DNA of 64,000 nt. It comes from Pristionchus mayeri. Its lineage: Eukaryota > Nematoda > Chromadorea > Rhabditida > Neodiplogasteridae. Location of the stretch: assembly GCA_036245805.1 (NCBI GenBank), contig BTRK01000007.1, positions 1,270,586 through 1,334,585 of the forward strand, given 5' to 3'. Both the position numbers and the translations under genes were made by a program. Below, piece after piece: positions 1 through 64,000 of this stretch; position 1 is the stretch's first letter, and every line of letters starts with the position of its first letter. The notes beneath the pieces are model-generated. The model made no database searches, had not been told where the DNA came from, and saw only the letters and a program-made list of their open reading frames with translations.

Positions 1-3000
1 TGATCCACCAAGGAGTCGAGAGTGAGCCTGCTCCTGAGAGAGAAGAAGTAGAGAAGGAGGACCGTGGTACCAAGGTATCGACTAAATGTTGAAATTTTGC
101 CTGAACATTCTATTTCAAGGAGCTGATCCACCAAGGAGTCGAGAGTGAGCCTGCTCCTGAGAAAGAAGAAGTAGAGAAGGAGGACCGTGGTACCAAGGTA
201 TCGACTAAATGTTGAAATTTTGCCTCAACATTCTATTTCAAGGAGCTGATCCACCAAGGAGTCGAGAGTGAGCCTGCTCATGAGAGAGAAGAAGTAGACA
301 AGGAGGACCGTGGTAGCAAGGTATCGACTAAATGTTGAAATTTTGCCTCAACATTCTATTTCAAGGAGCTGATCCACCAAGGAGTCGAGAGTGAGCCTGC
401 TCCTGAGAAAGAAGAAGTAGAGAAGGAGGACCGTTGTACCAAGGTATCGACTAAATGTTGAAATTTTGCCTCAACATTCTATTTCAAGGAGCTGATCCGC
501 CAAGGAGTCGAGAGTGAGCCTGCTCATGAGAGAGAAGAAGTAGAGAAGGAGGACCGTGGTACCAAGGTATCGACTAAATGTTGAAATTTTGCCTGAACAT
601 TCTATTTCAAGGAGCTGATCCACCAAGGAGTCGAGAGTGAGCCTGCTCCTGAGAAAGAAGAAGTAGAGAAGGAGGACCGTGGTACCAAGGTATCGACTAA
701 ATGTTGAAATTTTGCCTCAACATTCTATTTCAAGGAGCTGATCCACCAAGGAGTCGAGAGTGAGCCTGCTCCTGAGAGAGAAGAAGTAGAGAAGGAGGAC
801 CGTGGTACCAAGGTATCGACTAAATGTTGAAATTTTGCCTCAACATTCTATTTCAAGGAGCTGATCCACCAAGGAGTCGACAGTGAGCCTGCTCATGAGA
901 GAGAAGAAGTAGACAAGGAGGACCGTGGTAGCAAGGTATCGACTAAATGTTGAAATTTTGCCTCAACATTCTATTTCAAGGAGCTGATCCACCAAGGAGT
1001 CGAGAGTGAGCCTGCTCCTGAGAAAGAAGAAGTAGAGAAGGAGGACCGTGGTACCAAGGTATCGACTAAATGTTGAAATTTTGCCTCAACATTCTATTTC
1101 AAGGAGCTGATCCGCCAAGGAGTCGAGAGTGAGCCTGCTCATGAGAGAGAAGAAGTAGAGAAGGAGGACCGTGGTACCAAGGTATCGACTAAATGTTGAA
1201 ATTTTGCCTGAACATTCTATTTCAAGGAGCTGATCCACCAAGGAGTCGAGAGTGAGCCTGCTCCTGAGAAAGAAGAAGTAGAGAAGGAGGACCGTGGTAC
1301 CAAGGTATCGACTAAATGTTGAAATTTTGCCTCAACATTCTATTTCAAGGAGCTGATCCACCAAGGAGTCGAGAGTGAGCCTGCTCCTGAGAGAGAAGAA
1401 GTAGAGAAGGAGGACCGTGGTACCAAGGTATCGACTAAATGTTGAAATTTTGCCTCAACATTCTATTTCAAGGAGCTGATCCACCAAGGAGTCGACAGTG
1501 AGCCTGCTCATGAGAGAGAAGAAGTAGACAAGGAGGACCGTGGTAGCAAGGTATCGACTAAATGTTGAAATTTTGCCTCAACATTCTATTTCAAGGAGCT
1601 GATCCACCAAGGAGTCGAGAGTGAGCCTGCTCCTGAGAAAGAAGAAGTAGAGAAGGAGGACCGTTGTACCAAGGTATCGACTAAATGTTGAAATTTTGCC
1701 TCAACATTCTATTTCAAGGAGCTGATCCACCAAGGAGTCGAGAGTGAGCCTGCTCCTGAGAAAGAAGAAGTAGAGAAGGAGGACCGTTGTACCAAGGTAT
1801 CGACTAAATGTTGAAATTTTGCCTCAACATTCTATTTCAAGGAGCTGATCCGCCAAGGAGTCGAGAGTGAGCCTGCTCATGAGAGAGAAGAAGTAGAGAA
1901 GGAGGACCGTGGTACCAAGGTATCGACTAAATGTTGAAATTTTGCCTGAACATTCTATTTCAAGGAGCTGATCCACCAAGGAGTCGAGAGTGAGCCTGCT
2001 CCTGAGAAAGAAGAAGTAGAGAAGGAGGACCGTGGTACCAAGGTATCGACTAAATGTTGAAATTTTGCCTCAACATTCTATTTCAAGGAGCTGATCCACC
2101 AAGGAGTCGAGAGTGAGCCTGCTCCTGAGAGAGAAGAAGTAGAGAAGGAGGACCGTGGTACCAAGGTATCGACTAAATGTTGAAATTTTGCCTCAACATT
2201 CTATTTCAAGGAGCTGATCCACCAAGGAGTCGAAAGTGAGCCTGCTCATGAGAGAGAAGAAGTAGACAAGGAGGACCGTGGTAGCAAGGTATCGACTAAA
2301 TGTTGAAATTTTGCCTCAACATTCTATTTCAAGGAGCTGATCCACCAAGGAGTCGAGAGTGAGCCTGCTCCTGAGAAAGAAGAAGTAGAGAAGGAGGACC
2401 GTTGTACCAAGGTATCGACTAAATGTTGAAATTTTGCCTGAACATTCTATTTCAAGGAGCTGATCCACCAAGGAGTCGAGAGTGAGCCTGCTCCTGAGAA
2501 AGAAGAAGTAGAGAAGGAGGACCGTGGTACCAAGGTATCGACTAAATGTTGAAATTTTGCCTCAACATTCTATTTCAAGGAGCTGATCCACCAAGGAGTC
2601 GAGAGTGAGCCTGCTCCTGAGAGAGAAGAAGTAGAGAAGGAGGACCGTGGTACCAAGGTATCGACTAAATGTTGAAATTTTGCCTCAACATTCTATTTCA
2701 AGGAGCTGATCCGCCAAGGAGTCGAGAGTGAGCCTGCTCATGAGAGAGAAGAAGTAGAGAAGGAGGACCGTGGTACCAAGGTATCGACTAAATGTTGAAA
2801 TTTTGCCTGAACATTCTATTTCAAGGAGCTGATCCACCAAGGAGTCGAGAGTGAGCCTGCTCCTGAGAAAGAAGAAGTAGAGAAGGAGGACCGTGGTACC
2901 AAGGTATCGACTAAATGTTGAAATTTTGCCTCAACATTCTATTTCAAGGAGCTGATCCACCAAGGAGTCGAGAGTGAGCCTGCTCCTGAGAGAGAAGAAG

Positions 3001-6000
3001 TAGAGAAGGAGGACCGTGGTACCAAGGTATCGACTAAATGTTGAAATTTTGCCTCAACATTCTATTTCAAGGAGCTGATCCACCAAGGAGTCGAAAGTGA
3101 GCCTGCTCATGAGAGAGAAGAAGTAGACAAGGAGGACCGTGGTAGCAAGGTATCGACTAAATGTTGAAATTTTGCCTCAACATTCTATTTCAAGGAGCTG
3201 ATCCACCAAGGAGTCGAGAGTGAGCCTGCTCCTGAGAAAGAAGAAGTAGAGAAGGAGGACCGTTGTACCAAGGTATCGACTAAATGTTGAAATTTTGCCT
3301 GAACATTCTATTTCAAGGAGCTGATCCACCAAGGAGTCGAGAGTGAGCCTGCTCCTGAGAAAGAAGAAGTAGAGAAGGAGGACCGTGGTACCAAGGTATC
3401 GACTAAATGTTGAAATTTTGCCTCAACATTCTATTTCAAGGAGCTGATCCACCAAGGAGTCGAGAGTGAGCCTGCTCCTGAGAGAGAAGAAGTAGAGAAG
3501 GAGGACCGTGGTACCAAGGTATCGACTAAATGTTGAAATTTTGCCTCAACATTCTATTTCAAGGAGCTGATCCACCAAGGAGTCGACAGTGAGCCTGCTC
3601 ATGAGAGAGAAGAAGTAGACAAGGAGGACCGTGGTAGCAAGGTATCGACTAAATGTTGAAATTTTGCCTCAACATTCTATTTCAAGGAGCTGATCCACCA
3701 AGGAGTCGAGAGTGAGCCTGCTCCTGAGAAAGAAGAAGTAGAGAAGGAGGACCGTTGTACCAAGGTATCGACTAAATGTTGAAATTTTGCCTCAACATTC
3801 TATTTCAAGGAGCTGATCCACCAAGGAGTCGAGAGTGAGCCTGCTCCTGAGAAAGAAGAAGTAGAGAAGGAGGACCGTTGTACCAAGGTATCGACTAAAT
3901 GTTGAAATTTTGCCTCAACATTCTATTTCAAGGAGCTGATCCGCCAAGGAGTCGAGAGTGAGCCTGCTCATGAGAGAGAAGAAGTAGAGAAGGAGGACCG
4001 TGGTACCAAGGTATCGACTAAATGTTGAAATTTTGCCTGAACATTCTATTTCAAGGAGCTGATCCACCAAGGAGTCGAGAGTGAGCCTGCTCCTGAGAAA
4101 GAAGAAGTAGAGAAGGAGGACCGTGGTACCAAGGTATCGACTAAATGTTGAAATTTTGCCTCAACATTCTATTTCAAGGAGCTGATCCACCAAGGAGTCG
4201 AGAGTGAGCCTGCTCCTGAGAGAGAAGAAGTAGAGAAGGAGGACCGTGGTACCAAGGTATCGACTAAATGTTGAAATTTTGCCTCAACATTCTATTTCAA
4301 GGAGCTGATCCACCAAGGAGTCGAAAGTGAGCCTGCTCATGAGAGAGAAGAAGTAGACAAGGAGGACCGTGGTACCAAGGTATCGACTAAATGTTGAAAT
4401 TTTGCCTCAACATTCTATTTCAAGGAGCTGATCCACCAAGGAGTCGAGAGTGAGCCTGCTCCTGAGAGAGAAGAAGTAGAGAAGGAGGACCGTGGTACCA
4501 AGGTATCGACTAAATGTTGAAATTTTGCCTCAACATTCTATTTCAAGGAGCTGATCCACCAAGGAGTCGACAGTGAGCCTGCTCATGAGAGAGAAGAAGT
4601 AGACAAGGAGGACCGTGGTAGCAAGGTATCGACTAAATGTTGAAATTTTGCCTCAACATTCTATTTCAAGGAGCTGATCCACCAAGGAGTCGAGAGTGAG
4701 CCTGCTCCTGAGAAAGAAGAAGTAGAGAAGGAGGACCGTTGTACCAAGGTATCGACTAAATGTTGAAATTTTGCCTCAACATTCTATTTCAAGGAGCTGA
4801 TCCACCAAGGAGTCGAGAGTGAGCCTGCTCCTGAGAAAGAAGAAGTAGAGAAGGAGGACCGTTGTACCAAGGTATCGACTAAATGTTGAAATTTTGCCTC
4901 AACATTCTATTTCAAGGAGCTGATCCGCCAAGGAGTCGAGAGTGAGCCTGCTCATGAGAGAGAAGAAGTAGAGAAGGAGGACCGTGGTACCAAGGTATCG
5001 ACTAAATGTTGAAATTTTGCCTGAACATTCTATTTCAAGGAGCTGATCCACCAAGGAGTCGAGAGTGAGCCTGCTCCTGAGAAAGAAGAAGTAGAGAAGG
5101 AGGACCGTGGTACCAAGGTATCGACTAAATGTTGAAATTTTGCCTCAACATTCTATTTCAAGGAGCTGATCCACCAAGGAGTCGAGAGTGAGCCTGCTCC
5201 TGAGAGAGAAGAAGTAGAGAAGGAGGACCGTGGTACCAAGGTATCGACTAAATGTTGAAATTTTGCCTCAACATTCTATTTCAAGGAGCTGATCCACCAA
5301 GGAGTCGAAAGTGAGCCTGCTCATGAGAGAGAAGAAGTAGACAAGGAGGACCGTGGTAGCAAGGTATCGACTAAATGTTGAAATTTTGCCTCAACATTCT
5401 ATTTCAAGGAGCTGATCCACCAAGGAGTCGAGAGTGAGCCTGCTCCTGAGAAAGAAGAAGTAGAGAAGGAGGACCGTTGTACCAAGGTATCGACTAAATG
5501 TTGAAATTTTGCCTGAACATTCTATTTCAAGGAGCTGATCCACCAAGGAGTCGAGAGTGAGCCTGCTCCTGAGAAAGAAGAAGTAGAGAAGGAGGACCGT
5601 GGTACCAAGGTATCGACTAAATGTTGAAATTTTGCCTCAACATTCTATTTCAAGGAGCTGATCCACCAAGGAGTCGAGAGTGAGCCTGCTCCTGAGAGAG
5701 AAGAAGTAGAGAAGGAGGACCGTGGTACCAAGGTATCGACTAAATGTTGAAATTTTGCCTCAACATTCTATTTCAAGGAGCTGATCCGCCAAGGAGTCGA
5801 GAGTGAGCCTGCTCCTGAGAAAGAAGAAGTAGAGAAGGAGGACCGTTGTACCAAGGTATCGACTAAATGTTGAAATTTTGCCTCAACATTCTATTTCAAG
5901 GAGCTGATCCGCCAAGGAGTCGAGAGTGAGCCTGCTCATGAGAGAGAAGAAGTAGAGAAGGAGGACCGTGGTACCAAGGTATCGACTAAATGTTGAAATT

Positions 6001-9000
6001 TTGCCTGAACATTCTATTTCAAGGAGCTGATCCACCAAGGAGTCGAGAGTGAGCCTGCTCCTGAGAAAGAAGAAGTAGAGAAGGAGGACCGTGGTACCAA
6101 GGTATCGACTAAATGTTGAAATTTTGCCTCAACATTCTATTTCAAGGAGCTGATCCACCAAGGAGTCGAGAGTGAGCCTGCTCCTGAGAGAGAAGAAGTA
6201 GAGAAGGAGGACCGTGGTACCAAGGTATCGACTAAATGTTGAAATTTTGCCTCAACATTCTATTTCAAGGAGCTGATCCACCAAGGAGTCGAAAGTGAGC
6301 CTGCTCATGAGAGAGAAGAAGTAGACAAGGAGGACCGTGGTAGCAAGGTATCGACTAAATGTTGAAATTTTGCCTCAACATTCTATTTCAAGGAGCTGAT
6401 CCACCAAGGAGTCGAGAGTGAGCCTGCTCCTGAGAAAGAAGAAGTAGAGAAGGAGGACCGTTGTACCAAGGTATCGACTAAATGTTGAAATTTTGCCTGA
6501 ACATTCTATTTCAAGGAGCTGATCCACCAAGGAGTCGAGAGTGAGCCTGCTCCTGAGAAAGAAGAAGTAGAGAAGGAGGACCGTGGTACCAAGGTATCGA
6601 CTAAATGTTGAAATTTTGCCTCAACATTCTATTTCAAGGAGCTGATCCACCAAGGAGTCGAGAGTGAGCCTGCTCCTGAGAGAGAAGAAGTAGAGAAGGA
6701 GGACCGTGGTACCAAGGTATCGACTAAATGTTGAAATTTTGCCTCAACATTCTATTTCAAGGAGCTGATCCGCCAAGGAGTCGAGAGTGAGCCTGCTCAT
6801 GAGAGAGAAGAAGTAGAGAAGGAGGACCGTGGTACCAAGGTATCGACTAAATGTTGAAATTTTGCCTGAACATTCTATTTCAAGGAGCTGATCCACCAAG
6901 GAGTCGAGAGTGAGCCTGCTCCTGAGAAAGAAGAAGTAGAGAAGGAGGACCGTGGTACCAAGGTATCGACTAAATGTTGAAATTTTGCCTCAACATTCTA
7001 TTTCAAGGAGCTGATCCACCAAGGAGTCGAGAGTGAGCCTGCTCCTGAGAGAGAAGAAGTAGAGAAGGAGGACCGTGGTACCAAGGTATCGACTAAATGT
7101 TGAAATTTTGCCTCAACATTCTATTTCAAGGAGCTGATCCACCAAGGAGTCGAAAGTGAGCCTGCTCATGAGAGAGAAGAAGTAGACAAGGAGGACCGTG
7201 GTAGCAAGGTATCGACTAAATGTTGAAATTTTGCCTCAACATTCTATTTCAAGGAGCTGATCCACCAAGGAGTCGAGAGTGAGCCTGCTCCTGAGAAAGA
7301 AGAAGTAGAGAAGGAGGACCGTTGTACCAAGGTATCGACTAAATGTTGAAATTTTGCCTGAACATTCTATTTCAAGGAGCTGATCCACCAAGGAGTCGAG
7401 AGTGAGCCTGCTCCTGAGAAAGAAGAAGTAGAGAAGGAGGACCGTGGTACCAAGGTATCGACTAAATGTTGAAATTTTGCCTCAACATTCTATTTCAAGG
7501 AGCTGATCCACCAAGGAGTCGAGAGTGAGCCTGCTCCTGAGAGAGAAGAAGTAGAGAAGGAGGACCGTGGTACCAAGGTATCGACTAAATGTTGAAATTT
7601 TGCCTCAACATTCTATTTCAAGGAGCTGATCCACCAAGGAGTCGACAGTGAGCCTGCTCATGAGAGAGAAGAAGTAGACAAGGAGGACCGTGGTAGCAAG
7701 GTATCGACTAAATGTTGAAATTTTGCCTCAACATTCTATTTCAAGGAGCTGATCCACCAAGGAGTCGAGAGTGAGCCTGCTCCTGAGAAAGAAGAAGTAG
7801 AGAAGGAGGACCGTTGTACCAAGGTATCGACTAAATGTTGAAATTTTGCCTCAACATTCTATTTCAAGGAGCTGATCCGCCAAGGAGTCGAGAGTGAGCC
7901 TGCTCATGAGAGAGAAGAAGTAGAGAAGGAGGACCGTGGCACCAAGGTATCGACTAAATGTTGAAATTTTGACTGAACATTCTATTTCAAGGAGCTGATC
8001 CACCAAGGAGTCGACAGTGAGCCTGCTCATGAGAGAGAAGAAGTAGAGAAGGAGGACCGTGGTACCAAGGTATCGACTAAATGTTGAAATTTTGCCTGAA
8101 CATTCTATTTCAAGGAGCTGATCCACCAAGGAGTCGAGAGTGAGCCTGCTCCTGAGAGAGAAGAAGTAGAGAAGGAGGACCGTGGTACCAAGGTATCGAC
8201 TAAATGTTGAAATTTTGCCTCAACATTCTATTTCAAGGAGCTGATCCACCAAGGAGTCGAGAGTGAGCCTGCTCCTGAGAGAGAAGAAGTAGAGAAGGAG
8301 GACCGTTGTACCAAGGTATCGACTAAATGTTGAAATTTTGCCTCAACATTCTATTTCAAGGAGCTGATCCGCCAAGGAGTCGAGAGTGAGCCTGCTCATG
8401 AGAGAGAAGAAGTAGAGAAGGAGGACCGTGGTACCAAGGTATCGACTAAATGTTGAAATTTTGCCTGAACATTCTATTTCAAGGAGCTGATCCACCAAGG
8501 AGTCGAGAGTGAGCCTGCTCCTGAGAAAGAAGAAGTAGAGAAGGAGGACCGTTGTACCAAGGTATCGACTAAATGTTGAAATTTTGCCTCAACATTCTAT
8601 TTCAAGGAGCTGATCCGCCAAGGAGTCGAGAGTGAGCCTGCTCATGAGAGAGAAGAAGTAGAGAAGGAGGACCGTGGTACCAAGGTATCGACTAAATGTT
8701 GAAATTTTGCCTGAACATTCTATTTCAAGGAGCTGATCCACCAAGGAGTCGAGAGTGAGCCTGCTCCTGAGAAAGAAGAAGTAGAGAAGGAGGACCGTGG
8801 TACCAAGGTATCGACTAAATGTTGAAATTTTGCCTCAACATTCTATTTCAAGGAGCTGATCCACCAAGGAGTCGAGAGTGAGCCTGCTCCTGAGAGAGAA
8901 GAAGTAGAGAAGGAGGACCGTGGTACCAAGGTATCGACTAAATGTTGAAATTTTGCCTCAACATTCTATTTCAAGGAGCTGATCCACCAAGGAGTCGAGA

Positions 9001-12000
9001 GTGAGCCTGCTCCTGAGAGAGAAGAAGTAGAGAAGGAGGACCGTTGTACCAAGGTATCGACTAAATGTTGAAATTTTGCCTCAACATTCTATTTCAAGGA
9101 GCTGATCCGCCAAGGAGTCGAGAGTGAGCCTGCTCATGAGAGAGAAGAAGTAGAGAAGGAGGACCGTGGTACCAAGGTATCGACTAAATGTTGAAATTTT
9201 GCCTCAACATTCTATTTCAAGGAGCTGATCCACCAAGGAGTCGAGAGTGAACCTGCTCCTGAGAAAGAAGAAGTAGAGAAGGAGGACCGTGGTACCAAGG
9301 TATCGACTAAATGTTGAAATTTTGCCTCAACATTCTATTTCAAGGAGCTGATCCACCAAGGAGTCGAGAGTGAGCCTGCTCCTGAGAGAGAAGAAGTAGA
9401 GAAGGAGGACCGTTGTACCAAGGTATCGACTAAATGTTGAAATTTTGCCTCAACATTCTATTTCAAGGAGCTGATCCGCCAAGGAGTCGAGAGTGAGCCT
9501 GCTCATGAGAGAGAAGAAGTAGAGAAGGAGGACCGTGGTACCAAGGTATCGACTAAATGTTGAAATTTTGCCTGAACATTCTATTTCAAGGAGCTGATCC
9601 ACCAAGGAGTCGAGAGTGAGCCTGCTCCTGAGAAAGAAGAAGTAGAGAAGGAGGACCGTGGTACCAAGGTATCGACTAAATGTTGAAATTTTGCCTCAAC
9701 ATTCTATTTCAAGGAGCTGATCCACCAAGGAGTCGAGAGTGAGCCTGCTCCTGAGAGAGAAGAAGTAGAGAAGGAGGACCGTGGTACCAAGGTATCGACT
9801 AAATGTTGAAATTTTGCCTCAACATTCTATTTCAAGGAGCTGATCCACCAAGGAGTCGAGAGTGAGCCTGCTCCTGAGAGAGAAGAAGTAGAGAAGGAGG
9901 ACCGTTGTACCAAGGTATCGACTAAATGTTGAAATTTTGCCTCAACATTCTATTTCAAGGAGCTGATCCGCCAAGGAGTCGAGAGTGAGCCTGCTCATGA
10001 GAGAGAAGAAGTAGAGAAGGAGGACCGTGGTACCAAGGTATCGACTAAATGTTGAAATTTTGCCTCAACATTCTATTTCAAGGAGCTGATCCACCAAGGA
10101 GTCGAGAGTGAACCTGCTCCTGAGAAAGAAGAAGTAGAGAAGGAGGACCGTGGTACCAAGGTATCGACTAAATGTTGAAATTTTGCCTCAACATTCTATT
10201 TCAAGGAGCTGATCCACCAAGGAGTCGAGAGTGAGCCTGCTCCTGAGAAAGAAGAAGTAGAGAAGGAGGACCGTGGTACCAAGGTATCGACTAAATGTTG
10301 AAATTTTGCCTCAACATTCTATTTCAAGGAGCTGATCCGCCAAGGAGTCGAGAGTGAGCCTGCTCATGAGAGAGAAGAAGTAGAGAAGGAGGACCGTGGC
10401 ACCAAGGTATCGACTAAATGTTGAAATTTTGACTGAACATTCTATTTCAAGGAGCTGATCCACCAAGGAGTCGACAGTGAGCCTGCTCATGAGAGAGAAG
10501 AAGTAGAGAAGGAGGACCGTGGTACCAAGGTATCGACTAAATTTTGAAATTTTGCCTGAACATTCTATTTCAAGGAGCTGATCCACCAAGGAGTCGAGAG
10601 TGAACCTGCTCCTGAGAGAGAAGAAGTAGAGAAGGAGGACCGTGGTACCAAGGTATCGACTAAATGTTGAAATTTTGCCTCAACATTCTATTTCAAGGAG
10701 CTGATCCACCAAGGAGTCGAGAGTGAGCCTGCTCCTGAGAAAGAAGAAGTAGAGAAGGAGGACCGTGGTGCCAAGGTATCGACTAAATGTTGAAATTTTG
10801 CCTGAACATTCTATTTCAAGGAGCTGATCCACCAAGGAGTCGAGAGTGAACCTGCTCCTGAGAGAGAAGAAGTAGAGAAGGAGGACCGTGGTACCAAGGT
10901 ATCGACTAAATGTTGAAATTTTGCCTCAACATTCTATTTCAAGGAGCTGATCCACCAAGGAGTCGAGAGTGAGCCTGCTCCTGAGAGAGAAGAAGTAGAG
11001 AAGGAGGACCGTGGTACCAAGGTATCGACTAAATGTTGAAATTTTGCCTCAACATTCTATTTCAAGGAGCTGATCCACCAAGGAGTCGACAGTGAGCCTG
11101 CTCATGAGAGAGAAGAAGTAGAGAAGGAGGACCGTGGTACCAAGGTATCGACTAAATGTTGAAATTTTGCCTGAACATTCTATTTCAAGGAGCTGATCCA
11201 CCAAGGAGTCGAGAGTGAGCCTGCTCATGAGAGAGAAGAAGTAGAGAAGGAGGACCGTGGTACCAAGGTATCGACTAAATGTTGAAATTTTGCCTCAACA
11301 TTCTATTTCAAGGAGCTGATCCACCAAGGAGTCGAGAGTGAGCCTGCTCCTGAGAAAGAAGAAGTAGAGAAGGAGGACCGTGGTACCAAGGTATCGACTA
11401 AATGTTGAAATTTTGCCTCAACATTCTATTTCAAGGAGCTGATCCACCAAGGAGTCGAGAGTAAGCCTGCTCCTGAGAGAGAAGAAGTAGAGAAGGAGGA
11501 CCGTGGTACCAAGGTATCGACTAAATGTTGAAATTTTGCCTCAACATTCTATTTCAAGGAGCTGATCCACCAAGGAGTCGACAGTGAGCCTGCTCATGAG
11601 AGAGAAGAAGTAGAGAAGGAGGACCGTGGTACCAAGGTATCGACTAAATGTTGAAATTTTGCCTGAACATTCTATTTCAAGGAGCTGATCCACCAAGGAG
11701 TCGAGAGTGAGCCTGCTCATGAGAGAGAAGAAGTAGAGAAGGAGGACCGTGGTACCAAGGTATCGACTAAATGTTGAAATTTTGCCTCAACATTCTATTT
11801 CAAGGAGCTGATCCACCAAGGAGTCGACAGTGAGCCTGCTCATGAGAGAGAAGAAGTAGAGAAGGAGGACCGTGGTACCAAGGTATCGACTAAATGTTGA
11901 AATTTTGCCTGAACATTCTATTTCAAGGAGCTGATCCACCAAGGAGTCGAGAGTGAGCCTGCTCATGAGAGAGAAGAAGTAGAGAAGGAGGACCGTGGTA

Positions 12001-15000
12001 CCAAGGTATCGACTAAATGTTGAAATTTTGCCTCAACATTCTATTTCAAGGAGCTGATCCACCAAGGAGTCGAGAGTGAGCCTGCTCCTGAGAAAGAAGA
12101 AGTAGAGAAGGAGGACCGTGGTGCCAAGGTATCGACTAAATGTTGAAATTTTGCCTGAACATTCTATTTCAAGGAGCTGATCCACCAAGGAGTCGAGAGT
12201 GAACCTGCTCCTGAGAGAGAAGAAGTAGAGAAGGAGGACCGTGGTACCAAGGTATCGACTAAATGTTGAAATTTTGCCTCAACATTCTATTTCAAGGAGC
12301 TGATCCACCAAGGAGTCGAGAGTGAGCCTGCTCCTGAGAGAGAAGAAGTAGAGAAGGAGGACCGTGGTACCAAGGTATCGACTAAATGTTGAAATTTTGC
12401 CTCAACATTCTATTTCAAGGAGCTGATCCACCAAGGAGTCGACAGTGAGCCTGCTCATGAGAGAGAAGAAGTAGAGAAGGAGGACCGTGGTACCAAGGTA
12501 TCGACTAAATGTTGAAATTTTGCCTGAACATTCTATTTCAAGGAGCTGATCCACCAAGGAGTCGAGAGTGAGCCTGCTCATGAGAGAGAAGAAGTAGAGA
12601 AGGAGGACCGTGGTACCAAGGTATCGACTAAATGTTGAAATTTTGCCTCAACATTCTATTTCAAGGAGCTGATCCACCAAGGAGTCGAGAGTGAGCCTGC
12701 TCCTGAGAAAGAAGAAGTAGAGAAGGAGGACCGTGGTACCAAGGTATCGACTAAATGTTGAAATTTTGCCTCAACATTCTATTTCAAGGAGCTGATCCAC
12801 CAAGGAGTCGAGAGTGAGCCTGCTCCTGAGAGAGAAGAAGTAGAGAAGGAGGACCGTGGTACCAAGGTATCGACTAAATGTTGAAATTTTGCCTCAACAT
12901 TCTATTTCAAGGAGCTGATCCACCAAGGAGTCGACAGTGAGCCTGCTCATGAGAGAGAAGAAGTAGAGAAGGAGGACCGTGGTACCAAGGTATCGACTAA
13001 ATGTTGAAATTTTGCCTGAACATTCTATTTCAAGGAGCTGATCCACCAAGGAGTCGAGAGTGAGCCTGCTCATGAGAGAGAAGAAGTAGAGAAGGAGGAC
13101 CGTGGTACCAAGGTATCGACTAAATGTTGAAATTTTGCCTGAACATTCTATTTCAAGGAGCTGATCCACCAAGGAGTCGAGAGTGAGCCTGCTCATGAGA
13201 GAGAAGAAGTAGAGAAGGAGGACCGTGGTACCAAGGTATCGACTAAATGTTGAAATTTTGCCTCAACATTCTATTTCAAGGAGCTGATCCACCAAGGAGT
13301 CGAGAGTGAGCCTGCTCATGAGAGAGAAGAAGTAGAGAAGGAGGACCGTGGTACCAAGGTATCGACTAAATGTTGAAATTTTGCCTCAACATTCTATTTC
13401 AAGGAGCTGATCCACCAAGGAGTCGAGAGTGAGCCTGCTCATGAGAGAGAAGAAGTAGAGAAGGAGGACCGTGGCACCAAGGTATCGACTAAATGTTGAA
13501 ATTTTGCCTCAACATTCTATTTCAAGGAGCTGATCCACCAAGGAGTCGAGAGTGAGCCTGCTCATGAGAGAGAAGAAGTAGAGAAGGAGGACCGTGGTAC
13601 CAAGGTATCGACTAAATGTTGAAATTTTGCCTCAACATTCTATTTCAAGGAGCTGATCCACCAAGGAGTCGAGAGTGAGCCTGCTCCTGAGAAAGAAGAA
13701 GTAGAGAAGGAGGACCGTGGTACCAAGGTATCGACTAAATGTTGAAATTTTGCCAGAACATTCTATTTCAAGGAGCTGATCCACCAAGGAGTCGAGAGTG
13801 AGCCTGCTCATGAGAGAGAAGAAGTAGAGAAGGAGGACCGTGGTACCAAGGTATCGACTAAATGTTGAAATTTTGCCTCAACATTCTATTTCAAGGAGCT
13901 GATCCACCAAGGAGTCGACAGTGAGCCTGCTCATGAGAGAGAAGAAGTAGAGAAGGAGGACCGTGGTACCAAGGTATCGACTAAATGTTGAAATTTTGCC
14001 TGAACATTCTATTTCAAGGAGCTGATCCACCAAGGAGTCGAGAGTGAGCCTGCTCATGAGAGAGAAGAAGTAGAGAAGGAGGACCGTGGTACCAAGGTAT
14101 CGACTAAATGTTGAAATTTTGCCTCAACATTCTATTTCAAGGAGCTGATCCACCAAGGAGTCGAGAGTGAGCCTGCTCCTGAGAAAGAAGAAGTAGAGAA
14201 GGAGGACCGTGGTACCAAGGTATCGACTAAATGTTGAAATTTTGCCTCAACATTCTATTTCAAGGAGCTGATCCACCAAGGAGTCGAGAGTGAGCCTGCT
14301 CCTGAGAGAGAAGAAGTAGAGAAGGAGGACCGTGGTACCAAGGTATCGACTAAATGTTGAAATTTTGCCTCAACATTCTATTTCAAGGAGCTGATCCACC
14401 AAGGAGTCGACAGTGAGCCTGCTCATGAGAGAGAAGAAGTAGAGAAGGAGGACCGTGGTACCAAGGTATCGACTAAATGTTGAAATTTTGCCTGAACATT
14501 CTATTTCAAGGAGCTGATCCACCAAGGAGTCGAGAGTGAGCCTGCTCATGAGAGAGAAGAAGTAGAGAAGGAGGACCGTGGTACCAAGGTATCGACTAAA
14601 TGTTGAAATTTTGCCTCAACATTCTATTTCAAGGAGCTGATCCACCAAGGAGTCGAGAGTGAGCCTGCTCCTGAGAAAGAAGAAGTAGAGAAGGAGGACC
14701 GTGGTACCAAGGTATCGACTAAATGTTGAAATTTTGCCTCAACATTCTATTTCAAGGAGCTGATCCACCAAGGAGTCGAGAGTGAGCCTGCTCATGAGAG
14801 AGAAGAAGTAGAGAAGGAGGACCGTGGCACCAAGGTATCGACTACATGTTGAAATTTTGCCTGAACATTCTATTTCAAGGAGCTGATCCACCAAGGAGTC
14901 GAGAGTGAACCTGCTCCTGAGAGAGAAGAAGTAGAGAAGGAGGACCGTGGTACCAAGGTATCGACTAAATGTTGAAATTTTGCCTCAACATTCTATTTCA

Positions 15001-15694
15001 AGGAGCTGATCCACCAAGGAGTCGACAGTGAGCCTGCTCATGAGAGAGAAGAAGTAGAGAAGGAGGACCGTGGTACCAAGGTATCGACTAAATGTTGAAA
15101 TTTTGCCTGAACATTCTATTTCAAGGAGCTGATCCACCAAGGAGTCGACAGTGAGCCTGCTCATGAGAGAGAAGAAGTAGAGAAGGAGGACCGTGGTACC
15201 AAGGTATCGACTAAATGTTGAAATTTGCCTCAACATTCTATTTCAAGGAGCTGATCCACCAAGGAGTCGAGAGTGAGCCTGCTCCTGAGAAAGAAGAAGT
15301 AGAGAAGGAGGACCGTGGTACCAAGGTATCGAATAAATGTTGAAATTTTGCCTCAACATTCTATTTCAAGGAGCTGATCCACCAAGGAGTGGAGAGTGAG
15401 CCTGCTCCTGAGAGAGAAGAAGTAGAGAAGGAGGACCGTGGTACCAAGGTATCGACTAAAGGTTGAAATTTTGCCTCAACATTCTATTTCAAGGAGTTGA
15501 TCCACCAAGGAGTCGAGAGTGAGCCTGCTCTTGAGATTGAAGGAGTAGAGAAGGAGGACCGTGGTACCAAGGTATCGACTAAATGTTGAAATTTTGCCTC
15601 AACATTCTATTTCAAGGAGCTGATCCACCAAGGAGTCGAGAGTGAGCCTGCTCCTGAGAGAGAAGAAGTAGAGAAGGAGGACCGTGGTACCAAG
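1..15694 (+). repeat. 123-bp tandem array, 128 units, exon/intron cassette
   Basis: Each unit is 123 bp. Unit starts (GAG of GAGCTGATCC) fall at 120, 243, and so on to 15126, then at 15248, 15371, 15494 and 15617. The spacing is exactly 123 throughout, apart from one T deletion near 15225. The first unit lacks 3 bases at the window edge, so the array probably continues leftward. Every unit splits into a 78-bp part (GAGCTGATCC...GGTACCAAG) and a 45-bp part that starts GTATCGACT and ends CTATTTCAAG. Variants include CAC/CGC, CCT/CAT, AGA/AAA, GAG/GAC, GGT/TGT and ACC/AGC in the first part, and CCTG/CCTC in the second. The last units are the most diverged, as is usual at an array edge. Some units group into irregular blocks of 5-10. 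No spacers are present, so it is not CRISPR. Confidence 0.98.
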
Positions 15695-16721
15695 GTATCG
15701 ACTATCATCCCAACTCCAAACGACACCATCGAGGGAAGGGACGGCGAAAAGAGTTCTGAGGAAAAGCCTCTGCAGGTACTGAGTCACCGTAAATCCAATT
15801 CTTACGCATACTAGTTTTTATTAATCATTTCTTTTTAAACGATATTTTCAGAAACAAGACAACTCCTCATCGTCGAACTCATCTCTTCAACTCGACCTTC
15901 CCTCAATTGAATCATCGTTTTCAGGGATATCTATCTCTACTCACGACGACGGTGGGAGGGAAGGTCCTCATTTTATATCTGGAAAGCTTACTTTTGCTGG
16001 CATCAATTGTCATTCGATAAGGGCCACGGACGAAAACTGGGAAAAGAGAAATAGGATATCCGATTTCATGGAATCTTCAGACTTATCCATAGTAGGACTT
16101 ACAGAGACGTGGATTAAGCCAGGTGAAAAGATCACATTGCTGGTTGACGACTATATTGAGTATAGCCAAGACAGGCCCATGGGGGAACTGAAGGGAGGCG
16201 GAGGCGTAGCTCTGCTTATTTCAAATAAACTCACTTCCTCACTACTGCATTCTCATTCAGAGAAGGATTTTTGTCAAGTTATAACTTGTCGTGTTCAGAT
16301 AACCAAAAATTATTCCGTAATAGTTTCTTGTATCTATCGTTCAAACAACCCTATGTCAAAATTGAATCATTTTGAAGATACTCTTCAATATATAGCAAAT
16401 TTCATCAGTACAGAAACTGATGAAGTTATATTATTTGGCGATTTCAATTGCCCTGAATATGCAAGTAGATATCTCACACATGCAGTTAAAAAAAGAAAAT
16501 CTTTAAATATTAATGATGCTCTTGTTAATTTTTCCGTAAAAATGAGACTGACGCAATTCGTGAGAGAGCCTACTCGCAAAACCGGTAAGATGTCTGATCT
16601 AGTATTTTCTAAGAATCAAAATATTATTTATAATTGTTTTGCACAGAAGAAATTATCAGGTGATTTTGAGTTAGATCATTTCATAGTTCGTTTTGAAATA
16701 TCATTTACAGTTCTTTATTAG
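1..16721 (+). CDS. Predicted giant repeat protein with C-terminal LINE-type endonuclease domain (5' partial)
   Basis: Spliced model. Each 78-bp array exon encodes 26 acidic residues (ELIHQGVESEP, then variable residues, then EEVEKEDRGTK), separated by 45-nt phase-0 introns (AAG|GTATCG ... TTTCAAG|GAG). The last exon (15617-15775) reads through the former donor as VSTIIPTPND and ends CAG|GTACTG. A 76-nt intron (15776-15851, ending TTTTCAG) joins, in frame, an open exon at 15852-16721. That exon encodes an exo_endo_phos (EEP) domain as in CR1/Jockey-like LINEs: GIN (Asn 16005), TETW (Glu 16104), a Gly run before VALLIS, GDFNCP (16437), SDLVF (16593) and DHF (16674). The Ser usual before DH is Leu. 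No reverse transcriptase follows the TAG/TAA stop region. The gene start is outside the window. Function is unknown; the EEP fold is known for nicking DNA or hydrolysing phosphoesters. The EEP and its splice link are well supported; expression of all 128 exons is inferred. Alternatively, a minisatellite may sit beside a LINE relic. Confidence 0.62.
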
Positions 16722-16784
16722 GCTATTACCCAGATGATGCAACTTTCCATTTCACATCCTTAATGTTTTTTATTTATTTTTTTA

Positions 16785-16790
16785 AATAAA
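16785..16790 (+). terminator. Polyadenylation signal of the repeat/EEP gene
   Basis: AATAAA lies 64 bp after the EEP stop codon in a T-rich stretch. It fits a nematode 3' end. The rest of 16722-16910 shows no gene. Confidence 0.5.
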
Positions 16791-17809
16791 ATGTTTCTAC
16801 CAAAACTGTTTCTGCCCCTTCTCTAACCGAATTCAGAGCAACCGGCAGTGTCAACTGCATAACATTCGAGGTACGCATCGTTTTAGCCCTTTTTCGATAT
16901 GGAATCATAGATATGAGAGACTTTTTGAGCCAGTGAACATATTTGTGAAGACCCCTGGCAAAGTGCGAAAAATCGAAATCCTCCTAAATGCGCATACATG
17001 TAGTACTCGGTGAGTGTAGCTCAAACATGGCCTATTTAGTGTTCTAGATTGCTCGCTGATGAACGAAATATACTTTAGTCCGAAAATTGAAATTTTCGAA
17101 TTTTGCCATTTCGAATCCGATTTAAATGGCTGATCTTTTAAAAAATCAGTAATATTTCATGGATTATATATGCCAAATTCCAGAATGATTGGGCATCAAC
17201 TCGTGAAGAAACAGCGAAAATATTTTTTTAATTTTTTAAATTAATTCAGACGGGTGGGTAGCAACCATTTTTATTTCGCTATTATCCAGAGTGGCATTCT
17301 TGCTATTCACATAATAAATTAAAAAGAAATAAAAAAATAGGTTTTTGAGAAATCGTCCAAAATGTGTAAAAAGTCACTTCTCGATCAGCCCGAAACTACC
17401 GTACTCGAGTGATGAGAGAGTGTGCAGAATGAAGAGACAAATACATGAATTACGTTGATGTGGAGGGGATACGGTAGCAGGAGTACTGTACGTATGTCTA
17501 AATTCATTCCAGCTTGTCCGGCATCTATTGTGCCACTACGGCTAGATTGGCACCATTTGGTGATTTTATAATATCAGTGTTGCAGTAGTACAGACTACGG
17601 TAGCCGACAAATGCTAGCTGACCCAGTCTGGATGGTGTGACTCATGTAACCATAGGAGGATCCAACATCATCCTAAACCTCACACAAATTCGTGTAATCA
17701 TCTCTTCATTCTGCACACTCTCTCAACACTCGACCGGCTCGAGTACGGTAGTTTCAGGATGACCGAGAAGTGAATTTTTACACATTTTGGACGATTTCTC
17801 AAAAACCTA

Positions 17810-19050
17810 TTAGGGTGTCCGGAAAGTTCGTTCATGCCTTTGTAAAAACTCAGTTTGTGATCGAATTTCGCAATCACGCAATGTTATTTGTCAACAAAGT
17901 ATTGCATCATCCTGACGCTAAATGGTGAGAGGATTGAATCAATCGCTTAGTTTCTACATCGATTTTCGTGATGGAGTCTCACCTTTACCTCCGCGCAGTC
18001 TTGCTACATTATCACCGCCTTGGCCAGTCGGTGAGACAGGCCCATTCAGCCCTTGCCCAATCTGAAGGTGACGATGCCCCCTCCCTTCGTTTCTGCCAGA
18101 AGTGGTTCTCTCGCTTCAAAAACGGAGACTATAGTCTCGAAGATCATCCCCGTTCTGGACGCCCTCCGACCCTCGATCAGTCTCTTGTCCTCAGCACTCT
18201 GAAGAGGAAGCCCAAAGCCAGTGTGCGCGATTTGAAGAGAGAGACTGGCACTCCTAAATCGACGGTGTCCGATATCCTTCATCGAGTGGGAAAGAAGCCC
18301 AAGCTCCCACAAGTGGTTCCCCATGATCTCTCTCCGGCGCAACTGAAAAACCGTGTCGAGATCTGTCATGAATTGCTCAATCGCAGATCAAATCTTGGAT
18401 GGGTTAATTCAATTGTCGCCGCAGATGAGAAGTGGATCGCCTACGATAACCCTGAGAGGAAACTACAGTGGGTCGATGCGGATAAGAAGCCCAAGCCAGT
18501 TCCGAAGAAGGAAGAGCATGGAAAGAAGGAACTCCTCTGCTTCTACTTCTCCGTGCTCGGTCCGATCTACTAGGAGATCCTGTCCCCTGGCACCAACATC
18601 ACTGCCGACCTATTCTCCAACCAACTGGAAGAAGTCTCCCATAGAACCCCTCCCAGTCTCGTGAGCGAGGGCAAAATCCTTCTTTTGATGGACAATGCTC
18701 GCCCTCATCGCGCGAAATTGACTCAGAAGAAAATGGACGAGCTGGATATCGAGAGGGTTCCCCACCCACCGTATTCTCCGGACCTCTCTCCTTGTGACTT
18801 CCACTGTTTCCGCTCTCTCTCAGACTTCTGCAAGGGGAAGAACTTCAAAAATCGAGATCAAGTTGTGAGGGCTTTCGTGGAATGGATGATCTCGAGGACT
18901 CCCGATTTCTGGGAGAGAGGAATCGCTACTCTGCCCGATCGCTGGAAGGAAGTGAGGGGAAACATGGGAGCATACATTGATCACTGAGAATTGTAAAGTA
19001 TTGAATAAAAAATAAAAACAAAAAATGAACGAACTTTCCGGACAACCTAA
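17810..19050 (+). mobile_element. mariner transposon (left copy)
   Basis: 1,241 bp, bounded by TA duplications (17808-17809 and 19051-19052). The terminal repeats are about 26 bp, TTAGG(G/T)TGTCCGGAAAG at both ends with one mismatch. It is inserted in the right inverted arm of FB1; rejoining the flanks restores the FB1 arm. It carries one transposase reading frame broken by a stop codon. Confidence 0.95.
17971..18987 (+). pseudogene. mariner transposase with one in-frame stop
   Basis: 338 residues would be encoded, close to the usual size of about 345. The sequence shows the mariner linker-like VVPHDLS (residues 115-121) and a D,D34D triad: D152 in ADEKW, D241 in MDNARPH and D276 in SPCD, with exactly 34 residues between the last two. 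YSPDLSPCD is the family signature. The N-terminal half contains the helix-turn-helix regions. TAG at 18571-18573 replaces codon 201, where a Tyr would be expected after GPIY. The frame is otherwise continuous, so the element is probably inactive as an autonomous unit but only one substitution from an open frame. ATG 17971 is used rather than the GTG three bases before it. Confidence 0.95.
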
Positions 19051-19468
19051 TATTTTTTAAATTTCTTTTTAATTTATTATATGAATAGCAAGCATGCCAC
19101 TCTAGATAATAGCGAAATAAAAATGGTTGCTACCCACCCATCTGAATTAATTAAAAAATTTCAAAACAATATTTTCGCTGTTTCTTCACGAGTTGATGCC
19201 CAATCATTCTGGAATTTGGCACATATAATCTATGAAATATTATTGATTTTTTAAAACATCAGCCATTTAAATCGGATTCGAAATGGCAAAATTCGAAAAT
19301 TTCAATTTTCGGACTAAAGTATATTTCGTTCATCAGCGAGCAATCTAGAACACTAAATAGGTCTGAGCTACACTCACCGAGTACTACATGTATGCGCATT
19401 TAGGAGGATTTCGTTTTTTCGCACTTTGCCAAGCATATGTTCACTGAGTCAAAAAGTCTCTCATATAA

Positions 19469-20780
19469 CAGAGGTCTTCTAGAGGTCGCAGGTGGCATTT
19501 GACAAACTGTTTAAAGTGCTTCAATCTGAATGCCCCCTTGGAGGTTGATGTGCCTGGGGCATAGTAACTTTCAGTTAAGTCGGTGGGGCCGTAAATTCAA
19601 AACTGCCTAAAATCCGGCTCTGGAAATTTCGAAAATTCAAAAAAATCATATATTCCTTCAAAGTTACGTAAAAAAGTCGATCAAAAAAGCAATATGACCG
19701 CCTCATTGAGTAGAATAATTTCCATGTTGACGATTAATCTGTAGAAAAACAATGAAATGCCGTCATCTACAAAAAAAATTTTTAGGGGTCGAAAAAATAC
19801 ATAAAAATGCCCTAAAAAATTATCCCTTTTACCTGTGAGATTATTTCAGATTCGAATTCTACGTCCTTTTTCACCCCGGGGAAAGTAGGTCTCGTAAAAA
19901 TTGCGAGCACACTTTTTTTTTGCTTTTTTGCTATTTACGTGCCGGATCTCGTGTTTTTTTGAGACATGTTCATGATATATGTGATTGTAGATACTATTTG
20001 CTGCCTCCAATTGCCTCCAAATTTGGCACAGATGTCTTACTGGAGCATATACACGTGACCAATTTCAAAATATGTAAAATTACAAAATTTTTGAAATTTC
20101 GATTTTTTCGGTCGAAATGGTCGAAAAAAAATTTCAAAAATTTTGCAATTTTGCATATTTTGAATTTTGACACATGTGTATAGTTCAGTATGACTTCTGG
20201 ACCACATTTGGAGGCAATTGGAGGCCGCAAACAGTATCTACAATCAAAAATATCATGAGCATGTCTCAAAAAACACGATACGCTTTTTTGCTTTTTTGCA
20301 CGTAAACAGCAAAAAGGCAAAAAAAGTGTGCTCGCAATTTTTACGAGACCTACTTTCCCCGGGGTGAAAAAGGACGTAGAATTCGAATCTGAAATAATCT
20401 CACAGGTAAAAGGGATAATTTTTTAGGGCATTTTTATGTATTTTTTCGACCCCTACAACAATCTTTTTGTAGATTACGGTATTTCATTGTTTTTCTACAG
20501 ATTTATCGTCAACATCGAAATTATTCTACTCAATGAGGCGGTCATATTGCTTTTTTGATCGACTTTTTTTACGTAACTTTGAAGGAATATATGATTTTTT
20601 GAATTTTCGAAATTTCCAGAGCCGGATTTTAGGCAGTTTTGAATTTATGGCCCCACCGACTTAATGAAAGTTACTATGCCCCAGGCACATCAACCACCAG
20701 AAGGGCATTCAGATTGAAGCACTTTGAACAGTTTGCCAAAGGGGGGTCTCGATTTCATGCAATCTCTCAGAAGACCTCTG
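19469..20780. mobile_element. Foldback element FB2 (left copy)
   Basis: An almost complete hairpin of 1,312 bp. The left arm from 19469 (CAGAGGTCTTCT) pairs with the right arm ending at 20780 (AGAAGACCTCTG), and the arms meet near 20115 with little loop. The outermost 60-70 bp of the arms are diverged. It abuts FB1 with two bases between them. Short ORFs inside it are palindrome by-products. Confidence 0.88.
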
Positions 20781-22073
20781 ATAAGGGGGGTTGGTTACAC
20801 CGATTGGCAATTACAAACTCTTTCAACTCGTAAGCAACAGGGTTCAGCTGTTGCAAGCGTGTTGAACTAGCTCAAATTGTTTCATGTGGAAAACAAAAAA
20901 GTTCAACTGTTGCTAATGCAACAGTTGAATTCTGTACAACAGTTGCAAAAAGGTGTTCTGGTTGAAAGCTGTTTTTTCCTGAACATGTTTGTATTGTACT
21001 TGCTAACCAATGTACCCTACCCCTCTTATATACATAGCATTAGTCTATCTATTTAATTTCATATCGATTTCGAACAAATAGCATCAATAATTGATCGATT
21101 TCAGGCTCGCATGCTTCAACTACGCTTCCGCAACCTCTACGTGCAGTCTTGCAGTCTTCAGTTGGCCTCTTCCATATACCCACGTGGAACACCCCCATCA
21201 ACCCTCTCCAAATTCTTTAACAATAATTAAATTCCCCCTCCCCCTCTCCGTCCACCGCTTATCCCGAGTAACTTTCCGCTTTCTAGTCTGCCTAATACAG
21301 AGTAATCTACTCTCAATAGTTGCACATTCGCTTTCAACGTGCCGTCATCGTGGCTGTCTCAGCTCCCCCCATCTTGAAGCAGACCTGATAAGATCATGCG
21401 TCTTGAAGCTGGCGATAGGGAACTGTTTGCATTATAGACTTCGAGATTCGGTATTGGGCGCTTTATTCTTCATTCTTTCTCGTGATAGAATGGTGAATGG
21501 AGAGAGCATTGCCGGAATTTCGATGTCTACTCGCTTTGCCTTCAAGCTCGCCGCTGTTTCTGATGCAGGGGCGAAGGCTGTGGGGAGCTGACACAGTCAC
21601 GTGATCAGCTGAGAGGTGAGATGATGCGCTAAAGGGAACAAGCTACTCTTATTTTTATTGTGGAAAGTTACTCCAATTTCATGCATTCAGTCACTTATCT
21701 CCATTAGAAATACCCCTCTAAGATTTCCAAAATATTGATGCCCTTCTGATTACACTAATTTCTGTCAGATCATCCTTTACTCCTCCGTATATTGTTTATC
21801 TACGTAACCATGTCTGATATATTTTAAAATCTCTTTATTCATATCTTAAACTCAATACCTGTTCGATTTGTGTGGATAAAATTGAGTGGTGAAACAATAG
21901 CTAGAAATACAGTCAGAAAGGAAAGTCCAAACTGTATCTACATTCCATGATCCCGGTGAGACTATTAATGTACCGTGCAATGCATCAACAAGCTTAGCTA
22001 ATCTGGAAATCGTCTTTATCACCACCAGTATCACAGTTACCCTCACTCCTTCTCTCCTCTCTCTCTCTTTTCT
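20781..22073. other. Intergenic region without a supported gene
   Basis: Holds a perfect 12-bp hairpin (see the next entry) and an AT-rich stretch. The 166-codon open frame at 21091-21591 has no recognisable domain and Ser/Leu-rich, pyrimidine-driven content, so I do not call it. Confidence 0.6.
20902..20929. other. Perfect hairpin, 12-bp stem and 4-nt loop
   Basis: TTCAACTGTTGC, loop TAAT, then GCAACAGTTGAA. A further CAACAGTTGC follows at once, so the CAACTGTTG core occurs three times. The right-arm mirror is at 43689-43716. Confidence 0.8.
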
Positions 22074-24590
22074 CTAGTAGAGGGAGAGATGCCTGAGTGG
22101 TCCGTGGTAGCTCTGGCCGATGAATTCCCCAATGATCGGCAATCGATCCGATCCGAAGTAGTTCTCAGTCGCCGACCCATCCATCCGAGTCACCGAGATC
22201 CACGGCATACCGAACGCCTCAAAACAATGAAATGATGCCGGAACAAATATGTTTCACGAATCTCATAGGACACAAATGTTTCTTTCTCTAGGATAGTTAG
22301 CTGGCTAGACGTGTATTAGCACTAAGATATCGCAACTCTATGGCATAAGATCAAAGATCACTCTAAGAATAGCCCTCTACCAGTTCTGATACTCACTCAC
22401 AGACAGATCAAAGTTCAAGAATCAAATATAAAGATCAAAGATCACTCACTCCCAGTTCCTGGACCTCCTTGGTGTTCCTTCTCAGCTCCTCCTTCACGTC
22501 ATCCTTCTTCATCTCCTCCAGCATCTCCTTCACGTTCGTCATCTGAGACGCCTTGAGCACCTGAAGAAGATGATCTTTGATCCATGATCTCTAGTCTTCA
22601 ATTTTAGCAATTTTCCTAATCAGCTATGCACGCACATAAATGCTTCGGAACAGTGAGAAAAGAGATGAGAATGTTGCAAATTCAGCGTAGCAAGAGAGAA
22701 AAGAAACCCAAAGCACCTCAAAGTGATCTTTCATCTCAACTTTAGTATCCTAAGGAGCTATGCACGCTCATGCACGTGTTCAGGGAAGATAAAGACGAGA
22801 AGATGTAAAAGATGCAGAAGAAGGAATCGAACCTTCTTGAGATCCTCCTCGCTCTTCACCAGCAGATTCTCGATCCAGAAGCGGGAGAAGAGCTGGCGAG
22901 AGACCGTCTCCGCCTGGAAAAGCTCCGCCCCTTTTCAGACTCCGCCCCTTTCCCAATCCCCCGCCCATTTTCCAAACTCCGCCCATTTCCAAGCTCCGCC
23001 CATGCCCCTCGGCCTGCCCTTTTCACTCGATACCTTCTCCGGCTCGAGCCTCTGCGCGGCGATGATCAGGCGACAGGCGTCGATCGTGCTGTTGCCCATC
23101 ACGTGCTCGGAGAAGTTCTGAATTGTCAGGGTCCGCACATTATCAAGCCCCCCCTTTCTGGCCCCGCCCATTTTCAAGCCCCGCCCACTCTCACCTTGGG
23201 CACGTTCATCGGGACGCCGAAGTGGCGCGAGATCATCTCGATCTCCTTGGCCATGTACGTCGCCTGCGAGGGATCAAAGATAAAATTAGAGAAATAAGAA
23301 ATCATCATGTTTTGCCTCCGTTTCTACACATCCCTGAACAGGGTGAACACATGCCGTTTTAGATGGAGAAACAGTGAAGTGTAGATCAAAAATTAAAATA
23401 AAGATCAAATATGAGAGATCAAAGACCAACCTTGGCCTCGCAGCTCTTCACGGGTGGCTTGTTGCCGACATCCCTGCAATGAGCACTCTTGAATTCGGGT
23501 GATAACTCGGTTAGACAGCGAGGGCTACGTGCAAACGTGTAGAAAATACATGAGAGAAATCAAAGATCAACCTAAACTCAGGGAGAATGAAAGATGTGAA
23601 GCTTACTTGAACAGTCCGCCGAGGCAGATGGGCTTGAGGACGACGTCGATCGGCCACACGACACGGTAGCGGAGGAGGGACTGCAGGGTTCAAAGATCAG
23701 GGATACAGCAACCTGATATGTATGCTAGTACTGTAGTAGTACTGTAGTCGGAACTGTAGTAATCGTGCAATGATACAGACAGCAAGCCCAGCTGTGGACA
23801 CCACTATGCACCCACTTTCGGCCTACTGGTTTGATTCTTTCAGCATTTAGTGTTGCAACAGAGCACTAAGGGTGTGGACGAGGTCAAAAAGGAATGGCCC
23901 CTCTAGTTTGTGAGTGATTTCGAACTATGCTGATATCCCGGTGCTAGTCATCTTCCTCTCAACATGCGAATCACGTGCTCAAGAGCATGCTATTACTCGA
24001 TAAGCGATTTATAAATTATGCAAAACTTTGCGTGAATATACTAATGAACGCACCATTTATTGTTTACAATTGCGCTTCGAAAGGTGTTTGAAGGAAGGAC
24101 AAGCGATTTTTTGAGCACGTGAATGCCACGCTTTCCGCTTTCCAGAATGGTAACTAGGTCATATTCTCGTTATCAGGAGAGTCAACGACTTGAGATCACG
24201 GTCATCACTCATAGGGACAACGTGGGGCCACAATCATAGCTCATAAGTGTCAAATCGCTCGTGGAATTTTCTAATGCAAGGAGCTGTTTCGCAGTGCGCA
24301 ATTAGGCCTCGGAAACTGGAGAAACGGGGCTTTCCCATGCGCACGAAAAGAGCGAAGCAACGAAACAGGAACCCATTCAATCACTTTCCCTTGCTTTCTG
24401 ATGCAGAAACATGCAGGCATATAAACCAAAGGCTGAATACGGAATCTACCTATTCTATGTGAGCAAGAAACATGTATGCACGTGTTTCCCACAGCAAGAT
24501 TGATCTTTGATCTTCGCTCACCTCGAATCCGATGAAGGAGTAGGGCGAGATGATGTCGTAGTACAGCTTGACGGTGTGGCAGCGAGTCAT
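22074..24590 (-). CDS. GST kappa (GSTK-B), left palindrome copy
   Basis: Mirror of the gene at 40028-42544; positions convert as 64618 minus x, and I see no differences in the coding exons I compared. Eight exons give 224 residues: start MTRCHTVKLYYDIISPYS, GNKPP at 51-55, FGMPW at 179-183 and FGSDR at 198-202. As in its twin, the intron before the last exon ends in the unusual GAG acceptor, and two introns are packed with GGGCGGAG-type boxes. Its 3' end (CTA at 22074) lies 1.3 kb from FB2. Head-to-tail with GSTK-A, about 2.2 kb apart. Confidence 0.93.
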
Positions 24591-26763
24591 GGCTGGAAAG
24601 ATCAAAGATCAACTCGAACTCTCTCCCACTCGAACACCTAATATTACCTCTATAGCAAAAACTAGCGAAATAAGAGCAAAGACAATCGAAAAATCAAAGA
24701 TCAAGTACGAATTGAGGACGAAATACCAATTATCCGGACTGAGAAAAGCGAAAATTCGAGCGCACGTGTGCAAGACCCGGTGATTCAGCACTAACAAGGG
24801 GCGAAAGAGGAGAGAGAGCGAGGGAAACGGGACAAGAAAGGCGGAAAGATATCGAGAAAATTCCGAGAAACGCCCATATGTAATGGAACACCGTCACGTT
24901 GAAGGGTGCTGGGGACGCGCGCCTCTCTCTCATCCCCATGATCTCTAGCCCCCTTCCCTTGCCATACGAGAAACGAGGAGACCGGGAGGAATGGGGGAGC
25001 GAGAGAGCACGCAAAAGTGAGAGAGCACGAGGGAATGGGAGGATTTTCAACGGAAAAAAGTGATAGGCGCGCGCCGGTATGGGGTCAGAGAGGTGTCTCG
25101 GAGAAAGTGCACTCAGACAGGAGGGGAATGGGAAGAGGAGGGGAGGGTCTGACTCGCTCTCTCCAATGAGCACGCTCTCTCTCTTGTCTAGACAGGAAGA
25201 AAGAAGGGAATAGCAAGGAAAAGAAGCGAGAGCATAGAAAAATGAGAGAACGGTGGGAAATCCAGACCGATTTGTGCGTGTAATGCGCGTTTTCCGGAAA
25301 CAAAAGCAGTGCAATTGGGCTTGATTTCTCGATTGCTGGCGTGGGAAAAACACATCTGTCCAAACTAAACGCCCTCGCAAACGGGGAATGACGCTGAGTC
25401 ATGCGGCTAGACTAGAGCAGAGTGGGTGGTCTTTGATCTCTACTGACTCATGGAAAGATTACTATGCGTTTGTTTACGCTGTTCGAAAGAAATTACAAAA
25501 AGTGCATCATCGGAATGCTACTGGAGAAACTAATCCGCAAACAGTGGGGGGATGAATGGATGCGGGAGATAAACCAAACTACCCATTGCCTATCAGAGCT
25601 CACTCTGATCCCATAAAACCAGCAGAAGAAGAAAGGAGGAAGTAAAGAACAGGTAGGGGTGGGGCAGAACCGTGCAATAGCCGCTGTTTCTCACGCCCTC
25701 ACAACAGACAGAAAACACGTGCAGAGCATGCGAAGTCAAATCTAGCTACTGGCATGTGAGAACGCTTTAAACTTTAAACTTTAAGGAGTTTAGCGGCGAA
25801 AGAAAAGTTCGGGAAAGGCATAAATCACCTGGATCGACCGCCTGTCAGCGAGAGATGAGGCGGAAATGAATGGAAATTGAGGGGAGAATGACGAAATGAC
25901 GCGCGATTTCCATCTATGCGATTTGCATGTCACCACAACAGGCAGAACTGAGACAATTCATGGGACGAACTCGCCCTAATTGATGGCCGCGTAGTAAACA
26001 TGTCTCTAGTAGAATCGTCCCTATCTGTTCACTCATGATCTCTACCTTAGTCTGGGCGAGAGAGTGTGGGAATTGAGGAGAGCCAGACGATAATGCAAAA
26101 ATTGGAATGGCACGAGCGCATTATCCAAATTTTACCTACTCGAATTACCAGTTATCTAGATAAAGAAATAAAACTTCCTCCTTTCCCGCCTGTCAGACAG
26201 AGTGAGAGAGCGTGCTAAATGAAGAGAGCGCGCGGTTAGATCCGGGAACAGATTCTCGTTCCTCTCTAAACATTCATTAGAGCAGACATGCGCACTTAGC
26301 TAGGGAGAAAAAGGGATTGTGACTAGCGTTCAGACAGACCAGGGCACAACCTAGGACTTCCTCAGCACAGCATTTTACACTTTGCTTCATCTGGCACAGA
26401 GATTCGAAAGTGGTAAAACATGTTCCGGAAGCGCAACCTACCGACAAACTACCGTCTAGCTACCGGGCAGTGCCAGATGATGGGAGCAGATCAATCGAAG
26501 TCGTGCACGGATGAATGCAGTAACACTTCGTGCTGAATATGATCTCACATTATGCTACTTATTTTTCCAAGATGAGAAGGAGCTCGACTATCCAATGAAA
26601 CATTTCGTTGAGAAGTGTAACCCGTGAAACATACATGCACACCTGAGTCTACAATTTTATCATATCACACAGCGGTTCACAAAGGTGAAAGATACGAACA
26701 AATATTTGGATGTAGTTACGGTATCTACATCAGGGATACTGTAGGGGTAGGGTATGGGGTAGA
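24591..26763. other. Intergenic region between the two left GSTK genes
   Basis: Pyrimidine/purine-biased DNA with CTCTCTCT-like tracts, GGCGCGCGCC near 25069 and a threefold CTTTAAA direct repeat near 25770. Long open frames on the minus strand (24730-25402) are low-complexity Ser/Pro/Leu and are not called. It must contain the GSTK-B promoter; no TATA box is evident. Confidence 0.6.
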
Positions 26764-29540
26764 TCAGAGGGAGGCGACGAGTGGGCCGTCGAACTTCTGC
26801 CCCATCATGTGACCGATGATGTGGAGACGATCAGAACCGAAGAATTTCTCCTGCAACGGATACTGTTGGGATACGGTGGAGTTACGGTAGGACTACGGCA
26901 CAACATGTTTTGATTCAAGTTTAGACGTGATTATGGCAATTCCAGAGTCCAGTAATTTTAAGGATTCGGACTGACAGTAAGTGTAAGTTTACGTATCAAA
27001 TGTTTACTGCTTTTCAGTTCTATGTATGTGGTGAACTAAATGGTTACTGTACCTTCCGACCGTTCTCCAAAGTGAGCACCGTCCAGGGCGCACCGAAACA
27101 CTACAAAAATCAAAGTTTAGTTTCAATAGCAGAGGCACCCTCAACACGCGAAATGCAAATTATGCAGCGTTTTGATATAACGAACAATTCGAAGTTAATC
27201 ACCTCGATTATGGGTTGAGTTTCAAATACTTCTCAAGTAATATGTAAGATTCACAAGGACAGTGATATCATGAAATCCGTGTAATGAAAAAATAACATAA
27301 CAAAAATCAACGCTGAACTATCAAAGATCAAAGATCAACTCGCTCACTCCACTCTCGACAGCCTCGTCCGTGTTCTCCCTCATCTTTCCCTTCACAGCCT
27401 CACTCGAGATCGAAGAGACGATGGCAGAAGGATCGGAGACTCCGCATGCAGAAAGCACCTGACAGAGAAAAATTATCTGTAATCTCTTCCGTTCATTGAA
27501 TGGTAAATAAAATGATGTATTTACTATGTGCATAGCATTTCAAGCTGTTAAATAAACCGCGTAATATCAAAACCTTTCATACAACCAGTTACCGAAGCCT
27601 AAAGTTCAGAGATCAGAGATCAAAAAGCACCTCGAGGAAGTCTTTCTCTTCGAAGATGTCCGCTCGATCGACCCAGAAACGACGGAAGAGCGCCCGAGCC
27701 ACAGCCTCGGCCTGCAGATATTGACGATCAGTCTTGCTTTTCTACCTTTGAAATATGCGCAGCTGATGCTCTTGAGATACATATAATTACTCGCTACGTT
27801 TCAACTACGTAGTGTGTATAAAGCTCAGTTTGTTATAGCTACTGTATGCCAGGTTGCAGTAATCAAACTACGGTATACCTTCTCGGGCTGCGCCAGCTGC
27901 ACGGCGCAGATCAATCGATCGGCATTGATCGACGACTTGGTCTGGATGATCGTGAGGAAGTCCTGAACGGAACTGGTAATGCACCACTACAGTAACTATT
28001 ACAGTATATTGCCTTTACTTTTAATGTTATTTTTTTAAAAATTTGATTACGAACTACAATTGAATTTTTATGAAACTCGATCCTGAAATATTAAGAGTGA
28101 AACATACAAGCACTCCAAATGCTCACACAATGTGAAACTCATTGTCACACAAATTGAGTGCAATTTTCTTTCGATTTTTCGACCACATCTCAGATGATGC
28201 AGTACTTTGACGACCGTTTGCATATTTTTCATCGATCAGAATATTGTGTAATTTTCCCTACAGTACTAGTTCTACCGTATCCCACCTCTCGGAACTTGAG
28301 CGGGATGTTGTAGTAGCGGGCGAGGCGAGTCACATCCCTGCCCATGTAAGGTCCCTGCAAGAAGTGTCTCTTGATTTCGCATAGTCTCTCTCTCTCTATC
28401 AAGTCATACTAGAGAATTTGGAAATTGAGACAGATGAATCCATAACAAATAAGAGTAAACAGTTATATCTTATTAGAAGGGTCAGCAAGAAACGATGATG
28501 TGATCAAAATACGCAAGATCAAATATCCCGTGCTCACCTTGGCGGGCACAGCGAATGCCGGCGGCTTGTTGCCTGGAAAGCAAAAATTTATATAAGTCTC
28601 GGTGATGAAACACACTCAAAATTGCATGGTCTACTATCAATAGCATCTGAAAGAAGCGCAGATTTCTAAAGAAAGCATTACTAAATTTGGGACTACGGTA
28701 GGATCACGGTCAGCTGACAAAGTTCAAAGATCACTCACCTGAGGCCTTCATGATGTGTCCGAGCGCGACGGGCTTGAGCGTGACCTCCATCGGCCACGTC
28801 GAACGACGAGCCAGCAGCGACTGCGAAAGAGTACGGTAGGGGATTACGGTAGAATATCAATTTATCGAGGGAATATATCAGGTTACTGTAGCTGATGTAT
28901 CAATCGATGAGAGGAGCAGGTTCGTGATGCAAAATCGTCGACCCCGGGAGTATTGAATGAGAACGGTTATTAGGATTATTACAATATATGCGTTATCTTG
29001 ATTTGAAAAAGTCTACCATTTATTAGGAAACTTAATGCATTTGGTTTCAATTTCGACTCACTTTCAAACTGGGGGGCCACTATTTCTGTGTTTCAGCGCT
29101 GCGACATAAAGGTTGAATTGCTTGAAACAATCAATGTTCGGTGTTTATTCAATGATAAAAACATATTCAACTATCAAAGCGAACTTTTTGCACGTTTCAC
29201 CGTTGCTATAATTAGCCAATCATAGCCCTGAGGGGTGTATATCTCCATTTCCCGATCTCTCCACTTGTCGGATGGTGAGATAGCGCAAGAAAAGAAGAGA
29301 GTGCCCCATCAACTTTTGTGACTATGAATGTAAAGTCTTCAAGAGCAGAGAAGATTCTGAGGACGGCAAGGGAGTACTCATATTTTACGCTAATTTAGCG
29401 AGAGAGAGAGAGAGAGAGAGGGATATGAAAGAAAAAGCTGAACGAGTCAGGAGAGATCAAAGATCACCCACCTCGAAGAGGATGAATGAGTAGGGCGAGA
29501 TGAGGTCGAAGTAGAGGTCGACGGCGAACTTCTTGACCAT
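26764..29540 (-). CDS. GST kappa (GSTK-A), left palindrome copy
   Basis: Mirror of 35078-37854 (64618 minus x). Nine exons encode 221 residues, starting MVKKFAVDLYFDLISPYS (ATG 29538-29540) and ending with TGA 26764-26766. All exon boundaries found in the right copy are present here. Same strand and same order as GSTK-B; this gene lies upstream of it. Confidence 0.94.
29400..29421. repeat. (GA)n microsatellite
   Basis: Eleven GA dinucleotides in a row in intron 1 of GSTK-A, 120-140 bp from exon 1. Mirrored as (TC)n near 35198-35218. Confidence 0.9.
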
Positions 29541-30739
29541 GGCGCTGACGAGATCAGAGATCAAATATCAAACTACAACTAGAAGGATCTCCGACAATAC
29601 GCTTTTTCACGGGTAAAAATCAGAACTGGATGAATTCGAGATAGTAAAGATATGAGACTCATGGAACACCATCATAATCTCGCCTTTACTGATAAAACAT
29701 AGCAAATCTCTACAACATTGATCGGGCGAGTCAGAATCGCGGTTAGACAGGAAAGGCGAGAACATACTGTAGTATGGTCAGGGAGTGATCAGAGCTCATT
29801 GGCCGCAAATCAGCCGAAATAGATCAAAGTAACTGAGGAGAGTAAAGTTTGCGATTCTAAGAAAATGCGGAAAGCGCTCGGAATGCGGGCTTATATACAT
29901 AGAGGCGGTAGCAAGAAAACAAAGCGTGACCACAGCGTGGGTGAACTTTGTAGCCTAGAGTGCGATCTCAAATAGGGAATCAAAGAGCGGCAGATCAGGA
30001 GGGAAAGCACGAAAAGTTCACTACGAAACAGCCAAAGATAACTGAAAAGTGGGAAGAAGGCGCTTAGTCTGCTAAGGTTAGGCATTTGTAGTTAACTAGG
30101 CGAAACAATAAGAGAGGGTACTCGAGAAAGTCACGTTGTGTCTGATAGGCCGAGGGTCGAAAACGTGGTCGGAGAGAGAAGAGAACGAGAGGGGAAGAGA
30201 GGAAGGGACGAGAGTGGAGGGAAGAAGAGATGAACGCTGTGGTCAGTGATGCCCATGCACAACTGTGACTCTGGAGTGCCCTCCGATCTAGTCTTCTCTC
30301 TTTCTCTCTCTCAGCTCTCGATAGACAGAGGGACAGAGAGATCAATGGATGAGTGATAGAGTCATTTGTAAATTCTCTCTCAGCCTCGAATTGAATACAG
30401 TTAGGGAGCACAAATCCAGAGAGGAGACCCGCTATTTAATAAATTTCGTGTGTGAATGGAGATGGTTCAAGGGGACACGACATAGCTGTGTATAATTACG
30501 GATGCAATTTCTGAAAATACTCGTTGATATTTATGCTTACATCGTTTTACTCGCTACAATACGATATAGCCATGGCACAGGCTAGAGAAACACTGTGACA
30601 TCTAATTGGAAGTATAGGGGGACAATCAACGGAGAGGATTGTTAAGAGTGCACGAGGGGCATCACAATCTGGGGGGAAGAGTAAGAGGAGGAAGATGCAT
30701 CGTCGAGGCACTCGAGGACGCGCAGAGAAGAGCGGATCA
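29541..30739. other. Intergenic region between GSTK-A and the kelch remnant (left)
   Basis: Presumed GSTK-A promoter side. Contains TATATA near 29892 and long CT/GA-rich stretches. Two open frames on the minus strand (29891-30411) are low complexity and not supported as genes. Confidence 0.55.
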
Positions 30740-31457
30740 TCACTGAAAATGTATTGATTTGAATTATGTTATCCTTTTCATTATCATGCTTTAGATGTTT
30801 ACACTTGATTTCGAAAGATGAGCAATTTCTCATATTGAATTCACATCCAGTTCGAAGTGTTCTCGGAAATGAAGTCAATAGTAGTTTTCCCCCCTACCTT
30901 GAGGAGAGCGGAAGGAGGAGTGGAGAAAGTGGCGGGAATGGGCAGAGTGACGTACTCGCATCCATAAGGGAAGACATTCCTGCAAGGTTTCGAAGTCATT
31001 TCTGAGATTTTTTTGCAAGAAAATCTAGCAAGACTATCTGGAATATCTCATTGACTCACTATATCTAAAATCAGCACAACTCACGTTGAGAGAGGACAAG
31101 CCGCTCTCTCCACCCATTAGTTCTCCTCGGGGAGATACTCTTCGAACAGCTGGGATGAATCCCCGATGAGGAAGAGACGCCCAGAGCACGCCGCCAGATG
31201 CAGCCATACTCTAAAATCAGTACATTTACATACGCAGTTTGTGATAGCGGCAATACCGTACCCTGTGTGCAGGGTGTCAGCGACTGTGGACCACGTCTGC
31301 GCCACAGGATCGTACTTCTCGCATGCCTTCATCTCCCGAATGAATAATTCCATATAATTCGCAACGAAGCACGTATGGTTTTCGAAAGTATCTGTTAAGT
31401 TTGATGTTGCCCCATTTTGTTAATTTTGAATTGTCTTCGGGCAGGTTTCTGCTCATT
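30740..31457 (-). pseudogene. Kelch-repeat gene 3' end (left arm remnant)
   Basis: On the minus strand it shows the last kelch exons also seen at 33241-33878: ACEKYDPVAQTWSTVAD, GRLFLIGDSSQ...EEYLPEEN, then a stop where the intact relative has Lys before WVERAACPLS, then NVFPYGCEYVTLPIP and LLK before TGA (30740-30742). The acceptor of the CEKYDP exon is lost (ATTATTCAT instead of ATTATTCAG). This is only the gene tail; the rest is missing because the palindrome arm ends in the preceding intron. Confidence 0.85.
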
Positions 31458-31630
31458 ATCTCAATCGAAAGGGCCCAATTCGACTGTTAAAAATGGACGA
31501 AGCACGTATGGTTTTCGAAAGTATCTGTTAAGTTTGATGTTGCCCCATTTTGTTAATTTTGAATTGTCTTCGGGCAGGTTTCTGCTCACTATCTCAATCG
31601 AAAGGGCCCAATTCGACTGTTAAAAATGGA
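31365..31630. repeat. 133-bp tandem duplication at the palindrome spacer edge
   Basis: Two nearly identical copies, 31365-31497 and 31498-31630, starting CGAAGCACGTATGG and ending AAAATGGA. They derive from kelch intron sequence in reverse orientation. The inner border of the left palindrome arm (31458) lies in the first copy. Confidence 0.95.
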
Positions 31631-33159
31631 AATACGAGTGAAATCCATCTGATTTCAGTCGATTTCAATCGAAAAATATTGGCCGACAGTATCGATTGTA
31701 TGATGTTCGAAGACAAAAATCCGAATCTCAAAGTGTGCACAGAAGCTTATATGCAAATTTTCTTATTAACGTGGGTGTTCTTTACTTCGCGCAGAATGCG
31801 CATCCTCATATGTTTTAAAATCCTCACTTTGTGATGCCCAATTTTAACAAAATCTAAATTTCTAAAATCGACATTTTTGGAACGATTCAAATTCGAATTT
31901 TTCGATGAGTTTTCACAGACCCCAAACTTAAAACTTATTTTGTCATCATTTGCGCGTAGGCGCAGTTGAAACTAAGACGGTTGGAATGAAAAACCTGAAA
32001 TTCCAAATATTTGAGCCTTTGGTACAAAAAACATAGATAATGAATCTGCCTATCGAGTGGGAATTAGATATAGTTTTCATCGAGCTACATTTTAAGCATA
32101 GTATGGCCGTGAGGTTTTTCCATATGGGTGAACAAAATTTAAAAACACCAAAAAATCGATGGGTAAATCGGTTACGCAATCGAGTGGGAACCGATAAGGG
32201 TGGCTCATTTTTAGTTATTAGTGATGCCTAGTTCATAGCAAAAGAGATTTTGACTCCAACTCTTATCGTTTAGAAATTATGAAATTTCGATTTTTTGCAT
32301 TTGCGGCCTTATATTTTAATAAGTAGAAACGAAATTGAGAAATCACGGGTATTATGTGCAACGCGGGGCCAAGGGGTGTCCATGCACAAAGTGGGGCCGT
32401 GTGGTTCTCATGCCGGGGGGACGTGGCCGCGGGGTGGCGATTATGGTTGAGTCTTACCGATCCGGTCTCTTAAAGGCTTAAAGTCTGACAAGCAAATTAT
32501 CTAAACCTCTTATTAATTGTTCATATTTAACAATAAATACCGAAATTCAGCATCGTGGCAGGGGGAGGGGAGGAACATTCATCCGCTCACTGCTACGCAA
32601 TGGATGTGTCGAACTTGGCTCGAGGTTGGCCATTGTGGTTTCCATAGTAATTCGATTTTTCAACGAAGTTTTATGTTCTCAGGGTGGAGGGGAATCGGAT
32701 CGATGACGCGACCCAGGAGGAATGCTGCGTCGTGCGTGTACAAGGACAAATTGTACGGTAAGCACATAGTTAGAATCCTCAAGCACCTTGCCAAAGCAAT
32801 TCGGTCACCCACTTTGCGGTCTCTACACATAGTGATGCGATGGAGTAGTAGAGCATGCATTTCCTTCCAGTCTTCGGAGGAGTGGACTTCGAGTATGACC
32901 TCGTCAATACTGCCGAATTCTACGACCCTGACGAGGGCTGGTGAAGGGTTACGGTAGGGAGCGTGATGGGTATTGATTGATTTACAGCTGGACACGGCTT
33001 CCGCCCATGGCAGTCAAGAGGGAATATCCAGCGGCTGCGGAGTTTCGAGGACAGATATACGTCGCCGGCGGGTCAGTTTTATATAGCGAGTCTATTTTCG
33101 AAATTCTTTTTTTGGGTAGGATTAGGTCGTGCTAAATTGATAATAATTATATGATGAGC
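31459..33159. other. Palindrome spacer (1,701 bp)
   Basis: The only asymmetric part of the giant palindrome. In order: the remainder of the 133-bp duplication, a non-coding repeat (31641-32472), and three forward kelch exons (32683-33071) that continue into the right arm. Confidence 0.9.
31641..32472. mobile_element. Non-coding repeat (FB3-like), one arm
   Basis: Inverted relative of 63037-63860; positions sum to about 95500. Highly similar but not identical, with a short divergent stretch near 32430. It ends ...GGTCTC followed by TTAA, where kelch sequence resumes. No coding potential is recognised. It may be one arm of a third long-inverted-repeat element. Confidence 0.75.
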
Positions 33160-33878
33160 TAATGAGCAGAAACCTGCCCGAAGACAATTCAAAATTAACA
33201 AAATGGGGCAACATCAAACTTAACAGATACTTTCGAAAACCATACGTGCTTCGTTGCGAATTATATGGAATTATTCATTCGGGAGATGAAGGCATGCGAG
33301 AAGTACGATCCTGTGGCGCAGACGTGGTCCACAGTCGCTGACACCCTGCACACAGGGTACGGTATTGCCGCTATCACAAACTGCGTATGTAAATGTACTG
33401 ATTTTAGAGTATGGCTGCATCTGGCGGCGTGCTCTGGACGTCTCTTCCTCATCGGGGATTCATCCCAGCTGTTCGAAGAGTATCTCCCCGAGGAGAACTA
33501 ATGGGTGGAGAGAGCGGCTTGTCCTCTCTCAACGTGAGTTGTGCTGATTTTAGATATAGTGAGTCAATGAGATATTCCAGATAGTCTTGCTAGATTTTCT
33601 TGCAAAAAAATCTCAGAAATGACTTCGAAACCTTGCAGGAATGTCTTCCCTTATGGATGCGAGTACGTCACTCTGCCCATTCCCGCCACTTTCTCCACTC
33701 CTCCTTCCGCTCTCCTCAAGGTAGGGGGGAAAACTACTATTGACTTCATTTCCGAGAACACTTCGAACTGGATGTGAATTCAATATGAGAAATTGCTCAT
33801 CTTTCGAAATCAAGTGTAAACATCTAAAGCATGATAATGAAAAGGATAACATAATTCAAATCAATACATTTTCAGTGA
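32683..33878 (+). pseudogene. BTB-kelch gene 3' half, spacer plus right arm
   Basis: Kelch-repeat exons at 32683-32757 (WRGIGSMTRPRRNAASCVYK), 32871-32940 (VFGGVDFEYDLVNTAEFYDP) and 32988-33071 (WTRLPPMAVKREYPAAAEF...YVAGG). These are followed in the right arm by ACEKYDPVAQTWSTVAD (acceptor lost), GRLFLIGD with a TAA where K1 has Lys, NVFPYGCEYVTLPIP and a TGA at 33876-33878. There is no BTB half upstream; the FB3-like repeat takes its place. A second-half fragment that cannot be functional as it stands. Confidence 0.88.
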
Positions 33879-35077
33879 TGATCCGCTCTTCTCTGCGCGT
33901 CCTCGAGTGCCTCGACGATGCATCTTCCTCCTCTTACTCTTCCCCCCAGATTGTGATGCCCCTCGTGCACTCTTAACAATCCTCTCCGTTGATTGTCCCC
34001 CTATACTTCCAATTAGATGTCACAGTGTTTCTCTAGCCTGTGCCATGGCTATATCGTATTGTAGCGAGTAAAACGATGTAAGCATAAATATCAACGAGTA
34101 TTTTCAGAAATTGCATCCGTAATTATACACAGCTATGTCGTGTCCCCTTGAACCATCTCCATTCACACACGAAATTTATTAAATAGCGGGTCTCCTCTCT
34201 GGATTTGTGCTCCCTAACTGTATTCAATTCGAGGCTGAGAGAGAATTTACAAATGACTCTATCACTCATCCATTGATCTCTCTGTCCCTCTGTCTATCGA
34301 GAGCTGAGAGAGAGAAAGAGAGAAGACTAGATCGGAGGGCACTCCAGAGTCACAGTTGTGCATGGGCATCACTGACCACAGCGTTCATCTCTTCTTCCCT
34401 CCACTCTCGTCCCTTCCTCTCTTCCCCTCTCGTTCTCTTCTCTCTCCGACCACGTTTTCGACCCTCGGCCTATCAGACACAACGTGACTTTCTCGAGTAC
34501 CCTCTCTTATTGTTTCGCCTAGTTAACTACAAATGCCTAACCTTAGCAGACTAAGCGCCTTCTTCCCACTTTTCAGTTATCTTTGGCTGTTTCGTAGTGA
34601 ACTTTTCGTGCTTTCCCTCCTGATCTGCCGCTCTTTGATTCCCTATTTGAGATCGCACTCTAGGCTACAAAGTTCACCCACGCTGTGGTCACGCTTTGTT
34701 TTCTTGCTACCGCCTCTATGTATATAAGCCCGCATTCCGAGCGCTTTCCGCATTTTCTTAGAATCGCAAACTTTACTCTCCTCAGTTACTTTGATCTATT
34801 TCGGCTGATTTGCGGCCAATGAGCTCTGATCACTCCCTGACCATACTACAGTATGTTCTCGCCTTTCCTGTCTAACCGCGATTCTGACTCGCCCGATCAA
34901 TGTTGTAGAGATTTGCTATGTTTTATCAGTAAAGGCGAGATTATGATGGTGTTCCATGAGTCTCATATCTTTACTATCTCGAATTCATCCAGTTCTGATT
35001 TTTACCCGTGAAAAAGCGTATTGTCGGAGATCCTTCTAGTTGTAGTTTGATATTTGATCTCTGATCTCGTCAGCGCC
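33879..35077. other. Intergenic region upstream of GSTK-A (right)
   Basis: Mirror of 29541-30739. The last 35 bp before the GSTK-A ATG read TATTTGATCTCTGATC then CGTCAG, a possible trans-splice acceptor 4 bp before the start. No other gene is seen. Confidence 0.55.
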
Positions 35078-37854
35078 ATGGTCAAGAAGTTCGCCGTCGA
35101 CCTCTACTTCGACCTCATCTCGCCCTACTCATTCATCCTCTTCGAGGTGGGTGATCTTTGATCTCTCCTGACTCGTTCAGCTTTTTCTTTCATATCCCTC
35201 TCTCTCTCTCTCTCTCTCGCTAAATTAGCGTAAAATATGAGTACTCCCTTGCCGTCCTCAGAATCTTCTCTGCTCTTGAAGACTTTACATTCATAGTCAC
35301 AAAAGTTGATGGGGCACTCTCTTCTTTTCTTGCGCTATCTCACCATCCGACAAGTGGAGAGATCGGGAAATGGAGATATACACCCCTCAGGGCTATGATT
35401 GGCTAATTATAGCAACGGTGAAACGTGCAAAAAGTTCGCTTTGATAGTTGAATATGTTTTTATCATTGAATAAACACCGAACATTGATTGTTTCAAGCAA
35501 TTCAACCTTTATGTCGCAGCGCTGAAACACAGAAATAGTGGCCCCCCAGTTTGAAAGTGAGTCGAAATTGAAACCAAATGCATTAAGTTTCCTAATAAAT
35601 GGTAGACTTTTTCAAATCAAGATAACGCATATATTGTAATAATCCTAATAACCGTTCTCATTCAATACTCCCGGGGTCGACGATTTTGCATCACGAACCT
35701 GCTCCTCTCATCGATTGATACATCAGCTACAGTAACCTGATATATTCCCTCGATAAATTGATATTCTACCGTAATCCCCTACCGTACTCTTTCGCAGTCG
35801 CTGCTGGCTCGTCGTTCGACGTGGCCGATGGAGGTCACGCTCAAGCCCGTCGCGCTCGGACACATCATGAAGGCCTCAGGTGAGTGATCTTTGAACTTTG
35901 TCAGCTGACCGTGATCCTACCGTAGTCCCAAATTTAGTAATGCTTTCTTTAGAAATCTGCGCTTCTTTCAGATGCTATTGATAGTAGACCATGCAATTTT
36001 GAGTGTGTTTCATCACCGAGACTTATATAAATTTTTGCTTTCCAGGCAACAAGCCGCCGGCATTCGCTGTGCCCGCCAAGGTGAGCACGGGATATTTGAT
36101 CTTGCGTATTTTGATCACATCATCGTTTCTTGCTGACCCTTCTAATAAGATATAACTGTTTACTCTTATTTGTTATGGATTCATCTGTCTCAATTTCCAA
36201 ATTCTCTAGTATGACTTGATAGAGAGAGAGAGACTATGCGAAATCAAGAGACACTTCTTGCAGGGACCTTACATGGGCAGGGATGTGACTCGCCTCGCCC
36301 GCTACTACAACATCCCGCTCAAGTTCCGAGAGGTGGGATACGGTAGAACTAGTACTGTAGGGAAAATTACACAATATTCTGATCGATGAAAAATATGCAA
36401 ACGGTCGTCAAAGTACTGCATCATCTGAGATGTGGTCGAAAAATCGAAAGAAAATTGCACTCAATTTGTGTGACAATGAGTTTCACATTGTGTGAGCATT
36501 TGGAGTGCTTGTATGTTTCACTCTTAATATTTCAGGATCGAGTTTCATAAAAATTCAATTGTAGTTCGTAATCAAATTTTTAAAAAAATAACATTAAAAG
36601 TAAAGGCAATATACTGTAATAGTTACTGTAGTGGTGCATTACCAGTTCCGTTCAGGACTTCCTCACGATCATCCAGACCAAGTCGTCGATCAATGCCGAT
36701 CGATTGATCTGCGCCGTGCAGCTGGCGCAGCCCGAGAAGGTATACCGTAGTTTGATTACTGCAACCTGGCATACAGTAGCTATAACAAACTGAGCTTTAT
36801 ACACACTACGTAGTTGAAACGTAGCGAGTAATTATATGTATCTCAAGAGCATCAGCTGCGCATATTTCAAAGGTAGAAAAGCAAGACTGATCGTCAATAT
36901 CTGCAGGCCGAGGCTGTGGCTCGGGCGCTCTTCCGTCGTTTCTGGGTCGATCGAGCGGACATCTTCGAAGAGAAAGACTTCCTCGAGGTGCTTTTTGATC
37001 TCTGATCTCTGAACTTTAGGCTTCGGTAACTGGTTGTATGAAAGGTTTTGATATTACGCGGTTTATTTAACAGCTTGAAATGCTATGCACATAGTAAATA
37101 CATCATTTTATTTACCATTCAATGAACGGAAGAGATTACAGATAATTTTTCTCTGTCAGGTGCTTTCTGCATGCGGAGTCTCCGATCCTTCTGCCATCGT
37201 CTCTTCGATCTCGAGTGAGGCTGTGAAGGGAAAGATGAGGGAGAACACGGACGAGGCTGTCGAGAGTGGAGTGAGCGAGTTGATCTTTGATCTTTGATAG
37301 TTCAGCGTTGATTTTTGTTATGTTATTTTTTCATTACACGGATTTCATGATATCACTGTCCTTGTGAATCTTACATATTACTTGAGAAGTATTTGAAACT
37401 CAACCCATAATCGAGGTGATTAACTTCGAATTGTTCGTTATATCAAAACGCTGCATAATTTGCATTTCGCGTGTTGAGGGTGCCTCTGCTATTGAAACTA
37501 AACTTTGATTTTTGTAGTGTTTCGGTGCGCCCTGGACGGTGCTCACTTTGGAGAACGGTCGGAAGGTACAGTAACCATTTAGTTCACCACATACATAGAA
37601 CTGAAAAGCAGTAAACATTTGATACGTAAACTTACACTTACTGTCAGTCCGAATCCTTAAAATTACTGGACTCTGGAATTGCCATAATCACGTCTAAACT
37701 TGAATCAAAACATGTTGTGCCGTAGTCCTACCGTAACTCCACCGTATCCCAACAGTATCCGTTGCAGGAGAAATTCTTCGGTTCTGATCGTCTCCACATC
37801 ATCGGTCACATGATGGGGCAGAAGTTCGACGGCCCACTCGTCGCCTCCCTCTGA
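35078..37854 (+). CDS. Glutathione S-transferase kappa (GSTK-A), right palindrome copy
   Basis: Exons: 35078-35146, 35798-35879, 36046-36080, 36264-36332, 36656-36739, 36907-36987, 37160-37270, 37518-37565 and 37768-37854, all with GT-AG borders. The 666 nt give 221 residues, close to the usual 226. GSTK enzymes have a DsbA-like thioredoxin fold and conjugate glutathione in mitochondria or peroxisomes. Family marks: SPYS with the catalytic-type Ser15, GNKPP 51-55, the helical insert 56-177, FGAPW 179-183 with cis-Pro182, and FGSDR 197-201, a glutathione-contacting motif. No mitochondrial presequence precedes the motif, and the C-terminus (VASL) is not a clear SKL peroxisomal signal. GSTK-B follows 2.2 kb downstream on the same strand. 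Several introns begin with a TTTGATC motif near the donor. Confidence 0.96.
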
Positions 37855-40027
37855 TCTACCCCATACCCTACCCCTACAGTATCCCTGATGTAGATACCGT
37901 AACTACATCCAAATATTTGTTCGTATCTTTCACCTTTGTGAACCGCTGTGTGATATGATAAAATTGTAGACTCAGGTGTGCATGTATGTTTCACGGGTTA
38001 CACTTCTCAACGAAATGTTTCATTGGATAGTCGAGCTCCTTCTCATCTTGGAAAAATAAGTAGCATAATGTGAGATCATATTCAGCACGAAGTGTTACTG
38101 CATTCATCCGTGCACGACTTCGATTGATCTGCTCCCATCATCTGGCACTGCCCGGTAGCTAGACGGTAGTTTGTCGGTAGGTTGCGCTTCCGGAACATGT
38201 TTTACCACTTTCGAATCTCTGTGCCAGATGAAGCAAAGTGTAAAATGCTGTGCTGAGGAAGTCCTAGGTTGTGCCCTGGTCTGTCTGAACGCTAGTCACA
38301 ATCCCTTTTTCTCCCTAGCTAAGTGCGCATGTCTGCTCTAATGAATGTTTAGAGAGGAACGAGAATCTGTTCCCGGATCTAACCGCGCGCTCTCTTCATT
38401 TAGCACGCTCTCTCACTCTGTCTGACAGGCGGGAAAGGAGGAAGTTTTATTTCTTTATCTAGATAACTGGTAATTCGAGTAGGTAAAATTTGGATAATGC
38501 GCTCGTGCCATTCCAATTTTTGCATTATCGTCTGGCTCTCCTCAATTCCCACACTCTCTCGCCCAGACTAAGGTAGAGATCATGAGTGAACAGATAGGGA
38601 CGATTCTACTAGAGACATGTTTACTACGCGGCCATCAATTAGGGCGAGTTCGTCCCATGAATTGTCTCAGTTCTGCCTGTTGTGGTGACATGCAAATCGC
38701 ATAGATGGAAATCGCGCGTCATTTCGTCATTCTCCCCTCAATTTCCATTCATTTCCGCCTCATCTCTCGCTGACAGGCGGTCGATCCAGGTGATTTATGC
38801 CTTTCCCGAACTTTTCTTTCGCCGCTAAACTCCTTAAAGTTTAAAGTTTAAAGCGTTCTCACATGCCAGTAGCTAGATTTGACTTCGCATGCTCTGCACG
38901 TGTTTTCTGTCTGTTGTGAGGGCGTGAGAAACAGCGGCTATTGCACGGTTCTGCCCCACCCCTACCTGTTCTTTACTTCCTCCTTTCTTCTTCTGCTGGT
39001 TTTATGGGATCAGAGTGAGCTCTGATAGGCAATGGGTAGTTTGGTTTATCTCCCGCATCCATTCATCCCCCCACTGTTTGCGGATTAGTTTCTCCAGTAG
39101 CATTCCGATGATGCACTTTTTGTAATTTCTTTCGAACAGCGTAAACAAACGCATAGTAATCTTTCCATGAGTCAGTAGAGATCAAAGACCACCCACTCTG
39201 CTCTAGTCTAGCCGCATGACTCAGCGTCATTCCCCGTTTGCGAGGGCGTTTAGTTTGGACAGATGTGTTTTTCCCACGCCAGCAATCGAGAAATCAAGCC
39301 CAATTGCACTGCTTTTGTTTCCGGAAAACGCGCATTACACGCACAAATCGGTCTGGATTTCCCACCGTTCTCTCATTTTTCTATGCTCTCGCTTCTTTTC
39401 CTTGCTATTCCCTTCTTTCTTCCTGTCTAGACAAGAGAGAGAGCGTGCTCATTGGAGAGAGCGAGTCAGACCCTCCCCTCCTCTTCCCATTCCCCTCCTG
39501 TCTGAGTGCACTTTCTCCGAGACACCTCTCTGACCCCATACCGGCGCGCGCCTATCACTTTTTTCCGTTGAAAATCCTCCCATTCCCTCGTGCTCTCTCA
39601 CTTTTGCGTGCTCTCTCGCTCCCCCATTCCTCCCGGTCTCCTCGTTTCTCGTATGGCAAGGGAAGGGGGCTAGAGATCATGGGGATGAGAGAGAGGCGCG
39701 CGTCCCCAGCACCCTTCAACGTGACGGTGTTCCATTACATATGGGCGTTTCTCGGAATTTTCTCGATATCTTTCCGCCTTTCTTGTCCCGTTTCCCTCGC
39801 TCTCTCTCCTCTTTCGCCCCTTGTTAGTGCTGAATCACCGGGTCTTGCACACGTGCGCTCGAATTTTCGCTTTTCTCAGTCCGGATAATTGGTATTTCGT
39901 CCTCAATTCGTACTTGATCTTTGATTTTTCGATTGTCTTTGCTCTTATTTCGCTAGTTTTTGCTATAGAGGTAATATTAGGTGTTCGAGTGGGAGAGAGT
40001 TCGAGTTGATCTTTGATCTTTCCAGCC
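37855..40027. other. Intergenic region between the two right GSTK genes
   Basis: Mirror of 24591-26763. Polypyrimidine-rich towards GSTK-B. A TTTGATCTTT run ends 8 bp before the GSTK-B ATG, with a CCAG acceptor-like site 3 bp before it. No gene is called. Confidence 0.6.
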
Positions 40028-42544
40028 ATGACTCGCTGCCACACCGTCAAGCTGTACTACGACATCATCTCGCCCTACTCCTTCATCGGATTCGAGGTGA
40101 GCGAAGATCAAAGATCAATCTTGCTGTGGGAAACACGTGCATACATGTTTCTTGCTCACATAGAATAGGTAGATTCCGTATTCAGCCTTTGGTTTATATG
40201 CCTGCATGTTTCTGCATCAGAAAGCAAGGGAAAGTGATTGAATGGGTTCCTGTTTCGTTGCTTCGCTCTTTTCGTGCGCATGGGAAAGCCCCGTTTCTCC
40301 AGTTTCCGAGGCCTAATTGCGCACTGCGAAACAGCTCCTTGCATTAGAAAATTCCACGAGCGATTTGACACTTATGAGCTATGATTGTGGCCCCACGTTG
40401 TCCCTATGAGTGATGACCGTGATCTCAAGTCGTTGACTCTCCTGATAACGAGAATATGACCTAGTTACCATTCTGGAAAGCGGAAAGCGTGGCATTCACG
40501 TGCTCAAAAAATCGCTTGTCCTTCCTTCAAACACCTTTCGAAGCGCAATTGTAAACAATAAATGGTGCGTTCATTAGTATATTCACGCAAAGTTTTGCAT
40601 AATTTATAAATCGCTTATCGAGTAATAGCATGCTCTTGAGCACGTGATTCGCATGTTGAGAGGAAGATGACTAGCACCGGGATATCAGCATAGTTCGAAA
40701 TCACTCACAAACTAGAGGGGCCATTCCTTTTTGACCTCGTCCACACCCTTAGTGCTCTGTTGCAACACTAAATGCTGAAAGAATCAAACCAGTAGGCCGA
40801 AAGTGGGTGCATAGTGGTGTCCACAGCTGGGCTTGCTGTCTGTATCATTGCACGATTACTACAGTTCCGACTACAGTACTACTACAGTACTAGCATACAT
40901 ATCAGGTTGCTGTATCCCTGATCTTTGAACCCTGCAGTCCCTCCTCCGCTACCGTGTCGTGTGGCCGATCGACGTCGTCCTCAAGCCCATCTGCCTCGGC
41001 GGACTGTTCAAGTAAGCTTCACATCTTTCATTCTCCCTGAGTTTAGGTTGATCTTTGATTTCTCTCATGTATTTTCTACACGTTTGCACGTAGCCCTCGC
41101 TGTCTAACCGAGTTATCACCCGAATTCAAGAGTGCTCATTGCAGGGATGTCGGCAACAAGCCACCCGTGAAGAGCTGCGAGGCCAAGGTTGGTCTTTGAT
41201 CTCTCATATTTGATCTTTATTTTAATTTTTGATCTACACTTCACTGTTTCTCCATCTAAAACGGCATGTGTTCACCCTGTTCAGGGATGTGTAGAAACGG
41301 AGGCAAAACATGATGATTTCTTATTTCTCTAATTTTATCTTTGATCCCTCGCAGGCGACGTACATGGCCAAGGAGATCGAGATGATCTCGCGCCACTTCG
41401 GCGTCCCGATGAACGTGCCCAAGGTGAGAGTGGGCGGGGCTTGAAAATGGGCGGGGCCAGAAAGGGGGGGCTTGATAATGTGCGGACCCTGACAATTCAG
41501 AACTTCTCCGAGCACGTGATGGGCAACAGCACGATCGACGCCTGTCGCCTGATCATCGCCGCGCAGAGGCTCGAGCCGGAGAAGGTATCGAGTGAAAAGG
41601 GCAGGCCGAGGGGCATGGGCGGAGCTTGGAAATGGGCGGAGTTTGGAAAATGGGCGGGGGATTGGGAAAGGGGCGGAGTCTGAAAAGGGGCGGAGCTTTT
41701 CCAGGCGGAGACGGTCTCTCGCCAGCTCTTCTCCCGCTTCTGGATCGAGAATCTGCTGGTGAAGAGCGAGGAGGATCTCAAGAAGGTTCGATTCCTTCTT
41801 CTGCATCTTTTACATCTTCTCGTCTTTATCTTCCCTGAACACGTGCATGAGCGTGCATAGCTCCTTAGGATACTAAAGTTGAGATGAAAGATCACTTTGA
41901 GGTGCTTTGGGTTTCTTTTCTCTCTTGCTACGCTGAATTTGCAACATTCTCATCTCTTTTCTCACTGTTCCGAAGCATTTATGTGCGTGCATAGCTGATT
42001 AGGAAAATTGCTAAAATTGAAGACTAGAGATCATGGATCAAAGATCATCTTCTTCAGGTGCTCAAGGCGTCTCAGATGACGAACGTGAAGGAGATGCTGG
42101 AGGAGATGAAGAAGGATGACGTGAAGGAGGAGCTGAGAAGGAACACCAAGGAGGTCCAGGAACTGGGAGTGAGTGATCTTTGATCTTTATATTTGATTCT
42201 TGAACTTTGATCTGTCTGTGAGTGAGTATCAGAACTGGTAGAGGGCTATTCTTAGAGTGATCTTTGATCTTATGCCATAGAGTTGCGATATCTTAGTGCT
42301 AATACACGTCTAGCCAGCTAACTATCCTAGAGAAAGAAACATTTGTGTCCTATGAGATTCGTGAAACATATTTGTTCCGGCATCATTTCATTGTTTTGAG
42401 GCGTTCGGTATGCCGTGGATCTCGGTGACTCGGATGGATGGGTCGGCGACTGAGAACTACTTCGGATCGGATCGATTGCCGATCATTGGGGAATTCATCG
42501 GCCAGAGCTACCACGGACCACTCAGGCATCTCTCCCTCTACTAG
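40028..42544 (+). CDS. Glutathione S-transferase kappa (GSTK-B), right palindrome copy
   Basis: Exons: 40028-40096, 40938-41011, 41145-41187, 41355-41423, 41501-41584, 41705-41785, 42058-42168 and 42401-42544. The 675 nt give 224 residues. Ser15 in SPYS, GNKPP 51-55, FGMPW 179-183 and FGSDR 198-202 match the family. Exons 4 to 7 have exactly the same lengths as in GSTK-A (69, 84, 81, 111 nt), so the two are tandem-duplicate paralogues. GSTK-B has lost the intron that splits the last two exons of GSTK-A. The last intron ends TTTTGAG, a rare acceptor. Residues 178-200 and the Lys/Glu-rich stretch in exon 7 (KEMLEEMKKDD) differ most from GSTK-A. The C-terminus is LSLY. Confidence 0.95.
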
Positions 42545-43837
42545 AGAAAAGAGAGAGAGAGGAGAGAAGGAGTGAGGGTAACTGTGATACTGGTGGTGAT
42601 AAAGACGATTTCCAGATTAGCTAAGCTTGTTGATGCATTGCACGGTACATTAATAGTCTCACCGGGATCATGGAATGTAGATACAGTTTGGACTTTCCTT
42701 TCTGACTGTATTTCTAGCTATTGTTTCACCACTCAATTTTATCCACACAAATCGAACAGGTATTGAGTTTAAGATATGAATAAAGAGATTTTAAAATATA
42801 TCAGACATGGTTACGTAGATAAACAATATACGGAGGAGTAAAGGATGATCTGACAGAAATTAGTGTAATCAGAAGGGCATCAATATTTTGGAAATCTTAG
42901 AGGGGTATTTCTAATGGAGATAAGTGACTGAATGCATGAAATTGGAGTAACTTTCCACAATAAAAATAAGAGTAGCTTGTTCCCTTTAGCGCATCATCTC
43001 ACCTCTCAGCTGATCACGTGACTGTGTCAGCTCCCCACAGCCTTCGCCCCTGCATCAGAAACAGCGGCGAGCTTGAAGGCAAAGCGAGTAGACATCGAAA
43101 TTCCGGCAATGCTCTCTCCATTCACCATTCTATCACGAGAAAGAATGAAGAATAAAGCGCCCAATACCGAATCTCGAAGTCTATAATGCAAACAGTTCCC
43201 TATCGCCAGCTTCAAGACGCATGATCTTATCAGGTCTGCTTCAAGATGGGGGGAGCTGAGACAGCCACGATGACGGCACGTTGAAAGCGAATGTGCAACT
43301 ATTGAGAGTAGATTACTCTGTATTAGGCAGACTAGAAAGCGGAAAGTTACTCGGGATAAGCGGTGGACGGAGAGGGGGAGGGGGAATTTAATTATTGTTA
43401 AAGAATTTGGAGAGGGTTGATGGGGGTGTTCCACGTGGGTATATGGAAGAGGCCAACTGAAGACTGCAAGACTGCACGTAGAGGTTGCGGAAGCGTAGTT
43501 GAAGCATGCGAGCCTGAAATCGATCAATTATTGATGCTATTTGTTCGAAATCGATATGAAATTAAATAGATAGACTAATGCTATGTATATAAGAGGGGTA
43601 GGGTACATTGGTTAGCAAGTACAATACAAACATGTTCAGGAAAAAACAGCTTTCAACCAGAACACCTTTTTGCAACTGTTGTACAGAATTCAACTGTTGC
43701 ATTAGCAACAGTTGAACTTTTTTGTTTTCCACATGAAACAATTTGAGCTAGTTCAACACGCTTGCAACAGCTGAACCCTGTTGCTTACGAGTTGAAAGAG
43801 TTTGTAATTGCCAATCGGTGTAACCAACCCCCCTTAT
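42545..43837. other. Intergenic region downstream of GSTK-B (right)
   Basis: Mirror of 20781-22073, including the 12-bp hairpin at 43689-43716. AATAAA-like signals occur near 42779. No gene is called. Confidence 0.6.
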
Positions 43838-45143
43838 CAGAGGTCTTCTGAGAGATTGCATGAAATCGAGACCCCCCTTTGGCAAACTGTTCAAAGTGCT
43901 TCAATCTGAATGCCCTTCTGGTGGTTGATGTGCCTGGGGCATAGTAACTTTCATTAAGTCGGTGGGGCCATAAATTCAAAACTGCCTAAAATCCGGCTCT
44001 GGAAATTTCGAAAATTCAAAAAATCATATATTCCTTCAAAGTTACGTAAAAAAAGTCGATCAAAAAAGCAATATGACCGCCTCATTGAGTAGAATAATTT
44101 CGATGTTGACGATAAATCTGTAGAAAAACAATGAAATACCGTAATCTACAAAAAGATTGTTGTAGGGGTCGAAAAAATACATAAAAATGCCCTAAAAAAT
44201 TATCCCTTTTACCTGTGAGATTATTTCAGATTCGAATTCTACGTCCTTTTTCACCCCGGGGAAAGTAGGTCTCGTAAAAATTGCGAGCACACTTTTTTTG
44301 CCTTTTTGCTGTTTACGTGCAAAAAAGCAAAAAAGCGTATCGTGTTTTTTGAGACATGCTCATGATATTTTTGATTGTAGATACTGTTTGCGGCCTCCAA
44401 TTGCCTCCAAATGTGGTCCAGAAGTCATACTGAACTATACACATGTGTCAAAATTCAAAATATGCAAAATTGCAAAATTTTTGAAATTTTTTTTCGACCA
44501 TTTCGACCGAAAAAATCGAAATTTCAAAAATTTTGTAATTTTACATATTTTGAAATTGGTCACGTGTATATGCTCCAGTAAGACATCTGTGCCAAATTTG
44601 GAGGCAATTGGAGGCAGCAAATAGTATCTACAATCACATATATCATGAACATGTCTCAAAAAAACACGAGATCCGGCACGTAAATAGCAAAAAAGCAAAA
44701 AAAAAGTGTGCTCGCAATTTTTACGAGACCTACTTTCCCCGGGGTGAAAAAGGACGTAGAATTCGAATCTGAAATAATCTCACAGGTAAAAGGGATAATT
44801 TTTTAGGGCATTTTTATGTATTTTTTCGACCCCTAAAAATTTTTTTTGTAGATGACGGCATTTCATTGTTTTTCTACAGATTAATCGTCAACATGGAAAT
44901 TATTCTACTCAATGTCATATTGCTTTTTTGATCGACTTTTTTACGTAACTTTGAAGGAATATATGATTTTTTTGAATTTTCGAAATTTCCAGAGCCGGAT
45001 TTTAGGCAGTTTTGAATTTACGGCCCCACCGACTTAACTGAAAGTTACTATGCCCCAGGCACATCAACCTCCAAGGGGGCATTCAGATTGAAGCACTTTA
45101 AACAGTTTGTCAAATACCACCTGCGACCTCTAGAAGACCTCTG
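43838..45143. mobile_element. Foldback element FB2 (right copy)
   Basis: Reverse complement of 19469-20780, with a 6-bp deletion (CGCCTC) near 44920 in one arm. The long inverted arms are intact otherwise. Confidence 0.88.
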
Positions 45144-45561
45144 TTATATGAGAGACTTTTTGACTCAGTGAACATATGCTTGGCAAAGTGCGAAAAAACG
45201 AAATCCTCCTAAATGCGCATACATGTAGTACTCGGTGAGTGTAGCTCAGACCTATTTAGTGTTCTAGATTGCTCGCTGATGAACGAAATATACTTTAGTC
45301 CGAAAATTGAAATTTTCGAATTTTGCCATTTCGAATCCGATTTAAATGGCTGATGTTTTAAAAAATCAATAATATTTCATAGATTATATGTGCCAAATTC
45401 CAGAATGATTGGGCATCAACTCGTGAAGAAACAGCGAAAATATTGTTTTGAAATTTTTTAATTAATTCAGATGGGTGGGTAGCAACCATTTTTATTTCGC
45501 TATTATCTAGAGTGGCATGCTTGCTATTCATATAATAAATTAAAAAGAAATTTAAAAAATA

Positions 45562-46802
45562 TTAGGTTGTCCGGAAAGTTCGTTCATTTTTTGTTTTTAT
45601 TTTTTATTCAATACTTTACAATTCTCAGTGATCAATGTATGCTCCCATGTTTCCCCTCACTTCCTTCCAGCGATCGGGCAGAGTAGCGATTCCTCTCTCC
45701 CAGAAATCGGGAGTCCTCGAGATCATCCATTCCACGAAAGCCCTCACAACTTGATCTCGATTTTTGAAGTTCTTCCCCTTGCAGAAGTCTGAGAGAGAGC
45801 GGAAACAGTGGAAGTCACAAGGAGAGAGGTCCGGAGAATACGGTGGGTGGGGAACCCTCTCGATATCCAGCTCGTCCATTTTCTTCTGAGTCAATTTCGC
45901 GCGATGAGGGCGAGCATTGTCCATCAAAAGAAGGATTTTGCCCTCGCTCACGAGACTGGGAGGGGTTCTATGGGAGACTTCTTCCAGTTGGTTGGAGAAT
46001 AGGTCGGCAGTGATGTTGGTGCCAGGGGACAGGATCTCCTAGTAGATCGGACCGAGCACGGAGAAGTAGAAGCAGAGGAGTTCCTTCTTTCCATGCTCTT
46101 CCTTCTTCGGAACTGGCTTGGGCTTCTTATCCGCATCGACCCACTGTAGTTTCCTCTCAGGGTTATCGTAGGCGATCCACTTCTCATCTGCGGCGACAAT
46201 TGAATTAACCCATCCAAGATTTGATCTGCGATTGAGCAATTCATGACAGATCTCGACACGGTTTTTCAGTTGCGCCGGAGAGAGATCATGGGGAACCACT
46301 TGTGGGAGCTTGGGCTTCTTTCCCACTCGATGAAGGATATCGGACACCGTCGATTTAGGAGTGCCAGTCTCTCTCTTCAAATCGCGCACACTGGCTTTGG
46401 GCTTCCTCTTCAGAGTGCTGAGGACAAGAGACTGATCGAGGGTCGGAGGGCGTCCAGAATGGGGATGATCTTCGAGACTATAGTCTCCGTTTTTGAAGCG
46501 AGAGAACCACTTCTGGCAGAAACGAAGGGAGGGGGCATCGTCACCTTCAGATTGGGCAAGGGCTGAATGGGCCTGTCTCACCGACTGGCCAAGGCGGTGA
46601 TAATGTAGCAAGACTGCGCGGAGGTAAAGGTGAGACTCCATCACGAAAATCGATGTAGAAACTAAGCGATTGATTCAATCCTCTCACCATTTAGCGTCAG
46701 GATGATGCAATACTTTGTTGACAAATAACATTGCGTGATTGCGAAATTCGATCACAAACTGAGTTTTTACAAAGGCATGAACGAACTTTCCGGACACCCT
46801 AA
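45562..46802 (-). mobile_element. mariner transposon (right copy)
   Basis: Same 1,241-bp element, TIRs and TA duplications as the left copy, in mirror orientation. It was duplicated with the palindrome and did not insert independently. Confidence 0.95.
45625..46641 (-). pseudogene. mariner transposase with one in-frame stop (right copy)
   Basis: Same D,D34D frame and the same TAG stop at codon 201 (46039-46041) as the left copy. One difference: codon 61 is His (CAT) here and Arg (CGT) on the left, in the GRPP hinge region after the first helix-turn-helix. The shared stop shows that inactivation came before the palindrome. Confidence 0.95.
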
Positions 46803-47543
46803 TAGGTTTTTGAGAAATCGTCCAAAATGTGTAAAAATTCACTTCTCGGTCATCCTGAAACTACCGTACTCGAGCCGGTCGAGTGTTGAGAGAGTGTGCA
46901 GAATGAAGAGATGATTACACGAATTTGTGTGAGGTTTAGGATGATGTTGGATCCTCCTATGGTTACATGAGTCACACCATCCAGACTGGGTCAGCTAGCA
47001 TTTGTCGGCTACCGTAGTCTGTACTACTGCAACACTGATATTATAAAATCACCAAATGGTGCCAATCTAGCCGTAGTGGCACAATAGATGCCGGACAAGC
47101 TGGAATGAATTTAGACATACGTACAGTACTCCTGCTACCGTATCCCCTCCACATCAACGTAATTCATGTATTTGTCTCTTCATTCTGCACACTCTCTCAT
47201 CACTCGAGTACGGTAGTTTCGGGCTGATCGAGAAGTGACTTTTTACACATTTTGGACGATTTCTCAAAAACCTATTTTTTTATTTCTTTTTAATTTATTA
47301 TGTGAATAGCAAGAATGCCACTCTGGATAATAGCGAAATAAAAATGGTTGCTACCCACCCGTCTGAATTAATTTAAAAAATTAAAAAAATATTTTCGCTG
47401 TTTCTTCACGAGTTGATGCCCAATCATTCTGGAATTTGGCATATATAATCCATGAAATATTACTGATTTTTTAAAAGATCAGCCATTTAAATCGGATTCG
47501 AAATGGCAAAATTCGAAAATTTCAATTTTCGGACTAAAGTATA

Positions 47544-48994
47544 AGAAACTTCATCGAACGAGAGATCGAGGAAGGAACGAGATTGAGAGATGGACACGAA
47601 GTTCACCTAAACAAACTAAATTATTGATTCCTAATTGTCTTCTTTGGTACCTGGGCGAACCGGTAGAGGAAAGTGTCGAGATCCGTGAATTCAATCAGGC
47701 GGAGATCTCTCTGGATGTAGAACATATTCTCGACCGTCGTACGGTCTCGAAGGAATGCGCCACACTCAGGTACCACAGCATCCTAAGAAATAATTTGATT
47801 CCAGAGTACGATTATAGGGAGCAACAGAGTTCTCGTTAAGTAGACACATATTGACTATACTAAGGAATAAAGTGCATAGTACTGACCATGGAGTGGAATC
47901 GAGCTCCCTGTAGTAGCTCATACACGTTCTCTTCCCTGATTTCCAACCGACCCGTGTACATGTAGTCGACGAGGTCGCTCATCGTCGAGTAATCGATCAC
48001 TGAATCATCACCAGAAATTAAGAGCAACTAGTTGGTTTAGATATCCGGAGGTTGATCTTTGATCTCTCACCTGCGACAATGTCGACTGTGCCAGACGATT
48101 CTTCAGCGAAATTGGACATGGAGCGGAAGTACACTGATTTTGAATTCAGTAGGTCCTGGGAAAAGCAGATGAAGAGGGTAGGGTATTATAGCAATCAGAA
48201 ACTGAGAATTAGTGCTGTCGAATTACTTCTCCTAATTTATCTTTGGAAAGTTCTTCTCACTTTGTGCGCTGGGATGGTGCGGCCCGCAAATCTTCTCACT
48301 TTGTGCGCTGGGATGGTGCGGCCCTCAATGTTGATCATGATGTCGAATCCCCTCCCTTCCTTTCGCATCGTCTTGAATGGAGTGCAGTGCTGTAGAAATG
48401 AACGATCATAATATACATTCATATGCAGGGGCGGAAATGTAAAATTCACTAAAAATACTCGCCTCCGGCAGCTTGTGAACGATTGTGTGTGAATTGGGGC
48501 AGACATCAGCCACTCGGAGGTCCAATTGGAGCCCTGAGAACCAATGAATATGGGAAATTTAAAAATATTTTAAAATTAATTTTCAAAATTACGATTTAAA
48601 CAGGCTGCAGGATTCCCATAGGTCAACAATTCAACGCGTGAAAGCAAGTGCCCTCATCTAGACGCCTTACCTACTCGTGTTTTCGAATTCAAATTCCCCG
48701 CCCTCTTGATCATTTCTCCCATTATCTCCCCTATCGGAGCGGTCGTCAGTCAAAGTGAATCCTCCTACGTCTTATTGTGAGCTTGTTTTCCTTAATTACT
48801 AACCGCAAAGGGAGAAGGGCGCGGTCTCATGCTGCTTCTCGACGAGAGAAGAGGAAGAGGAGGGTGTAGATGACCTGTGATGGGCGGAGTCCCGTTCGAA
48901 TTGGGTACTGAACTTACTCAATCAACGAGGGTGTGTCCGAGGGAGAGTTGGGTGGAGGGTTATCGGTGTTGTCTTGTGAATGTGCTTGATCCAT
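47544..48994 (-). pseudogene. BTB-kelch gene 5' half, K3 (truncated)
   Basis: Minus strand. ATG (48992-48994) gives MDQAHSQDNTDNPPPNSP, then TAA after SLIE; that TAA forms a GTAAGT, so it could be a new donor instead. There follow a BTB exon (IEGRTIPAHK), BTB segments near 48160-47885, and a BACK exon near 47783-47651 (DAVVPECGAFLRDRTTVENM...). The next BACK exon (VNFVSISQSRSFLDLS) runs into the palindrome edge at 47543, so all kelch repeats are lost. A 39-bp tandem duplication (near 48252-48329) repeats the end of the BTB exon and its donor. BTB proteins dimerise and bind cullin-3; this remnant could at most make a BTB fragment. Confidence 0.85.
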
Positions 48995-49073
48995 ACTGTA
49001 TTTTCTGGAGAGGAAGTTGTAGGGTCAGAAGAGAACGCAAACTCGTCGGGAAAACAAGCGACCACTCGGGATG

Positions 49074-50510
49074 AGGAGAAGGAGTGGAAATGAGTGAGGA
49101 GACGATTTTTAATTTAATCAAATCTGTTTTTTTTAAATATTTTCCATCTACTTCGGATAACATAGGAGGTCCTAGGTTTGTGTAAGATATCCTGTGGATA
49201 GAAAGTATTTGTGCACTCTTTAATTCTGCCACTGTGTTGAACCTGGTGAGATAATTCAGCTAAAAATTCACTCCGGATTTCCGTACCAACAGATTCCGCT
49301 ACAGTATCCCCGACGAAGTGGAGTTCATCGAGAGCAGATACGGTATCCTCGGTGCTTCAGGCGTATTCGATAGGCGAAAAAGCGTCATCTAAATAATAAC
49401 GATGAGACGACCGTACTCTCTTACTTTGAGCCATAACAACTCCCGAGATATGGTATGAGAATTTTGGCAGAACACAGAGTTGATAACACTTTGCATAATG
49501 CAGATTTCTCCCCCCCCCCCCCGTTTGTGAGTGTGTGTGCATTGGCTAGGGAAAAGCGCATCCATTGAAGAGGGATACGGTAGGCACAACAGAGGGGCGT
49601 GGGACTACGGTAACGCAGGTTACGGTAGCGCAGAACTCCTGCAGACTATCACCGGAAAGAGGGCACATTGTAGGGAATATAGCCGATTGCGCGCTGGACT
49701 TCTCTTCGGAATCGGATACTGGCTATTCTATACGGTATCCGCCCGTCGATAATTCGTTGCGATATCTCGAACACTGCTAGCCGTTGACCTAAAACCTATC
49801 TGTCGATAATGCGAAGTTAGAGTATTCAGCAGATTCGCATAGTATCATCGGTCAGCATTCAACCTCCTGAGATCTAAACCTTTACTCTGAAACGGCAATC
49901 CAGAAAGATGCCAATGCTACAGTACGCTCTATAACAGTGCATTGATAATTATGTGCCTAAGGTACTGTAAAGGTAAAAAAAGGTAAAGTCGCACCGTATA
50001 TCTAGGAATTTTCATCCTGCGGTGAGCCGCTGCTAGGCCAGCAACTATATTTTTAAGGCGATTCAGTCCGTAGCGCCACCTATTCTTCGGACCTATTTAC
50101 CGGCGTGATCTTGTCACGACTTCCAATTCCCCGTCCCCAATGGGTAGGCGCCTTGGTTGGGCGGAGTCGGTGAGTCGGTAGTGCACAATATTCATTCAAT
50201 AGCTCCTCTTCCCGGAATTAATGCCCTCTGAATCTTTTGAGCAGCTGAAAGCGATAGTACGGTGACCGTAATGTGCTTTCGACTACTGTACATGGAAAAG
50301 ATCTTAGTTAAGACTACCTTTGTGTTAGGATAGTGTCCCGTATCCTTTTATAATTGCTTCAACTCTGCTATTATCACCTCTGTCCCAATATCCCGTCATC
50401 TCCATTACTCTCTTCTTCTCCACTCTCTCTCACTTTGAGTTTCACAAAGCGACTTTGCACTTTGCATCAATTAGACTGTCCTCTTCTGCCTATAAAAGGG
50501 TCTCCCCTCT
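49074..50510. repeat. Second palindrome, left arm
   Basis: Reverse complement of 50853-52292; positions sum to 101363, shifting by 3 beyond a homopolymer that is 13 C at 49510-49522 and 16 G at 51841-51856. I saw no other difference. Contains the TATA box and about 1.4 kb upstream of the Gly/Ser-rich gene. Confidence 0.96.
50491..50498 (+). promoter_or_regulatory. TATA box upstream of the Gly/Ser-rich gene
   Basis: TATAAAAG lies 62 bp before the ATG at 50560, within the left palindrome arm. A CTTCAG site at 50518-50523 could serve as a trans-splice acceptor. Confidence 0.7.
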
Positions 50511-50559
50511 CTCTCCCCTTCAGTTCGACTCGTCTCGACCTTTCTTCTCTCTCTTCACT

Positions 50560-50810
50560 ATGGACAAGTCCGCCTACATGGGAGCGCCCGGATCTGGAGC
50601 TGGCAGTGGAGGATCCGGATACGCCAAGGAGGAGTACGCCTGGGGTGAGTTGATGTGCAGGATACCCCCCCCCCCTCTAGATCATTACCGTAACCCGAGA
50701 ACCTAAATACCGTGCCCTCTAACCTTTGATCATTCCAGGAGGCAGCAGCAGCGGCGGATCGTCTGGAGGATCGAGCGGCTTCGGCTCCGGCGGCGGCTCC
50801 AGCACCCCTG
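50560..50810 (+). CDS. Small Gly/Ser-rich protein, 3' truncated by palindrome
   Basis: Exon 1, 50560-50644, encodes MDKSAYMGAPGSGAGSGG and then SGYAKEEYAWG. Exon 2, 50739-50810, encodes GSSSGGSSGGSSGFGSGGGS with STPG at its end. GT-AG intron borders. The intron contains an 11-C run. No signal peptide and no known domain. The next possible acceptor (CTCCAG before 50846) leads within a few bases into the inverted right arm, so the original 3' part seems to have been replaced by an inverted copy of the gene's own promoter region. I do not recognise the family; glycine-rich secreted or cuticle-type proteins look similar in composition only. Confidence 0.6.
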
Positions 50811-50852
50811 GTACGGTATCCTCCCCTTCCCTCCCCAAACTCCAGTCTATGT

Positions 50853-52292
50853 AGAGGGGAGACCCTTTTATAGGCAGAAGAGGACAGTCTAATTGATGCA
50901 AAGTGCAAAGTCGCTTTGTGAAACTCAAAGTGAGAGAGAGTGGAGAAGAAGAGAGTAATGGAGATGACGGGATATTGGGACAGAGGTGATAATAGCAGAG
51001 TTGAAGCAATTATAAAAGGATACGGGACACTATCCTAACACAAAGGTAGTCTTAACTAAGATCTTTTCCATGTACAGTAGTCGAAAGCACATTACGGTCA
51101 CCGTACTATCGCTTTCAGCTGCTCAAAAGATTCAGAGGGCATTAATTCCGGGAAGAGGAGCTATTGAATGAATATTGTGCACTACCGACTCACCGACTCC
51201 GCCCAACCAAGGCGCCTACCCATTGGGGACGGGGAATTGGAAGTCGTGACAAGATCACGCCGGTAAATAGGTCCGAAGAATAGGTGGCGCTACGGACTGA
51301 ATCGCCTTAAAAATATAGTTGCTGGCCTAGCAGCGGCTCACCGCAGGATGAAAATTCCTAGATATACGGTGCGACTTTACCTTTTTTTACCTTTACAGTA
51401 CCTTAGGCACATAATTATCAATGCACTGTTATAGAGCGTACTGTAGCATTGGCATCTTTCTGGATTGCCGTTTCAGAGTAAAGGTTTAGATCTCAGGAGG
51501 TTGAATGCTGACCGATGATACTATGCGAATCTGCTGAATACTCTAACTTCGCATTATCGACAGATAGGTTTTAGGTCAACGGCTAGCAGTGTTCGAGATA
51601 TCGCAACGAATTATCGACGGGCGGATACCGTATAGAATAGCCAGTATCCGATTCCGAAGAGAAGTCCAGCGCGCAATCGGCTATATTCCCTACAATGTGC
51701 CCTCTTTCCGGTGATAGTCTGCAGGAGTTCTGCGCTACCGTAACCTGCGTTACCGTAGTCCCACGCCCCTCTGTTGTGCCTACCGTATCCCTCTTCAATG
51801 GATGCGCTTTTCCCTAGCCAATGCACACACACTCACAAACGGGGGGGGGGGGGGGGAGAAATCTGCATTATGCAAAGTGTTATCAACTCTGTGTTCTGCC
51901 AAAATTCTCATACCATATCTCGGGAGTTGTTATGGCTCAAAGTAAGAGAGTACGGTCGTCTCATCGTTATTATTTAGATGACGCTTTTTCGCCTATCGAA
52001 TACGCCTGAAGCACCGAGGATACCGTATCTGCTCTCGATGAACTCCACTTCGTCGGGGATACTGTAGCGGAATCTGTTGGTACGGAAATCCGGAGTGAAT
52101 TTTTAGCTGAATTATCTCACCAGGTTCAACACAGTGGCAGAATTAAAGAGTGCACAAATACTTTCTATCCACAGGATATCTTACACAAACCTAGGACCTC
52201 CTATGTTATCCGAAGTAGATGGAAAATATTTAAAAAAAACAGATTTGATTAAATTAAAAATCGTCTCCTCACTCATTTCCACTCCTTCTCCT
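50853..52292. repeat. Second palindrome, right arm
   Basis: Mirror of 49074-50510. The outer end passes directly into kelch 3' sequence (ATGGGGGTG at 52293), whereas the left arm joins the 5' flank of K3. Confidence 0.96.
50865..50872 (-). promoter_or_regulatory. Inverted TATA box facing the same gene
   Basis: CTTTTATA on the + strand, the mirror of 50491-50498. It would drive transcription leftward, antisense through the Gly/Ser-rich exons. Confidence 0.6.
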
Positions 52293-52523
52293 ATGGGGGT
52301 GAAATACTATGGGCTTAATTTCCGAGAGCACTTCGAACTGGATGTGAACTCTTCTTTGAGAAATTGTTGAACTTTCGAATGTATACATCCAAAGAATGAT
52401 AATGAAAATGAAAACACAATTGTAAAGCAGTGCATTTTCAGTGATGGTCCGCTCTTCTCTGTGCACCCTCGAGTGCCTCGTCGATTTGTCTTCCTCCTCC
52501 AACTCTTTCCCCCCAGATTGTGA
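52293..52523 (+). pseudogene. Kelch-gene 3' tail at the palindrome edge
   Basis: Matches the last intron and last exon of the kelch genes (compare 33721-33960 and 59448-59690): CACTTCGAACTGGATGTGAA, then TTTTCAG and TGATGGTCCGC (TGA 52442-52444). No upstream exons remain. Confidence 0.75.
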
Positions 52524-54643
52524 TGCCCCTCTTGTACTCCCACTTCAGTTCTCCTCTTTGATTGTACCATAAATAGTCAGAGTCCCGCAAGTTATACCAT
52601 CAATTAGATATGGTTCACTGCCATATGTGCCAATGTCAAAGTATTTGTATTTGTAGAGAGTACAAAATAATCTATTCATAAATATCAATCTATGATCAGA
52701 AACTGCATCCATAATGTGGCATAGTCATGTCCTGTCCCATCGCACCACATCCATTCACACAAAAACATTTACAATAAAATAATATATCTCGGACGCTTCT
52801 CTGTGTGGAAGGGACCGCCGTCCAGAGTACGGTAGGAAGGGTTACGGTAGGGAGGCGACGTCCTACCATTCCATCTCGAGGGACGACTTCAGGAAGCATT
52901 CGGGGATCACAATTAGGCAATTTGTTAGACTCCGCCCCTTTCGATTACATCAGAGTGCATCATGTCGAGGAAGCGGATCTCGTAGTGAAAACACTATAGA
53001 GGTCAAAGATCACGTAGATCATTGTCTTCCTCCTCCAACTCTTTCCCCCCAGATTGTGATGCCCCTCTTGTACTCCCACTTCAGTTCTCCTCTTTGATTG
53101 TACCATAAATATTCAGAGTCCCGCAAGTTATACCATCAATTAGATGTGCTTCACTGGTATATGTGCCAATTTCAAAGTATTTGTATTTGTAGAAAGTATA
53201 AAATAATCTACTCATAAACATCAAAGGGTATCTATTATCAGAAACTGCATCCATAATGTGGCATAGTCATGTCCTGTCCCATCGCACCACATCCATTCAC
53301 ACAAAAACATTTACAATAATATAATATATCTCGGACGCTTCTCTGTGTGGAAGGGACCGCCGTCCAGAGTACGGTAGGAAGGGTTACGGTAGGGAGGCGA
53401 CGTCCTACCATTCCATCTCGAGGGACGACTTCAGGAAGCATTCGGGGATCACAATTAGGCAATTTGTTAGACTCCGCCCCTTTCGATTACATCAGAGTGC
53501 ATCATGTCGAGGAAGCGGATCTCGTAGTGAAAACACTATAGAGGTCAAAGATCACGTAGATCATTGTCTTCCTCCTCCAACTCTTTCCCCCCAGATTGTG
53601 ATGCCCCTCTTGTACTCCCACTTCAGTTCTCCTCTTTGATTGTACCATAAATAGTCAGAGTCCCGCAAGTTATACCATCAATTAGATATGGTTCACTGCC
53701 ATATGTGCCAATGTCAAAGTATTTGTATTTGTAGAGAGTACAAAATAATCTATTCATAAATATCAATCTATGATCAGAAACTGCATCCATAATGTGGCAT
53801 AGTCATGTCCTGTCCCATCGCACCACATCCATTCACACAAAAACATTTACAATAAAATAATATATCTCGGACGCTTCTCTGTGTGGAAGGGACCGCCGTC
53901 CAGAGTACGGTAGGAAGGGTTACGGTAGGGAGGCGACGTCCTACCATTCCATCTCGAGGGACGACTTCAGGAAGCATTCGGGGATCACAATTAGGCAATT
54001 TGTTAGACTCCGCCCCTTTCGATTACATCAGAGTGCATCATGTCGAGGAAGCGGATCTCGTAGTGAAAACACTATAGAGGTCAAAGATCACGTAGATCAT
54101 TGTCTTCCTCCTCCAACTCTTTCCCCCCAGATTGTGATGCCCCTCTTGTACTCCCACTTCAGTTCTCCTCTTTGATTGTACCATAAATATTCAGAGTCCC
54201 GCAAGTTATACCATCAATTAGATGTGCTTCACTGGTATATGTGCCAATTTCAAAGTATTTGTATTTGTAGAAAGTATAAAATAATCTACTCATAAACATC
54301 AAAGGGTATCTATTATCAGAAACTGCATCCATAATGTGGCATAGTCATGTCCTGTCCCATCGCACCACATCCATTCACACAAAAACATTTACAATAATAT
54401 AATATATCTCGGACGCTTCTCTGTGTGGAAGGGACCGCCGTCCAGAGTACGGTAGGAAGGGTTACGGTAGGGAGGCGACGTCCTACCATTCCATCTCGAG
54501 GGACGACTTCAGGAAGCATTCGGGGATCACAATTAGGCAATTTGTTAGACTCCGCCCCTTTCGATTACATCAGAGTGCATCATGTCGAGGAAGCGGATCT
54601 CGTAGTGAAAACACTATAGAGGTCAAAGATCACGTAGATCATT
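52488..54643. repeat. Alternating 536/542-bp tandem array (A-B-A-B)
   Basis: Units start with GTCTTCCTCCTCC at 52488, 53024, 53566 and 54102, and a fifth partial unit starts at 54644. Lengths are 536, 542, 536 and 542. A units read ATATGGTTCACTGCC; B units read ATGTGCTTCACTGG and carry AAAGGGTATC. Each unit is kelch last-exon sequence, 3' flank, and next-gene 5' flank with two TACGGTAGG motifs and CTCCGCCCC, with the gene body missing. The small ORFs inside (for example 52805-52999) are non-coding by-products. Confidence 0.95.
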
Positions 54644-55361
54644 GTCTTCCTCCTCCAACTCTTTCCCCCCAGATTGTGATGCCCCTCTTGTACTCCCACT
54701 TCAGTTCTCCTCTTTGATTGTACCATAAATATTCAGAGTCCCGCAAGTTATACCATCAATTAGATGTGCTTCACTGGTATATGTGCCAATTTCAAAGTAT
54801 TTGTATTTGTAGAAAGTATAAAATAATCTACTCATAAACATCAAAGGGTATCTATTATCAGAAACTGCATCCATAATGTGGTCATGTCTTGTCCCATCGC
54901 ACCAAATCCAATCACTCAAAAACATTTTCAACATATATCTCGGACGCTTCTCTGTGTGGGAGGGACTGTCCATAGTACGGTAGGAAGGGTTACGGTAGGG
55001 AGGCGACGTCCTACCACTCCATTTCGAGGGACGACTTCAGGAAGCATTCGGGGATCACAATTAGGCAATTTGTTAGACTCCGCCCCTTTCGATTACATCA
55101 GTTTGCATCATGTCGAGGAAAATCACGTACATCTCGCTCATCCCGCTCTGCATTTATTTAACTGTCTTGCAATAACTTCTGCACAACTAAGTTATCCGAA
55201 TTAGAGAGAAAAAATAATTTTAGAAAAACAGATTTGATTAAATTTAAAAGCGCCTCTTCATTCATTTTCACTCCTTTTCCTCTTCCCGAGTGGTCGCCCG
55301 CCCTCGCCGTGAGTCTGTTCACTCTCTTCTTACCTTACACCTCCTTCTCCAGGTTGTAAGA
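54644..55361. other. Kelch K1 upstream region
   Basis: Begins as a fifth (B-type) array unit, then diverges after ACATCAGTTTGC into the normal 5' flank. The CTTCTCCAG acceptor 8 bp before ATG 55362 could be a trans-splice or 5'UTR intron site. The same flank precedes K2 at 59648-60373. Confidence 0.7.
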
Positions 55362-57835
55362 ATGGATCAAGCCTATTCTCCAGAGAACAACACCGATAAC
55401 CCTACACCCAACTCGCCTTCGGACACGCACTCGTTGATTGAGTTAGTTGAGTGCCCAATTCGAACGAGACTCCGCCCATCACAGGTCATCGACTCCCTCC
55501 TCTTCCTCTTCTCTCGTCGAGAAGCAGCATGAAACCGCGACCTTCTCCCTTTGCGGTGAGCCCATTAGTAATTAAGGAAAACATCACTCGAAGATGGAAT
55601 AGTAGGGTTCACATAGACTGACGACCGCTCTGATAGGAGAGTTAGTGGGAGAAATGAGCAAGGGGCGGGGAATTTGAATTCGAAAACACGAGTAGGTAAT
55701 GCGTCTAGATGAGGGCACATGCTTTCACGTGCTGAATTGTTGACCTATGGGAATCCTGTAACCTCTTCAAGTCGTAATTTTACAAATTAATTTTCAAATA
55801 TTTTGAAATGTCTCATGTTCACTGGTTTTCAAGGCTTTAATTGGACTTGCGAGTGGCTGATCTCTGCCCCAATTCGCACACAATCGTTCACAAGCTGCCG
55901 GAGGCGAGTATTTTTAATGAATTTTACATTTCCGCCCCTGCATATGAATGGAGATGTTGAAAATATGTTCTTTGATTTCTACAGCACTGCACTCCATTCA
56001 AGACGATGCGAAAGGAAGGGAGGGGATTCGATATCATGATCAACATTGAGGGCCGTACCATCCCAGCGCACAAAGTGAGAAGATTTGCAACTTTCCAAAG
56101 ATAAATTAGGAGAAGTAATTCGACAGCACTAATTCTCAGTTTCTGATTGCTGTAATACCCTACCCCCTTCATCTGCTTTTCCCAGGACCTACTGAATTCT
56201 CAATCACTGTACTTCCGCTCCATGTCCAATTTCGCGGAGGCGTCTTCTGGCACAGTCAATATTATCGCAGGTGAGAGATCAAAGATCAACCTCCGGATAT
56301 CTAAATCAACTAGTTGCTCTTAATTTCTGGTGATGATTCAGTGATCGATTACTCGACGATGAGCGACCTCCTCGACTACATGTACACGGGTCGGTTGGAA
56401 ATCAGGGAAGAGAACGTGTATGAGCTACTACAGGGAGCTCGATTCCTCTCCATGGTCAGTAGTATGCACTTTATTCCTTAGTATAATCAATATATGTCTA
56501 CTTAACGAGAACTCAAATTATTTCTCAGGATGCTGTGGTGCCTGAGTGTGCCTCTTTCATTCGAGACCGTACGACAGTCGAGAATGTGTTCTCTCTCCAG
56601 AGAGATCTCCGCCTGATCGAATTCAAAGATCTCGACACTTTCCTCTACCGGTTCACCCAGGTACCAAAGAAGACAATTAAGAGGACAACAATCAATGATT
56701 TCGTTTTTTTCAGGTCAACTTCGTTTCCATCTCTCGCTCTCGTTCCTTCCTCGATCTCTCGTTCGATGAAGTTTCTTCGCTCCTTCAGAGAGACACCCTC
56801 AACCTCGACAATGAGCAGCAGATAAATAACAATCTTTTACACAAATATATGAATTTTATTTGTCTTTATTTACAAAAAAAATGAAAATTTCGCAGGCGTA
56901 CGAGGCAGTCGATCGATGGATATGGCACGATTCTGAGAGGATACAGTTCGGCTCGAGGTTTGATCCTAAGAGAAGAATCGTAGTGAATTAGGATACAATT
57001 TAGATTGATCAAGTGCATTCGGTTGTCTCTCCTTCCCTCCCCTTTCATCTCTGGTACAGTCGAACGGGCGAAGTGGATCCGGGAGTCGAATGAGTGCATC
57101 GCCATTATGAAGGACTACAAGGTTCGTTGCACTCTTTTCGAGAGGTCAAAGATTATGTTTACAACAGTTGATTATTTGGTGTAAATTGCGACGCCATAAT
57201 CCCCTCACCTTCTGTGATTCTTAGAGGGAGAGGCAATACAAGTAGCAATGAATGCCTAATAGCCAATAGTAATGGTTTTTCCCATCTATTGTTCTTTCGA
57301 TTCAGAACGGAGGCATTTCTTCTGCGACTGCTAAGCGAGAGTGCCCTGACGCGCGCAGTGTCATCGCTGTGCTGGGTGAAAATGATCTTTGATCTCTGAC
57401 TCATGTTTATTTTTGAGGTTCTTATTTTCAAGGGGAAGAGATGACTTGCCATGTTGCCCTCTTCGATCCAATCGGAGGCACCTGGATTTGTGAGTTCAGG
57501 TTTCAAAGATACATCAACATCACCCTCCGAAGGTGGCGAACTGGAGCAGGATCACGCGCCAGGCTGCGATAAGGCTGTTCTCATTGATCGTATGGTCAGC
57601 GAAAGGAGCATTTTCCGAATCTTCTCTGCTCCATTGCAGAATATTATAATTTGTACTTTTCTATTTTAAATTATGATCAAATCTAGGTATGTCATTATAA
57701 ACAAAAGTAGAATTTACGTTTCAGGTGTACTACGCATACCAGAACGAAGGAACAGGAACGTACGATCCATACGCGAACAGAGGCCGTCGGGTAAACTAAT
57801 TACGAGAATATCTTTGCAATCGACTCTGCAAACTA

Positions 57836-57878
57836 GGCACTAGGGTCGCCGTTTGAGGATGAGAACTATAACAGTGCC
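57836..57878. repeat. Short MITE remnant with GGCACTA ends
   Basis: Starts GGCACTAG, contains GGATGAGAAC, ends CAGTGCC. It resembles the ends of the MITE at 58946-59134. Also present in K2 at about 62826-62868. Confidence 0.5.
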
Positions 57879-58945
57879 ATTTCTATAATGTGATCATCCG
57901 GCCTGCAGTGATTCGTGTTGATATGTTCATTTATCATTATAATGTGTCTTCTTTTCCACAGATTCCGGAACTGGCTTTCTCCCATCTCATGCCGCACATG
58001 AACTTCAGTATGGAGACCGTAAAGGGAAAGATGTTCGTTCTTAGAAGCTTAAAGTCTGAAAAGGACATTATACAACATATAATTAATTGTTCATATTTAA
58101 CAATAAATACCGAAATTCAGCATCGTGGCAGGGGGAGGGGAGGAACATTCATCCGCTCACTGCTACGCAATGGATGTGTCGAACTTGGCTCGAGGTTGGC
58201 CATTGTGGTTTCCATAGTAATTCGATTTTTCAACGAAGTTTTATGTTCTCAGGGTGGAGGGGAATCGGATCGATGACGCGACCCAGGAGGAATGCCGCGT
58301 CGTGCGTGTACAAGGACAAATTGTACGGTAAGCACATAGTTAGAATCATCAAGCACCTTGCCCAAGCAATTCGGTCACTGACTTTGTGGTGATAGTGATG
58401 CGATGGAGTAGTAGAGCACGCATTTCCTTCCAGTCTTCGGAGGAGTGGACTTCGAGAATGAAATCGCCAATACTGCCGAATACTACGACCCTGACGAGGG
58501 CTGGTGAGAGGGTTACGGTAGGGATAGTGATGGGTATTGATTGACTTACAGCTGGACACGGCTTCCGCCTATGGCAGTCAAGAGGGAATATCCAGCGGCT
58601 GCGGTGTTTCGAAAAGAAATCTATGTCGTCGGCGGGTCAGTTTTATATTTCGAGTCTATTTTCGCAATTTTTTTTGGGTAGGACTAGGTTGTGTTAAATT
58701 TATCATAATTATATGATGATATGAGATAATGAGCGCAAACCTACCCGAAAATAATTCGAAATTAACAAAAACGACACCAAACTTAACAGATACTTTCGAA
58801 AACCGTGTATGCTTCATTGTGAATTATATGAAATTATTCAGTGGGAAGCTGATGGCCTGCGAGAAGTACGATCCTGTAACGCAGACGTGGTCCACAGTCG
58901 CTGACAACCTGCACACAGGGTACGATATGGCGACTATCGTAAACG

Positions 58946-59134
58946 GGCACTACGCCGGATGAGAACCGTCGAATGAGAACAGGATGAGAACCAAAAAATG
59001 GACCCTTCTTTCGGACTTTCACAGAAGCATTTTTGACACTTTGGGTCCCTACTGTGAAGATGATTGAAAAGGGTACTTTTTTAGTTCTCATCCGGTGGGT
59101 TCTCATCCGAATGTTCTCATCCGACCTAGTGCCT
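58946..59134. mobile_element. 189-bp MITE inserted in a kelch intron of K1
   Basis: Terminal inverted repeats GGCACTA(C/G)..CGGATGAGAAC, with further inverted GGATGAGAAC copies inside. Flanked by GTAAACG and GTAAATG, a possible 7-bp target duplication. Absent at the matching place in the palindrome copies (33385), so it postdates the split of those copies. Confidence 0.75.
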
Positions 59135-59603
59135 GTAAATGCATTGCTTTTAGAGTGTTTCTGCATCTGTCGGCGTGCTCTGGCCGGCTCTTCCTCATCG
59201 GGGATTTATCCCAGCACCTCGAAGAGTACCTCCCCGAGGAGAACAAATGGGTGGAGAGAGCGGCCTGTCCTCTCTCAAGGTGAGATCTGCATTTATCAGA
59301 TATTCCAGATAGTCTTGCTAGATTTTCTTGCAAACATTCACAGAAATGACTTCGAAACCTTGCAGGAATGTCTTCCCTTATGGTTGCGAGTACGTCACTC
59401 TGCCCATTCCAGCCTCCTTCTCCACTCCTCTTTCCGCTCTCCTCAAGGTAGGGGGGAGAAATGCTGTTGACTTTTTTCGAGAACATCTAGAACTGCATGT
59501 GAACTCAATTTAAGAAATTGCTCATCTGTCCAAATAAAATGCGAATCCAAAGAGTGATAATGAAAATGAAAACAAAATGATAATTTTTTAACATTTTCAG
59601 TGA

Positions 59604-60373
59604 TGGTCCGCTCTTCTCTGTGCACCCTCGAGTGCCTCGTCGATTTGTCTTCCTCCTCCAACTCTTTCCCCCCAGATTGTGATGCCCCTCTTGTACTCCC
59701 ACTTCAGTTCTCCTCTTTGATTGTACCATAAATATTCAGAGTCCCGCAAGTTATACCATCAATTAGATATGGTTCACTGCCATATGTGCCAATGTCAAAG
59801 TATTTGTATGTGTAGAGAGTATAAAATAATCTATTCGTAAACATCAAAGGGTATCAATTATCAGAAATTGAATCCATAATGTGGCATAGTCATGTCGTGT
59901 CCCATCGCACCAAATCCATTCACACAAAAACATGTACAATAATATATCTCGGGCGCTTCTCTGTGTGGAAGGGACCGCCGTCCAGAGTACGGTAGGAAGG
60001 GTTACGGTAGGGAGGCGACGTCCTACCATTCCATCTCGAGGGACGACTTCAGGAAGCATTCGGGGATCACAATTAGGCAATTTGTTAGACTCCGCCCCTT
60101 TCGATTACATCAGTTTGCATCATGTCGAGGAAAATCACGTACATCTCGCTCATCCCGCTCTGCATTTATTTAACTGTCTTGCAATAACTTCTGCACAACT
60201 AAGTTATCCGAATCAGAGAGAAAAAATAATTTTAGAAAAACAGATTTGATTAAATTTAAAATCGCCTCTTCATTCATTTTCACTCCTTTTCCTCTTCCCG
60301 AGTGGTCGCCCGCCCTCGCCGTGAGTCTGTTCACTCTCTTCTTACCTTACACCTCCTTCTCCAGGTTGTAAGA
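59604..60373. other. Region between K1 and K2
   Basis: K1 3' flank followed by K2 5' flank, equal to one unit of the 536/542-bp array (TACGGTAGG pair at 59987-60012) plus the normal promoter-side sequence. No separate gene. Confidence 0.7.
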
Positions 60374-63036
60374 ATGGATCAAGCCTATTCTCCAGAGAAC
60401 AACACCGATAACCCTACACCCAACTCGCCTTCGGACACGCACTCGTTGATTGAGTTAGTTGAGTGCCCAATTCGAACGAGACTCCGCCCATCACAGGTCA
60501 TCGACTCCCTCCTCTTCCTCTTCTCTCGTCGAGAAGCAGCATGAAACCGCGACCTTCTCCCTTTGCGGTGAGCCCATTAGTAATTAAGGAAAACATCACT
60601 CGAAGATGGAATAGTAGGGTTCACATAGACTGACGACCGCTCTGATAGGAGAGTTAGTGGGAGAAATGAGCAAGGGGCGGGGAATTTGAATTCGAAAACA
60701 CGAGTAGGTAATGCGTCTAGATGAGGGCACATGCTTTCACGTGCTGAATTGTTGACCTATAGGAATCCTGTAGCCTCTTCAAGTCGTAATTTTACAAATT
60801 AATTTTCAAATATTTTGAAATGTCTCATGTTCACTGGTTTTCAGGGCTCCAATTGGACCTCCGAGTGGCTGATGTCTGTCCGAATTCACACACAATCGTT
60901 CACAAGCTGCCGGAGGCGAGTGTTTTTAATGAATTTTACATTTCCGCCGCTGCATATGAATGGAGATGTTGAAAATATGTTCTTTGATTTCTACAGCACT
61001 GCACACCATTCAAGACGATGCGAAAGGAAGGGAGGGGATTCGATATCATGATCAACATTGAGGGCCGTACCATCCCAGCGCACAAAGTGAGAAGATTTGC
61101 AACTTTCCAAAGATAAATTAGGAGAAGTAATTCGACAGCACTAATTCTCAGTTTCTGATTGCTGGATTACCCTACTCCCTTCATCTGCTTTTCCAGGACC
61201 TACTGAATTCTCAATCAGTGTACTTCCGCTCAATGTCCAATTTCGCGGAGGCGTCTTCTGGCACAGTCAACATTGTCGCAGGTGAGAGATCAAAGATCAA
61301 CCTCCGGATATCTAAATCAACTAGTTGCTCTTAATTTCTGGTGATGATTCAGTGATCGATTACTCGACGATGACGACCTCGTCGACTACATGTACACGGG
61401 TCGGTTGGAAATCAGGGAAGAGAACGTGTATGAGCTACTACAGGGAGCTCGATTCCTCTCCATGGTCAGTAGTATGCACTTTATTCCTTAGTATAATCAA
61501 TATGTGTCTACTTAACGAGAACTCAAATTATTTCTCAGGATGCTGTGGTGCCTGAGTGTGCATCTTTTCTTCGAGACCGTACGACAGTCGAGAATGTGTT
61601 CTCTCTCCAGAGAGATCTCCGCCTGATCGAATTCAAAGATCTCGACACTTTCCTCTACCGGTTCACCCAGGTACCAAAGAAGACAATTAAGAGGACAACA
61701 ATCAATGATTTCGTTTTTTTCAGGTCAACTTCGTGTCCATCTCTCAATCTCGTTCCTTCCTCGATCTCTCGTTCGATGAAGTTTCTTCGCTCCTTCAGAG
61801 AGACACCCTCAACCTCGACAATGAGCAGCAGGCAAATAACAATCTTTTACAAAAATATATGAATTTTATTTGTCTTTCTTTCCAAAATATTGGAACTTCT
61901 GTAGGCGTACGAGGCACTCGATCGATGGATAGGGCACGATTTGGAGAGAATGCAGTTCGGTCCGAGGTTTGATCCTAAGAGAAGAATCGTAATCAATTAG
62001 GGTACATTGTAGACTGCTCAAGAGCATTCGGTTGTCTCTCCTCCCATCCCTCTTCATCTCTAATACTGTCGAGAGAGCCAAGTGGGTCAGAGAGACGGAG
62101 GAGTGCGCCGACATCCTGAAGGGATTCAAGGTTTGTTGTTGTTTTTCAGAGGTCAAAGATCATGTTTACATGGCTGTTAGGTGTTCATTGCGACGCCGTA
62201 TTTCCCTCCCTTCCTCGGAGAGGCGACAAGCGTAGCAATGAATGCCTAATAGCCAACAGTAATGAGTTTTCCCATCTATTGTTCTTTCGATTCAGAACGG
62301 AGATATCTCGACGTCGACTGCTAAGCGCGAGTATGACGACGCGCGCAGTGTCATCGCTGTGCTGGGTGAGAATGATCTTTGATCTCTGACTCATGTTTAT
62401 TTTTGAGGTTCTTATTTTCAAGGGGAAGAGAGGCCTTGCCATGTTGCCCTCTTTGATCCAATCGGCGACACATGGACTTGTGAGTTCAGGTTTCAAAGAT
62501 ACATCGATATCACCTTCTGAAGGCGGCGAACTGGAGCACGACCACGCGCCGCGCTGGGATAAGACTGTTCTTATCGATCGGAAGGTCAGCGAAATCAGAT
62601 TTTTCCGAATCGTCTCTGCTCCATTGCAGAATATTATAATTTGTACTTTTATATTTTAAATTATGATCAAATCTAGGTATGTCATTATAAACAAAAGTAG
62701 AATTTACGTTTCAGGTGTACTACGCATACCAGAACGAAGGAACAGGAACGTACGATCCATACGCGAACAGAGGCCGTCGGGTAAACTAATTACGAGAATA
62801 TCTTTGCATTCGAATCTGCAAACTAGGCACTAGGGTCGCCGTTTGAGGATGAGAACTAAAATAGTGCCATTTCTATTATATAATGTGAACATCCGGCCTG
62901 CAGTGATTCGTGTTGATATGTTCATTTATCATTATAATGTGTCTTCTTTTCCACAGATTCCGGAACTGGCTTTCCCCCACTTCATGCCGTACATGAACTT
63001 CAGTACGGAGACCATAAAGGGAAAGATGTTAGCTAT
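60374..63036 (+). pseudogene. BTB-BACK-kelch gene K2, truncated by repeat
   Basis: Parallel to K1 at an offset of about 5,012 bp. Exons: 60374-60496; from 60845 (CTC CAA, where K1 has a TAA); BTB 60997-61086, 61197-61281 and from 61353; BACK 61539-61670 and 61724-61831, the latter with a GC donor (CAG|GCAAAT). One base is missing near 61372 (ATGACGACCTC against ATGAGCGACCTC in K1 and K3), which shifts the BTB frame. The acceptor before ERAKWVRETEE is ACTG rather than ACAG. It stops after IPELAFPHFMPYMNFSTETI near 63030, where the 63037 repeat begins, so no C-terminal kelch exons exist. Confidence 0.8.
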
Positions 63037-64000
63037 TAAGAGACCGGATCGGTAATTCTCGACCTCCCCGCGGCCACGTCCCCCCGGAATGAGAACCACA
63101 CGGCCCCACTTTGTGCATGGGCACCCCTTGGCCCAACGTTGCACAGAGTACCCGTGGTTTCTCAATTTCGTTTCTACTTATTAAAATATAAGGCCGCAAA
63201 TGCAAAAAATCGAAATTTAATAATTTCTAAACGATAAGAGCTGGAGTCAAAATCTCTTTTGCAATGAACTAGGCATCACTAATAACTAAAAATGAGCCAC
63301 CCTTATCGGTTCCCACTCGATTGCGTAACCGATTTACCCATCGATTTTTTGATGTTTTTAAATTTTGTTCACCCATATGGAAAAATCTCACGGCCATACT
63401 ATGCTTAAAATGTAGCTCGATGAAAACTATATCTAATTCCCACTCGATAGGCAGATTCATTATCTATGTTTTTTGTACCAAAGGCTCAAATATTTGGAAT
63501 TTCAGGTCTTTCATTCCAGCCGTCTTAGTTTCAACTGCGCCGGCGCGCAAATGATGACAAAATAAGTTTTAAGTTTGGGGACTGTGAAAACTCATCGAAA
63601 AATCCGAATTTGAATCGTTCCAAAAATGCCGATTTTAGAAATTTAGATTTTGTTAAATTTTGGGCATCACAAAGTGAGGATTTTAAAACATATGAGGATG
63701 CGCATTCTGCGCGAAGTAAAGAACACTTCCACGTTAATAAGAAAATTTGCATATAAGCTTCTGTGCACACTTTGAGATTCGGATTTTTGTCTTCGAACAT
63801 CGTAAAATCGATACTGTCGGCCAATATTTTCGATTGAAATCGACTGAAATCAGATGGATTTGGTGACGTCATATCATATTTTAATTATCCATGCAAAAAC
63901 AAAGCAGGAAAAAATGGCGCATTATTTCGGAAAAACAAGCTCTCGAATTCTCAATTATTCTCATGTTTGCACACTGAAAATTCAGCCTTTTCGGTGACAC
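63037..64000. mobile_element. FB3-like repeat (partial; runs off the window)
   Basis: Begins GAGACCGGATCGG directly after TTAA at the break in K2. 63037-63860 is the inverted relative of 31641-32472. 63861-64000 is AT-rich unique sequence that may belong to the same element. No ORF is recognised. Confidence 0.7.

Follow-up and report, generated by a model that had tools for sequence, protein, structure and literature searches.

The exon-intron array and its junction with an endonuclease exon

We analyzed a window of 64,000 nucleotides from the genome of Pristionchus mayeri (C7:1270586-1334585), whose right end is also the end of contig C7. The assembly that we searched comprises 290.8 Mb in 73 contigs; C2 is of chromosome size and C7 is an unplaced contig. 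Tandem Repeats Finder reports a single array in the window (positions 1-15704, period 123, 127.7 copies, 97% matches). The consensus unit is indeed what the initial annotation described: a 78-bp open segment, ELIHQGVESEPAPEREEVEKEDRGTK, and then 45 bp bounded by GT and AG. The main features, in window coordinates, are:

1-15704, plus strand: 3' end of the exon-intron minisatellite of 123-bp units, with about 128 of its roughly 915 units; the array continues upstream to C7:1173697
15617-15775, plus strand: final repeat exon, whose frame stays open beyond the repeat donor as VSTIIPTPNDTIEGRDGEKSSEEKPLQ
15776-15851, plus strand: 76-nt phase-0 intron, GTACTG..TTTTCAG, with 0/76 differences from the copy on C2
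15852-16721, plus strand: EEP (LINE-type endonuclease) exon, 289 codons plus stop, open throughout
16725-20996, no strand assigned: flank that aligns with the C2 copy as several colinear blocks and is 98.3% identical to it over 2,472 aligned positions from 16725
17069-31463, plus strand: left arm of a 14.4-kb inverted duplication
33155-47543, minus strand: right arm of the same duplication (99.93% identity between the arms)

As had also been described, the last unit (15617-15775) runs in frame through the 76-nt intron into the open EEP exon. The repeat donor, GTATCGACT, is still present at 15695 within the last repeat exon, and splicing from 15694 would also keep the frame, because 15695-15775 is 81 nt, a multiple of 3. 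In a genome search in which both of two candidates were scored, the stretch 15705-15851 matched only at C7 and at C2:15087073-15087213. In all six frames, the consensus unit contains at least one stop, so no long unspliced reading frame is expected; the longest open stretch inside the window's array is 122 amino acids, on the minus strand.

The EEP exon matches Exo_endo_phos (PF03372, E = 4e-11) and Exo_endo_phos_2 (PF14529, "Endonuclease-reverse transcriptase", E = 1e-6), both above Pfam's curated cut-offs. Among the 135 of 689 candidate protein matches in the genome that were scored, two are close (100% and 82% identity) and the next best reach about 39% identity over the domain (42% over parts), several of them on open reading frames of 780-992 codons. 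From their length and the name of PF14529, we infer that these long frames are LINE ORF2. The matches bear out the earlier identification of a LINE-type (APE-type) endonuclease and, since two copies are close and the rest are about 39% identical, suggest that the EEP exons are an old, low-copy offshoot of it. There is no reverse transcriptase in the same open reading frame, which ends at 16721. Among same-strand frames of at least 110 amino acids from 16721 to 31 kb, only one exceeds 200 amino acids; it is a mariner transposase, and none is an intact frame of reverse-transcriptase size. A sequence search of PDB gave no match up to E = 0.1, and tblastn against plasmids gave none at E = 1e-5, as expected. 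An AlphaFold model from a two-sequence alignment had a mean pLDDT of 30 and was set aside.

A compact relative on C2

The only close relative of the C7 EEP exon at the DNA level is at C2:15086215-15087072 (both of two candidates scored in the genome search). This is the last exon of a compact predicted gene of 1.6 kb on the minus strand of C2, near 15.087 Mb (C2:15086215-15087813), with one open frame and a predicted product of 447 amino acids (calculated pI 5.0). Its parts are:

Exons, minus strand: ATG exon of 33 codons; three repeat exons of 26 codons each; repeat-plus-linker exon of 51 codons; EEP exon of 285 codons plus stop
Introns, minus strand: 45, 45, 44, 45 and 76 nt, all in phase 0

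The gene's only repeat of odd length is odd in its intron part. The linker exon differs by 6 nt between the C2 and C7 copies, and the frame is kept. Because two distinctive introns (one lacking a T, the next carrying GAATAAATG) occur in the same order in the compact gene and at the end of the C7 array, the 3' ends of both arrays look homologous. Just downstream of the compact EEP exon lie three tandem arrays (120-bp, 39-bp and GA-rich; C2:15081975-15086078) that are absent from the C7 copy.

Divergence between the two endonuclease exons

Across 283 aligned codons, the two EEP exons show 60.5 non-synonymous and 4.5 synonymous differences (pN = 0.091, pS = 0.025; Fisher p = 0.0013 with counts rounded to 60 and 4), an excess that comes from a single, unpolarized pair with few synonymous differences. 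The exons also differ far more than their surroundings do: there are 65 differences in 849 sites of the exon and 21 substitutions in 2,472 aligned positions of the flank (2,460 as the denominator; p = 1e-22), or nine times the flank's divergence. The adjoining 76-nt intron is identical in the two copies. Since the rapid change is concentrated at amino-acid positions, the excess is best explained by positive selection, and gene conversion of the neighboring parts may add to the contrast between exon and flank. The locus is at most a candidate for a domesticated transposon gene, which would be low in copy number, intact, immobile and under selection; what we observed are two close copies, both open, and an excess of non-synonymous change.

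Alternatively, the endonuclease exons might be decayed LINE remnants that differ for neutral or mutational reasons, such as clustered multi-base mutations. We consider this unlikely, though less so than the other alternatives discussed below. The homology is to LINEs, and 11 of the 53 codons that differ between the copies have more than one change, as clustered mutation would produce. However, the excess is also seen among codons with a single change (40 non-synonymous and 2 synonymous, p = 0.003) and among isolated single-change codons (21 and 1, p = 0.035). Neither copy contains a stop, and the divergence is nine times the flank's.

The full array evolves as a satellite

The window holds about one seventh of the array on C7, which extends from a 500-N gap to window position 15704 (C7:1173697-1286289; 112.6 kb, about 915 units). 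Its 5' end is hidden by the assembly gap. Among 904 intervals between 905 anchors, 887 were 123 bp, 10 were 246 bp (an anchor was lost by substitution) and 7 were off-length. Six of these seven units are changed in the exon part, in every case with a shift of frame: two by +1 (the same change), three by -1 (of which two are identical) and one by -23, or four distinct events. The seventh is changed in the intron part. Given the lengths of the two parts, 63% of indels are expected to fall in exon parts, and the observed split agrees with this (binomial p = 0.43 for n = 7, or 0.66 for the 5 distinct events). Assembly error might account for the one-base indels, but less readily for the one of 23 bases.

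In-frame stops occur in 7 of the 907 full-length units. A splice-site base is changed in 10 units (the donor in 1, the acceptor in 9), so that GT is kept in 906/907 and AG in 898/907. The initial annotation, which was made from the window, had reported that one T in an intron was the only indel and that exon parts contained no stop or indel. Both observations hold for the window, where the sole off-length unit lacks a T in its intron part and no unit is listed with a stop or a changed splice site. Neither extends to the whole array, given the six exon frameshifts and seven stop units upstream. Because the window cuts the array, clean exon parts are not confirmed as an array-wide property: all 13 frame defects in the 112.6 kb lie upstream of the window, and with only 1.8 expected in the window by length, the clean sample is compatible with chance.

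We also compared substitution alleles across the 907 full-length units, leaving out the 7 off-length units, the partial first unit and the last unit. We saw 24 intron, 17 synonymous, 47 non-synonymous and 3 stop alleles, and a model with one rate per mutation type predicts 30.2, 13.2, 44.2 and 3.4, respectively (Fisher p = 0.29 for non-synonymous plus stop versus synonymous alleles). There are 0.86 alleles per site in the exon part and 0.53 in the intron part, and the four GT/AG positions hold two splice-site alleles, close to what the intron rate predicts. As these classes fit the neutral expectation, the exon part is not conserved relative to the intron part, and its change fits neutrality; the alleles are few (91), homogenized and not independent, so weak constraint could escape notice.

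The 907 units comprise 130 distinct sequences. Exact internal duplications reach 2,652 bp (8,487 bp apart) and 2,090 bp, which argues for block-wise amplification. We looked for a higher-order repeat and found no clear period (the best lag was 7, with 2.83 differences versus 3.27 for random pairs). The array is thus head-to-tail, homogenized and unconstrained, with block duplications, as in a satellite or minisatellite. Its exon parts are no freer of frameshifts and stops than its intron parts, which is not the pattern of a coding VNTR. The array evolves as a satellite, is real in this assembly, and is seven times longer than the window shows.

The other end of the array and the structure of contig C7

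Among the best 38 of 205 candidate matches to the ATG exon, those of full length fall at two places, C2:15087715 (100%) and C2:14904738-14904867 (99%). The first is in the compact gene. Among the matches listed, array units follow the second down C2 to 14872.5 kb, with none between 14883.7 and 14900.0 kb. The C2 array was read at 14867000-14873500, and these 6.5 kb are array throughout (52 units). A +T frameshift in one unit recurs in two units of the C7 array, in its first part; the remaining 51 units, all of full length, are free of stops and splice changes. Between the far end of C7 and C2:14.809-14.812 Mb, identity is 99.7%. The ATG exon at 14.905 Mb is probably the 5' end of the C7 array. 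If so, this exon and the array that follows it would form, together with the array and EEP exon on C7, a single gene copy split by the assembly, and its units might number 1,200 in total.

The 500-N gap (C7:1173197-1173696) lies immediately upstream of the array's start on C7. On the other side of the gap, C7 matches C1:36.78 Mb (C1:36783075-36789759) at about 100%, and this stretch is present twice on C1. On C7, it contains what we take, from its exons, to be an elongation-factor-like gene. With C1-like sequence on one side and C2-like sequence on the other, C7 appears to join unrelated pieces at the gap. We also considered whether C7 is simply an allele of the C2 locus at 15.087 Mb. C7:1120586-1173196 has no match of at least 150 bp to C2:15077216-15107215. 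Because this part of C7 is unmatched there and is C1-like, and because C2 carries both ATG exons, we prefer two loci to two alleles.

The two arms of the 14.4-kb inverted duplication are separated by a center of 1.7 kb. A 1-kb probe from the left arm matches C7 twice (once per arm) and C2 once (99%), which suggests a single arm on C2. The duplication may be either a real palindrome or a fold-back artifact of assembly. A second fold-back (window 49074-50510 and 50853-52292; 1.44 kb, 99.8%) is where the sequence turns round relative to C2:14.809 Mb.

Could the length of the array, or the palindrome, be an artifact of this unplaced contig? The junction of C1:36.78 Mb-like and C2-like sequence across the 500-N gap would fit, as would a near-perfect 14.4-kb palindrome with a second fold-back near 50850. 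On the other hand, looping through a short array during assembly would not invent 130 distinct sequences among 907 units, and further array units are present on C2. An artifact therefore seems improbable.

Several other repeats lie nearby. A relic of a mariner (Mos1-like) transposase with one in-frame stop (18571-18573) is at 17938-18987, and again in the inverted arm at 45625-46674. Tandem blocks of about 540 bp and a 5-kb repeat unit occupy 52486-55120 and 54642-63030. A probe that starts at window position 47850 matches C2:14816953-14853533 eight times, at intervals of about 5 kb. In the genome as a whole, the SL1 spliced-leader sequence has 465 exact copies and the reversed control has 0, as befits a nematode.

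Which copies might be translated

At the level of sequence, the reading of the unit as a 78-bp exon and a 45-bp intron is well supported in the compact relative. This copy looks functional, and it is presumably spliced and expressed. A skeptic could argue that the compact locus is not a gene either, just satellite that by chance reads open beside an endonuclease relic. In nematodes, the 3' splice site is typically CAG, and CAAG is weaker; the repeat introns end in CAAG. Also, there are few such loci. But across five introns, the phase is the same from the ATG exon through every repeat exon to an open endonuclease exon of 285 codons; both endonuclease exons have stayed open despite 53 differing codons; and the 6-nt length difference in the linker exon preserves the frame. 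We think it improbable that all of this is chance.

For the long array, the initial annotation predicted a protein of about 3,300 residues in 26-residue repeats, which would become about 24,000 residues over the whole array, and it regarded equal numbers of frameshifts and stops in exon parts as evidence against such a product. The scan of exon and intron indels over the full array, which it had proposed, placed six of seven in exon parts and one in an intron. As exon-part frameshifts and stops occur at about the neutral rate, the giant product is unsupported by the annotation's own standard. It is very unlikely that splicing of the array as read yields a huge acidic protein of repeats, in one length or several, that ends in the endonuclease: the consensus repeat exon is 78 nt and in phase 0, GT and AG are nearly always kept, the EEP exon at the end is open and about 173 final units are free of frame defects, but there are 13 frame defects in the 112.6 kb, the two alleles at GT/AG positions are about what the intron rate of 0.53 per site predicts, and 0 of the 907 full-length exon parts carry an in-frame Met, so translation could not start within the array. 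Because repeat exons are in phase 0, skipping the damaged ones would keep the frame; the resulting length-variable acidic protein of thousands of residues, with a fast-evolving, LINE-derived endonuclease at its C terminus, is likewise very unlikely. A product shorter than the full array is possible from the expanded copy, given that the last 173 or so units on C7 (after C7:1264918) and 51 of 52 units in the C2 piece are without frame defects. The EASTR paper (PMC10632439) reports that introns of under 100 bp have been annotated spuriously in tandem repeats. An array like this one could be turned into a false giant gene by a gene finder or an RNA aligner.

Proposed history

We propose that a small spliced gene was duplicated, and that the exon-intron unit of one copy was amplified as a satellite while the compact copy was kept; this is the account that we consider probable. 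The ancestral gene would have had an ATG exon, repeated 78-bp exons (each encoding an acidic 26-residue unit and each with a 45-bp mini-intron) and a C-terminal endonuclease exon, which would have been captured long ago from a LINE element. The two copies would both be on C2: the compact one at 15.087 Mb, and the expanded one with its ATG exon at 14.905 Mb and its 3' part assembled as the end of C7. In the expanded copy, unequal exchange or block duplication would have multiplied the unit to at least about 915 copies. This copy probably no longer makes a full-length protein.

Comparison with known systems and implications

In the human coding VNTR of LPA, exons and introns lie within each kringle IV-2 unit. 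The unit described here is 123 bp long and has one mini-exon and one mini-intron; it is present in about 915 or more copies, and unlike the LPA array, it shows no coding constraint. In the NBPF genes, each Olduvai unit carries exons, but the units are much longer and fewer, and the product is translated; the array in P. mayeri carries frameshifts and stops instead. Tandem units within a gene and expansion in one lineage are shared features, as the primate NBPF/Olduvai (DUF1220) repeats are outlined in PMC9584774 (units of about 1.6 kb). The endonuclease resembles the apurinic-type endonuclease of LINEs (non-LTR retrotransposons), with PF03372 and PF14529 both above cut-off, but unlike in a LINE, only the endonuclease is present, behind an acidic repeat N terminus and in two close copies. 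The array is similar to nematode satellite DNAs, such as those of Meloidogyne (PMC3694981), in that its tandem units are homogenized, blocks of them are duplicated and their change fits neutrality. It differs from these in that its monomer is a recognizable exon plus intron of a gene that is predicted to be intact in the same genome. Among the open-access titles and abstract openings that our literature searches listed, there was no description of a nematode exon-intron satellite or of a gene that combines such repeats with an EEP domain.

In P. mayeri, then, a complete exon and its intron appear to have become the monomer of a satellite, and the compact gene, predicted to be intact, in the same genome offers a before-and-after comparison. 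The captured LINE endonuclease, whose copies differ nine times more than the flank and nearly always by amino-acid replacement, has the pattern that is expected in genetic conflict. Experimental attention would be best directed at the compact gene and its rapidly changing endonuclease.
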